Positions 1 through 39,937 of a stretch of DNA of 39,937 nucleotides are shown here, piece by piece (positions within the stretch are counted from its first letter, which is position 1; each line of letters opens with the position of its first letter). The stretch spans positions 1-39,937 of the forward strand of contig JAKAUU010000021.1 of the NCBI GenBank assembly GCA_021817505.1. The letters run 5' to 3'. The notes beneath the pieces are model-generated. The model made no database searches. It had not been told where the DNA came from and was given only the letters and a program-made list of their open reading frames with translations. The stretch comes from Microcaldota archaeon (lineage in GTDB: Archaea > Micrarchaeota > Micrarchaeia > Micrarchaeales > CABMGC01). The position numbers were made by a program, and so were the translations under genes.

Positions 1-1
1 A

Positions 2-1774
2 CTTGTAGAGAGATACCTTAAAGCCCAGAAAATGTTCGATATAGACTATTCTAAGGTAAGGTACAGCGAAGTCGTAAATGTGGACCTTTCAGATATTAAG
101 CCAAGTGTATCAGGGCCTTCGCAGCCTAAGCAGGAGATGCCTTTAAGCAGCATACGATCAAATTTCACCGACATCTTCCTTAGTGGGGACGGGCAGTCTG
201 CAAACGGATTAACCCAGAAAGACTACACAAGATGGTCTAGCGAGAGCGAGGTTCCAGACAACGGCAAGATAAAGAGTGCACCTATGCATTCCGCTCCGAA
301 GAGCGCTATTATAAGATATGAAAACCATGATGTAAAGCTCTCGGAAGGGGACGTTGTAATAGCATCGATAACGAGCTGTACGAACACGAGCAATCCGTCG
401 GTGATGATAGGAGCGGGCCTTCTCGCAAAGAAGGCGATTGAAAAGGGCCTAAGCGTGGACACAAGAAAGGTGAAGACCAGTTTCGCTCCAGGTTCAAGGG
501 TAGTTATAGACTATCTCACGGCGCTCAACCTGATAGAGCCTCTTGAGAAACTTGGCTTTGGCCTTGTCGGCTTCGGCTGCATAACCTGCATAGGCAATTC
601 TGGTCCTCTGATAGAGAAACAGAGCGATGCAATAAACAGCAACAACCTGGCGGTTGCCTCAGTGCTGTCAGGAAACAGGAACTATGAGGCAAGGATACAC
701 CGCGATGTAAGGGCAAACTACCTTATGTCGCCTCCGCTAGTAGTCGCATTTGCAATAGCGGGAACGGTGCTTAAGGATCTTGAGAGCGAACCGCTTGCCA
801 GGAATGGCAATGGGGAAGATATTTATCTAAAAGACATATGGCCTAGCCAGGAAGAGATAAACCAGCTTGTGCAAAAGGCAGTAAGCCCTAATCTATTTGC
901 AAAGGAGTATGGTGCAGACCTGTTCAAAGTAAATAAATACTGGAATGATATAGAAGGTGCAACGGGCCAGGTCTACGGCATAGATGAAAAGAGCACGTAC
1001 ATCAAACTGCCTCCGTTCTTTGATAGCTTCAATCCGTCTGGGACCAGCCATATAACTCCAATAAACAATGCAGCGGTCCTGGCGGTCTTTGGCGATTCTC
1101 TCTCAACAGACCACATCTCTCCCGCAGGAGCCATAGGCAAGGACAGCCCGGCAGGCAGATACCTGCAGGAAAAAGGCATCGCATACAAGGACTTCAACAC
1201 CTACGGATCAAGGAGGGGAAACCACGAAGTCATGATGCGCGGCACATTCTCCAATAACCGTATAAAGAACCTGCTCCTCCAAGGCGAGGAAGGAGGCAAT
1301 ACCATACATTTTCCAGATAACCAGAAAATGCCGATATACGATGCAGCTATGCAATACGCTGCGGATAAGAGGCCGCTTGTCGTATTTGCGGGAAAGGAGT
1401 ATGGTTCAGGAAGCTCCAGAGACTGGGCTGCCAAAGGGCCTATGCTCCTAGGGGTAAAGGCCGTTATCGCACAGAGCTTCGAGCGCATACACAGAAGCAA
1501 TCTGGTAGGCATGGGGATTATACCTATGCAATTCAAGGATGGGCAGGGCGCAGAAAACCTGCAGATAGACTTTTCCAGGCCTGTAAATATATCATTAGAC
1601 GATGAGATAACTCCAAAAGGAAGGGCCAAAATCAGGTACTTCGGCAAATCAGGAAATGAAAAGGAAGCAGAACTGATTATAAGGATAGATACGGAGATTG
1701 AGCTTGAGTATTTCAAGGCAAACGGAATATTGAATTATGTTTTAAAGGATATAACTTCCAAGAATAGGAAATGA
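2..1774 (+). CDS. acn: Aconitate hydratase, 5'-truncated by the window edge
   Basis: Aconitase of the AcnA/IRP1 type, which interconverts citrate and isocitrate in the TCA cycle. The frame is open to the window edge, so the visible ~590 residues are the C-terminal two thirds of a protein of about 890. The three 4Fe-4S cysteines are visible in SITSCTNTSN and GCITCIGNSGP. The C-terminal swivel domain shows DSLSTDHISPAG, GNHEVMMRGTF and the substrate-binding stretch KEYGSGSSRDWAAKG. The malate:quinone oxidoreductase gene starts 4 bases after the stop, and citrate synthase and isocitrate dehydrogenase lie within 6 kb, so this is part of a TCA-cycle cluster. The family call is very secure. Whether the first ATG in view (base 32) is used is irrelevant because the coding frame continues upstream. 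Confidence 0.97.
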   Translation, partial: LVERYLKAQKMFDIDYSKVRYSEVVNVDLSDIKPSVSGPSQPKQEMPLSSIRSNFTDIFLSGDGQSANGLTQKDYTRWSSESEVPDNGKIKSAPMHSAPKSAIIRYENHDVKLSEGDVVIASITSCTNTSNPSVMIGAGLLAKKAIEKGLSVDTRKVKTSFAPGSRVVIDYLTALNLIEPLEKLGFGLVGFGCITCIGNSGPLIEKQSDAINSNNLAVASVLSGNRNYEARIHRDVRANYLMSPPLVVAFAIAGTVLKDLESEPLARNGNGEDIYLKDIWPSQEEINQLVQKAVSPNLFAKEYGADLFKVNKYWNDIEGATGQVYGIDEKSTYIKLPPFFDSFNPSGTSHITPINNAAVLAVFGDSLSTDHISPAGAIGKDSPAGRYLQEKGIAYKDFNTYGSRRGNHEVMMRGTFSNNRIKNLLLQGEEGGNTIHFPDNQKMPIYDAAMQYAADKRPLVVFAGKEYGSGSSRDWAAKGPMLLGVKAVIAQSFERIHRSNLVGMGIIPMQFKDGQGAENLQIDFSRPVNISLDDEITPKGRAKIRYFGKSGNEKEAELIIRIDTEIELEYFKANGILNYVLKDITSKNRK

Positions 1775-1778
1775 TAGG

Positions 1779-3149
1779 ATGTCTGAATCTTATGATGTAG
1801 TGATAGTCGGCGGAGGGATAACGGGTGCATCCCTGCTTTACATATTGAGCAAATATACCGATATAAAGAGGATTCTGCTCCTCGAGGAGTACGGATCATT
1901 TGCCTCTTTAAATTCAAACTCGAACAATAACGCGCAGACTCTCCACTTTGGAGACATAGAGACGAATTATTCGTTGGAAAAATCAAGGGAGACAAAGGAG
2001 GAAGCCGAGATAGTTATCAAGTATCTTTCCATGCTGCCAAAAAAGGATTACGACATGATAACGAAAAAATGCGGGAAGATGGTTCTTGGTGTAGGAGAGG
2101 AAGAGATAAACAAGCTTGACGGGATCTATGATTCAGGGCTTAAGCATATATTCCCTGGTCTTAGGAAGATAGGCCCGAATGAGATAGCAAGATTGGAACC
2201 GAACGTAATGAAGAAAAGAGCGATTGATGAAAAGGTAGAGGCTCTAAAGTCGGATAACGGGCAGATGGTGAACTTCAGGAACCTTACTAATTCATTTGTT
2301 AAAAGGGCCAAGGCTGCCAAGATCGGAAGGATCAATGTAAGGCTGAATGCAAAGGTATTGTCCGTAAATGGCAGCGCAGGGGATTTCAATATTTCAACGC
2401 ATGATCGCACATATAAGGCACGTTTCGTAGTATTCTGTGCAGGAAGCTACAGCCTATATTTCGCAAAGATGCTAGGCTATCAGAAGAACCTTTCCGTATT
2501 ATGCGTCGGGGGCAACTTCTATACCGCTCCCAAGGTCCTTAACGGGAAGGTGTACAGGGTGCAGGAAGGCGGCATACCTTTTGCCGCAGTTCACGGAGAT
2601 CCCGATATAACCAACCAGCACATAACCCGTTTCGGCCCTACCGTGACTATATATCCCGAACTTGAAAAGGGCAAACCTTCAACGATGTTTGATTACTTCA
2701 AGACCTTTAATTTTGACCTTGCAACCTCTGCAAGCCTGCTAAATATACTTGCAAACAAGGACATACGCCGCATACTCTGGAATAACGCATTCTATGACCT
2801 GCCCGGAATCGGCACAAGCATATTCCTCAAAAGAGAGGTATCCAAGATAGTCCCATCTTTAAGGCCCAAAGACATAATGCTTGCCCCGCACATGGGAGGC
2901 ATAAGGCCCCAGATAATGGATGAGAAAAAGAAGGCTCTTGTTCTAGGAGAGTCGAAGACAAAAGAGGACGGCGTGATATTCAACATTACCCCTTCGCCAG
3001 GAGCTACCTCATGCCTTGCAAGTGCCATAGAGGACATGTCATACATATGCGATCAGATAGGTGCAAGGATAGACCTTAAGGCAGTGGAAGGCACTCTTGT
3101 CAACAAGGAAACGATGCCGATAACGATGCGCAAGCTTAAGAACTGGTGA
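1779..3149 (+). CDS. mqo: FAD-dependent malate:quinone oxidoreductase-like protein
   Basis: Predicted peripheral membrane flavoprotein that oxidises malate to oxaloacetate and passes electrons to quinone. It has 456 residues. An N-terminal FAD-binding Rossmann motif (VVIVGGGITGASL) is followed by an NSNSNNNAQTLHFG stretch that resembles the N-rich Mqo signature after the first strand, and a C-terminal GATSCLASAIEDM segment typical of the family's FAD end. It starts 4 bases after aconitase, almost certainly in the same transcript. With citrate synthase and isocitrate dehydrogenase nearby, Mqo rather than NAD-malate dehydrogenase would feed electrons to a respiratory chain. A related L-2-hydroxyglutarate oxidase (LhgO) activity cannot be excluded from sequence alone. 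Confidence 0.85.
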   Translation: MSESYDVVIVGGGITGASLLYILSKYTDIKRILLLEEYGSFASLNSNSNNNAQTLHFGDIETNYSLEKSRETKEEAEIVIKYLSMLPKKDYDMITKKCGKMVLGVGEEEINKLDGIYDSGLKHIFPGLRKIGPNEIARLEPNVMKKRAIDEKVEALKSDNGQMVNFRNLTNSFVKRAKAAKIGRINVRLNAKVLSVNGSAGDFNISTHDRTYKARFVVFCAGSYSLYFAKMLGYQKNLSVLCVGGNFYTAPKVLNGKVYRVQEGGIPFAAVHGDPDITNQHITRFGPTVTIYPELEKGKPSTMFDYFKTFNFDLATSASLLNILANKDIRRILWNNAFYDLPGIGTSIFLKREVSKIVPSLRPKDIMLAPHMGGIRPQIMDEKKKALVLGESKTKEDGVIFNITPSPGATSCLASAIEDMSYICDQIGARIDLKAVEGTLVNKETMPITMRKLKNW

Positions 3150-3165
3150 TTAAGTAAAGTACCAT

Positions 3166-4206
3166 CTGCAATGCGTGAGATGCAGGGAAAAATACGACGG
3201 CAGTTTCGCATCACAGATATGCGGGAAGTGCGACTCCCTGCTTAATGTCATCTACGATGAAAAGCATAGATTCAGTTATCCAAAGGAGAATCTCTTTTGG
3301 TCCTATGAGAAGTTTTTCCCCGAATGCGATTACAAGCATTTCAAAGCCGGGGGCACAAATATCATAATAGCCGATGAAGACGGCCTTTACCTTAAGGTAG
3401 AGACGACAAATCCTACCAGGTCATTCAAGGACCGCGGTTCTCTGATAGAGATAAACAAAGCCGCAGAGTATGGGTACAGGGAGGTTGTCTGCGCATCTAC
3501 GGGGAACATGGCATATTCAATTGCGCACTTTTCAAAGAAATTCGGGATAAAGGCAAAGGTCTTCATAAGCAAAAATGCAAACAAGGACAAGGAGATGCTG
3601 ATAAGAGGCACGCACGACGCGGATCTTACAGAAGTGAACGGGGATTTCACAGATGCACAGTCCGCTGCGATAAAGTATTCGAAGGAAAAAGGAGCCTTCC
3701 TTACAGGAGATTACTGCTATAGGAAAGAGGGACAAAAGACAGTAATATACGAATCCATGTACGATCTTAGGTCAGTAGACAATATCATTCTGCCTGTAGG
3801 GAATTCGACACTGCTGGCAGGTGCTTTGGAAGCCATAAAGTACATGAAGCAGTCGAATGCAATAAAGAGCGTGCCTAAGATAATAGGAGTTGAGGCGGAG
3901 GGGGCAAAACCTCTTTTTGAAGCTTTTAAATCAGGCAGACCTGTTTCAAGGGAGAAGGTAAATACCAAGGCCGATGCTATAGCCGTAGGATTTCCCACAT
4001 TCGGCGATGAGAGCATAAGGCTGCTAAAGGAGCTAGGAGGGGAAGTGGTTACAGTAACTGACAAGGAGATGGAGAACGAGCAGGAGAAACTCAGGAAGAT
4101 GTACGGGATAGAGGCTGAGCTTGGCGGAGTTGCCAGCATTGCGGCATACCGAAGGCTCTCAAATGAGGGAAAGACCCTTGCAGTAATTACCGGAGGAAAT
4201 GTCTGA
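3166..4206 (+). CDS. thrC: Threonine synthase, N-terminus upstream of any standard start codon
   Basis: PLP-dependent enzyme converting O-phosphohomoserine to threonine. The Schiff-base lysine lies in TNPTRSFKDRGS, followed by the ASTGNMAYS phosphate-binding loop and a glycine-rich PVGNSTLLAG segment. The first standard start is GTG at 3175. However, the same frame is open upstream to a TAA at 3151 and encodes V-K-Y-H-L-Q-C before it. This adds the first cysteine of a C-V-R-C...C-G-K-C zinc ribbon that many threonine synthases carry. No ATG, GTG or TTG exists in that extension. CTG at 3166 is given here as the start; GTA at 3154 sits 3 bases after a GGTGAT ribosome-binding sequence. The stop abuts the convergent citrate synthase stop with no spacer. 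Confidence 0.9.
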   Translation: MQCVRCREKYDGSFASQICGKCDSLLNVIYDEKHRFSYPKENLFWSYEKFFPECDYKHFKAGGTNIIIADEDGLYLKVETTNPTRSFKDRGSLIEINKAAEYGYREVVCASTGNMAYSIAHFSKKFGIKAKVFISKNANKDKEMLIRGTHDADLTEVNGDFTDAQSAAIKYSKEKGAFLTGDYCYRKEGQKTVIYESMYDLRSVDNIILPVGNSTLLAGALEAIKYMKQSNAIKSVPKIIGVEAEGAKPLFEAFKSGRPVSREKVNTKADAIAVGFPTFGDESIRLLKELGGEVVTVTDKEMENEQEKLRKMYGIEAELGGVASIAAYRRLSNEGKTLAVITGGNV

Positions 4207-5355
4207 CTACCTTTTATCTATAGGCACGTACTCCCTGTCAAGCGTTCCGTTGTAATATTCAAGCGGGCGTATGAGCTTGTTCTCCCTGAGATACTGTATT
4301 ATGTGAGCGCACCATCCCGGAATCCTGCTTGCAGCGAATATGGGCGTGAAAAGGTAAATGTCTATCCCAAGGTCGGTGTAGACCGGCCCCGAGAAAAAGT
4401 CGACGTTGGGCCATATCCCATGGCTTTTCCCTATCCTGTCCACCATGAGCTTCTCGGCTGCCAGCGCGATGTTTGTCAGGTTCCTCACCTCCTCATCAGC
4501 GCTCCCCTGCAGTTCCTCCAGCCTCTTTTTTATTATCCTTGCCCTCGGATCGTAGGTCTTGTAGACGCGGTGCCCGAAGCCCATGATCTTCTTCTTCCCG
4601 GCAAGCGCTTCCTCTATATACTTAACAGTATGCTCTGGCCTACCTATCTCGCGCATCATCTGCAGCGCAGCCTCATCCGCACCTCCGTGCAAAGGCCCTT
4701 TCAGCGTGCCTATCGCTGAGGTTACTGCCGAATGCATGTCTGACAGGGTAGAGGCCGTGACTATGCCTGAAAATGTTGATGCGTTGGAGCTGTGCTCAGC
4801 ATGCAGCAGGAACATCGTATCGAGTATCTTCACATGCTCATCTTTAGGCTTTGAGCCGTTTAGCATGTACAGGAAATTCTCTATGTGCCCCATGGACGGA
4901 TCAGGCCTTACATAGCCTCTGCCTGCCCTTACGCTGCCTGTGGCTGCGACTATCGATGCTATCTTTGATATGAGCCGTATGCTCTTTCTCATGTTAGAAG
5001 GTTCGGTATCATCAGCAGCATCCTTGTCAGAGAATGCAAGCATCGAAACCGCGCTTCTGAGCACGTCCATCTCATCGGAACTCTTTGCCAGTTTCTCTAT
5101 GACCATAACCACTTCATCGGGAAGATCCCTTTCAGAGGCGAGGCTCTTTCTGAAAACAGACAATTCAGATGCGCTGGGAAGCCTTTCATTAAGCAAAAGA
5201 TAGCATACCTCCTCGAAGTTAGAGTTCCCGGCAAGCGTCTCTATAGAATAACCGCAATAATACAGCCTGCCGTTTATCCCGTCAACCTTGCATATTCCGG
5301 ATTCCGTAAAGTATACTCCTTCCAGCCCATGCTTTATCTCAGGTGCGTCAACCAT
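4207..5355 (-). CDS. gltA: Citrate synthase
   Basis: Condenses oxaloacetate and acetyl-CoA to citrate, the entry step of the TCA cycle. At 382 residues it has the usual length of the short archaeal and Gram-positive type. Catalytic residues are visible: H223 in LHGGADEA, H262 in GFGHRVYKTYDPRA and D319 in NVDFFSG. It is convergent with threonine synthase with no intergenic base. A TATA-like AT-rich element on the minus strand around 5386-5394 lies about 35 bases upstream of the ATG, which implies a very short 5' leader. A methylcitrate synthase cannot be ruled out, but the neighbouring aconitase and isocitrate dehydrogenase favour the TCA role. Confidence 0.96.
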   Translation of the reverse strand: MVDAPEIKHGLEGVYFTESGICKVDGINGRLYYCGYSIETLAGNSNFEEVCYLLLNERLPSASELSVFRKSLASERDLPDEVVMVIEKLAKSSDEMDVLRSAVSMLAFSDKDAADDTEPSNMRKSIRLISKIASIVAATGSVRAGRGYVRPDPSMGHIENFLYMLNGSKPKDEHVKILDTMFLLHAEHSSNASTFSGIVTASTLSDMHSAVTSAIGTLKGPLHGGADEAALQMMREIGRPEHTVKYIEEALAGKKKIMGFGHRVYKTYDPRARIIKKRLEELQGSADEEVRNLTNIALAAEKLMVDRIGKSHGIWPNVDFFSGPVYTDLGIDIYLFTPIFAASRIPGWCAHIIQYLRENKLIRPLEYYNGTLDREYVPIDKR

Positions 5356-5668
5356 TAAACTACCGAATAATAGTGCTTATCAATGAATTTAAGGTTTTTC
5401 AGGAAAAAAGAGGCCACCGGTAAAGGCAGTATTTAAAGGCTTGCCAAAATGCATATATACTTGAACTGCCATAAATAGTATCAAGGAGGGTTATTCAGAA
5501 AGCAAGCAACTTCTTATCCTACAAGTCTGAACAAAGAAAGTGACAATCTAAAACTTTTTTCTAATCTTGATTAATTTTCCGGATTTAAGTCACATTCCAT
5601 ACTTCTAGAGCGTTGAATATGCCTGCTGTCTGAGATCCTCCTTAGCAAAAAACAAAACTAGTGTAAAC
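5356..5668. promoter_or_regulatory. Divergent promoter region, no gene seen
   Basis: This 313-base spacer lies between the minus-strand citrate synthase and the plus-strand HAD phosphatase. It is AT-rich, with TATA-like elements on both strands (minus strand near 5386-5394 and 5430-5440; plus strand near 5448-5460). I find no convincing open frame, RNA gene or repeat. It probably holds both promoters. The exact start sites cannot be fixed from sequence. Confidence 0.5.
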
Positions 5669-6241
5669 ATGAATAACAAAGACATGAAGAAGGAAATAAT
5701 ATTCTTCGATGCAGACGGTACTTTATGGTACCCAAAAAAGACAAAGTTCGGCGAAAAACCCTGGTGGATATACTTCGATGAAAAAACCGCCTCTGACGAC
5801 CCGCTAGAGCATCTGACCCTGATGCCTAACGTGAGGAACACTCTAAAAAGGCTAAACGGCATGGGCCTGGTTCTTGTCCTGGTATCCCAATTGCCCTTCC
5901 CAGAAAAAATAGCAAATGAACAACTGAGAAGACTAACGACCCATTTCGGCATATACGAGTTTTTTGATCAAATCCGTGCGTCGCATTCGAGCATAACCAA
6001 AGGGATTCCTGATCCGAAGCATTTTGCCATCCTTGAGGTCCTCAGGGAAAGAAAGATACCTAAAAGCAGGGCCTTGATGGTCGGTGACTCGTACACTTTT
6101 GATTATCTTATGGCAAGGAGAGACGCCAAGATAGACTGTGTTCTGATAAACGGATTCAAGTACACAAAGGAGCTTAAGGAATACAACAGGGTACAGCGGA
6201 AGATCGATAATCTGGACAAGATCTTTGGGTATTTAAGCTGA
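5669..6241 (+). CDS. HAD-superfamily phosphatase (MDP-1-like)
   Basis: A 190-residue haloacid dehalogenase-fold hydrolase. Motif I is FFDADGTLW, with nucleophile D14 and acid/base D16. Motif II is a serine in LVSQ, a lysine lies in SITKGIPDP, and motif III is GDSYTFDYLMARR. The short cap and WYPKKTKF stretch after motif I recall the magnesium-dependent phosphatase-1 branch, which acts on sugar or protein phosphates. The substrate is not predictable. The gene stands alone, 6 bases from the convergent isocitrate dehydrogenase. Starts at ATG 5669 or ATG 5684 are both possible and differ by five residues. Confidence 0.85.
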   Translation: MNNKDMKKEIIFFDADGTLWYPKKTKFGEKPWWIYFDEKTASDDPLEHLTLMPNVRNTLKRLNGMGLVLVLVSQLPFPEKIANEQLRRLTTHFGIYEFFDQIRASHSSITKGIPDPKHFAILEVLRERKIPKSRALMVGDSYTFDYLMARRDAKIDCVLINGFKYTKELKEYNRVQRKIDNLDKIFGYLS

Positions 6242-6247
6242 AACCGG

Positions 6248-7411
6248 TCAACGGCCAAGCCTGTCTATAACCGCATCTGAGAACTCCTTCGTTCCAACAG
6301 GCGCGGTTCCCATGAACCTCGCAATGTCCCTCGTGGCTATCCTGTCCTTCAGGGTCGCAGATATCGCATCCCTTATCATCAGCGATACGCTCTCCATGCC
6401 GATGTGCTCCAGCATAAGGCAGCAGGCGCTCAGCATGCCCATTGGATTTGCAACGTTCTGCCCTGCATATTTCGGCACAGTGCCATGCACTGCTTCAAAT
6501 ATGGCATACCTATCGCCTATATTTGCCCCGCCCAGAACCCCTATGTTGCCTATGAGGGCTCCTGCAGCATCGGAAACATAATCGCCGTTCAGGTTAGGCG
6601 CAAGAATAAGGTCATAATCCCCAGGTCTTGTTATTATCTGCTGGAACATATTGTCGGCTATCCTGTCATTGAAGAGTATCTTCCCATTCCTGCTCGCCCC
6701 TGCGGCAACCTCCTCTTCCGTGACTATGCTGTTCCTGAACTCGGTCTTTGCAATATTATAGGCCCACTCCCTGAATGCCCCTTCGGTGTACTTCATTATA
6801 TTGCCCTTATGCATAACAGTTATGCTCCTTCTCCTGTGCTTAATCGCATATTCAAGGGCCATTCTCGTAACCCGTTCGGTCTTTGCCCTGCCCATCACCT
6901 TTATCCCTATCCCGGAATCATCCTCTATATCGGTTCCAAGATTGGAGTTAAGGAAATTCCTTACCTTTCCGGCTTCAGCTGAATCATATCTCCATTCTAT
7001 CCCGCGGTAAAGATCATCAGTATTCTCCCTGAAGACTACCAGGTCTATGGCCTCTGGATGTGCGATAGGACTTGCTATCCCGGGAACGTACTTGACAGGG
7101 CGTATGTTCGCATACAGGTCGAACAGCAGCCTCAGCCTTACGTTTATGGATGTGAATCCTTTTCCCACCGGCGTCTCTATAGGCCCCTTTATCGCAACTC
7201 CGCATCTCTTTATGGCTGCTATAGTCTCGTCAGGCAGCCTGTTTCCGGACTTCTTCTCGGCTTCGGCTCCAGCAAGCGCTTCGACCCACTTTATGCTGCC
7301 CTGCCGTATCTTCTCAATCGCAGCGTCAACTACTCTTTTTGAATTGTCAACAATCTCGGGCCCTATCCCGTCCCCTTTTATGAATACTATCTCCCTTTCG
7401 CTTTCAGCCAC
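6248..7411 (-). CDS. icd: Isocitrate dehydrogenase, NADP-type signature
   Basis: Oxidative decarboxylation of isocitrate to 2-oxoglutarate, completing the TCA set with aconitase, Mqo and citrate synthase. It has 387 residues. The substrate site includes SINVRLRLLFDLYANIRP (serine equivalent to the regulatory serine of E. coli Icd) and ENTDDLYRGIEW, with metal-binding aspartates in GDYVSDAAGALIG. The cofactor loop reads HGTVPKYAGQ; the K314-Y315 pair is what NADP-specific bacterial enzymes have, whereas NAD enzymes carry D there. The start is GTG at 7411, with an AT-rich TATA-like segment about 30 bases upstream. Homoisocitrate or isopropylmalate dehydrogenases share the fold, but the substrate loop fits Icd best. 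Confidence 0.93.
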   Translation of the reverse strand: MAESEREIVFIKGDGIGPEIVDNSKRVVDAAIEKIRQGSIKWVEALAGAEAEKKSGNRLPDETIAAIKRCGVAIKGPIETPVGKGFTSINVRLRLLFDLYANIRPVKYVPGIASPIAHPEAIDLVVFRENTDDLYRGIEWRYDSAEAGKVRNFLNSNLGTDIEDDSGIGIKVMGRAKTERVTRMALEYAIKHRRRSITVMHKGNIMKYTEGAFREWAYNIAKTEFRNSIVTEEEVAAGASRNGKILFNDRIADNMFQQIITRPGDYDLILAPNLNGDYVSDAAGALIGNIGVLGGANIGDRYAIFEAVHGTVPKYAGQNVANPMGMLSACCLMLEHIGMESVSLMIRDAISATLKDRIATRDIARFMGTAPVGTKEFSDAVIDRLGR

Positions 7412-7498
7412 AGTAAAACCAAAGAACTCTGCAGGGAAAAATACTTATTATTATGCAGGTCTGAACGGCAGCCCACCACAACTGCCAACTTCTAAAGA

Positions 7499-7663
7499 TC
7501 AGTGCTCGAACAGGCTCTCAAACTCCTGCAATTTTTCTTTTGCATTCTTGAAGTACACCTCAAACTTTATGTCATTGCTCTTCCAGCACTCCTCAGCAAG
7601 GCGTATATTCTCATTTATCTCTTCGAACATCTTCTCAGCTATAACTTTTGACGCATCGGCCAT
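7499..7663 (-). CDS. Small helical protein of unknown function
   Basis: I do not recognise this gene. From ATG 7663 it encodes about 54 residues that look almost entirely helical and charged (many E/K, heptad-like spacing in the KNAKEKLQEFESL part). The ATG at 7663 is chosen over an upstream one at 7702 because a strong GGAGGT ribosome-binding sequence lies 7 bases before it. It follows, on the same strand, upstream of isocitrate dehydrogenase with an 87-base gap, and it borders the accessory region on the other side. It is probably a real small cytosolic protein. Confidence 0.55.
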   Translation of the reverse strand: MADASKVIAEKMFEEINENIRLAEECWKSNDIKFEVYFKNAKEKLQEFESLFEH

Positions 7664-7790
7664 AGGCTCTACCTCCACAAATATTTGCAGCAATCGCCGC
7701 ATTCCTCCAAATAAAACAGTCGAATTTTATCGGAGCTTTTCATTTACATGCCAGCTTTAAAAAACAGTAACCACTGCCAGTTTTACTGGA

Positions 7791-7880
7791 ATAATAAAAA
7801 TAAACGCCAGATAAGATAGCGTGGTCATTTGTCAAGCGCTTTGTTGGAGGCGAATGTAAGTATTTGTTAATATTTGTTAA
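7791..7880 (+). repeat. Accessory-region repeat, copy A
   Basis: Most degenerate copy of the dispersed repeat. It shares ATAAAAATAAACGC, the central CATTTGTCAAGCGC and GAATGT blocks with the other three. The part matching the tRNA acceptor end in B and C reads AACGCCAGATAAGA here (7803-7816), so it belongs with copy D. It lacks the T-arm-like extension seen in C and D. The AAGCGCTT core is palindromic. Confidence 0.8.
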
Positions 7881-7930
7881 CATTAAATAATAATCTGTAA
7901 TAGATGTACATTTCGTCGTAAGCCAAAAGA

Positions 7931-7940
7931 TATATTTATA
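7931..7940 (+). promoter_or_regulatory. TATA box of the methyltransferase-like gene
   Basis: TATATTTATA is a strong archaeal TATA match. Transcription would start about 25 bases downstream, near 7961-7964, giving a leader of roughly 12 bases to ATG 7976 or a leaderless TTG start at 7964. Confidence 0.5.
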
Positions 7941-7975
7941 AATGAGAATTTTAATTTATTTACTTGATTACAACA

Positions 7976-9538
7976 ATGTCCAGAGTCAGAACTATAACTA
8001 CACCTGAAAAGCACTACGATAGTGATCCAGCTAAGGCTAAGGTCCATACTATGCTGGGTGAAATGCTTGATGCCACCCTGCTCACTTTCAGGAAACCTTC
8101 AGAGATAAAAGTATTGCATTTTGCAGGTATAGATGCGCAGGAAACAAAGGCAGTATACCTTTCAAGGGGAATACTCCCACAAAACATAACTACTTTGGAA
8201 AGAGATCCGGAGATAGCAAGAGCTATAGAGTCACAGTCTCTAGGGATAAAAATAATCAATTCAGATCTTGAAGATTATGTAAGAGAAACTGCAAGATTCG
8301 GACATAATGTTATAAGTCTTGATTTTACCGGTCCATTATCTGATTCAACCATGTCCTCAATTGGCAAGCTTCTACACTCTTCTACTGAACGTAACATCGT
8401 TTTGCATACAGCAAATCTTTTAAGAAGAAACCGAGAAGAGTTTCTAGCAGTTACCGGGATAGATGCCATAAATACCTCCCCAAGATTAATGGGAACCGGA
8501 AGTAATTATACATTCTTAGCCGATAGCCTTGAAAGAGACCAAAGCGATTTAAATAAGGATAATCTGAAGGAGCTAAGGTTAAAAAATTATCCATATCTTA
8601 TCTTGGATTCCATACTAGTGAAAGATAACGATGGAATAATGACGTTTCTAAATTTCTTAAATGCGGAATTTAATCGACAAGATGATCTCACAATTTCAAA
8701 ACTAATTAAAGGAGCGCTCAGGGAAAACGAAATTTCCAAAAAAAGCGGCGTAGATAAATTTTCAGAGCCTATCTTCCATGATATACGAAGAATACATCAC
8801 AATATGAGAAGCGCCTATGCAATAATTCATGCTCTAGGGGAACCATATGGATTGACCGGAAGAGGAACAGAACTTCTGATCGAATCTCTACAAAATGCGT
8901 GCATTAATCCGTACATGCCACAAAAAAACACTAACTATTCATATATATCAGAATCTGGATCTCCGATGAGCGGAAGCATATTCTATCTGCAAAGAAGCAA
9001 ATATCTATATGATGCCGCGTGTGATGTTGCAAGAGCATGCGGATTTCCAATCAGATTCCAAATAAATGATATTAAAGGGTTTACTGCTGCGCTTAAAGTT
9101 TATAGAAGAATCCGTGCTAACCAACACGATGCTTATTACGATGTAATTGACCACCAGGCAACTGAAATACATTTTCTAGGCAATTCTTCCAGACCTGTGT
9201 TAACTAAAAAGAGATTTCTAGAAGCATTAGAAGAGGGCCTGTCAATAGATCAAATCCAGAAAAAGTTTAGAGGCTGGGCAGCCAAACCACTTGCACAATG
9301 GAAGGCCCATCATACTATGGGCACCTATGACACGACCAGACAGGATGAACAAGAAACTATAACTGTAACAGCTGATGATAAGGATGTAGAACGAATAAGC
9401 AAGGACGAAGCACTTGAACTCCTATCTGCAGGAATTCCTCCCAAAGAGATATTTGATGCATATCCTACTTCTTTCACTACTAGGCAGCTCGGGGCTCTAA
9501 AAGCCCACATTACAATGGGTACCTATATAAGAGATTAA
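7976..9538 (+). CDS. Methyltransferase-like protein with two C-terminal AHxTMGTY repeats
   Basis: About 520 residues, not recognised as a named family. Residues ~45-135 read like a class I SAM-methyltransferase Rossmann core: KVLHFAGIDA (glycine loop), then ITTLERDPEIARAI (acidic end of strand 2), then INSDLEDYV, then NVISLDFTGPL (strand 4). A long middle region of unknown fold follows. The C-terminus holds two similar ~45-residue units (encoded near 9200-9334 and 9395-9529), each with an acidic helix, a G-L/I turn and a closing K-A-H-x-T-M-G-T-Y; these look like helix-turn-helix-type DNA-binding modules. The gene sits right after repeat A under its own TATA box. A role in DNA modification or replication of a mobile element is inference. 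A TTG at 7964 is an alternative start. Confidence 0.6.
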   Translation: MSRVRTITTPEKHYDSDPAKAKVHTMLGEMLDATLLTFRKPSEIKVLHFAGIDAQETKAVYLSRGILPQNITTLERDPEIARAIESQSLGIKIINSDLEDYVRETARFGHNVISLDFTGPLSDSTMSSIGKLLHSSTERNIVLHTANLLRRNREEFLAVTGIDAINTSPRLMGTGSNYTFLADSLERDQSDLNKDNLKELRLKNYPYLILDSILVKDNDGIMTFLNFLNAEFNRQDDLTISKLIKGALRENEISKKSGVDKFSEPIFHDIRRIHHNMRSAYAIIHALGEPYGLTGRGTELLIESLQNACINPYMPQKNTNYSYISESGSPMSGSIFYLQRSKYLYDAACDVARACGFPIRFQINDIKGFTAALKVYRRIRANQHDAYYDVIDHQATEIHFLGNSSRPVLTKKRFLEALEEGLSIDQIQKKFRGWAAKPLAQWKAHHTMGTYDTTRQDEQETITVTADDKDVERISKDEALELLSAGIPPKEIFDAYPTSFTTRQLGALKAHITMGTYIRD

Positions 9539-9568
9539 AAATAAGCACTAAATTAACTCTAATTTATG

Positions 9569-10495
9569 CTATGGATTTTTAGGCGTCCACAAAAACCAGC
9601 TGTTTTCTGTGCTATTCCTAAAACCTATTTTCTTATAGAAGCCCTGAGCATCATCCGTAGTAACGTGGACCACTTCCGCACCTAACTCATTTTCCCAAGC
9701 CAATGCCTCTTTTACAAGCTTGCTACCTATGTTCTTGCCACGTGCCTTTTTTGTGACTACTAATTCTTCTATGTATCCATATCTGGATTTTCCATAAGAG
9801 GTAAATGTAGCCAGTAAGAAGCCAACCACCTTATTGCCTTCACGGGCAACAAACGTCTTGCTCTTAAGTAATGGCGTGCCTACTTTGGCTATTCCGCCTT
9901 TTTGTCTTTTAGGGTAAAGTTCATAGTAAAGATCCGTAACGCCATAAGAATCAGATCTTTTAGCCTCTGATATAGTTATGTTTGATTCCATGTTAACATG
10001 CCTAGTTATTACTGATAATAAAACTTCTGGTTCAGAAGCACCATTTAAGATCGTAAATCCTTTCTTTTTTGCAACCGTATCAAGTTTTTTAACATACTCT
10101 AACTGCCGTATACCCGAATATGCTTTCCCATCTCTTTTCCTGAGCCGTTTATCCAGAGTCTTTATACTGACTTTAAGGTAATATATTTCATCAAACATCT
10201 CTGTTATCTCAGGTATGTTGTGTGATAACGCAAACACTACAACAGGGCGTTTTTTAATTAAAACTCTGAGTTTTTTCTCATCTATGCAAAACTTATGGGT
10301 CTTAAACCATTTTTGACTTGGCCTCACTGGAAACCTTACTTTATTTCCTTTCATATCGATCCATTTCGATAGCCCACTTACCGAATCAGTATCTATTGCA
10401 TTTACTCCTTTAGCACTAAGTTTACTTGATAAAAACGTTTTTCCAGAACCTTCTGCCCCAACTACTAATATTGCTTTGTCATGCACTACTATCAA
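9569..10495 (-). CDS. Fusion of a P-loop kinase-like domain and a GNAT acetyltransferase
   Basis: The 308-residue protein has two domains. The N-terminal half (~1-165) opens with a Walker A loop GAEGSGKT, then a DTD triplet, and resembles small-molecule or nucleoside kinase folds (AAA_33/shikimate kinase-like). The C-terminal half (~172-305) is a GNAT acetyltransferase, with motif A residues EELVVTKKARGKNIGSKLV and a typical GFYKKIGF end. The combined activity is unknown; substrates could be antibiotics, polyamines or tRNA/protein amines. The gene is convergent with the methyltransferase-like gene (30-base gap) and divergent from two further GNAT genes within the same repeat-bounded module. 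The start is ATG at 10495; a second in-frame ATG is not near. Confidence 0.75.
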   Translation of the reverse strand: MIVVHDKAILVVGAEGSGKTFLSSKLSAKGVNAIDTDSVSGLSKWIDMKGNKVRFPVRPSQKWFKTHKFCIDEKKLRVLIKKRPVVVFALSHNIPEITEMFDEIYYLKVSIKTLDKRLRKRDGKAYSGIRQLEYVKKLDTVAKKKGFTILNGASEPEVLLSVITRHVNMESNITISEAKRSDSYGVTDLYYELYPKRQKGGIAKVGTPLLKSKTFVAREGNKVVGFLLATFTSYGKSRYGYIEELVVTKKARGKNIGSKLVKEALAWENELGAEVVHVTTDDAQGFYKKIGFRNSTENSWFLWTPKNP

Positions 10496-10601
10496 ATATC
10501 AAACGTTTCATATGCTTAATAACCTTACTCAAGAGGACCTCAAGAAATTTGGCTGAGTGGCATATCTTATTAAATCTGTATTCTAAAAATTAACTGATGC
10601 T

Positions 10602-11135
10602 ATGGCGAGCACATCGAAATTCAAGATAAGGCCACTCCGGTGGAATGATTTTGATGATTATTGCAAAATTTGGCGTTCATTGCAGGAGGAATTGGACAAA
10701 GATCCAAGGCTTACGATGGGCAGGTATAAGGAAAGGGCAGACTGGGAGTTCTTAATCACAGGCTTTTCGGATCTATACAGGGAAATCAAAGCCAGAAGTG
10801 CAAAATCACTTGTCTTAGAGGCGGACGGGCATGTTGTCGGGCTGTGCTCCATAAGGCTCTCAGGATCCACGCATGCGCAACACACCGCAGACCTGACATA
10901 CTATGTAATCAAGCAGTATAGGGGGAAGGGCATGGGCACGGAATTGGTAAAAGAGAGCTTGAAAGACGTTCCTAAAAAATGCGAGATAATTACTGCAGGC
11001 ACGCACAGCAACAACAAGGCTTCAATAGCATTACTTAAGAAATTCGGCTTCAAAAGAGTTGCTTTTATGCCAGGTTTCTCCAAAAGGGGAAAGACATACT
11101 TAAACGTGGAAGAGTATTACAAGAAAGTCAAGTGA
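10602..11135 (+). CDS. GNAT-family N-acetyltransferase
   Basis: At 177 residues this is a single complete GNAT domain. Acetyl-CoA binding motif A is visible as YYVIKQYRGKGMGTELV, and the C-terminal LLKKFGFKRVAFMPGF matches the RimI-like strand-helix end. The N-terminus (FKIRPLRWNDFDDYCKI) is the usual first strand. It acetylates an unknown amine substrate. Its stop overlaps the ribosome-binding GTGAT of the next GNAT gene, so the two are translationally coupled. It could act on proteins (RimI-like) or on small toxic amines. Confidence 0.85.
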   Translation: MASTSKFKIRPLRWNDFDDYCKIWRSLQEELDKDPRLTMGRYKERADWEFLITGFSDLYREIKARSAKSLVLEADGHVVGLCSIRLSGSTHAQHTADLTYYVIKQYRGKGMGTELVKESLKDVPKKCEIITAGTHSNNKASIALLKKFGFKRVAFMPGFSKRGKTYLNVEEYYKKVK

Positions 11136-11139
11136 TAAA

Positions 11140-11667
11140 TTGTCCAAATTCAAAAATCCTCCAAATGCACACACAACGCAGAACAAAATAAGCCTTGCAA
11201 GACTTGAAGATGCCATTCCGGTAGCCAAGCTATTGCAAAGGGTTATGTACCAATGGAAAGATTACTTTACAACTGATTTTATAGGAGGACTTATTGGTAA
11301 AAATGAGGTATATCTGATCTACAGTGAAGGGCAAATGGCAGGCACCATATCGATGAGCACTGATTCTTCATGGGCAACCGATGAAAGAAAACAGGTCAAA
11401 TGGCATGACGAATCTGCAAAAGCACTGTACATATATGATCTTGCAGTTCTTCCAGAACACCAGAATAAAGGTCTTGCTTCTGAGCTCTTACACGAAGTTG
11501 AGGAAGAGACTAAGAAACGAGGGATAAAATATCTAAGAGGCGCAGCCATATCTGATAATCCTAACCTTATCGAATTTTATAAAAAGAGGAACTACACTGT
11601 GGTAGGCAAAGGAAAGGTAAACTGGTGGAAAGAAGACGTCAATTTCATAGAAAAAATCATAAAGTAA
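11140..11667 (+). CDS. GNAT-family N-acetyltransferase, second of a coupled pair
   Basis: A 175-residue GNAT domain with motif A in IYDLAVLPEHQNKGLASELL and the closing NLIEFYKKRNYTVVGKGKV. It starts at TTG 11140, preceded by GTGAT with a 3-base spacer; that GTGAT contains the stop of the upstream GNAT gene. Its own stop codon lies inside the first bases of repeat copy B, so the gene ends exactly where the repeat begins. The substrate is unknown. Together with the P-loop/GNAT fusion it makes three acetyltransferase domains in one small module. Confidence 0.85.
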   Translation: MSKFKNPPNAHTTQNKISLARLEDAIPVAKLLQRVMYQWKDYFTTDFIGGLIGKNEVYLIYSEGQMAGTISMSTDSSWATDERKQVKWHDESAKALYIYDLAVLPEHQNKGLASELLHEVEEETKKRGIKYLRGAAISDNPNLIEFYKKRNYTVVGKGKVNWWKEDVNFIEKIIK

Positions 11668-11775
11668 ACCCTTCCGAGTACATTCCGACTTCAAATAAAA
11701 ATAAACGCTGGGTACGATGGTATGTGCATTTGTCAAGCGCTTTGTTTAAGGTGAATGTGGGCGTTTGGTATAAGT
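11664..11775 (+). repeat. Accessory-region repeat, copy B
   Basis: The copy begins with GTAAACC (overlapping the GNAT stop) and a diverged version of the CCGACGTTA block. It continues through ATAAAAATAAACGC, CATTTGTCAAGCGC and GGTGAATGT. Positions 11704-11717 are identical to the 3' end of the tRNA-Ser gene (acceptor strand, discriminator and first T-stem bases). AAACGC near the left and GCGTTT near the right form a short inverted pair. Confidence 0.85.
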
Positions 11776-11792
11776 AACATGGAATATATGCG

Positions 11793-12197
11793 TTAGTCTA
11801 CAATGTTCATCCTGCTCTCTTCTTTCAGTAGCCTGTCAAAAGTAACTAATGTCAGTATGCCCTGTGTTTTGCACATTGCAATTATGCTGCAGTCTGTAAA
11901 GCTTAAACTTAACTTTTTCTGTGCCTTAAACACACGCCAAGCTTCAAGAAACAAGGACGAGTCCATGTTTAGTACAGAAACAGTATCAAGAATTTTGTTC
12001 CCAGTTTCTATAGTCTTTGCAAAGTTGCCGGTCCTGGATAGCAGTGTGGTCATTGTCTCATCAAAGATATAATCGGTGATTACTGCCGTTCCATATTTGT
12101 CGTTATCTATTTCTTTTGCTATTTTAACTGCTTTTTCATGGTATTCATCCTTTTCATTAGAGTACGCTACCAAAAAGCTGGAATCCAGGAATATCAT
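11793..12197 (-). CDS. vapC: PIN-domain toxin (VapC-like)
   Basis: A PIN-fold endoribonuclease of about 134 residues from ATG 12197. The acidic metal-binding residues are visible: IFLDSSFLVA (first Asp), DYIFDETM (Glu), SFTDCSI (Asp) and TFDRLL (Asp). VapC toxins cut tRNA or rRNA when freed from the antitoxin. The ATG at 12197 is preferred over an upstream start at 12263 because PIN domains begin right at the first strand. The antitoxin gene ends 4 bases upstream. The pair forms its own operon between repeats B and C and probably stabilises the module. Confidence 0.88.
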   Translation of the reverse strand: MIFLDSSFLVAYSNEKDEYHEKAVKIAKEIDNDKYGTAVITDYIFDETMTTLLSRTGNFAKTIETGNKILDTVSVLNMDSSLFLEAWRVFKAQKKLSLSFTDCSIIAMCKTQGILTLVTFDRLLKEESRMNIVD

Positions 12198-12201
12198 CAG
12201 A

Positions 12202-12429
12202 TTACCTATACAGCACCTTATCAATCTCAGTGCTAGAATGCTCCGTTCCTTTTCCCCAGTCAAATGTTGGAATGTCTGAAAGCTTTCCTTTAGGTTTCTC
12301 GCTGCGCGTTTTAAGCCATAGTTCTATCGCTTGGGTAAGTGCGTCGCCAATCTTTAGATCTTCTTCGGCTGCCTTTGCCTTAAGCTTTCTGAAAATGCTC
12401 TCCTGTATATTTCTTATAGTAATATTCAT
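12202..12429 (-). CDS. vapB: VapB-like antitoxin with ribbon-helix-helix N-terminus
   Basis: About 75 residues. The N-terminal MNITIRNIQESIFRKLKAKA strand followed by two helices is a ribbon-helix-helix-type DNA-binding fold. The C-terminal half is proline-rich and charged (PKGKLSDIPTFDWGKG) and would wrap the toxin. It lies directly upstream of the PIN toxin gene. The ATG at 12429 gives the usual RHH start; an ATG four codons upstream is also possible. Antitoxins of this kind repress their own promoter. Confidence 0.82.
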   Translation of the reverse strand: MNITIRNIQESIFRKLKAKAAEEDLKIGDALTQAIELWLKTRSEKPKGKLSDIPTFDWGKGTEHSSTEIDKVLYR

Positions 12430-12532
12430 ACAAATCATCAATGTATTACATGTATAACTAAATATATAAATATTGGCATTTGCCAGCTATCACTAATATA
12501 AATAGATTATGTAGACTGAACCCCGAACCTCC

Positions 12533-13600
12533 TTATGACAAAAACGCTATAATCCTATTTGAATTATTATACGTCCACACTGCAGAATTAAAGCAATTAT
12601 ATAAATTATCTGTTTTTACTTTAGCAGAATTTTTCTGCAGAAGCCAGTAAGTATAATTAAAGAAATCTATATAGTGCGATATCATCAGATTAGGTATAAA
12701 CTTTATCTCTGATGACTTGATACTTCGATATTTTCTATATGTGTCAATGAAGCATTTTGCTTTTTGGAGGTCTATCTCATAACCATCTCTTTCTTTACAA
12801 GAAAATTGTATGAAGTTTGCAATGTCTTTAATTATAGTGTCATTTAGACGACCTACATTATCAAAGTCTATAATGCCGGTCAAATTTTTTCCATTCCAGA
12901 TTAAGTTATCTGGTTTGATGTCCGTATGCAGCGGATACGTTTTTAGACCATTATAATTATCTACTTTGAGACCTTTTAGAATCTTAACTAAAACCATATC
13001 CATTCTTAAAAATTCAGCATCTTCTTTATTCTTTTTCTTCTTTTCAGAAGCCACAGATTCCATCTCTAGGGCAAAACCCAATATCGCTTTCTTGAAAAAT
13101 GGATCTGAAGTTGACTTTCTAATACCTACGGAATTTTTCCTAATAGCGAGTTCATGATACTCAGCCATCATTTTAGCTACTACTTTTAATTCTTGAAGAT
13201 TAAGGTTTTTTCTAACCTGGCCATCAATATACTTATATACCCAGAATAATTTCCCGTTATATGTGATAAACTCTGTTTTTTGTGTACTTAGAACCGGAAT
13301 TGGTATTTTATATATAAAACCTTTGGACTTTAGGTATTTTAGACACTCAAATTCAAATTCCAAAGATTTCTTATCCTTGAACCTGCTAACTTCCCTAAGT
13401 ACGAATCTGCCTTTACCATTAGTTATAATCCAGTTATTGTTCACTACACCTCCTTTCAATGCACTATATTTATAACTGACTATTCCCCAATTAGACAGCA
13501 CTCTGCCAATCTCAGATTTAGTTAACCCCATACGAAACACACGCGCTATAGGATTAGTATTTAGTTCGGGTAAATTTAAATCACATGTGTCTAAAAGCAA
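12533..13600 (-). CDS. APH/ThrB2-type small-molecule kinase
   Basis: At 355 residues this belongs to the aminoglycoside phosphotransferase/choline kinase fold. The catalytic loop is LHTDIKPDNLIW (H225, D227, N232) and the metal-binding loop is IDFDNVG (D245, D247). The N-lobe carries GGVVNNNWII and FVLREV, with a lysine/arginine pair typical of the family. Overall layout is closest to type II homoserine kinases, which would supply threonine synthase. Because it sits in the accessory region between repeats B and C, a resistance-type or cargo role is equally possible. The start may instead be ATG 13531 (MGLTKSEIGRVL), which would remove 23 non-conserved residues. Confidence 0.75.
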   Translation of the reverse strand: MLLDTCDLNLPELNTNPIARVFRMGLTKSEIGRVLSNWGIVSYKYSALKGGVVNNNWIITNGKGRFVLREVSRFKDKKSLEFEFECLKYLKSKGFIYKIPIPVLSTQKTEFITYNGKLFWVYKYIDGQVRKNLNLQELKVVAKMMAEYHELAIRKNSVGIRKSTSDPFFKKAILGFALEMESVASEKKKKNKEDAEFLRMDMVLVKILKGLKVDNYNGLKTYPLHTDIKPDNLIWNGKNLTGIIDFDNVGRLNDTIIKDIANFIQFSCKERDGYEIDLQKAKCFIDTYRKYRSIKSSEIKFIPNLMISHYIDFFNYTYWLLQKNSAKVKTDNLYNCFNSAVWTYNNSNRIIAFLS

Positions 13601-14004
13601 TAATAATTTACATACACGCTTTTAGATAAAACTCCACACGGAACTCCACCCAACTGATGTGAAGTCCTGTTATCTGGAGCATATTTACAAGAATCGAACA
13701 CGTAAACCTTCAGAGCACAGCCCGACGTTAAATAAAAATAAACGCTGGGTACGATACCATGGGCATTTGTCAAGCGCTCTGTTAAGGGTGAATGTTGGCA
13801 TTTGCTAATATTTATTGACAACGGTGCTAAAACGATCCTCGGCTTTGCTCGTTATTTGATACTATCTATTATGACTAAAACAAACTGAATTTAGTATGGC
13901 ACACAACTTGATAGTACTGTATATTAATATTTACGATTCACAAATGAACTGTGAAGGTTTGTCATACAGGTTATATCTTTAATATTTAATCCAGGAAATT
14001 ATCT
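13601..14004. other. Non-coding spacer holding repeat C
   Basis: No credible gene. It holds repeat copy C (13682-13825), a following AT-rich stretch similar to the one after repeat D, and an AT-rich promoter-like segment (GGTTATATCTTTAATATT, ~13968-13985) just before the membrane protein gene. Confidence 0.6.
13682..13825 (+). repeat. Accessory-region repeat, copy C
   Basis: Long copy of ~144 bases. It opens with TACAAGAATCGAACACGTA (13686-13704), matching the tRNA-Ser T-arm at 17 of 19 bases. AACCTTCAGAGCACAGCCCG and the shared ATAAAAATAAACGC block follow. Positions 13741-13754 are identical to the 3' end of the tRNA-Ser gene. It ends with TATTTATTGACA, shared with copy D. Confidence 0.88.
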
Positions 14005-14520
14005 ATGGTTAAAAAGAAAATAACTGAGAAAAAACAGAGTCAAACAGTACGGGTAGCTAAATATGCTGGTATATTAGTCTTGGCTCTAGTTTTAATCGCA
14101 TTATTCCTATCTATTATCCCAGGTTTAGATAACAATCCTTTAGTTTCAAATGTTTGTTCTGCTTCAAGCGGATATACGTGCAGCGGCATTACTATTAGTA
14201 ACTCTGGATTACTTAGTTTTACATTGACTCAGAACACTGGCCAAGCAGAATATAATGTTACTCTTTACCTTACTACTCAATCTAATGGATTGAACACAAC
14301 AAATCCTAATTATACTGTTTCGATTTATCTAGGGCCCAAATTACTTTCAGGGCATAGTGTTAATGTAAGTGTTCAACTCAAACCAGATATGCTTAATGGC
14401 CAAAATCAAAGTACAAACTACAGTGGCTATGCAGTTCTATCATATAGCAACACGAAAAATAACCCTCTAGATATATCTATACAAGTAGCTGGAATAATTG
14501 CATTTGCACAGTTTAAATAA
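14005..14520 (+). CDS. Membrane-anchored extracytoplasmic beta-rich protein (paralogue 1)
   Basis: 171 residues. A basic N-tail (MVKKKITEKK) precedes one membrane segment at ~20-42 (ILVLALVLIALFLSII), giving an N-in anchor. The outside domain is Ser/Thr/Asn-rich with several N-glycosylation sequons and opens with two cysteines eight residues apart (C-SASSGYT-C), likely disulphide-bonded. Its sequence is clearly homologous to the gene at 15736 (shared GxxLPxFT-like, NTGQAEYNVTLY and LKPDMLN blocks), and the promoter regions are similar too. The function is unknown. A short secreted-protein remnant follows immediately. Confidence 0.75.
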   Translation: MVKKKITEKKQSQTVRVAKYAGILVLALVLIALFLSIIPGLDNNPLVSNVCSASSGYTCSGITISNSGLLSFTLTQNTGQAEYNVTLYLTTQSNGLNTTNPNYTVSIYLGPKLLSGHSVNVSVQLKPDMLNGQNQSTNYSGYAVLSYSNTKNNPLDISIQVAGIIAFAQFK

Positions 14521-14535
14521 AAATTAGGTTTATGC

Positions 14536-14649
14536 GTGAAGACGTACTATATCATCCATTTTATGATTACGGCCTCTATACTAATCTGTATAGCATATGC
14601 TCAAATACCGGCGCCCCAACCATATTGGGCAGGGTTTACTACTTACTGA
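14536..14649 (+). pseudogene. Truncated secreted-protein remnant (signal peptide plus WAGF)
   Basis: From GTG 14536 the frame gives a 37-residue product. It has a hydrophobic signal-peptide-like start (MITASILICIAYAQ), then PAPQPYWAGFTTY and a stop. PYWAGF resembles the N-terminal N-W-A-G-Y motif of eqolisin-type (peptidase G1) secreted proteins. It occupies the same place behind paralogue 1 that a longer decayed copy occupies behind paralogue 2. Another open frame of 49 codons from ATG 14532 overlaps it and has no recognisable features. The remnant reading is an inference. Confidence 0.4.
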
Positions 14650-14770
14650 GGGATCTTTCAGGCTGCAAACCTGGGATTTAGTTCACAGGCAGGACCAAGC
14701 ACCAGATAATATTTATTAGTGCTAACTATTAAGATTTCCTATTTTATACGCTTCTTTAATATGCCTAATC

Positions 14771-15052
14771 TCACTTAACATGCTTTCTGTAAAAATTGTC
14801 CCAGCTTTCGAATTCTAAAAAGATAATCTTATTTGCATTTTTATCATAAGAATAAGACAATACAAATGAACTGCCTATGTGAACTCTTCTAAGTCCAAAG
14901 AGATTTGACCTTAACGGTTTGCCTGTTTCAGGATTCTCCAATATTTTGTCGATTTGCTTTAGTATTGCCTTGTATGTTGTCATATCCCTTTTCTTTATCT
15001 TAGCCAAGATTTTTACTAAACTTTCATCTATGCTATGCTCAGATACGGGCAG
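14771..15052 (-). CDS. RelE/ParE-type toxin, probable CTG start
   Basis: RelE-superfamily ribosome-dependent RNase-like toxin of about 93 residues. The core reads ILENPETGKPLRSNLFGLRR then VHIGSSFVLSYSY and a final FLEFESWDNFYRKH, the order seen in YafQ/RelE relatives. The first standard start is TTG 15007. However, the frame is open upstream, and the added residues (P-V-S-E-H-S-I-D-E-S-L-V-K-I-L) fit the missing first strand and helix of the fold. The only near-cognate start there is CTG at 15052. The antitoxin gene ends 24 bases upstream. Confidence 0.72.
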   Translation of the reverse strand: MPVSEHSIDESLVKILAKIKKRDMTTYKAILKQIDKILENPETGKPLRSNLFGLRRVHIGSSFVLSYSYDKNANKIIFLEFESWDNFYRKHVK

Positions 15053-15076
15053 ACAACCAACCTATAATTATCTTTT

Positions 15077-15346
15077 TCAGGCCTTGTAACCAGTAACAAT
15101 CCTGTCAAGATCCTGAATGTTCTTAAACTTGATTGTTTTGCGCTTGCCACTTGCTATGTCTTTTGCCATCTTATTAAGTCTCTTTAATGTATCTATCTTC
15201 ACTTGGCTTTCTGTAGGACGAGTGTCTTCATTCTTCAGTTCAATAAGTACCTCTTCCATCAATTCCTTGATTTTGTCTAATTTTGCATTTATGCTGTTGC
15301 TATCTTCCTGTACTTGGATTGCTTTCATAACTGCCACCAAAGACAT
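15077..15346 (-). CDS. Antitoxin partner of the RelE-like toxin
   Basis: 89 residues, mostly predicted helix with heptad-like spacing. The middle (LDKIKELMEEVLIELKNE) looks like a dimerising coiled coil and the C-terminal part is basic (SGKRKTIKFKNIQDLDRI). I recognise no named antitoxin family. The assignment rests on position: it is directly upstream of, and on the same strand as, the RelE-like toxin, with a small overlap-free gap. The start is ATG 15346, or ATG 15328 (MKAIQVQ). Confidence 0.6.
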   Translation of the reverse strand: MSLVAVMKAIQVQEDSNSINAKLDKIKELMEEVLIELKNEDTRPTESQVKIDTLKRLNKMAKDIASGKRKTIKFKNIQDLDRIVTGYKA

Positions 15347-15735
15347 TATGCTTATTCTAATTTTTAATACTTTCTAGTTGTTCAGAAAACAGAATAAAAT
15401 TTATGCTAACAAGTGATATATTACGAGAATCGAACACGTAAACCTTCAGAGGACAGTCCGACGTTAGATAAAAATAAACGCCGGATAAGATGGCACTGGC
15501 ATTTGTCAAGCGCTTTGTTTAAGGTGAATGTGGGTGTTTGGCAATGTTTATTGACATCAGTGCAGGAAAACAATTCTGACTGCTTTTACTTACCGTTGGT
15601 ATCATCTAATGTAATTAAGATGGAATGAAAAGAGTTAACCCTACCACTTATAGTAAAGTATAATAATATTATAATTAACAAATTACCTGTGTAGGACTGG
15701 TATACAGGCTGTATCTTTAATCTGGGGAATTAAGA
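15347..15735. other. Non-coding spacer holding repeat D
   Basis: No credible gene. It contains repeat copy D (15417-15562) and an AT-rich stretch ending in ACAGGCTGTATCTTTAATC just before the second membrane protein gene. That end is closely similar to the sequence before the first paralogue. Confidence 0.6.
15417..15562 (+). repeat. Accessory-region repeat, copy D
   Basis: Long copy of ~146 bases. It opens with TACGAGAATCGAACACGTA (15422-15440), which differs from the T-arm of the intact tRNA-Ser (16741-16759) at a single base. AACCTTCAGAGGACAGTCCG follows, and then the common blocks. Its acceptor-like segment reads AACGCCGGATAAGA (15477-15490), as in copy A rather than B and C. Confidence 0.88.
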
Positions 15736-16224
15736 ATGATTAAAAAGAAGCATAATCCGGTAGTTAAATATGGGGTTATTGGAGTTGTATTAATCTTAAT
15801 AGGCGTGGTGGTTCTTCTGTCTTCTAGCATTATGATGGGTCCAGATAATCCTCCTCCCCCTCCTACTTCGAGTGCATGTTCTATTTCAACAGGTTATATA
15901 TGTAATAATGTTACTATCACTAATTCTGGTTTACTGAATTTTACATTTATTCAAGATACTGGTCAATCAGAATACAACGTGACTCTTTACTTTACTACTG
16001 TTGGATTGAGTACCACAAATTCAAATTATACCACTTCAATCTATCTTGGATCTGAATTGGCATCAGGACAACCAGTTAAAATAAGTGTCCCTCTCAAACC
16101 AGACATGCTAAATCATAATCATGATACGAACTACGAAGGCTGGGTAAATTTATCATATAGTAATACAAAAAACAACACTCCGAATGTATCTATACTGGCA
16201 GTTAGAATAGTTGCATTTTCATAG
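15736..16224 (+). CDS. Membrane-anchored extracytoplasmic beta-rich protein (paralogue 2)
   Basis: 162 residues, homologous to the protein at 14005 over its whole length. A basic N-tail (MIKKKH) and one membrane segment at ~10-33 come first, then a short proline linker (PPPPPT). The outside domain starts with C-SISTGYI-C and contains TNSGLLNFTF, TGQSEYNVTLYFTT and LKPDMLNHNHDTNY. Several N-x-T/S sequons suggest surface exposure. The function is unknown. A decayed eqolisin-like gene follows on the same strand, as a remnant does behind paralogue 1, so the two-gene unit was duplicated together with the repeat. Confidence 0.75.
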   Translation: MIKKKHNPVVKYGVIGVVLILIGVVVLLSSSIMMGPDNPPPPPTSSACSISTGYICNNVTITNSGLLNFTFIQDTGQSEYNVTLYFTTVGLSTTNSNYTTSIYLGSELASGQPVKISVPLKPDMLNHNHDTNYEGWVNLSYSNTKNNTPNVSILAVRIVAFS

Positions 16225-16260
16225 CATCCATAACTCAAACAAGAACTTAGGGTTTACCTA

Positions 16261-16640
16261 TTGGCAAAAATAATCTCATTTCTTTTCTGATTGTAGTCTG
16301 TATAGTACGTACTGAAGTATTTACACCAATGTTTCCATCACATACTAGGTAGGATATTATATAACACAACCAAATGTCATCGGAGTGAATGCTTCATGGA
16401 CAGTTCAAAATATGCCAACACATTCATCAATCCAGGGATCTTCGGCCCAGTGGGTTGGAATTGGGTGTTTATTTAAGTCAGATTTAATTCAAATATGTAC
16501 ATCTTCAGATAATTATTGTCCTATTCTTCAGAATTGTACTCCGATATGCGCTGCTGGTATGAATTTATTCCTGCTAGCTACTTTTCATTTACAGGTTATC
16601 AGTCTGTTTCCATACCATAACCTGCCATGAGAATCTTTCG
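16261..16640 (+). pseudogene. Decayed eqolisin-like (peptidase G1-type) secreted protein
   Basis: Reading across frames gives a signal-peptide-like start from TTG 16261 (AKIISFLF, then frame-shifted LIVVCIV). Next come V-G-Y-Y (a TAG stands where a Trp of the N-W-x-G-Y motif is expected), TQPNVIGVNASWTVQNMP, SSAQWVGIG and SDLIQI. After a further frame change comes WYEFIPASYFSFTGYQSVSIP, ending in TAA at 16618. The order W-x-G-Y, WVGIxG, LIQxG, aWYExxP is that of eqolisin-fold glutamic peptidases, and WYE would hold the catalytic Glu. At least two frameshifts and one in-frame stop show that it is dead. The family assignment is from motif order only. Confidence 0.55.
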
Positions 16641-16676
16641 GTGTTCGATTCTGTGCCCTATTTAGTACCTGATTGC

Positions 16677-16721
16677 AAATGTTTATGAACATTTACCCTA
16701 TTTTGCAGCACCAGCGCTGCA
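16677..16721. other. Two perfect stem-loops downstream of tRNA-Ser
   Basis: TGCAGC-ACCAGC-GCTGCA (16704-16721) and AAATGTT-TATG-AACATTT (16677-16694) are perfect 6- and 7-bp hairpins. They begin 13 bases past the tRNA 3' end on the minus strand. They may act in transcript end formation or mark recombinase binding. Confidence 0.45.
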
Positions 16722-16733
16722 CAAATAGTATAA

Positions 16734-16817
16734 CGCTGGGTACGAGAATCGAACTCGTAGAGGCATTACTGCCGAACAGGTTAGCAACCTGCCGCCATAC
16801 CACTAGGCGAACCCAGC
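16734..16817 (-). tRNA. tRNA-Ser (anticodon GCT)
   Basis: The minus strand folds as a class II tRNA. Acceptor stem GCTGGGT pairs with ACCCAGC and the discriminator is G. There is a 3-bp D stem (GCC/GGC) and an anticodon stem GCAGG/CCTGT around loop TTGCTAA (anticodon GCT, reading AGC/AGT serine codons). A long variable arm has a GGCA/TGCC stem, and the T arm is ACGAG-TTCGATT-CTCGT. CCA is not encoded and there is no intron. The 5' end lies 3 bases after the SRP RNA 3' end, so both should come from one transcript. Its 3' end faces the accessory array and is the presumed attachment site. Confidence 0.97.
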
Positions 16818-16820
16818 ACA

Positions 16821-17117
16821 TGCAGCAGAAACCCGCCTTGCATCAAGCGGATATGTAAGCTGGTTTGCATGTCTGCTCAATCCTGTATCTTTAGAGCATA
16901 GGTTTTTATACGCATGGTGAAGGTCCACCTATACTATGTACTTAGGGTTGCTCCTTCCGGCCTGGCCCGGTTCATATACAAAACTACCGCCAAAGGCAGG
17001 ATCTCAACGCTTCCATGCAAGGCCGACATATCCGGCATAACACTCAACAGGCATAAGGCCCGCCATGAAGAGGATTTGCGGTAAAGGAAACCTCTAGCTC
17101 CCTGCCCTTCTGCTGCA
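16821..17117 (-). ncRNA. ffs: SRP RNA (7S RNA), full length
   Basis: The minus strand contains the conserved helix 8 of signal recognition particle RNA, GGCCAGGCCGGAAGGAGCAA, with the GGAA tetraloop and the asymmetric AGCA loop bound by SRP54. The ends pair as helix 1 (TGCAGCAGAA at 17117-17108 with TTCTGCTGCA at 16830-16821). Further long-range helix 5 pairs are CGGATATG/CATATCCG, TTGCATG/CATGCAA and ATCCTG/CAGGAT. These give a length of ~297 nt, normal for archaeal 7S RNA. A TATA box lies ~25 bases upstream of the 5' end. Helix 6 is not obvious to me. Confidence 0.93.
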
Positions 17118-17136
17118 ATAAGATTGACCACTATAA

Positions 17137-17148
17137 CCTTATAAATAC
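17137..17148. promoter_or_regulatory. Shared TATA box between SRP RNA and aIF2-beta
   Basis: CTTATAAATACC on the plus strand reads GGTATTTATAAG on the minus strand, a good TATA match both ways. It is ~25 bases from the 5' end of the SRP RNA on one side. On the other it would give a start near 17170, ~15 bases before the aIF2-beta GTG. Confidence 0.55.
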
Positions 17149-17184
17149 CTTTAGTCCATTATCTGTATATAGAATTCTTATACG

Positions 17185-17601
17185 GTGAAACAATTGAACT
17201 ATGAGGAATTACTGGACAGGGCGTTCACGCAGATATCCCAATTGTCAGAGGAGAAGGTAGACTTCAAGATACCTGAGGCGGACTCGATGATACAGGGGAG
17301 CAAGACCTTCCTGAGGAACCTGCGTGTCATAGCCGATGCTGCAAGGAGAGATCCTTCGGAGATAGCAAGGTACCTCACAAAGGAGCTTGGAACTCCCACA
17401 TCAACTGACAATTCATCCCTTATAATCAATGCAAAGGTGCAGCAGGCAGAGCTTTCAGAGAAGATCAAGAAGTACTTTGAGATATACATAATATGCAAGG
17501 AGTGCCATAAGCCTGATACCCATGTACAGTCAACGGAAAGAGGCTATATGACAATAGTGTGCGAGGCCTGCGGAGCAAGATATACTGTTAAGAACTATTA
17601 G
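17185..17601 (+). CDS. eif2b: Translation initiation factor aIF2 subunit beta
   Basis: 138 residues, the normal length for archaeal aIF2-beta. An N-terminal helix is followed by the alpha-beta core (GSKTFLRNLRVIADAARRDP, then IARYLTKELGTP). The C-terminal zinc ribbon is C-K-E-C...C-E-A-C, preceded by YFEIYIICKECHKPDT. It is part of the heterotrimer that brings Met-tRNAi to the ribosome. It starts at GTG 17185 with a short leader and is followed after 7 bases by aIF1A, so two initiation factors are co-transcribed. It is divergent from the SRP RNA across a spacer of ~65 bases. Confidence 0.95.
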   Translation: MKQLNYEELLDRAFTQISQLSEEKVDFKIPEADSMIQGSKTFLRNLRVIADAARRDPSEIARYLTKELGTPTSTDNSSLIINAKVQQAELSEKIKKYFEIYIICKECHKPDTHVQSTERGYMTIVCEACGARYTVKNY

Positions 17602-17608
17602 TGGTTTT

Positions 17609-17911
17609 TTGTACAAGAAGAACAATGTAGAGGAAGTGCATACACTCATGATTCCTAGGGACAATGAGGTTATAGGTACGGTTTACAAGGCTCTTGGGGC
17701 TTCGAAGTTCATGATAAACTGCGCTGACCAGAAGCAGCGTGTCTGCTCAATACCCGGAAGGCTGAAGCGAAGGTTCTGGGTGAAGGAGAATGACCTTGTT
17801 CTTGTAAAGCCATGGGTGGTGCAGGGAGACGAGAAAGGGGACATAATCTGGAGATACAGCATACTTGACAAAGATACCCTGAAGAAGAGGGGCTTTGAGA
17901 TACCTAAATAA
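17609..17911 (+). CDS. eif1a: Translation initiation factor aIF1A
   Basis: 100 residues with an OB fold of the IF1/eIF1A type: EVIGTVYKALGASKFMINCA, RVCSIPGRLKRRFWVKEND and LVLVKPW. It binds the ribosomal A site during initiation. It starts at TTG 17609, with a GTGGT ribosome-binding sequence 3 bases before it that overlaps the aIF2-beta stop. No in-frame ATG precedes the OB domain, so TTG is the best start. It is convergent with the DUF885-like gene with no spacer. Confidence 0.95.
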   Translation: MYKKNNVEEVHTLMIPRDNEVIGTVYKALGASKFMINCADQKQRVCSIPGRLKRRFWVKENDLVLVKPWVVQGDEKGDIIWRYSILDKDTLKKRGFEIPK

Positions 17912-19207
17912 TCAAGCCAGCTCTTTTACAAGGTAATCGAAATAGGCTTCATAGCTGTTTTTGGACCAGAAGCCTAGTTGCATGTAAGCGAGTATCTTTG
18001 ATCTTGTCTCGAAATCAAATCCTGCCAGTCTTTTCTCAAATTTCATCGCCATGACGTCCGCAATGGCATACGCCCATACGCTTATCGATCGCTTATAGTT
18101 TTCCCAGAACTTGGTATTAAAGTATGCTTTAATTCTCTCCTTATATACTCCGGAAACATTCCAAGGCGACCTGATTATCTTGAACACCTCATCTGACATT
18201 GGTCCAATCTCTCTGTTTTTTGTGAAGTAAAAATAATCCGCATACGCGTTTACAAACCGGTTAGTCTTATCTGAGCTCTCACGTATGCCTAGATTATAAG
18301 ATAGCAAATCGAAATCCTTGTCATTTATGTCCTTGGCCATATCCCGTTTATTCTTTAACAGATCCACCATCACGTGTTTTCCGAAGATAGCTATTGCCTC
18401 TGCATTTACGGTACATGCGGGCATCTGCACTTTTTTCAAAAATTGCGGAATATCAGAGCTTTCCGTAGCTAAGAACTGACCCTGGTGGCCAAGTATTCCC
18501 TCCTCCCCTACTATATCGGCGATGCTAAAAACATCAATGATATTTGTCCATCTCAGATCTCTTTTTACCGTTATGACATCAGGGCTAAATGTATTCAGGT
18601 ATACCTTCCCAGTTCGTGAATATGAAGACCTGTTGTTCCTGTTTTCCATAAGCTCTACACTACCTCTATAACCGGGATAATCTTTGAATAGCTTAGTGAG
18701 CATCGGGGAGGCAACCTCGTACGAAAGCCTAACAAATTCATCGTAATACTCCTCAATTTTCTTTATCTCTTCCTTGCTTTCGGGAATTCCTCTGTACAGG
18801 CTTTCCCCGCTTCCTAATAATTTTTCTGCCTCGGACTGCAGGTCAATATGCTTGAGGTGTTCTATCACTTCACGTATGTCCTTCTCATTAATCCCCAGTG
18901 TCTTAAGGTAGTACGTATAATCGAATTCCCTCTCATAATATTCATTTAGTGACAAACGCATCGAGTTCAGCCTTTCCGATAAGTTCATTAAGAGAAGGTG
19001 TTCAAACTCGGTCTCAGGTTTTGCAGCCAGTATATCGTTGTTCAGCCCATCTATATCTGCACTGAGTCTTTTCACGCCTTCAACGGGAAAAACAAGTACG
19101 TCTGTTACAGAATTTATCTTATCATTTCTATCGATAAGTTTAAGGAATCTCAAAGAATAGTCTTGCAATTCTGCAGAATACTTCTTCTGGAATAGCTCAT
19201 CTGCCAT
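17912..19207 (-). CDS. DUF885-like predicted metallohydrolase, altered metal site
   Basis: 431 residues, soluble, largely helical, no signal peptide. A central block SRTGKVYLNTFSPD ... ADIVGEEGILGHQGQFLATE followed by VNAEAIAIFGKHV lines up in order with the DUF885 pattern (Y-Y-x-N strand, HExxPGHHxQ helix, then a helix with a metal-binding Glu in an EGWALYAE-like segment). Here the motif reads E235-E236-G-I-L-G-H241-Q242-G-Q244, so one His of the canonical set is replaced by Glu and another by Gln. It may be a divergent or inactive relative. The match is by eye only. The gene stands alone between aIF1A and RIO1 kinase. Confidence 0.45.
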   Translation of the reverse strand: MADELFQKKYSAELQDYSLRFLKLIDRNDKINSVTDVLVFPVEGVKRLSADIDGLNNDILAAKPETEFEHLLLMNLSERLNSMRLSLNEYYEREFDYTYYLKTLGINEKDIREVIEHLKHIDLQSEAEKLLGSGESLYRGIPESKEEIKKIEEYYDEFVRLSYEVASPMLTKLFKDYPGYRGSVELMENRNNRSSYSRTGKVYLNTFSPDVITVKRDLRWTNIIDVFSIADIVGEEGILGHQGQFLATESSDIPQFLKKVQMPACTVNAEAIAIFGKHVMVDLLKNKRDMAKDINDKDFDLLSYNLGIRESSDKTNRFVNAYADYFYFTKNREIGPMSDEVFKIIRSPWNVSGVYKERIKAYFNTKFWENYKRSISVWAYAIADVMAMKFEKRLAGFDFETRSKILAYMQLGFWSKNSYEAYFDYLVKELA

Positions 19208-19274
19208 CTAATCACTTAACTGATAAAATGTACCGGCCAATCTTAATAATGTTTGGCAATGCGTCGTATCCTGG

Positions 19275-20033
19275 TTAATCCTTTATCTTCAATATTATGT
19301 TCTGCAGCTCCTTGTCTATGCCATATCTTTTCCTGAAGTAATAGAGTATGTTCTTTACGTCCCTTTCAAGGAACTCGTTTGCCTTCGGGTGTCCTAATGA
19401 TACTCCCTGCCCAATGTCTATGATAAATGGAATCCCATCCTTGATCAGTATGTTATACTCGCTTATGTCTCCATGGACAAGGCCTGCCTGATAAAGCCTC
19501 TTCATATTTTCTATAACTTCATCAAGAACCTCCTCAGGATTATCAATCCCGATGTCCCTCAGTATGGGGGCGGGCTTCCCATCATCTCCTATGAGCTGCA
19601 TCGCAAGCACATTGCCATTGAAGTAATAAGGCTCAGGAACAGAGACCTGTGCTTCCTTTGCGATCTTAAGGTTGCCGTACTCCTTCCTGCACCATATCTT
19701 TATTATGCTGCGAATGTCCGCTTTGACACCATCGAATCTAGGGTCTCCTTTAACATACTCTACTCTCTTTCTGAAGCTTGTATTCTCCTGGTTGAAAATC
19801 TTAAGAACGACATACTCATCCACAACCTTATCCCCTGCCTTTGCAAGGTAGACGTCTGCTTCCTTGCCCCTGGATATGATATGCGTTATTTCTGAAACTA
19901 TCCCGTGGGTGAAGACCTTCTCAATGTTCATCATCGTCTTCCTGTCGAATACCCCCTCCTCTATCTTCCACCGTTCCTTGACCCTGAAGTCGTCCCTGTC
20001 GGGCATCTTTCTCCTGCTGACCCTTCTTGCCAT
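19275..20033 (-). CDS. rio1: RIO1-type serine/threonine protein kinase
   Basis: 252 residues. The RIO kinase signature is complete: SRGKEADVYLA replaces the usual glycine-rich loop, the lysine lies in EYVVLKIF, the catalytic loop is LVHGDISEYNIL and the metal loop is FIIDIGQGV. HPKANEFLERDVKNILYYF, typical of RIO1, follows. RIO1 acts in late maturation of the small ribosomal subunit. The basic N-tail (MARRVSRRKMP) is common in the family. It is divergent from the XPF nuclease gene across ~65 bases. Confidence 0.95.
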   Translation of the reverse strand: MARRVSRRKMPDRDDFRVKERWKIEEGVFDRKTMMNIEKVFTHGIVSEITHIISRGKEADVYLAKAGDKVVDEYVVLKIFNQENTSFRKRVEYVKGDPRFDGVKADIRSIIKIWCRKEYGNLKIAKEAQVSVPEPYYFNGNVLAMQLIGDDGKPAPILRDIGIDNPEEVLDEVIENMKRLYQAGLVHGDISEYNILIKDGIPFIIDIGQGVSLGHPKANEFLERDVKNILYYFRKRYGIDKELQNIILKIKD

Positions 20034-20099
20034 GCTAGCACTGATGATTAATCTGCAAGAAGGTTAAAAAAGACGCTAAGCCAACTAATTCTGGGTAAA

Positions 20100-20741
20100 A
20101 TGCAGAGCCTGAAGATACTTGTCGACAACAGGGAGCGCAACATGCTCATGCACGAGGAGCTCTCAAATCTGGGAGTGGCGATAGATTTTGCGCAGCTTCC
20201 TGTCGGCGACTATATAATATCGGACAGGACATGCATTGAGAGGAAGACCGTTCCGGACTTTGAAAAATCGATAATCGACAACAGGCTATTCGACCAGTCG
20301 AAGAGATTATCCTCAAGCTTCGGCAAGCCTATCCTCCTGATAGAGGGGGATGAAGCCGATTTTAGGCTAAGCGAAAATGTCATACTGGGCACTATACTCA
20401 AGCTCTATTATGATTTCAATATACAGGTAATAAGATCAAGGGATCCCGTGCAAACCGCAGGCATACTGGCAAAGGTTGCCGAGCGTGAACAGACTGACGA
20501 GAAACGGGAGCCGAGGCTGGTAGGGGAGAAGAGGGCCTTCTCGGAGTATGAGCAGAGGATAATGCTGTTAAGCATGCTTCCCGGAGTGGGGCCTATGCTT
20601 GCAAAGAGGCTTATCGGGCATTTCGGAAGCATCAGGGGAGTCATCACCGCCAGTGAAGAGGAGCTTTGCGAAGTGGACAAGATTGGGAAGAAGAAGGCAG
20701 CAAAATTATATTCTTTGATAAACGGGAGTATCAAAGGTTGA
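20100..20741 (+). CDS. xpf: XPF/ERCC4-type structure-specific nuclease, short form
   Basis: 213 residues. An ERCC4 nuclease domain (VDNRERN, LPVGDYIISDR, then IERKTVPDFEKSI with E47-R48-K49 and D53) is followed by a tandem helix-hairpin-helix domain (LLSMLPGVGPMLAKRLIGHF, then EVDKIGKKKAAKLY). It lacks the helicase half of euryarchaeal Hef and matches the short crenarchaeal-type XPF that works as a dimer, usually with PCNA, on 3'-flaps and forks. Acts in DNA repair. The next gene starts 4 bases downstream, so an operon with the phosphate genes is likely. Confidence 0.93.
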   Translation: MQSLKILVDNRERNMLMHEELSNLGVAIDFAQLPVGDYIISDRTCIERKTVPDFEKSIIDNRLFDQSKRLSSSFGKPILLIEGDEADFRLSENVILGTILKLYYDFNIQVIRSRDPVQTAGILAKVAEREQTDEKREPRLVGEKRAFSEYEQRIMLLSMLPGVGPMLAKRLIGHFGSIRGVITASEEELCEVDKIGKKKAAKLYSLINGSIKG

Positions 20742-20745
20742 GCAA

Positions 20746-21381
20746 ATGGGTTTCCTGGACAGCGTATTCAGAAACGGCTTCGAGAAGAGCATAATGGGAG
20801 AGAGCAGCAGGATAATAGTACATGCGATCAACGCGAATATGGAGCTCAGGAAGGTGATAAACGGCTCAGGCAGCATAAAGCGCATAAAAGAGATAGAGGA
20901 AGAGTCGGACAAAGCGGTATTCCGCATATCCAATTCAATAACCTCGGGTGGCATGCCTCCAAACATAATACCTGATCTTCTCAGATTCATGGATTTCGAG
21001 GACAATATAGTGGACAGCATATTCAACATGGCAAGGGCGTATGCACGCTACACGATAAAAGACAAGAAGATAAACGACTATCTGCAGAAGCAGCTTATTG
21101 CAATGAACGGCCTGTCTGAGAGCGCTCTTGACATACTGCTCAAGATGCACAAGGCAACCACCATAGAGACTGCACACAGGCTGAGATACGAGATAGAGAA
21201 GTACGAGCAGCGCGGTGACGAGATAAAGGACGCGATGCTTGCCTATGCCTACAACTCAAAGATGGATTACAAGGCCTTCAACCACATACTCGACATGGCA
21301 TATCTGTCGGATGATGTGCAGGATAACTGCGAAGATGTGGCAGACAGGCTCGTCACGATTTTCGTCTCAATAATAAGCTAG
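20746..21381 (+). CDS. PhoU-like (DUF47) regulator of phosphate uptake
   Basis: 211 residues, all helical, with the DUF47/PhoU-like pattern of two three-helix bundles. IKEIEEESDKAVFRISNSI and DFEDNIVDSIFNMARAYARY correspond to the metal-binding helices, and HILDMAYLSDDVQDNCEDVADRL is the characteristic C-terminal helix rich in Asp/Glu. DUF47 proteins are nearly always encoded next to PiT phosphate transporters, and here the transporter follows after 7 bases. A role in controlling transporter activity is inferred from this pairing. Confidence 0.88.
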   Translation: MGFLDSVFRNGFEKSIMGESSRIIVHAINANMELRKVINGSGSIKRIKEIEEESDKAVFRISNSITSGGMPPNIIPDLLRFMDFEDNIVDSIFNMARAYARYTIKDKKINDYLQKQLIAMNGLSESALDILLKMHKATTIETAHRLRYEIEKYEQRGDEIKDAMLAYAYNSKMDYKAFNHILDMAYLSDDVQDNCEDVADRLVTIFVSIIS

Positions 21382-21388
21382 TGATCTA

Positions 21389-22321
21389 TTGCAATACCTG
21401 CAGTATCTGGTATATGTTCTTGCATTTGTAGTAATAGCCCTGGTGTCAGGGAACAACCTTCCCGCATGCACAGGTTCCATAATCTCAAGCAACATAATAA
21501 GCAGGAGAAAAGGGCTTTTACTCACCATACTCGGATATTCCATAGGCTTCATCGCAGAGGGAAGCCTGCTAAGGGCTGGGATAAGCAGCATAATGCCGGT
21601 TAACAGCTACCTTCTCTCATCAGTAGTGCTCTTCAGCGCTCTTGTAGTCTTCCTCTTCGCCCATAAGACGAAGGTGCCTCAATCGCTTTCAATAACAATG
21701 AGCATGGCCATACTGGGACTGGATCTCGCAATAGGCGCAAAACCTAACCTCGGCTTCTTATCCGAGATGCTCATAGCCTGGATACTCACGTCAATACTTG
21801 CGATATGGCTCAGCTATTCTACCATGAAGCACTCATACAGGTTCCTGAAGAAAAAGAACATCTGGAGGAGCGTAAGCTCAATGAAGACGCTCTTAATAAT
21901 GGTATCATTCTTCACAGCTTTCACACTTGGGGCAAACACCCTCGGTTTTGTATATGCCCTCATGCCTCACCAGTCTGCAGCCTTCTACGTACAGCTGCTG
22001 GGAATTGTCGGCATAATGGTGGGGAGCATCTTCCTGAGCAGGAGGGAGCTCAGCCTGATGGGTTCGGGAATTGTCTCTATGCGCTACCTAAACTCCCTTG
22101 TAACGCAGAGCATATCGGCGCTCTTCGTCGAGCTGGCCACCTTCTTCAGCATACCTCTCTCTAACACGCAGATGTACGTCTCTAGCATATACGGCTCCAC
22201 CATAAGCTACAAGACAAATATGGCTCACGGGAAGAGCATCATGATAATCCTGAGGTCATGGCTGATCATGGCACTTATCTCGATAGCAGTAGGATACATA
22301 GTCGCAGCCTTTATTGCATGA
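21389..22321 (+). CDS. PiT-family phosphate transporter
   Basis: 310 residues with about nine hydrophobic segments, shorter than the usual 400 or more. The two inverted halves each keep a family motif: SGNNLPACTGSIISS near the start, and FFSIPLSNTQMYVSSIYGST in the second half (equivalent to G-x-P-x-S-x-T-H). The first-half equivalent reads VPQSLSITMSMAILG. It is likely an ion-coupled phosphate importer. It starts at TTG 21389, with GTGAT 3 bases upstream overlapping the region after the DUF47 stop. The end overlaps the convergent Cgi121-like gene by 11 bases. The motifs deviate (N or T for D/H), so substrate range could differ. Confidence 0.85.
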   Translation: MQYLQYLVYVLAFVVIALVSGNNLPACTGSIISSNIISRRKGLLLTILGYSIGFIAEGSLLRAGISSIMPVNSYLLSSVVLFSALVVFLFAHKTKVPQSLSITMSMAILGLDLAIGAKPNLGFLSEMLIAWILTSILAIWLSYSTMKHSYRFLKKKNIWRSVSSMKTLLIMVSFFTAFTLGANTLGFVYALMPHQSAAFYVQLLGIVGIMVGSIFLSRRELSLMGSGIVSMRYLNSLVTQSISALFVELATFFSIPLSNTQMYVSSIYGSTISYKTNMAHGKSIMIILRSWLIMALISIAVGYIVAAFIA

Positions 22322-22730
22322 TCTCAGACAGGCTGAAATCCGGGCATATGTCCAGCTTACTTATCTTCCTTATCCCGTTCTTCTTCACAAAGCCATCAAA
22401 GAGCTTCCTGCTGTCCGAGAAGAGGATGAATCTTGAATTATCTATCTTAAAGCCATGCGCCTTCCTCCCTATCTCCTTGTCAGAGTAGAGGAGCATGAGC
22501 ATCTCAAGGCTTCTCTTGTCGTACCTGTTCAGCTTGTCATTGAACCTTACCATCATGCCCAGATATGCCGATCCTATCCTCCGCCCGATATTCCCCTCAT
22601 GCTTGAGCACAAGGAGCACATTCTTCCCGCTTTTGGCATCGGTTGCCCTTTCTATGATGGATTCAGGAGCTTCACCGGATGAGCAGACATATGCGAATAG
22701 CTCCCATTTCGGGACATAAGGCGCTTCCAT
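22311..22730 (-). CDS. Small protein, possibly KEOPS subunit Cgi121-like
   Basis: 139 residues of alpha/beta composition. The second half (NDKLNRYDKRSLEMLMLLYSDKEIGRKAHGFKID, then FILFSDSRKLFDGFVKKNGI) has the layout of Cgi121/TPRKB, the KEOPS subunit that binds tRNA for t6A synthesis: a basic helix, an E-x-L-x-x-L-x-x-x-x-x-I stretch, then a final strand and helix. Conservation is weak and I hold the call loosely. It stands alone, overlapping the 3' end of the phosphate transporter. Alternative: an unrelated archaeal orphan. Confidence 0.4.
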   Translation of the reverse strand: MEAPYVPKWELFAYVCSSGEAPESIIERATDAKSGKNVLLVLKHEGNIGRRIGSAYLGMMVRFNDKLNRYDKRSLEMLMLLYSDKEIGRKAHGFKIDNSRFILFSDSRKLFDGFVKKNGIRKISKLDICPDFSLSEIMQ

Positions 22731-22825
22731 ACTAAAGAATAGGGCATAGCAATGCTTTAAAAGTTTTCCCGATATACTATAACATTGCTATACTAATATA
22801 GATAGTGTTAATCATAAGTGGTTTA

Positions 22826-23221
22826 ATGAGTCAGTTTGGATCCCAATTCCACGGAAAGTCGCACAGGAAGCTCAACGGCAGTGGCAAGAAGAAGCTCAAG
22901 AATCGTGATAAGAAGAGGCACGATATGGGCGGTTATTTCATAGCAACTAAGCTAGGAGAGAAGGACAAGAAGAAGGAGGTAAGAGGCAGGGGAGGGGCGC
23001 GCAGGAGCAAGCTCCAGTATGCCGCATTCGCCAACCTTCTTATAAACGGCAAGTACAAGAAGAGCAAGATAAAGACGATTCTCGATTCAAAGGATAACAG
23101 GAACTTCGCAAGGCTTAACATAATAACAAAAGGAACCGTGATAGACACGGATGACGGCAAAGCCGTTGTCATAAACAGGCCTGGAAAGGAGGGCCACATA
23201 ACTGCGAAGAAGGCAGAGTAA
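22826..23221 (+). CDS. rps8e: Ribosomal protein S8e
   Basis: About 131 residues from ATG 22826. SQFHGKSHRKLNGSGKKKLKNRDKKRHDMGG is the conserved S8e start, with GRGGARRSKLQYAAFANL in the middle and VIDTDDGKAVVINRPGKEGHI at the end. Archaeal and eukaryotic small-subunit protein. ATG 22826 is chosen over GTG 22805 because the family begins at this point. A TATA-like ATACTAATATAG lies ~30-50 bases upstream. It is followed in the same direction by a conserved archaeal gene and UMP kinase. Confidence 0.95.
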   Translation: MSQFGSQFHGKSHRKLNGSGKKKLKNRDKKRHDMGGYFIATKLGEKDKKKEVRGRGGARRSKLQYAAFANLLINGKYKKSKIKTILDSKDNRNFARLNIITKGTVIDTDDGKAVVINRPGKEGHITAKKAE

Positions 23222-23230
23222 GGTGTTAGA

Positions 23231-23605
23231 ATTCCTTCAAGAGTTTACGTATTCGACTCATCAAAGGCATCAAGCGTAAAGAAGCTGATGGAGTATGACC
23301 CTTATCTTGATAAGTCCAAATCAGAAGAAGAGATATCCAAACTGAAGGAGGATAAGGAAGCCAACCTGATATTTGCAAGGCAGGATTACAGGATAAAGGA
23401 CGGGATAGCCATGGATCTCGACCGTGATAAGAGCTACCTTTATCTCTCATCAAACGAGGAATTCCTTGAGAACGGGGAGGAGAAGCTTAAGAAGAGCATA
23501 GAAGGACTGCAGCGCGCCGATCCTGAGACTGAGAAAAGAGTCATAGAGATAATAGAGACTGAGAGGCAGCAGAGCGAGCAGGGACTAGGTGCAATCTTTG
23601 GCTAA
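23231..23605 (+). CDS. Conserved archaeal protein ending GAIFG, apparent ATT start
   Basis: Family not named by me, but the pattern is one I associate with a widespread small archaeal protein: an N-terminal RVYVFDSS strand, then FARQDYRIKDGIAMDLDRDKSYLYL, then a charged helix and a C-terminal QGLGAIFG. The first ATG (23288) would remove the first strand. The frame is open upstream to the S8e stop and encodes R-I-P-S-R-V-Y-V-F-D, but contains no ATG, GTG or TTG. ATT 23231 follows AAGGTG by a usable spacing. It overlaps the UMP kinase start by 8 or 17 bases and sits between S8e and pyrH in one operon. Confidence 0.65.
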   Translation: MPSRVYVFDSSKASSVKKLMEYDPYLDKSKSEEEISKLKEDKEANLIFARQDYRIKDGIAMDLDRDKSYLYLSSNEEFLENGEEKLKKSIEGLQRADPETEKRVIEIIETERQQSEQGLGAIFG

Positions 23606-24299
23606 TCTCACGAAGAAGATCGAGTGCATTTCCATAGGCGGAAGCATACTCTCCAAGGAGAGCGGCATAAACGTAAAATACGTGGATGAACTTTCCAATA
23701 TCCTCAAAAAGCACATTAAGAACACGAAATTCATACTGATAGTGGGCGGTGGATACTCCTCAAGGCTCTATATAAGGTCTACGAGGAGCATAATCAGCAA
23801 CAATGCCGTACTCGACCAGATAGGCATGGCATTCACAAGGGTAAATGCGCTCATACTAAAGGACCTGCTCTCCGGATTCAACGTATATCCCAACATAGTG
23901 ACAACCATGGAGGAGCTCAATGCAGGCATCTCACACAGCGACATAGTGATAATGGGCGGCATAATCCCTGGAATAACCACGGATTCTGTAGCGATGCTCG
24001 CATGCGAACTCACAGGCTGCAAGAGGATGATAAACATAAGCAATGAGAGCTATGTCTACGACAGGCCGATCCGCGAGAAAGGCGCCAGGAAGCTGCCAAA
24101 ACTCAGCCACCAGCAGCTTGTCGACATAGCCAACAGATGCGATGACAGGTCTGCAGGGTCAAACTTCATACTCGATTTCTTTGCAGCGAAGATAGCGAAG
24201 AGATCAAACATAGACATATTATTCATCAGTGACAGCATAAAGGAGCTGGACAAGGCCCTTCAGGGAAAGAAGCATGATGGCAGTATAGTGAGAAACTGA
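23598..24299 (+). CDS. pyrH: UMP kinase, archaeal type
   Basis: 233 residues of the amino acid kinase fold: ISIGGSIL (phosphate loop), ILIVGGGYSSRLY, then IVIMGGIIPGITTDSVAMLA and INISNESYVYDRP. Converts UMP to UDP in pyrimidine synthesis. The length and the compact, insertion-free fold fit archaeal PyrH. TTG 23598 is preferred because AGGTG lies 6 bases before it; GTG 23589, inside that sequence, is the alternative. It overlaps the end of the preceding gene. Confidence 0.88.
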   Translation: MANLTKKIECISIGGSILSKESGINVKYVDELSNILKKHIKNTKFILIVGGGYSSRLYIRSTRSIISNNAVLDQIGMAFTRVNALILKDLLSGFNVYPNIVTTMEELNAGISHSDIVIMGGIIPGITTDSVAMLACELTGCKRMINISNESYVYDRPIREKGARKLPKLSHQQLVDIANRCDDRSAGSNFILDFFAAKIAKRSNIDILFISDSIKELDKALQGKKHDGSIVRN

Positions 24300-24310
24300 T
24301 ATGTGCTGCA

Positions 24311-24400
24311 TCACCGTTTCCTTATCAAGCGGAATCTCTTAGTCATAACTGGAGGATTAAAGAAGAGATGCGATGGTCCAGGACCGAATATCCGGAGCAC
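24311..24400 (-). CDS. Candidate 29-residue basic microprotein
   Basis: On the minus strand beyond S5, a TATA box (CCTTATAAAT, 24430-24421) lies ~25 bases before GTG 24400, the spacing of a leaderless archaeal transcript. The frame gives 29 residues ending in a very basic tail (MTKRFRLIRKR) after GPGPSHLFFNPP. I do not recognise it. An open frame on the other strand covers the same bases. Treat as a hypothesis. Confidence 0.25.
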   Translation of the reverse strand: MLRIFGPGPSHLFFNPPVMTKRFRLIRKR

Positions 24401-24433
24401 TATGCCATTTACCTCTGCAAATTTATAAGGATG

Positions 24434-24449
24434 AAAAGCACTGGCTTTT
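24434..24449. terminator. Stem-loop with T-run at the end of the ribosomal operon
   Basis: AAAAGC-ACTG-GCTTTT is a perfect 6-bp hairpin with A/T arms, directly after the S5 stop on the minus strand. It could end the ribosomal operon transcript. Confidence 0.4.
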
Positions 24450-25136
24450 TCAGTTCTTTACAGTCAAAGCATCAGCATTCTTTATGTCTGAGAGGCTGCT
24501 TAGGGCGTAGTAGACTGCAAGGGCCATGTTGTACTTGTCCCTCGTTCTTCCTCTTGCGAAGGTCCACATGTCCTTTATTCCTGCAAGCTCGATAACCGTC
24601 TTTACCGTCTTGCCTGCCCTTACTCCTACCCCTCTTGGAGCAGGTTTGAGTATGACCTCGGCGCTTCCGCACTTGCCCTTAAGTATCAATGGCAGAGAGT
24701 GTTCTGTTCCGCAGTTGCACTCCCACGAGCCGCAGCCCAGTTTTATCGATATGATATTCTTCTTCGCATCCTTTATTGCAGACTCTATGGCCGGCCTTAC
24801 CTCGACATCCTTGCCTACACCGACGCCTACATGGCCCATTCCGTCTCCTACCACTGCCGTTACCCTATACTTGGCCTTCCTGTTGTTCTTTGTCATCCTC
24901 TGTACGGAGGCGATCTCAAGTACGCTGTCCTTTATCTCGGGTATGAGCTTATCAATTATCTCCACTTCACGGATATCCTTGCCCATGTTGAATATCTCTT
25001 CAATGCTCTTTATCTCGCCGTTCTTGACCATGAGCCCTATCTTCGTCTTTGGCTTCCACTCAGGTGCAGGGGCTTCTTCCCTGAAATTCCTTCTATCTCT
25101 TCTCTCTCCGCCAAATCCTCTATTTCCGTATGCCAT
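24450..25136 (-). CDS. rps5: Ribosomal protein S5 (uS5)
   Basis: About 228 residues. The double-stranded RNA-binding S5 domain reads NNRKAKYRVTAVVGDGMGHVGVGVGK, followed by the C-terminal domain (ILKPAPRGVGVRAGKTVKTVIELAGIKD). The N-tail (MAYGNRGFGGERRDRRNF) is arginine- and glycine-rich. ATG 25136 is chosen because it starts this tail; the ATGs 4 codons upstream overlap the L18 stop region. It is the last gene of the operon here; L30, L15 and secY, which usually follow, are absent. Confidence 0.96.
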   Translation of the reverse strand: MAYGNRGFGGERRDRRNFREEAPAPEWKPKTKIGLMVKNGEIKSIEEIFNMGKDIREVEIIDKLIPEIKDSVLEIASVQRMTKNNRKAKYRVTAVVGDGMGHVGVGVGKDVEVRPAIESAIKDAKKNIISIKLGCGSWECNCGTEHSLPLILKGKCGSAEVILKPAPRGVGVRAGKTVKTVIELAGIKDMWTFARGRTRDKYNMALAVYYALSSLSDIKNADALTVKN

Positions 25137-25144
25137 AATAACCA

Positions 25145-25720
25145 TCACAACTTAATCTCCGAGAGTGCCTTCTTGGTCTCATTGAAGAGCTTTCCAAGCG
25201 ACTCAGGGTCATGCCCCTCTTTCAGGTATCTCCCATACTGTTTCTCAAAACCTGACTTGTTCTTCTTAAGGGATGATGCATAACCTGTATCAGAATAATT
25301 ATAAAGCTCCTCCTTTATATCGAAGCTGCCGCGTATATTCAGGCCTGCATCCTTGCAGCCCTTTGCGAAGACAAATGAGAGCGAGTTCTTAATAGGGGGG
25401 TTGAGCCCTATATCGAGTATGTACTCCTCTTTCTTGCCCTTTGAACCAAGCTTCTTCCCAAGAAGATAACCTGTGAGATACGCCGTAGCGCGGTTTGCCC
25501 TGCTCGGCCACTTCATCTTTGCAAGCTCCTTAGAATCCGCCCTTGCCTCGATAACATCTCCCTTGTCAGAGTAGCTTATAGCCTGGCCTATTATCATGCT
25601 GTTTGTCTTTCTGAAGACCACTCTCGTAATTCCTCCCTTGACTATGCCGAACCTCTTCTTGTAGTTCGTAGCCGACTCTCTCCTTCTTCGGAATTTAACA
25701 TGTTTTATTATCTTCTTCAT
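25145..25720 (-). CDS. rpl18: Ribosomal protein L18 (uL18)
   Basis: 191 residues, archaeal L18 (L5e-like) length. FRRRRESATNYKKRFGIVKG at the start and RATAYLTGYLLGKKLG, DIGLNPP and FAFAKGCKDAGLNI-like segments in the middle are typical 5S rRNA-binding features. The start ATG overlaps the L19e stop by 4 bases, giving tight translational coupling within the operon. Confidence 0.96.
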   Translation of the reverse strand: MKKIIKHVKFRRRRESATNYKKRFGIVKGGITRVVFRKTNSMIIGQAISYSDKGDVIEARADSKELAKMKWPSRANRATAYLTGYLLGKKLGSKGKKEEYILDIGLNPPIKNSLSFVFAKGCKDAGLNIRGSFDIKEELYNYSDTGYASSLKKNKSGFEKQYGRYLKEGHDPESLGKLFNETKKALSEIKL

Positions 25721-26217
25721 TTGACTCTCCTGTATCTGGCAGCCAGTGCCTCATTTATCTTCTTTGTCTCAGCATCGCCGAGCTTTATTCCGGCTTCCTT
25801 CATGTGTGCCATCAAAGTCCCCTTTGTCGCATACATGTTGCCCTTTATGTGCCTGTAATATGAGTTGTAAACCTTGTTATCTATAAGGCCGAGCTTCTTT
25901 ACCTCTTTCAGAAGGGTCCTCTGGGATCTTACCTTCTTCTCCCACTTCCTGCCCATCCTCGCATTTCTCGTCCCTCTCCTTCTTCCAGTGCCTCTCCTTC
26001 TGCCCTCAGCTCTGAGCTTCTTTAGCTTCTTCGAGTTGAGGCTTAAATTCTTCTTCTCCTTAAGCGCATATACAGCTCCGCTTGATATGAGCTTTCTCAC
26101 ATCCTCTTTTGTAAGGGCGTTGCTTGCGTCTGTGAATGAGCCATTCTTTATCCTTATCGCACTCTCCCCTCTATCCAGAAGCTGTGCAGCCGCTCTTTTG
26201 GTGAATTTTACGCTCAT
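25717..26217 (-). CDS. rpl19e: Ribosomal protein L19e
   Basis: 166 residues, the normal archaeal size. The conserved basic centre GRRRGTGRRRGTRNAR, preceded by ALKEKKNLSLNSKKLKKLRAEGR and followed by WEKKVRSQRTLLK, is diagnostic. Its stop overlaps the L18 start. Archaeal/eukaryotic large-subunit protein. Confidence 0.96.
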   Translation of the reverse strand: MSVKFTKRAAAQLLDRGESAIRIKNGSFTDASNALTKEDVRKLISSGAVYALKEKKNLSLNSKKLKKLRAEGRRRGTGRRRGTRNARMGRKWEKKVRSQRTLLKEVKKLGLIDNKVYNSYYRHIKGNMYATKGTLMAHMKEAGIKLGDAETKKINEALAARYRRVK

Positions 26218-26221
26218 GATT

Positions 26222-26683
26222 TTAACCCTTTACAGTATTATTCTTAGCATCATCCTTTGCCTTTCCCGCAGGCGCATCCTTGACGGCCTTAGGTTCTGGC
26301 TTCTTCTCAGGTTTGAAGCTGTTTGAAATCTTTATCTTCCTCTCATCTGCGATCTTCTGCAGCTCCATCCTGGTTCTCTTCGAGAGGTCATGCGAGAATT
26401 TGGCAGTTATGCCCTCCTTTCCAGAAATGCTTTCAAGATCCGCCTTATTGTGTATGAGGCGCTCTACACTTCCATCCTGCCTGAGGAACCTCACCGATTC
26501 TGCGTTCTTGAAGCCTATCATAGGCATGACGCCTACATTCTTCTTCTTTATGCGCATGTGGTTGTCGTTTCCTCTGGGGGTTCTCCAGTTGTCCTTGACC
26601 CTGCTCCTGCGCTTTGCGCCGTAGTTGGATCTCTTGAAAGTTGGTATCTTTCTCTTCTCGACCTTCTTCACATTCTTAACCAT
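26222..26683 (-). CDS. rpl32e: Ribosomal protein L32e
   Basis: 153 residues. PTFKRSNYGAKRRSRVKDNW followed by RTPRGNDNHMRIKK and a GFKNAESVRFL segment are the L32e core. The C-terminal ~40 residues (EKKPEPKAVKDAPAGKAKDD) form a low-complexity Lys/Ala/Pro/Asp tail not needed for the fold and probably disordered. The gene lies 4 bases from L19e and 9 bases from L6. Confidence 0.95.
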   Translation of the reverse strand: MVKNVKKVEKRKIPTFKRSNYGAKRRSRVKDNWRTPRGNDNHMRIKKKNVGVMPMIGFKNAESVRFLRQDGSVERLIHNKADLESISGKEGITAKFSHDLSKRTRMELQKIADERKIKISNSFKPEKKPEPKAVKDAPAGKAKDDAKNNTVKG

Positions 26684-26692
26684 GATCTAACC

Positions 26693-27223
26693 TCATTCCT
26701 CTATAACAGTGTATATTCCATCCTGGAAGACTCTTGTGTCATTGCCACGAGCCGCGCATGCCTTCCTTATATTCGCTACCGTCTGGCCGACATCATACCT
26801 GTCTATCCCTTTCACTGTGACGTCCTGGCCCTTTATCTCTACCTTTGTATTGCCGACTATGTTGGTCTTTCTGGCGACCTTTTCGCCGAAGATATTCTTT
26901 ATGCTTATCTCCTTGTCCTTTATCTCAACGGACATTGGGAAGTGTGCATACACTATCTTCATCTTCTCTTCAATGCCGTCATTTACGTTCTTAATGGAAT
27001 CTTTGAGCACGTTTGCAAGAGCATGCTCAGCTGTGCTTGCCCTTCTCTGCATGCTCTTTATCTTTGAGCCCTCTACTATGATGCTATTGCCTTCTACCTT
27101 CACGCTTGTGAACTTGCGGTTGTACTTCTTTGAGGTGCTGCCCAGCCTGCCCTTTATGCTGACGATCTCTTTTTCAACGCTTACCTGCGTGCCTGTAGGT
27201 ATCTCTATCTTTTCCATAAACAT
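26693..27223 (-). CDS. rpl6: Ribosomal protein L6 (uL6)
   Basis: 176 residues with two L6 repeats: IEIPTGTQVSVEKEIVSIKG then LGSTSKKYNRK in the first, IFGEKVARKTNIVGNTKVEI and the closing IRKACAARGNDTRVFQDGIY in the second. Large-subunit protein near the factor-binding site. Its first base coincides with the last base of S8. Confidence 0.96.
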   Translation of the reverse strand: MFMEKIEIPTGTQVSVEKEIVSIKGRLGSTSKKYNRKFTSVKVEGNSIIVEGSKIKSMQRRASTAEHALANVLKDSIKNVNDGIEEKMKIVYAHFPMSVEIKDKEISIKNIFGEKVARKTNIVGNTKVEIKGQDVTVKGIDRYDVGQTVANIRKACAARGNDTRVFQDGIYTVIEE

Positions 27224-27606
27224 CAGTACACATATGCTATAAGTCTTCCTCCTGTCTTGCCCTGCTTTGCCTCCCTGCTGGTAAGTATGCCCTTTGAGGT
27301 CGAGAGTATGAGGAATCCGAAATCCTTGCTCGGTATGTATCGCGTCTCGTACTTCTGGAACTCGTCAAGCTTTATCGCATATCTTGGCTTTATCACTCCT
27401 ATATCGTTTATCTTCTTTGAGAGGTGCACTTTGAGCTTGCTGAATTTTCCATCCTTTACCTCTTCGAAATCCTTTATGTAATCGTTCTCCTTCATCTTCT
27501 CAAGAACAGACCTTATGAGCTTGGTCGAACTGACCATGCACTCATCGAAGCCGTTGTTCTCATAGACCTTTATCTTGTTTATTGCGTCAGCGAATACATC
27601 TACCAT
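27223..27606 (-). CDS. rps8: Ribosomal protein S8 (uS8)
   Basis: 127 residues from ATG 27606. VDVFADAINKIKVYENNGFD at the start, IKPRYAIKLDEFQKYETRY in the middle and the closing ILTSREAKQGKTGGRLIAYVY are archaeal S8. ATG 27606 is preferred over GTG 27615 because that GTG forms part of the GTGAT ribosome-binding sequence 4 bases upstream, next to the S14 stop. Confidence 0.96.
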   Translation of the reverse strand: MVDVFADAINKIKVYENNGFDECMVSSTKLIRSVLEKMKENDYIKDFEEVKDGKFSKLKVHLSKKINDIGVIKPRYAIKLDEFQKYETRYIPSKDFGFLILSTSKGILTSREAKQGKTGGRLIAYVY

Positions 27607-27614
27607 AAATATCA

Positions 27615-27770
27615 CTAATACTTCTCAAAGCCTATATCCCTTCCGACCTCGCGGAAGCACCTTCTGCATATGTAGAGGTCATAGGAGCGTATGAGGCCTC
27701 TTGCAGTGCCGCATATCCTGCACTTTCTCCTTGCCCTTCCTTTCTGCATAAGTTCAAATGTTCTCTTCAT
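27615..27770 (-). CDS. rps14: Ribosomal protein S14 (uS14), zinc-binding type
   Basis: 51 residues. The zinc finger is C-R-I-C-G...C-R-R-C-F, with RGLIRSYDLYIC between the pairs and a final EVGRDIGFEKY, as in archaeal S14. The ATG is preceded by GTGAT with a 4-base spacer, and that GTGAT overlaps the L5 end region. It lies between L5 and S8, its conserved position. Confidence 0.95.
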   Translation of the reverse strand: MKRTFELMQKGRARRKCRICGTARGLIRSYDLYICRRCFREVGRDIGFEKY

Positions 27771-27775
27771 AAAAA

Positions 27776-28300
27776 TCACTCTTCACTGCCTACTCTCGCA
27801 CCGAAGTTCTTTTCAACAAAGGTTATTATCTCCTCCTTGTTTATTCTTCCGTGCTTCTTAGACACTTTTGAAGCCCTTATACGCTTTGATTCAACGCGCT
27901 TTCCCTTTCTTGCGAAAGCGGCATTAACATTCATTCCGAGCATGCCTATTGCAGGATCATACTTCACTCCCTGCAGATAGATGTATTCCTTGACTCCAAA
28001 GCTTAATGAATTGTTCGATATGCATGACTCCTTGAAGACGCTCTCATTTGCTTCAAGAGCCTTCTTCAGCATGCTCCTGGCGTCATCGTTCCTGAGGGTT
28101 ACCATAGCCCCTATTATCTGGCCCTTCCTTATCCCGAGCTCCGGCCTTCTCCTTTTCGAGAGGGTGGCAACAGGCTTCTTCCCGGTTATCTTCTCGAGAA
28201 GCAGGCGTGCATTCTGGAACATGTTGTCATTGTCGCCTATGCCTATATTTACGACTACCTTGTCAAGATAAATATCTCTCATAGGATTCTCATTTGCCAT
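27776..28300 (-). CDS. rpl5: Ribosomal protein L5 (uL5)
   Basis: 174 residues from ATG 28300 (MANENPMRDIYLDKV). KVVVNIGIGDN, KKPVATLSKRRRPELGIRKG and FGVKEYIYLQGVKYDPAIGM are conserved L5 segments that contact 5S rRNA and the P-site tRNA. GTG 28309 is the alternative start, but a GTGAT...GGTG stretch inside the S4e end serves ATG 28300 well. Confidence 0.96.
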   Translation of the reverse strand: MANENPMRDIYLDKVVVNIGIGDNDNMFQNARLLLEKITGKKPVATLSKRRRPELGIRKGQIIGAMVTLRNDDARSMLKKALEANESVFKESCISNNSLSFGVKEYIYLQGVKYDPAIGMLGMNVNAAFARKGKRVESKRIRASKVSKKHGRINKEEIITFVEKNFGARVGSEE

Positions 28301-28301
28301 A

Positions 28302-28979
28302 TTACGCACCTATCACTACAACGTTCCTCAGTACCGTCTCTATTCTTCCATTCTTTCCTTCTATCTCTACCGTAGGCTCCCTTCCGATGGTGCCCTTCTT
28401 TATCTCGACTATCTTGCCTGTTTTGGATGAATGCATGCCGTTTATGATCAGGCACTCTGCCCCTTTCTGGAGCTTGATTACCTTCTCTACCTTGCTGCCG
28501 TTAAGCTTTACCGAGTCATTCACATCAGAATCCTTTACTGCGGATACGATGCTGCCGTCATGGAGCCTGAGCATTGTCTTGCCTCCTTTATAGACATACT
28601 TGCCGACTATCTTGAAGACCTGCGACTTATCGTCTGACTTTTTGGCTGACATCCTGCCCTTGCTGTCAACTCCTATCTTATAAGTATCATTGCTTGGAAC
28701 TATCTCTACCAGATCCTCGAAGCCTACGGGATATCTCTCATCGGTTATGCCCTTGCCGTTTACCCTGACCTTCCCTTCCTTTATGGCCTTCTTTACTTCA
28801 TAGGTGCTGTTTCCCAGACCAAGTATCTCCTTCATCAGTGTAGACAGTGCAACGCTGCTCTGCAGAGTATGCCTGCCTGGCATCGGCTTTGCTATATACT
28901 TGCTGGTCTTCTTGACCACACGCATGTATTTAGGCGACGTCATTCGATTAAGATGATTGCTGCCTCCTTTCTTGCTCAT
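28302..28979 (-). CDS. rps4e: Ribosomal protein S4e
   Basis: 225 residues. The S4-type RNA-binding domain (KKAIKEGKVRVNGKGITDERYPVGFEDLVEI) is followed by the central S4e domain and a C-terminal KOW-like part (GKIVEIKKGTIGREPTVEIE). The N-tail (SKKGGSNHLNRMTSPKYMRV) is typical. It overlaps L24 by 4 bases. Archaeal/eukaryotic small-subunit protein. Confidence 0.96.
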   Translation of the reverse strand: MSKKGGSNHLNRMTSPKYMRVVKKTSKYIAKPMPGRHTLQSSVALSTLMKEILGLGNSTYEVKKAIKEGKVRVNGKGITDERYPVGFEDLVEIVPSNDTYKIGVDSKGRMSAKKSDDKSQVFKIVGKYVYKGGKTMLRLHDGSIVSAVKDSDVNDSVKLNGSKVEKVIKLQKGAECLIINGMHSSKTGKIVEIKKGTIGREPTVEIEGKNGRIETVLRNVVVIGA

Positions 28980-29356
28980 TTCACACTCCTCTTGAAAGAT
29001 TCTATCTTCTCCTTTCTCAGCTTATCGCTGTCGTTCAGATCAGTTATGTATACATTTGAAGCGTTTATAGGTATCGGAAGTTCCTTGCCCTTCGCATTCT
29101 TCCTCACGACGCCCTCCACAGTCACGGTATATCTGTTCAGATCAACGTCGCTGACCTTTCCTGATTTCCCTTTTGAAGAACCTTTCATTACCATTACAGT
29201 ATCTCCCTTCCTTACGGCGATGCTCCTCTTCTTTATGCCGAGCTTCTCAGAGAGCTGCTTCGAGATATGTGCATTTACCATATGCTGCCTTAGGTGCATA
29301 GGCGCACTGTATCTGAATATGCGCTGTTTTCTAGGTTTGCTGCTCTCTATCATCAT
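28976..29356 (-). CDS. rpl24: Ribosomal protein L24 (uL24)
   Basis: 126 residues. The archaeal/eukaryotic N-terminal extension (SSKPRKQRIFRYSAPMHLRQ) comes before the KOW motif VRKGDTVMVMKGSSKGKSGK. Early assembly protein of the large subunit. It overlaps both L14 (4 bases) and S4e (4 bases). Confidence 0.95.
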   Translation of the reverse strand: MMIESSKPRKQRIFRYSAPMHLRQHMVNAHISKQLSEKLGIKKRSIAVRKGDTVMVMKGSSKGKSGKVSDVDLNRYTVTVEGVVRKNAKGKELPIPINASNVYITDLNDSDKLRKEKIESFKRSVK

Positions 29357-29754
29357 ACCACTCTTGAAGCTATTCCGCCTATCTTTACAAACCTCTCGAC
29401 TACCTCTCTTGCCATCGCGCCCTTTACCTCAGTTCCTATGGGCAGGTTCTCGTCGTTTACCATGATCCCTGCATTATCCTCGAACTTTACGCGCATGCCG
29501 TTCGCGCGCCTTATCGAAGCCTTCTGCCTTATTATCACGACACGCACAGGCTTCTTTATATAAGTAGGGCTACCCTTTCTTACGCTTGCAGAGACTATGT
29601 CCCCGACGCCTGCGGCAGTCAACCTGCCTGGCCTTCCTCCTGTCTTGCCTATTATGTGTATCATTCGGAAGGTGTATGCGCCGCTGTTGTCAGCACAGTG
29701 TATGACTGTGCCAGGTATAAGTGTCTTTGTTATTTTTGAACTTACTCCCTTCAT
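29353..29754 (-). CDS. rpl14: Ribosomal protein L14 (uL14)
   Basis: 133 residues from ATG 29754. IPGTVIHCADNSGAYTFRMI, VGDIVSASVRKGSPTYIKKP and the C-terminal GTEVKGAMAREVVERFVKIG are the L14 signature segments. ATG 29754 is preceded by GTGAT with 4 bases between; the GTG at 29763 belongs to that ribosome-binding sequence and is unlikely to be the start. Confidence 0.96.
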   Translation of the reverse strand: MKGVSSKITKTLIPGTVIHCADNSGAYTFRMIHIIGKTGGRPGRLTAAGVGDIVSASVRKGSPTYIKKPVRVVIIRQKASIRRANGMRVKFEDNAGIMVNDENLPIGTEVKGAMAREVVERFVKIGGIASRVV

Positions 29755-29759
29755 CAAAA

Positions 29760-30050
29760 TCACTCTTTCTTTTCAATTCCTGTAATTACGAAGGATTTGG
29801 TCTTGCTCAGTCTCCTCGTCTCCTGTAGGTTAACGGTGTCGCCGAGCTTCGCATTTATGCACTCGGGGTTGTGTGCAGGTATCCTGGATCTCTTCCTCAG
29901 GTACCTTTCGTATTTGTATATGTATCTGGTATAATCTACATTGACTATTGCGGTCTTCTTGACCTTGTCGCTTACAACCGTGCCGGTTATCTGCATGCCT
30001 CTTGTCTTGAGCCCATGGTGAACCGGGCAGTTTTGGTCGTTGCATTCCAG
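29760..30050 (-). CDS. rps17: Ribosomal protein S17 (uS17), probable CTG start
   Basis: The core MQITGTVVSDKVKKTAIVNV and YIYKYERYLRKRSRIPAHNP is S17. The first standard start, ATG 29996, would delete the conserved archaeal N-terminus. Upstream in frame lies L-E-C-N-D-Q-N-C-P-V-H-H-G-L-K-T-R-G, which matches the C-x4-C-P-x-H-G-x-L-x-x-R-G block of archaeal S17. The only near-cognate start is CTG at 30050, 4 bases after a GTGAT that overlaps the rnp1 stop, exactly the spacing used by L14, S14 and S8 with ATG. With it the protein has 96 residues. Confidence 0.9.
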   Translation of the reverse strand: MECNDQNCPVHHGLKTRGMQITGTVVSDKVKKTAIVNVDYTRYIYKYERYLRKRSRIPAHNPECINAKLGDTVNLQETRRLSKTKSFVITGIEKKE

Positions 30051-30061
30051 AAAATCACTCT
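30051..30061 (-). promoter_or_regulatory. Ribosome-binding sequence placing the S17 CTG start
   Basis: GAGTGATTTT on the minus strand. GTGAT can pair with the ATCAC of the 16S 3' end and contains the rnp1 stop TGA. CTG follows at once. The same GTGAT plus 4 bases precedes the ATG of L14, S14 and S8. Confidence 0.6.
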
Positions 30062-30345
30062 CTAATTTTGTAAAATTTCAGGCTCTTTTCTATTCTGTCA
30101 TAAGGCCTGAAGTTTATCTCTTCTCCTCTTACTATAAATCTTCTTTTCGACACCTTGAACGCGAATTTCGAATTCCTCTTAACTATGCTCTTTACGCCTC
30201 TGCCATCAAAGACTCTGAGGGTGTTTTTTGTCTCATCGATCACAAGACCGGAGATACCCTTTTGCTTTTTGTCTGAAGAGTCTACGACTGTTACCTTCAG
30301 ACCTATGAGCTCGTTGATGACAATGTTCCTGTTGCTGTAATCCAT
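30055..30345 (-). CDS. rnp1: RNase P protein component 1 (p29/Rpp29)
   Basis: 96 residues. ELIGLKVTVVDSSDKKQKGISGLVIDET, NTLRVFDGRGVKSIVKRNSKFAFKV and RGEEINFRPYDRI are the Sm-like barrel of archaeal p29, which binds the RNase P RNA specificity domain. In archaea it often sits between L29 and S17; here it opens the operon, because L29 and S3 are not upstream. An AT-rich TATA-like GTTTAAATAAG lies ~50 bases upstream. Confidence 0.93.
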   Translation of the reverse strand: MDYSNRNIVINELIGLKVTVVDSSDKKQKGISGLVIDETKNTLRVFDGRGVKSIVKRNSKFAFKVSKRRFIVRGEEINFRPYDRIEKSLKFYKIRE

Positions 30346-30379
30346 GATAACCTTAAGCGTATGTATGTGTTTAAATGAC

Positions 30380-30400
30380 CTACTTATTTAAACCTTTTGC
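30380..30400 (-). promoter_or_regulatory. Promoter of the ribosomal protein operon
   Basis: On the minus strand AGGTTTAAATAAGT (within 30384-30398) is a TATA-like box ~45 bases before the rnp1 ATG. A second AT-rich TCATTTAAAC lies nearer. No ribosomal gene is found further upstream, so the operon should start here. Confidence 0.45.
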
Positions 30401-30438
30401 TACGCATCAGAGATTAAGAGCGTCTGCTTAAGCGCACC

Positions 30439-30963
30439 TTATTTCTTTAGTGTAGAGTCTCCTTCCTTCCAGTTTACCGGGCAGAGACCTCCTGTCTGGA
30501 GAGCCGTCACTACCCTATAGGTCTCATCAGTGCTTCTTCCGACGTTATCATGAGTTACTACAGTATACTTGATGACTCCGTCAGGGTCTATGACAAACAG
30601 GCCTCTCATGGCATTTCCGGTTGCGTCATCGTAAACATCATACGCCCTCGAGATTATTCCGCTCCTGTCAGCAGCCATGTAATATTTTATGCCCTGGAGC
30701 CTTTTATCGGCTTCTACCCATGCCTTGTGCGTGTATACAGTATCTGTACTTACTGCCAGCACTTCGCAGTTCTTGTCAAGGAACTTCTTGTAATCCTTTG
30801 CGAAGCCTTCAAGTTCGGTAGGGCACACGAAGGTGAAGTCTGCAGGATAGAAGAAAAGCACTACCCACTTGCCTTTGAAGTCATTGAGCTTTATCTTCTT
30901 GAACTCGTTATCCTTCAAAGCTTCAGTCTCAAATTCAGGTGCCTGCTTGTTTATGAAATTCAT
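30439..30963 (-). CDS. Typical 2-Cys peroxiredoxin (AhpC type)
   Basis: 174 residues. The peroxidatic cysteine is C47 in DFTFVCPTE and the resolving cysteine is C161 in GGLCPVNW. VLAVSTDTVYTHKAW and AMRGLFVIDPDGVIKY complete the AhpC1-type pattern. Reduces hydrogen peroxide and organic peroxides; partner thioredoxin not in the window. It stands alone, with a TATA-like element ~28 bases before the leader. Confidence 0.95.
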   Translation of the reverse strand: MNFINKQAPEFETEALKDNEFKKIKLNDFKGKWVVLFFYPADFTFVCPTELEGFAKDYKKFLDKNCEVLAVSTDTVYTHKAWVEADKRLQGIKYYMAADRSGIISRAYDVYDDATGNAMRGLFVIDPDGVIKYTVVTHDNVGRSTDETYRVVTALQTGGLCPVNWKEGDSTLKK

Positions 30964-31072
30964 ATTACCACTTACAAATAGAACTAAGTTATATCATGCA
31001 CTCAGGCAAATAAAAACCTTGCTGAAATGCCCATTGAGCGGAGTACGTTGCAGTTTAAGCGCATGGCTAAAC

Positions 31073-31558
31073 TCATCTGTAAGCAACTTTATTTCCATAA
31101 TTTATGCTGAAGTTCGGCAGCGTCTCAAGGACCATATTCCCAGGACTGCATATAATGGCTGTGGAATACGGGGTGCCGATGTAAGTGTAGTTGACGCTAC
31201 CGTTCGCTATCCATGATTGCTTCAATGCCATTATCGTATTTTTCATCCAGAAACACTCTGTCGAGTAGTTCCTGAACAGGAACAGCATACCTGCACAGTT
31301 ACCGAGGCCACCGCAGCTGCCTATGCTGCTGGAATTCATGTATCCCTGCTCCTGGAGTGCAGCATTCGCCGCGATATACACGTTGTAAGAGGAATTGCCT
31401 ATGGATATCCTGCCTATGGGGAAGTTCCCTTCAGGGCCATGCACTGGAGCCTGTTGATATGCGCTGCCATGCTGTAAGTGCAATGCGAGTAGGTATAGAA
31501 GAACAGCAGCGGCGATTACAAGGACAGCCGCTGCATATGCTGTTCTCTGCCGAACCAT
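31073..31558 (-). CDS. DUF192 protein with N-terminal membrane anchor
   Basis: 161 residues. One hydrophobic segment at ~8-27 (YAAAVLVIAAAVLLYLLALH) puts the rest outside the cell. The DUF192 domain follows: VYIAANAALQEQGYMNSSSI, then GMLFLFRNYSTECFWMKNTI and a closing VLETLP strand. The family is often secreted and of unknown function. Four cysteines (two in GSCGGLGNC, one in TECFW, one in IICSPG) could form disulphides. The rhodanese gene lies 4 bases upstream on the same strand. Confidence 0.85.
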   Translation of the reverse strand: MVRQRTAYAAAVLVIAAAVLLYLLALHLQHGSAYQQAPVHGPEGNFPIGRISIGNSSYNVYIAANAALQEQGYMNSSSIGSCGGLGNCAGMLFLFRNYSTECFWMKNTIMALKQSWIANGSVNYTYIGTPYSTAIICSPGNMVLETLPNFSINYGNKVAYR

Positions 31559-31562
31559 CGGA

Positions 31563-31928
31563 TCAGAACTCGTGCCCGGCTATTCCGGTAGTGCCTCCTA
31601 TGAGGCTGTATGCCTTTACCTTTTCGTTTGCAAGTATCTTTACCATCATCCGGGACGTATTCCCATGCTGGCAGACTATCACTGCATTGTCGAATTTATT
31701 AGCGATCTTTGCTATATCGGCTTCCTCACCATAGTGCATGTGCAACACCTGTACGTCATTCATGTCTATTATGCCTATTCTGTCCTCTCCGACGCCGAAG
31801 GTTTCGCTCAATACCTGTACCTCTGCATAACTCCTTTCGAACAGCATTATCTTGCTACCATTGGCAATGAGTTTCTTCGCTTCTTCCAAATCTATCTCTG
31901 CAGTATTGTTTGCGTTCATAGAACTCAC
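31563..31928 (-). CDS. Single-domain rhodanese-like protein
   Basis: About 121 residues. The active-site loop is VIVCQHGNTSRMM, with the catalytic cysteine and the C-x-x-G-x-x-S-R pattern, followed by the YSLIGGTTGI end strand. A leading DLEEAKKLIANG helix is the usual entry to the fold. Possible sulphur transfer or persulphide handling. Start GTG 31928 or ATG 31919; a TATA-like TTTAATATAATCC ~25 bases upstream of GTG suggests a leaderless or near-leaderless message. Confidence 0.85.
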   Translation of the reverse strand: MSSMNANNTAEIDLEEAKKLIANGSKIMLFERSYAEVQVLSETFGVGEDRIGIIDMNDVQVLHMHYGEEADIAKIANKFDNAVIVCQHGNTSRMMVKILANEKVKAYSLIGGTTGIAGHEF

Positions 31929-31960
31929 AACTATATCATCAGGGATTATATTAAACCTGC

Positions 31961-33172
31961 TTACTCCAGCCTTTCCAGCATTTTAGCATACTTGTCCAAC
32001 ATTCTCCTTTCAGTGAAGCGTTTCGCTATTCTGAGTGATTCCCTGCGCAATTCGGACTGGATGCCCTCATCAGAATAAATTTTTTCGATCAATACTGCAA
32101 GCTCATAAGGATCATTCTCGTTGAAAGATGGTATTGCCTTCTTACCGTCATCATTAAGGTCGCTCACATACGCACTTTTGGAAAGTGCCATCGGAAGCGA
32201 GTGAACGGCAGCTTCAAGCACCGTGAGCGCAAATCCCTCCCAACGCGAAGGCAAGACGAAGAGGTTTGAAAGGTTGTATATGGAATTGAGCTCCCTGTCT
32301 CCCATTACTCCGGAGAAAATTATTCTTATGTCGTCAGAAGCAAGTTCCTTGTACTTGTTCATGGATGGTCCGTCGCCGACTATCAAGAGTTTCATATCGT
32401 TTTCCCTGGTCTCCTTAAATGCCTTTATCAGGGTAGACACATTCTTCTGCCTCTCAAACAGCCTTCCTATGTAAACGACGACAAAATCATCCTTGTCTAT
32501 ACCGAATTTATTCCTTAGCCTCTCCTCAGTCGCAGGATCCCTGTATGCCTTTACGCTGGCCCCGTTTGTTATGAGCGAGACCTTACCGGTAATCTTGCTT
32601 ATTTCATGATAATGCCTGTCATTGAGAGCAACATTCATGTCGAAAAATGAGAAGAAAGCCTTTCTCTTGGCAGCTATGTTGACTGCGGGCCTTCCGGTTC
32701 CCATGCTCAGCGGCACTCCCTCTTTAGACATGTATCTTTTGGCAGTTGTTGATGCGCTTCCATGGTCTATATAAACTGCCTTGAATCTTAATCCATTTGC
32801 CCTGAAGTACGAAATAAGCGGAAAATCAGCTATCGCATTAGATATTATTATGTCCGGGTTTATTCTTCTGATCCTGTGCAATATCTCATCCCTGTGCATG
32901 CCCAAACCCTTCATTCTGCTGACATATGCGAGATTATAAGCAGCGCGGACCAGGCCAACCTCGCTCAATCTGCTTTTGCGTGCATTAAGGGTTTTTCCAG
33001 TCCTGCCTAAGACCAGTCCGCGTTTCCTGCCATCCATATACATGGTCTCGTAGCCAAGGTAGTAAGTGCTAAATCCTCTTTTCCTAAGGCCATCGTACAG
33101 TATTCTGACTACCCTTGACTGGCCTCCAGTCACATTGTGCTTAGAGCCCATATCGACTAACAGAACCTTCAT
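31961..33172 (-). CDS. GT4-family glycosyltransferase
   Basis: 403 residues, GT-B fold. The N-terminal half starts MKVLLVDMGSKHNVTGGQSR (acceptor side). The C-terminal half has the GT4 donor-site pattern: VVYIGRLFERQKNVSTLIKA, LLIVGDGPSMNKYK, and FVLPSRWEGFALTVLEAA with the E-x7-E pair. Likely transfers a nucleotide-activated sugar onto a lipid, glycan or surface protein. The start overlaps the stop of the phosphodiesterase gene by 4 bases, so the two work in one operon, perhaps in envelope glycan synthesis. Confidence 0.92.
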   Translation of the reverse strand: MKVLLVDMGSKHNVTGGQSRVVRILYDGLRKRGFSTYYLGYETMYMDGRKRGLVLGRTGKTLNARKSRLSEVGLVRAAYNLAYVSRMKGLGMHRDEILHRIRRINPDIIISNAIADFPLISYFRANGLRFKAVYIDHGSASTTAKRYMSKEGVPLSMGTGRPAVNIAAKRKAFFSFFDMNVALNDRHYHEISKITGKVSLITNGASVKAYRDPATEERLRNKFGIDKDDFVVVYIGRLFERQKNVSTLIKAFKETRENDMKLLIVGDGPSMNKYKELASDDIRIIFSGVMGDRELNSIYNLSNLFVLPSRWEGFALTVLEAAVHSLPMALSKSAYVSDLNDDGKKAIPSFNENDPYELAVLIEKIYSDEGIQSELRRESLRIAKRFTERRMLDKYAKMLERLE

Positions 33173-34689
33173 CTTGCAGCACCATAGTGTTTCATTATAA
33201 AGCGCTTTACCTGGGTCACGGAGCCCACTTTCGGATCAGGAAGCTTCGGATATGTGCCGAAGATGCCGTTTCTTATATGGTCCCCGCTTTTGGCATCTTC
33301 AGGATCCATGAAAAGAGTATCCTTTGAAAAATTAAATATGTCGATGGTGTGGCCCTCTGCCGCTTCTACCAGAAGGTCTGCAGGGATAAATTTTTTTGTA
33401 CCATTATAATACTCTTTTCCGTCATATATGTTGACGAACATCTTACCCCCATCGTAGCTTTTGACCTTTGAAAGCTTCGTCTTCAGTTCGTTCATAAGCT
33501 TCTCCTTCCCGTTCTTTACAGAGGGTGTTGCGAACCTGGAATCATTTATCCATATCGAAGCGACAGGATCATTCGATATTGCAGCGAAAACCCTGCTCCT
33601 CTTCATATCAAAATCAAATAGGTGCATTCTGGTATACTTGGATGTAGCTGCTCCTGAAAACACCTTTCCGAATGCAACATAAGCGGCGCGTTTTGCATGG
33701 TATGGCATCCTGTCATAAACGCCTCTGAGGCCACTCTTCATTATCTTCTCGCGGATATTATACTCCGCAGGTGCTTTCCTGTCCGGTTCTTTTGCAAATT
33801 CCTTTTCTGCCTTATCGTTAAGATGCAGGTAACCGTTCTGCATCAGCCAGTTGTTGAGCAGGAATTTCTTTCTTATAGGCTGTGCGCCATGGTCAGATAC
33901 GATAACAAGGCGGCCGCCGTTTTTGTCTATCGTGTCTATGACAAATCCGACGTATCTCGCTATTTCGGAATAGACCGGAAGCAGATAATTCCTCCATTCT
34001 CTTCTATTCAGCACGAAGTGCTGAAGCCTGTCAGTTTCTGTAAAGCAAACGTATACGAATCCGTATTTTTTGCTCTGCATCATCTTAATGGCTATATCTG
34101 AACGCGACCTGACGCTCTTTGCAAATATCCCGGACGCTTCAGAAACATCCATCTTCCCTGCCTTTATCTCCTTTTCTATGTTTGGCTCTCCTTCAAAACG
34201 ATGCTTTCTCATAAGAGCCTCCAGCTCTTTGCTGTTTGTCCTTGCCTTTAGAGGGAATCCTGTTATCATATCCACGTTATCATAATCTGGGAGTGTTATG
34301 TCAGTAGCAGGTGTTATTACAAGGCATTTTACTCCTTTGTTGGCAAGTTCCTTCCAGAAAGGATGCGCCTTTTGGGATTCATAATAGACTATGTCCGGAG
34401 TATAACCCTTCTTCATTACGAAAAAATCAGGCACTCCATGATCCTTGGGCTCCAAACCGGTATATATGCTCGGCCATGCCGGACCTGTCATAGGCGGAAG
34501 CGTGGATTCCATGTTGCCTATGCAATCTGTAGAGAGCAATTTTCTGAAAGGCTGCATGCCTTTCTCACTTTCAAGCTCTTTGAGTATCCACAGGGGAACG
34601 GAATCCATGCCTATCATATACAAAGGTTCTTCATCCGAAGTCCGCTTTTTCAACATATCACCATCAAAACTGCAGTCATAAAGATACAA
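33169..34689 (-). CDS. AlkP-superfamily phosphodiesterase/pyrophosphatase
   Basis: 506 residues. Metal-binding aspartate in YMIGMDSVPLWIL, nucleophile region PPMTGPAWPSIYTGLEPKDHG, and C-terminal metal ligands in VIVSDHGAQP match the type I phosphodiesterase/nucleotide pyrophosphatase branch. Similar archaeal proteins cleave nucleotide-sugar or lipid phosphodiesters. There is no signal peptide, so a cytosolic role with the coupled GT4 enzyme is likely. The start may be ATG 34656 (MLKKRTSDEEP) rather than 34689. Confidence 0.88.
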   Translation of the reverse strand: MYLYDCSFDGDMLKKRTSDEEPLYMIGMDSVPLWILKELESEKGMQPFRKLLSTDCIGNMESTLPPMTGPAWPSIYTGLEPKDHGVPDFFVMKKGYTPDIVYYESQKAHPFWKELANKGVKCLVITPATDITLPDYDNVDMITGFPLKARTNSKELEALMRKHRFEGEPNIEKEIKAGKMDVSEASGIFAKSVRSRSDIAIKMMQSKKYGFVYVCFTETDRLQHFVLNRREWRNYLLPVYSEIARYVGFVIDTIDKNGGRLVIVSDHGAQPIRKKFLLNNWLMQNGYLHLNDKAEKEFAKEPDRKAPAEYNIREKIMKSGLRGVYDRMPYHAKRAAYVAFGKVFSGAATSKYTRMHLFDFDMKRSRVFAAISNDPVASIWINDSRFATPSVKNGKEKLMNELKTKLSKVKSYDGGKMFVNIYDGKEYYNGTKKFIPADLLVEAAEGHTIDIFNFSKDTLFMDPEDAKSGDHIRNGIFGTYPKLPDPKVGSVTQVKRFIMKHYGAAR

Positions 34690-34800
34690 GAGATCTACAA
34701 AGAGTATTGCCAGATAATGTTATTAAAGCCGTGCAGCCCCGCAGGGCAAAGGCAGGGCGACAAATACCAATAAGCAATAACACGATAACGGCCATGGCAA

Positions 34801-34811
34801 TGTATAAATAG
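34801..34811 (+). promoter_or_regulatory. TATA box of endonuclease III
   Basis: TGTATAAATAG, ~29 bases before the nth ATG, so the transcript would start within a few bases of the ATG (near-leaderless). Confidence 0.5.
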
Positions 34812-34834
34812 AGGTTCATGGCCAAAATAATAAC

Positions 34835-35473
34835 ATGAGGAAATCCGTTCCTGAGATAGAGAGAGTGCTCAGGTTACTAAAGTCAAAGTACGGCCCAAAT
34901 CCCCACACGCAGCTTAAGCACAGGAACAATACTGACCTGTTTGTGGCAGTTCTTCTTTCACCCCAATGCACGGACAAGCAGACTAACAATGTGACCAACG
35001 GGCTTTTTAAAAAATACAGAAGTTTCAGGGATTACGCAGATGCTGATATTAACCAACTGAGCGCCGATCTGAGCGGACTCAATTACTACAAGACAAAAGC
35101 GAGAAACCTGAAAGCAGCTTCACTGATGATAACGGAGAGGTTTAAAGGAAGGATACCAAAAACGATAACTGAATTGATGGAGCTTCCGGGAGTGGGGAGG
35201 AAGGTGGCCAACGTCATGCTGAACGAGGGCTTTGGCATAGATGAAGGCATAGCGGTAGACACGCACTGCGCCGTTGTCGCAAGGAGACTAGGTTACAGCA
35301 GAAGCAGGGATCCCAAAAAGATAGAACAGGATCTTCTTAGGAAAGTACCGAAAAGTGAATGGGGAGTTACCTCAAATCTCTTCATAGAGCTGGGCCGGGA
35401 TACCTGCAAAGCCGCAAGGAAGGAATGCACGAGATGCGTGCTTCAAAATATCTGTCCATCAAGCACCATATAG
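34835..35473 (+). CDS. nth: Endonuclease III
   Basis: 212 residues. Bifunctional DNA glycosylase/AP lyase for oxidised pyrimidines. Helix-hairpin-helix ELPGVGRKVANVM holds the catalytic K123, and VDTHCAV holds D142. The C-terminal 4Fe-4S cluster cysteines have the canonical C-x6-C-x2-C-x5-C spacing (CKAARKECTRCVLQNIC). Length and layout equal the E. coli enzyme. Single-gene unit under its own TATA box. Confidence 0.96.
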   Translation: MRKSVPEIERVLRLLKSKYGPNPHTQLKHRNNTDLFVAVLLSPQCTDKQTNNVTNGLFKKYRSFRDYADADINQLSADLSGLNYYKTKARNLKAASLMITERFKGRIPKTITELMELPGVGRKVANVMLNEGFGIDEGIAVDTHCAVVARRLGYSRSRDPKKIEQDLLRKVPKSEWGVTSNLFIELGRDTCKAARKECTRCVLQNICPSSTI

Positions 35474-35555
35474 GGAGGTAACCTTGCCTGATTGGCAATG
35501 CGTCACGAAGCGTAGCATATCTTATATTTATAAATCACATTCTCAAGTCAATTAA

Positions 35556-36122
35556 TTGATAAGCATGGATGTTTATGCAGATAATCGGCAAAAGGGAAAA
35601 TATGATGGCCGGCATCATTCTGTATCTCCGACTAAAAGACCGGACCCAAATGATGTAAATCATCCTGCCCGTGAAGAAGTCCATATAGCTAAATACACGG
35701 AGCTAATTAGAAAATTGGACATTTCCGTAATAGCAGAAAACCTCAACAAGGAGAGCGAATGCCTGAAAAATAAGTGGAGAACAGAGGTATCTGATGCAAA
35801 GGCAAATGCGACAGCATATGAACTTAATCTGACAGAAACTGCAGTGGTTACGGTAAGAGAAGATACTAATGCGTCTGAATTGCTAACCAGGGTATTCGAT
35901 GATGCCACTATAAAAAGGGAATTGAATGACAGGGTGCATCTTGAACTATCTCCACGTTCTAGAAACGGATCAGACTGGATATCATGGCTGGAACATATCC
36001 CTAAACCCGGAAAGGAGCCTGCATACGAAACCAAGCGTAAGGAGAGCAGAATAATAAATACCGTGGTAACGGAGCTCTGCCAATATGCCTACATGGTTAT
36101 CGGCAAATGGCAAGAAAAATGA
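35556..36122 (+). CDS. Orphan soluble protein
   Basis: I do not recognise this gene. About 188 residues, hydrophilic. A charged, probably disordered first ~40 residues (DNRQKGKYDGRHHSVSPTKR) comes before a helical and strand-containing body (IAKYTELIRKLDISVIAENL, TAYELNLTETAVVTVREDTN, VVTELCQYAYMVIGKW). No membrane segment or signal peptide. A strong TATA box (TATTTATAAATC, 35524-35535) lies ~26 bases before TTG 35556 and ~35 before ATG 35565; either could be the start. It is convergent with Top6A across 18 bases. Confidence 0.6.
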   Translation: MISMDVYADNRQKGKYDGRHHSVSPTKRPDPNDVNHPAREEVHIAKYTELIRKLDISVIAENLNKESECLKNKWRTEVSDAKANATAYELNLTETAVVTVREDTNASELLTRVFDDATIKRELNDRVHLELSPRSRNGSDWISWLEHIPKPGKEPAYETKRKESRIINTVVTELCQYAYMVIGKWQEK

Positions 36123-36140
36123 GGGATGGAAAACGCCCGG

Positions 36141-37247
36141 TTAAGGCAGGAAGTCCTTATTCTTTATCTTTTCCTTTATGTAATCCTGGACAAAGGTAAG
36201 CCTCGGCCCCTGGAGCGCATCGGACTCAAGCTTCAGTTTCAGCTTTATCACCTTCTTCAGCTCATCAGACCACTCCTTATGCGCATTTATCCATTGGTAA
36301 GACAGCATGTCCTCTGCTCTTTTTAAGTCAACATCGGTTGCTTTAAGCGTAAGGTTCTTCAGGAAGTCATACTTCTCTATATCGGATATCGTAACGCCTA
36401 TGAACCTTGCTTCAGGAGTGGCTATGGTCTCTCCCATATATGCAAGGTTTATGCTCCCAGTCTTAATCGTCCAGTAGATGTACCACCCCCAGGCGTCTGC
36501 ATCGTTCAGCACATATACTGGCAATTTCATATCGGCAAACTTCCTTATCAGCCTCCTTGTTCCTCTCGAGGCCTGTCCTTCAGAGGACATCAATATGCAA
36601 CTTTCCTTCTTCCATATCCCGTCTTCATTGAGACGCTGCCACAGCGCCTGTTTCTCGACAACAAGGACGTATTTTGCCTTAACGTCTGCGAACTTTATGT
36701 CATTGTCAACGTCGCTAGGTATTGCCCAGCCGCTCCTGCCCATCTTGCTCGCGTCTATCTCCTGCGCTTCGCCGCCGAAACTGTCTATTATCTTCATGTT
36801 TCCTGCAAGAAGGCCCTTCCTGTTTGTATTGAGATTAAGGTCCTCTCTCTTCAGATCCAGCGCAACCTCAAGGTCCTCGACCAAAGGATTGGATTCCGCC
36901 TGCTCATTGAATATATTCTCGTCTATGTCCTCCCCAAGGGAGTGCTTCAGCTGATAGTACAACCCTCTTATCGATGTATGCAGATTCTCCTTTACGAACC
37001 TGTGGCATTTTGCAGCTATCGCCATGGTCTGCATGAATTTCTTGGACTGGGCGACATTGATGAAGTCACGCTCCTCCTTTGCTTTGCCCAGCTTAAGATA
37101 TCCTAATTTAGGATCATAATTTATGTTGGATCTCGTTCTTGTGGCGGTTACGAACTTAGGATTCCTTCCCGATTTTATCTCCTTGACAATCTTCTCGCCA
37201 AGCTCCTCTATCTTTTTCTCTGATCCAGCTTCGGTCGCCATCTGCAA
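36141..37247 (-). CDS. top6A: DNA topoisomerase VI subunit A
   Basis: 368 residues. The catalytic tyrosine is probably Y98 in TSIRGLYYQLKH, in the winged-helix domain. The Toprim domain has VLVVEKQALWQRL (Glu) and VYVLNDADAWGWYIYWTIKTGS (D-x-D), with SEGQASRGTRRLIRKF between. It needs subunit B (ATPase) to relax and decatenate DNA. Subunit B is not next to it in this window, unlike in many archaea where the two genes are adjacent. It follows the Lon gene with no spacer on the same strand. Confidence 0.95.
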   Translation of the reverse strand: MQMATEAGSEKKIEELGEKIVKEIKSGRNPKFVTATRTRSNINYDPKLGYLKLGKAKEERDFINVAQSKKFMQTMAIAAKCHRFVKENLHTSIRGLYYQLKHSLGEDIDENIFNEQAESNPLVEDLEVALDLKREDLNLNTNRKGLLAGNMKIIDSFGGEAQEIDASKMGRSGWAIPSDVDNDIKFADVKAKYVLVVEKQALWQRLNEDGIWKKESCILMSSEGQASRGTRRLIRKFADMKLPVYVLNDADAWGWYIYWTIKTGSINLAYMGETIATPEARFIGVTISDIEKYDFLKNLTLKATDVDLKRAEDMLSYQWINAHKEWSDELKKVIKLKLKLESDALQGPRLTFVQDYIKEKIKNKDFLP

Positions 37248-39245
37248 TCACACCTCTAACGGTTCCCTCTCCAGCCTGTCAGTCTCTATGTACTGCCTAA
37301 GCTTCTTTACCATCTCGTCCCTGCGCTTGCTCTTCTTCAGAGCGTACTGGAGAACATCCGCGATATTCTTGACAGGCATTATCTTTATCTTCTTAAGGCT
37401 CTTCTTGTCTATATTCACATCCCCAACGTTGTTCTGAGGTATAAGGACATATTTCATTCCTGCCCCTATCGCCGCGCTTATCTTATTCGATATGCCTCCT
37501 ACCGGGAGCACGTCTCCTCTTACCGACAAAGATCCTGTCATTGCCATTTCCTGTGATACTGGTATTCCTTCCAGTGCGGAGATTACCGCAACCGCTATCG
37601 ATATGCTTGCACTGTCTCCCTCTACGCCTTCATAGGTCTGCACGAACTGCACATGGACGTCATAGCTTGCCATATCCCTGTTCATATGCCTCTTTATGAT
37701 TGCACCGGTATTCTTCACAGCCTCTCTTGCGATGGTTCCCAGCTTTCCCGTAGGTATGAGCTTCCCCTCTGTCCTGGAGCTTGCCTTCGTCACCTCGGCA
37801 ACTATCGGCAGCACTATACCTGAAGAGAGATACGACGAACCGACTACTGCAAGTCCGTTGACCCTCCCTATCGCATAGCCTTTGCTCTGGAATATCTGGT
37901 AATCCTTCCTGTAATCGAGAGACTGCTCGACGAACTGCGCTTCAAGAGGCTTTGTGACATTGAGGCTCTCGTAAACATCCTCTTCCTTTACTATGTTCCT
38001 TCCCTTCTCCCTTGCAATATCGCCGGCTGCCCTGACTATCCCGCCAAGGTCCCTGAGTATGAGGGTAAGCCTGTTCTTCCTGCCGCTCCTGCGCTTTGCC
38101 TCTTCTATAATCGCCATGCATGCTTCATAGCTGAAAGGAGGTATCTTCCCATCCTTCTTCACTTCCTGAGCTATGAACTTTATAAGATCCTCACGGTTCT
38201 TCTCAGTGTCAGGCATGCTGTCCTCCATGTAAACCTCATATCCGTAACCGCGTATCCTTGAGCGCAGTGCCGGGTGCATTTTAGGAACATCCTGGAGGTT
38301 TCCCGCTGCAACTAATAGGAAATCGCATGGCACAGGCTCGGTCCTTACCATTGCTCCTGAACTGAGTTCGCTCTGCCCGGTTATCGAGTATCTCTTCTCC
38401 TGCATCGCGGTAAGCAGCTCCTGCTGGCTCTTCGGCTCAAGATTAGATACCTCGTCTATGAAGAGAACGCCTTTATTCGCCTTGTGAACCGCGCCGCTAT
38501 CAACTCGCATATGCGGAGGAGTTCCCAGGCCTCCGGATTGCAGCGGATCGTGCTTCACGTCTCCGAAGAGAGCGCCTGCCTTTGCTCCGGTAGCTTCGAT
38601 GAATGGCGCATGGGTCAGACCTGTATTATCTACTATGAGCTTCGGTTCGTTCGTATCGAACATTCCTGGAAGCACTCCAGCGCCTGCGCGCCTGAAGGTG
38701 CTTACAAAAAGTGCAGCTGCCCCCACTATCATCACGCCGAGCATTATCGCCCCCAGAAATATTATCTGCGAATTCGAGAGTATATTCAGGAAGGTTGCCA
38801 CTATCGCCACAACCACCAGTATAATCAGTATCGGGACTATCCAGCTCTTCTGCTTGCCCATGTCTACCTTTCCGCCCATCTTCTCCTTCTGGACTATCTG
38901 CCTTCCCTGTCCATCCCCGAGAGGTTTTCCTCCTGCCAAAGCCTCTTTTGCATTGGGATATGTCTTCACCACCTTTATCAGAGGCTTGTTATCGTCATTT
39001 ATATTCTTGTATGAAAGAACGTCCTCAAGGTCCGCAGCAGGGAGAAGCTCTGCCATTGCCTGTGCGAGCAGCGTCTTTCCGGTTCCCGGAGACCCTATAA
39101 GCAGAACATTCCTGTGCTGCTTTGCAGCCTTCTCTATTATTGCAGTAGCCTTGGCCTGTCCTATTATCTGGTCTATAAGCTTGTTGGGAATCTTTATCTC
39201 ATCAGTGCTCTTGAAACTTTTCATAAAACCATCAAAATTCGACAT
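37248..39245 (-). CDS. lonB: Archaeal membrane-anchored Lon protease (LonB)
   Basis: 665 residues from ATG 39245. AAA+ module with Walker A GSPGTGKT and [13 protein letters not shown] (Walker B). A two-helix membrane insertion ([20 protein letters not shown] and [20 protein letters not shown]) lies inside the AAA+ module, as in archaeal LonB. The C-terminal protease domain carries the Ser-Lys dyad ([10 protein letters not shown] and [10 protein letters not shown]). ATG 39245 is preferred to 39278 because a TATA box ~24 bases upstream would start the message at this ATG. Degrades misfolded and regulatory proteins at the membrane. Confidence 0.96.
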
Positions 39246-39263
39246 TAGATATATCCCGAACAT

Positions 39264-39273
39264 CTTTATAAAT
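39264..39273 (-). promoter_or_regulatory. TATA box of lonB (leaderless start)
   Basis: ATTTATAAAG on the minus strand, centred ~24 bases before ATG 39245. It lies inside the longer reading frame from 39278, which argues against that longer start. Confidence 0.55.
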
Positions 39274-39302
39274 ATCACTTTCTAAAAGCAAAATGTGATT
39301 AT

Positions 39303-39623
39303 ATGGATTTTGAAGAGTATCAAAGAGAGGCGAATAAAACTGCAGTATACCCGAAGAATCTTGAAGGCGCATTTTTCTATCCTTCAGTAGGTCTTGCTGG
39401 GGAGGTCGGCGAGCTGCTTAACAAGATAAAAAAGATAGCAAGGGACAATGCGGAGATTGACCGGGAGGATCTCAAAGGGGAGATAGGTGACATACTCTGG
39501 TACCTTGCCCAAATATCAACGGAACTGGGCCTGGATTTCGAGGACGTGGCCATGCATAACCTGGAGAAGCTGAAGAGCAGGCACGAAAGGGGAAAGATAG
39601 CGGGAAGCGGAGACAACAGGTGA
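39303..39623 (+). CDS. MazG-like nucleotide pyrophosphohydrolase
   Basis: 106 residues, an all-alpha NTP pyrophosphatase. SVGLAGEVGELLNKIKKIAR and KGEIGDILWYLAQISTELGL hold the E-x-x-E...E-x-x-D metal-binding motif of the MazG superfamily. Likely removes abnormal or excess (d)NTPs. It is divergent from lonB across ~57 bases. Confidence 0.88.
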   Translation: MDFEEYQREANKTAVYPKNLEGAFFYPSVGLAGEVGELLNKIKKIARDNAEIDREDLKGEIGDILWYLAQISTELGLDFEDVAMHNLEKLKSRHERGKIAGSGDNR

Positions 39624-39632
39624 GTATGCTCC

Positions 39633-39937
39633 TTATTTACCTACGTATCTCTTGTAGAAGACTATAGGCAGGAAGCCGCTGACTCCAGCTACAAACGAGC
39701 TTAGTATGATGCTGAATACCAATACCAGCGCTATCCCTAATATCGGCGAGGCCATGCTGACTACAAATCCAACCATCTCTATGGCTATGTATATTACAAA
39801 ATACGAGACCAACAGCAATATTAGCATGCCTAATATGCTCCAGAAATTCCTCTTTCCTATCTGGAAGCTACTTTTAATCGCATCTATCCCGCCAACGTTC
39901 TTGATTATTGCGAGAGGCATTGCAACGAAGAAGAGCA
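39633..39937 (-). CDS. C-terminal part of a multi-pass membrane protein
   Basis: The frame is open to the window edge, so only the last ~101 residues are seen. Two or three hydrophobic segments (ILGMLILLLVSYFVIYIAIE, VVSMASPILGIALVLVFSII) and the pattern I-K-S-S-F-Q-I-G-K-R-N-F-W-S-I-L-G recall DUF4013/DUF7847-type archaeal membrane proteins of unknown function. The rest of the gene is needed to name it. Confidence 0.6.
   Translation of the reverse strand, partial: LFFVAMPLAIIKNVGGIDAIKSSFQIGKRNFWSILGMLILLLVSYFVIYIAIEMVGFVVSMASPILGIALVLVFSIILSSFVAGVSGFLPIVFYKRYVGK

Follow-up and report, generated by a model that had tools for sequence, protein, structure and literature searches.

How does an archaeon come to carry a row of small, unrelated gene groups beside a single tRNA gene? 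DPANN archaea have very small genomes, and little is known of how they gain genes. The window, meaning the whole stretch of 39,937 nucleotides analysed here, is one complete contig of an 839-kb Micrarchaeota genome that is 84% complete (16% unrecovered). In it, four copies of a non-coding repeat delimit modules of accessory genes that end at an intact tRNA-Ser(GCT) (Table 1).

Table 1. Positions of the features discussed (window coordinates unless another contig or locus is named)
Feature	Position	Strand	Description
Repeat copy A	7793-7883	+	old tRNA-Ser 3' flank, variant core, L-arm; distal island border
Repeat copy B	11652-11770	+	partial right half, core (11704-11717), L-arm
Repeat copy C	13681-13827	+	T-arm-like 19-mer (13686-13704), right half, core (13741-13754), L-arm
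Repeat copy D	15416-15563	+	T-arm-like 19-mer (15422-15440, 18/19), right half, variant core, L-arm
Module 1	7964-11667	mixed	524-aa protein, P-loop/GNAT fusion, two GNATs
524-aa protein	7964-9538	+	family unassigned
P-loop/GNAT fusion	9569-10495	-	
Two GNATs	10602-11135 and 11140-11667	both +	
Module 2	11793-13600	-	PIN toxin and RHH antitoxin (VapBC type), APH-family kinase
Module 3	14005-15346	mixed	membrane protein, ParE/RelE-fold toxin, small partner gene
171-aa membrane protein	14005-14520	+	
ParE/RelE-fold toxin	14771-15007	-	
Small partner gene of the toxin	15077-15346	-	
Module 4, 162-aa membrane protein	15736-16224	+	paralogue of the module 3 membrane protein
tRNA-proximal end motif with hairpin	16661-16732	.	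same motif and place in G014 and G028, partly in G092
Intact tRNA-Ser(GCT)	16734-16817	-	insertion target; 3' end at low coordinate
Conserved non-coding stretch	~16900-17130	-	upstream of tRNA-Ser
tRNA-Val(CAC)	G000:C30 (L193)		41-nt imperfect 3'-end copy 0.88 kb off; one nucleotidyltransferase gene enclosed
tRNA-Thr(TGT)	G000:C18 (L177)		24-nt 3'-end copy 1.43 kb off; APH-type kinase enclosed
tRNA-Cys(GCA)	G000:C30 (L183)		18-nt 3'-end copy 0.98 kb off; GNAT-like gene enclosed (family from sequence only)
60-nt direct repeat pair of congener G001	L050, 2123-2182 and 7691-7750		72% identical; unrelated to the window repeat

The initial annotation had reported four repeats in the same orientation, and all four were recovered as direct copies with pairwise identities of 69-86%. 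When the recovered genome (34 contigs) was searched, only copies A to D were found (E 1e-50 to 1e-17), with one further match of 14 bases at tRNA-Ser itself (16732-16745). The repeat is thus restricted to the tRNA-Ser locus, and the idea of a genome-wide dispersed repeat was rejected. The core of B and C, AACGCTGGGTACGA, shows the claimed identity, in 14 of 14 bases, to the 3' end of tRNA-Ser(GCT), two of these being flanking bases; by a rough estimate such a match would occur by chance in fewer than 1 in 10,000 comparisons at these lengths. Copies A and D have a common variant core, AACGCC[A/G]GATAAGA. To the right of the core, an L-arm (CATTTGTCAAGCGCTTTGTTTAAGGTGAATG and onward) is common to all four copies; to its left, a right half is common to B, C and D and missing from A. 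The T-arm-like 19-mer that opens C and D matches tRNA-Ser in 17 and 18 of 19 positions, respectively, so that two tRNA pieces are present there in permuted order, and it is right at this 19-mer that the homology between modules 3 and 4 starts. The view that the repeats are tRNA-Ser-derived has to be narrowed: all four do hold a piece of the tRNA 3' end, but only ~14-33 of ~130 bases are tRNA-derived. The remainder is a conserved element end. Single-strand folding of the repeats was comparable to that of shuffled sequences (MFE z -1.8 to 0.2) and no Rfam family matched them at the gathering threshold, for which reasons a structured RNA was rejected.

The distal border offers a view of the locus before the modules arrived. 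In the sister species G005, an orphan tRNA-Ser end has to its left a sequence that can be aligned with the one to the left of A (up to AATAAAAATAAACGC); in both species this comes immediately after the same small gene and the isocitrate dehydrogenase gene. This alignment suggests that the ancestor's tRNA 3' flank probably lay at copy A. If so, the DNA between A and the tRNA is added, and B, C and D would each join one element to the next, which is what serial insertion predicts. Among the five species of the window's own genus that were examined, none showed an empty site. At the proximal border, the hairpin motif recurs in three species of other genera (Table 1) and is missing from most of their congeners; such patchy conservation of motif and arms would be expected of mobile ends, although it is not proof. 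The motif resembles the inverted L-arm only weakly (E = 2 within the window), and its reading as an inverted copy of that arm is suggestive at most.

The gene content of the modules was broadly as first described, with the exception of the 524-aa protein of module 1: its label as methyltransferase-like is unsupported, since Pfam, NCBIfam and PADLOC gave nothing above cut-off. Modules 3 and 4 are homologous (68% over 859 bp, membrane-protein gene included; 59% identity across 135 aa between the two proteins) and duplication may have contributed to them. The remaining modules have only the repeat in common, and thus appear as different cargo behind conserved ends. Module size was 1.2-3.9 kb in the window and 0.5-2.5 kb in relatives. 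Matches to the membrane-protein family of modules 3 and 4 occurred in 66 of 79 genomes of the Micrarchaeota family; the paired small proteins are possibly pilin-like surface proteins.

Within the genus, the locus is framed by citrate synthase and isocitrate dehydrogenase on one side and by tRNA-Ser and aIF2-beta on the other, and what lies in this frame was different in each of the five species examined. In place of the four modules of the window genome, G003 has a Schlafen/AlbA_2 protein and an exonuclease-like gene, G004 one RelE/HigB-type pair, G005 two PIN-type toxin-antitoxin pairs, and G001 (Candidatus Micrarchaeota archaeon DBS1-1.bin141) a long variable island on a contig that stops before the far flank. 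The variation in modules between related genomes that the initial annotation had envisaged is thus present, and indicates module turnover at tRNA-Ser. The window's L-arm was found again beside tRNA-Ser of G001. Used as an exact degenerate pattern, the arm matched G001 alone among the genome contigs (the window's own record possibly lying outside this search) and nothing among the viral contigs; a virus or plasmid carrying the same arm was not seen by this pattern. Beside the same tRNA-Ser, G001 also has a second pair of 60-nt repeats (Table 1) that encloses 5.5 kb with a number of genes, one of them for a KaiC/RecA-like ATPase; this pair is perhaps another class of module end.

Across the family, each species' own tRNA end was compared with the DNA downstream of tRNA-Ser at 48 other loci. 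Eight species (G003, G036, G069, G098, G024, G006, G068 and G067) had orphan tRNA-Ser ends scoring at least 13.5, whereas control searches with reverse-complemented or reversed DNA never exceeded 13; G005 is a ninth species, by synteny rather than score. The distance from the tRNA downstream to these 3' fragments is 0.5-2.5 kb, and the cargo of the relatives' modules, assigned by Pfam, comprises HicAB, VapBC, polymerase-beta nucleotidyltransferase-HepT, PIN and ParE/HigB-type toxins and other small modules. The empty site was seen in two pairs of sister species. The alignment of G032 with G068 (79% over 1647 bp) reaches into the G032 tRNA 3' end; this end is the counterpart of the G068 orphan end, after which ~1.19 kb of other DNA precedes the intact G068 tRNA. 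G064 and G006 align at 72% over 2051 bp, with ~0.64 kb inserted. Both alignments show precise insertion with ~14-16 bp duplicated, and the tRNA-Ser 3' end emerges as an insertion hotspot across this Micrarchaeota family. A second conserved arm (AGGAAAAGTTCGGTTCTGAAACGATATC...) follows the orphan core in G068, G067 and, in another genus, G024; in G067, the genes behind this arm are different ones. Across genera, the HicAB units of G024 and G068 are 90% identical over 558 bp, that of G024 sitting between exact 24-bp repeats. A match to the repeat model 2.4 kb from tRNA-Ser of G099 (E 0.004 for one genome, 79 having been searched) is tentatively a core plus L-arm.

The same anatomy was observed at other tRNAs of the window's genome. 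In a survey of up to 8 kb downstream of each (several just 0.5-1.5 kb), displaced 3'-end copies enclosing single genes were found at tRNA-Val, tRNA-Thr and tRNA-Cys (Table 1), so that the tRNA-Ser array is the largest instance of a pattern that recurs in this genome. Downstream matches for tRNA-Lys (1.1 kb) and tRNA-Gly(gcc) (3.3 kb) turned out to be intact neighbouring tRNAs and not orphan ends.

Which enzyme could have moved the modules? A six-frame search of the recovered genome (84% complete) gave no match to tyrosine (PF00589) or serine (PF00239) recombinases and no integrase fragment anywhere, and Cas1 (PF01867), Y1 transposase (PF01797) and an integron integrase were likewise missing from it; PF00589 was also missing from three congeners. 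The statement that no recombinase is encoded in the region can therefore be extended to the whole recovered genome, and within that sequence a resident serine recombinase or Y1 transposase was rejected. Gene annotation revealed no integration genes in the window, gene content alone gave no sign of transfer genes, and no ICE or IME relic was seen in the modules. In the family as a whole, integrases are frequent: 53 of 79 genomes have a match above cut-off. In G079, the tRNA-Ser 3' end lies ~110 bp from the start of a tyrosine integrase gene whose assembled sequence is frameshifted; this element is without the window's arms.

We favor, with a probability of roughly 0.6, the reading of the region as an accretion island of integrase-less modules at tRNA-Ser(GCT), probably integrated by tyrosine integrases in trans. 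Small recombinase-free modules would have been inserted serially at the tRNA 3' end, each insertion keeping the tRNA whole and displacing the earlier tRNA-end copy outward. The repeats would then be junctions made of a short tRNA-derived core and the conserved L-arm as element end, plus the conserved right half between modules. As to the chemistry, it is most likely that tyrosine integrases provided in trans by visiting viruses, plasmids or larger elements would have acted on the module ends and recombined them site-specifically with the 3' end of the tRNA. The exchange region and one half-site constrained to resemble the tRNA would together make up the 14-16-nt core. Insertion at the tRNA, the doubling of its end, conserved ends around unlike cargo and the exchange of modules between species are shown by the sequences; the enzyme class, the action in trans and a continuing mobility of the modules are what we infer here, the tyrosine integrases of visiting elements being favored by the abundance of integrases in the family and by the G079 integrase at tRNA-Ser. 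A resident enzyme might still be encoded in the unrecovered 16% of the genome. Since core lengths range from 13 to 41 nt, more than one enzyme or process may be at work. Of the two readings offered initially, repeated integration or accretion at one tRNA is well supported by the orphan ends, the empty sites, the turnover within the genus and the other tRNAs, whereas an integron-type cassette array is unsupported; an attC-like array was rejected for want of an integron integrase and of folding beyond that of shuffles. Neither a helper element nor an excised form was seen, so that the modules are satellites only putatively; strain variation within the species was not seen either.

The modules could also be decayed remnants of integrase-bearing islands, strict CIMEs, whose own integrase was later deleted, leaving the cargo between attachment sites. 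Bacterial islands usually take this path, first decaying to CIMEs and then undergoing accretion (PMC5704250), and the frameshifted integrase gene of G079 at the same tRNA fits such a course. We nevertheless hold it to be unlikely: the six-frame search of the recovered genome brought up no trace of an integrase, the modules are compact and end near both borders, and the same ends enclose different cargo, across genera too. That the array arose mainly by local tandem duplication, with the repeats being a non-coding RNA or regulatory element and not recombination junctions, is very unlikely. The homology of modules 3 and 4, gene included, and the wide distribution of their membrane-protein family in the host family speak for it; the remaining modules, alike in the repeat only, the chance-like folding, the empty Rfam result and the tRNA 3'-end sequence inside the repeats speak against it, and the precise same-place insertions at the empty sites of relatives already disfavor it.

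A non-tyrosine enzyme (Cas1-like, Y1/HUH or unknown) that inserts modules at tRNA ends and duplicates its target would account for the several cases in which 13-16 nt are duplicated at one and the same place, and for the hairpin near the tRNA at the proximal end. It is an improbable candidate given the missing Cas1 and Y1 transposase in the recovered own genome, a duplication length that is not fixed (13 to 41 nt) and the want of clear terminal inverted repeats, the resemblance of proximal motif and L-arm being weak. Unlikely, too, is a wider proposal, a shared Micrarchaeota cassette system in which minimal modules with dedicated ends of ~70-130 bases would be moved between tRNA 3' ends and genera by an enzyme unrecognised as a mover. 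It would be a DPANN counterpart of integron cassettes with tRNA genes as platform.

Among known systems, the Dehalococcoides ssrA islands are closest. They lie in tandem downstream of one RNA gene, bounded by 20 bp copies of its 3' end with ~85 bp conserved around the repeats, and 15 islands are without an integration module (PMC3146451). The locus described here shares the tandem order, the RNA-gene 3'-end copies, the conserved surroundings and elements devoid of an integration module. The ssrA islands, however, are bacterial, larger and targeted to tmRNA, and many have a serine-recombinase module, whereas here the recovered genome yielded no recombinase and most modules measure 0.5-4 kb. By this analogy, the island may best be read as a small-scale archaeal version of cis-mobilizable elements (CIMEs). 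This general class comprises elements that stand in tandem at a tRNA, each between attachment sites, and have no integration genes (PMC5704250); the island resembles them in the 3'-end copy at the distal border, the intact tRNA, the attachment-like sites between tandem elements and the absence of integration and, by gene content, transfer genes. It differs from them in that CIMEs are bacterial and defined as decayed ICEs or IMEs, of which, as of an integrase, no relic is seen here.

In archaea, integration at tRNA 3' ends, tandem integration and elements trapped in the chromosome are documented (PMC8371274, PMC6563490). Archaeal integrated elements are normally viruses, plasmids or casposons, larger and equipped with a tyrosine integrase that the modules lack; in contrast to SSV1- or pNOB8-type elements, no such integrase, whole or split, is present in the recovered genome (PF00589). 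As to casposon features, the inverted likeness of L-arm and proximal motif is weak and duplications span 13-41 nt; a casposon was rejected because the casposase, Cas1, is missing from the recovered genome. CALINs are rows of small gene modules between recombination sites; an integrase is missing locally, and the enzyme is believed to act on them in trans (PMC11389934). The present rows of modules between repeated sites are similar in this respect, but their sites hold the local tRNA end and fold within chance, and the integron-type integrase of a complete integron, which a CALIN does not require, is missing from the recovered genome. Distinct here are the small size, the recovered genome free of recombinases, the spread over several tRNAs and Micrarchaeota genera, and the dedicated conserved ends. 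No paper on such Micrarchaeota islands was found in the literature searched, most subscription journals lying outside it. The tRNA-Ser locus and the three other tRNAs offer a concrete route of gene gain, by recombinase-free micro-islands with toxin-antitoxin pairs and modifying enzymes, and with the sites and ends defined and sister species offering the empty state, the question of what moves the modules becomes testable.

Some further observations concern the surroundings of tRNA-Ser. The conserved non-coding stretch upstream of it in the window is present in most relatives and, with no Rfam match at the gathering threshold, has motifs that resemble archaeal SRP RNA. In G093 (L061), 0.2-3.5 kb downstream of tRNA-Ser, a gene run is led, by eye, by a VirB4/HerA-like ATPase and includes several membrane proteins; it may belong to a transfer element integrated at the same tRNA. 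Related proteins of 300-440 aa with, by eye, an Lrp-like look occur near tRNA-Ser in three genera (L055 of G079, L050 of G001 and L140 of G092), perhaps as a gene that elements at this tRNA carry recurrently.

Follow-up and report, generated by a model that had tools for sequence, protein, structure and literature searches.

The closest described relatives of the enzyme considered here, in sequence and in structure, are 2 guanine-N2 RNA methyltransferases (MTases): RsmD, the 16S rRNA m2G966 MTase, and Trm1, the tRNA N2,N2-dimethylguanosine MTase. Among enzymes that act on DNA, the gamma-order MTases (M.TaqI type) carry an N-terminal motif, motifs I to VI and VIII, and then a C-terminal recognition region. 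We analyzed a 39,937-nucleotide stretch of a Microcaldota archaeon genome (hereafter, the window) encoding a 520-amino acid (aa) protein. Our preferred reading, to which we give roughly even weight, is that of an orphan, helix-turn-helix (HTH)-guided, DNA-marking class I SAM-MTase from a family that small-genome archaea share with uncultivated tailed phages. The gene and its parts are as follows.

7976 to 9538, plus strand: whole gene, 520 aa (full-length homologues)
7935 to 7946, plus strand: TATA-like TTTATAAATGAG, putative archaeal promoter approximately 30 nt upstream of the ATG (weak)
8006 to 8434, plus strand: first part of the predicted class I MTase core, aa 11–153 (AF2, RsmD structure and profile matches, invariant residues)
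8435 to 8920, plus strand: variable, mostly helical insertion between β5 and β6, aa 154–315 (approximately 160 aa), candidate specificity region (low identity, high dN/dS, low pLDDT)
8921 to 9001, plus strand: β6/β7 hairpin YSYISESGSPM, predicted to close the MTase fold, aa 316–342 (strands 318–324 and 330–339; aligned in the RsmD matches)
9200 to 9328, plus strand: module 1, aa 409–451, three predicted helices, ends KAHHTMGTY (E = 3e-21; AF2)
9395 to 9526, plus strand: module 2, aa 474–517, three predicted helices, ends KAHITMGTY (E = 5e-22; AF2)

The reading frame is open to the stop at 9538 from the ATG at 7976 or from an alternative start, the TTG at 7964. An earlier reading made from the letters alone (hereafter, the sequence-only reading) had placed the gene under a strong promoter; what precedes it is only a TATA-like stretch, TTTATAAATGAG, which occurs once in the window and is matched within 1 mismatch in 36 of 100 window shuffles. 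A sigma-70 promoter scan was uninformative, the host being an archaeon. The protein has no match above noise or cut-off in Pfam, NCBIfam, PHROGs, or PADLOC, a PDB sequence search with the protein alone returned only noise, and nothing relevant was found in the literature on the motif or on such a family. With zero curated families at cut-off, the initial impression that it belongs to no known family holds.

Structure prediction with AF2 yielded a Rossmann-like fold, and the protein almost certainly adopts the class I SAM-MTase fold. In the models, β1 (aa 46–49), β2 (71–74, followed by E75), β3 (92–94), β4 (112–116, with D116), and β5 (140–148) belong to the element order β1-α-β2-α-β3-α-β4-α-β5, insertion, β6-β7, which is that of class I SAM-MTases, and the seven-stranded Rossmann-like sheet with its β6/β7 hairpin is present. 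The order of strands and acidic residues that the sequence-only reading had discerned by eye is thus real; its placement in the N-terminal region is right for the core and too narrow for the fold as a whole, because the last 2 strands sit behind the insertion, at aa 316–342. With a 4-sequence alignment, aa 17–148 were well modeled and a β hairpin appeared at 313–340, and with 21 sequences the block-mean pLDDT of the core was 78 to 97 over aa 21–150; the whole model is middling (mean pLDDT 61, pTM 0.48), and the insertion is poorly defined, with low pLDDT. RsmD (YhhF, HI0767, Rv2966c) has the same class I core and supplied the best structural matches (Z 14.7, 14.5, and 13.6): VIA-align ranked YhhF first (2fpo; Z 14.7, 2.7 Å, 154 residues, model range 13..341), gave Z 14.5 to HI0767 over model residues 13–341, and returned RsmD again from a second AF2 model (Z 13.6). 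Many class I MTases followed close behind, COMT and PmtA among the matches, so the class of the fold is firm and the substrate is not. Since MTases of such fold include small-molecule enzymes (COMT, PmtA), the protein could be an ordinary host MTase of small molecules or protein with protein–protein interaction domains as its C-terminal modules; the sporadic, accessory distribution, the viral homologues, the HTH-like modules, and the lack of biosynthetic neighbors make this highly improbable.

RsmD was also the sole convincing sequence-profile match in the PDB: a profile of 22 archaeal members matched HI0767 (2ift; E = 3.5e-7), aligning LDYTGPF to LDPPFHF, with FAG after β1, an acidic β2 end, and the D of motif IV in common. 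Predicted fold and profile match together bear out the description of the protein as MTase-like. In genome G171, the best match of the archaeal profile (E = 7.1e-7) is a protein that we take to be Trm1-like from its LDPFGTP motif and layout. Because both known relatives are guanine-N2 MTases, they suggest, without proving, an enzyme that acts on an exocyclic amine.

Motif IV, mostly D-[FY]-[TC]-G-P in archaeal members and DFC[GN][GP] in viral ones, reads DFTGP in the window protein, whereas RsmD has DPPF ([DN]PP[FY]); the protein further differs from RsmD in its added insertion of approximately 160 aa between β5 and β6, in its C-terminal modules, and in not being a housekeeping gene. Trm1 likewise has a motif IV of D followed by F, G, and P (LDPFGTP), but its motif spacing is different, it lacks TMGTY modules, and it has its own C-terminal domain; neither DPFGTP, the Trm1 domain layout, nor a Trm1 Pfam match was found in the window protein. 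The motif order is that of gamma-order DNA MTases, yet [DNS]PP[YFW], the motif IV of DNA N6A and N4C MTases, is absent, the recognition part consists of small HTH-like modules, and a large insertion lies inside the catalytic fold. The marks of DNA m5C MTases (PC catalytic motif, ENV) are missing as well, with no PC at motif IV and no C5 MTase Pfam match. By these tests, the protein falls outside the amino-MTase, m5C, RsmD, and Trm1 families.

That its nearest relatives modify rRNA and tRNA raises the alternative of an RNA MTase, an RsmD/Trm1-like N2-guanine or other modifier whose modules would bind structured RNA and through which the element or phage would target host or its own tRNA or rRNA. 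K20, D116, and R151 are also arranged like K-D-K in the K-D-K-E tetrad of RNA 2′-O-MTases, with R151 in the third position and no conserved E in the fourth. A motif IV that is neither DPPF nor DPFGTP argues against an RNA substrate, which we consider rather unlikely; the patchy distribution of the family led us to reject a housekeeping rRNA enzyme.

Residues were counted over 44 members (24 archaeal, 17 viral, and 3 proteobacterial plasmid relatives). K20 and D116 are present in all 44; R151 occurs in all 41 archaeal and viral members, with E or D as the next residue in 40, and is absent from the 3 plasmid relatives. Position 75 is acidic in 43/44 members (E in 24/24 archaeal, D/E in 16/17 viral, and E in 3/3 bacterial), and in the window protein E75 is the acidic residue that closes β2, as in class I MTases. 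Y323 is found in 43/44 members (40/41 archaeal and viral), S325 in 37/44, and M331 in 31/44. The conserved sites occupy the classic places, N-terminal to β1, at the end of β2, in motif IV, after β5, and in β6, and the core motifs are N-terminal KHYxSDxxK, FAGIDAxE at β1, ..LER at β2, LDFTGP at β4, and R151-[N/E/D] after β5. The glycine-rich motif I (E/DxGxGxG) is degenerate: archaeal members have FAGIDAxE, of which just G51 is kept (22/24), and viral members have GGD. Core and modules evolve under purifying selection: for the pair G015/G192, their dN/dS values are 0.17 and 0.15, respectively, and that of the insertion is 0.55 (95% bootstrap 0.36–0.95).

The motif I of archaeal members, which is degenerate, and the unusual motif IV both speak for a further alternative, in which an MTase fold that has lost its catalysis serves as a DNA-binding regulator, nucleotide sensor, or defense component. 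A dead scaffold, however, would need neither the (nearly) invariant K20, D116, R151, and Y323 of archaea and phages nor the lowest dN/dS in core and modules, and we judge this alternative unlikely. Similarity is lower in the insertion than in the core in all comparisons, at 13% identity against 55% for the core between the window protein and G015, and 12% to 27% in distant archaeal pairs. This is the pattern to be expected of a target-recognition region, fast change amid an otherwise conserved catalytic fold; the plain alternative is relaxed constraint.

The duplicated repeats of approximately 45 residues ending in TMGTY that were first noticed by eye were confirmed: the 2 modules, approximately 44 aa each, align locally with a score of 56, and 2,000 shuffles reached at most 39. 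Of 4 homologues tested, 2 show the duplication clearly (one scoring 54, with a shuffle maximum of 45, the other 45, with a maximum of 44), 1 is marginal (31, reached by 78 of 2,000 shuffles), and 1 does not show it. The modules are predicted to be three-helix and HTH-like, with a pLDDT of 85 to 90 across most of module 2 in the 21-sequence AF2 model, and the phage module pattern VAxxLDVSxGxIAAWKAHxTMGTY is by eye a textbook HTH. DUF433 stays below its Pfam gathering score (15.4 against 23.6 bits, E = 0.017) and HTH_23 is sub-threshold in 1 member (E = 0.067); both share the three-helix prediction, and the modules differ from them by carrying KAHxTMGTY after the last helix. A PDB match of the module profile to DotG/IcmE (2.2e-5) was rejected as many weak pieces summed along a repetitive protein. 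The module was not found elsewhere in the 839-kb draft genome (a third match, with E = 0.48, is noise); outside this genome, a 385-aa protein next to an SNF2-MTase fusion (locus L018) and some small proteins carry it with no MTase attached. The sequence-only reading had taken the repeats for DNA-binding modules, with which the predicted HTH-like helices and the sub-threshold DUF433 and HTH_23 matches are consistent; the binding itself we infer to be likely from the three predicted helices, the HTH pattern, the sub-threshold matches, and the MTase-free occurrences. The resemblance of the modules to DNA-binding HTH also speaks against an RNA substrate.

The gene opens a genomic island with the following features.

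7412 to 16732, no strand: variable AT-rich island from icd to tRNA-Ser(GCT), holding the gene (GC, same-genus intervals)
7793 to 7882, plus strand: repeat A, copy 1 (other copies at 11694, 13731, and 15468)

GC content is mostly 0.32–0.42 in the island against 0.42–0.52 in the flanks. In G003, G004, and G005, conserved flanks enclose an interval of just approximately 0.7–2.6 kb. The interval resembles an integration hotspot, its size and content varying among same-genus genomes; the gene was not found in 5 other genomes of the genus (drafts, 73%–89% completeness). Repeat A (approximately 90 nt) is present in 4 copies, all in the island and none elsewhere in the genome, which are 80%–82% identical to the first; it starts near TAAAAATAAACGC, and 3 copies contain GCATTTGTCAAGCGCT. 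The island also carries GNAT, PIN, and phosphotransferase genes, with no recognizable restriction system among its genes and no match to a known plasmid. The absence from the window of a neighboring nuclease or clear defense partner was counted against the DNA-marking reading. As to the suggestion of a modification or maintenance protein of an element, the presence of an island is supported and a modification role is plausible; the enzyme is most likely of mobile or viral origin. Adjoining the gene, 9569–10495 (minus strand) encodes a fusion of a P-loop domain (AAA_18-like, just below cut-off) and a GNAT acetyltransferase, partly common to G001.

Of 301 genomes in the window's phylum, 7 have a full-length or partial homologue, one of the 7 being the Trm1-like match (a class-level search likewise spanned 301 genomes); the phylum to which G301 belongs, presumably a different one, has 14 genomes with homologues among 279. 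In the core tree, the window sequence clusters with 3 others of its own phylum, inside the sequences of the other phylum (98/99 and 100/96 support), a placement that would fit lateral transfer between archaeal phyla. Tandem members are frequent, with 3 coupled copies in G301 contig 11, whose genes overlap by 8 nt, 4 in G301 contig 116, and 3 in G456 contig 11. Array expansion, together with the rapidly changing insertion, is easier to reconcile with DNA-sequence specificity than with a fixed RNA site; the arrays are also a point in favor of a dead fold, as is one member beside HATPase-domain and multi-HTH proteins.

In L018 (G301 contig 116, 4645–16806), the 4 tandem members lie near a methylpurine-DNA glycosylase, the SNF2-MTase fusion, the module-bearing protein, and an AP-endonuclease-like TIM barrel, probably endonuclease IV. 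The member in L111 (G199, 422–6049) adjoins a second MTase, the HATPase-domain protein, and a protein with many HTH repeats, a group that might be a defense or epigenetic cluster. L027 (97–1911, minus strand) encodes a member with a C-terminal HNH-endonuclease-like domain (HNH_3, 1.3e-4; HNH, 5e-4; just below cut-off), and in L032 (G325, 1264–3231, minus strand) a family-like core is fused to a long N-terminal array of repeats of approximately 110 aa, possibly another DNA-reading tail.

The TMGTY repeat was sought in archaeal genomes and in viruses, and besides the archaeal members the peptide AHxTMGTY led to viral contigs, from which a viral profile retrieved 23 IMG/VR loci. Several of these lie on contigs of 140–436 kb, and some members are near terminase, portal-like, or integrase genes. 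The viral proteins have the same three-part architecture, with N-terminal TYxGxSxxK and core, a YxSxxxxxGTP hairpin, and 1 C-terminal KAHxTMGTY module, and hhalign finds the viral profile homologous to the archaeal one (99.1%, E = 6.9e-19). Four queries of 50,697 INPHARED phage records found no relative, and the bacterial relative served as a further query there. The match of viral relative P0007 to phrog_3820 (DNA MTase; E = 0.011) was set aside as too weak. One viral contig with a family member (L072) encodes at 2584–3123 a protein that by eye is ADP-ribosyltransferase-like (YHGTS...GWGFYLT). The plasmid search returned just distant proteobacterial relatives, from Caulobacter (WP_163233874.1), Sinorhizobium, and Citrobacter, one of them annotated as "class I SAM-dependent methyltransferase". 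They are homologous over aa 37–155 (hhalign, 95.6%) and share K20, E75, D116, Y323, and M331, but have no TMGTY module, no R151-[ED], and a longer insertion. MADS mad2 (PADLOC) matched the bacterial relative alone (3.7e-5) and not the window protein.

For DNA marking we counted the RsmD-like core, the profile links, the invariant residues, the viral architecture, the low dN/dS, the island, and the HNH-like homologue; against it, the degenerate SAM loop, the non-canonical motif IV, nearest relatives that act on RNA, and an HTH assignment that comes from prediction and sub-threshold matches. The substrate is probably a nucleic acid, and because the family is common with phages and the HTH-like modules are repeated, the enzyme probably marks DNA chosen by the modules. 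In the proposed mechanism, the core would bind SAM; K20, D116, R151, and Y323 would line an active site for a nucleobase, plausibly for an exocyclic amine as in RsmD and Trm1; the HTH-like modules and the variable insertion would direct the enzyme to selected DNA; and a sequence- or element-specific methyl mark could protect mobile or viral DNA or adjust its expression. We put forward only tentatively, as somewhat doubtful, the wider proposal of a new family of DNA base-modifying MTases of phages and small-genome archaea with the motif K...D-F-T/C-G-P...R-E...Y-x-S, a fast-evolving recognition insertion, a tandem HTH DNA-reading tail, and arrays of differing specificities. To our knowledge, little is known about DNA modification in these archaeal lineages. 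If the substrate is DNA, current profile libraries would be missing a class of DNA-marking enzymes from viruses and mobile elements; the invariant residues and separable modules make the enzyme directly testable, and a family spanning phages and archaea offers a handle on gene exchange with the viruses of uncultivated archaea.
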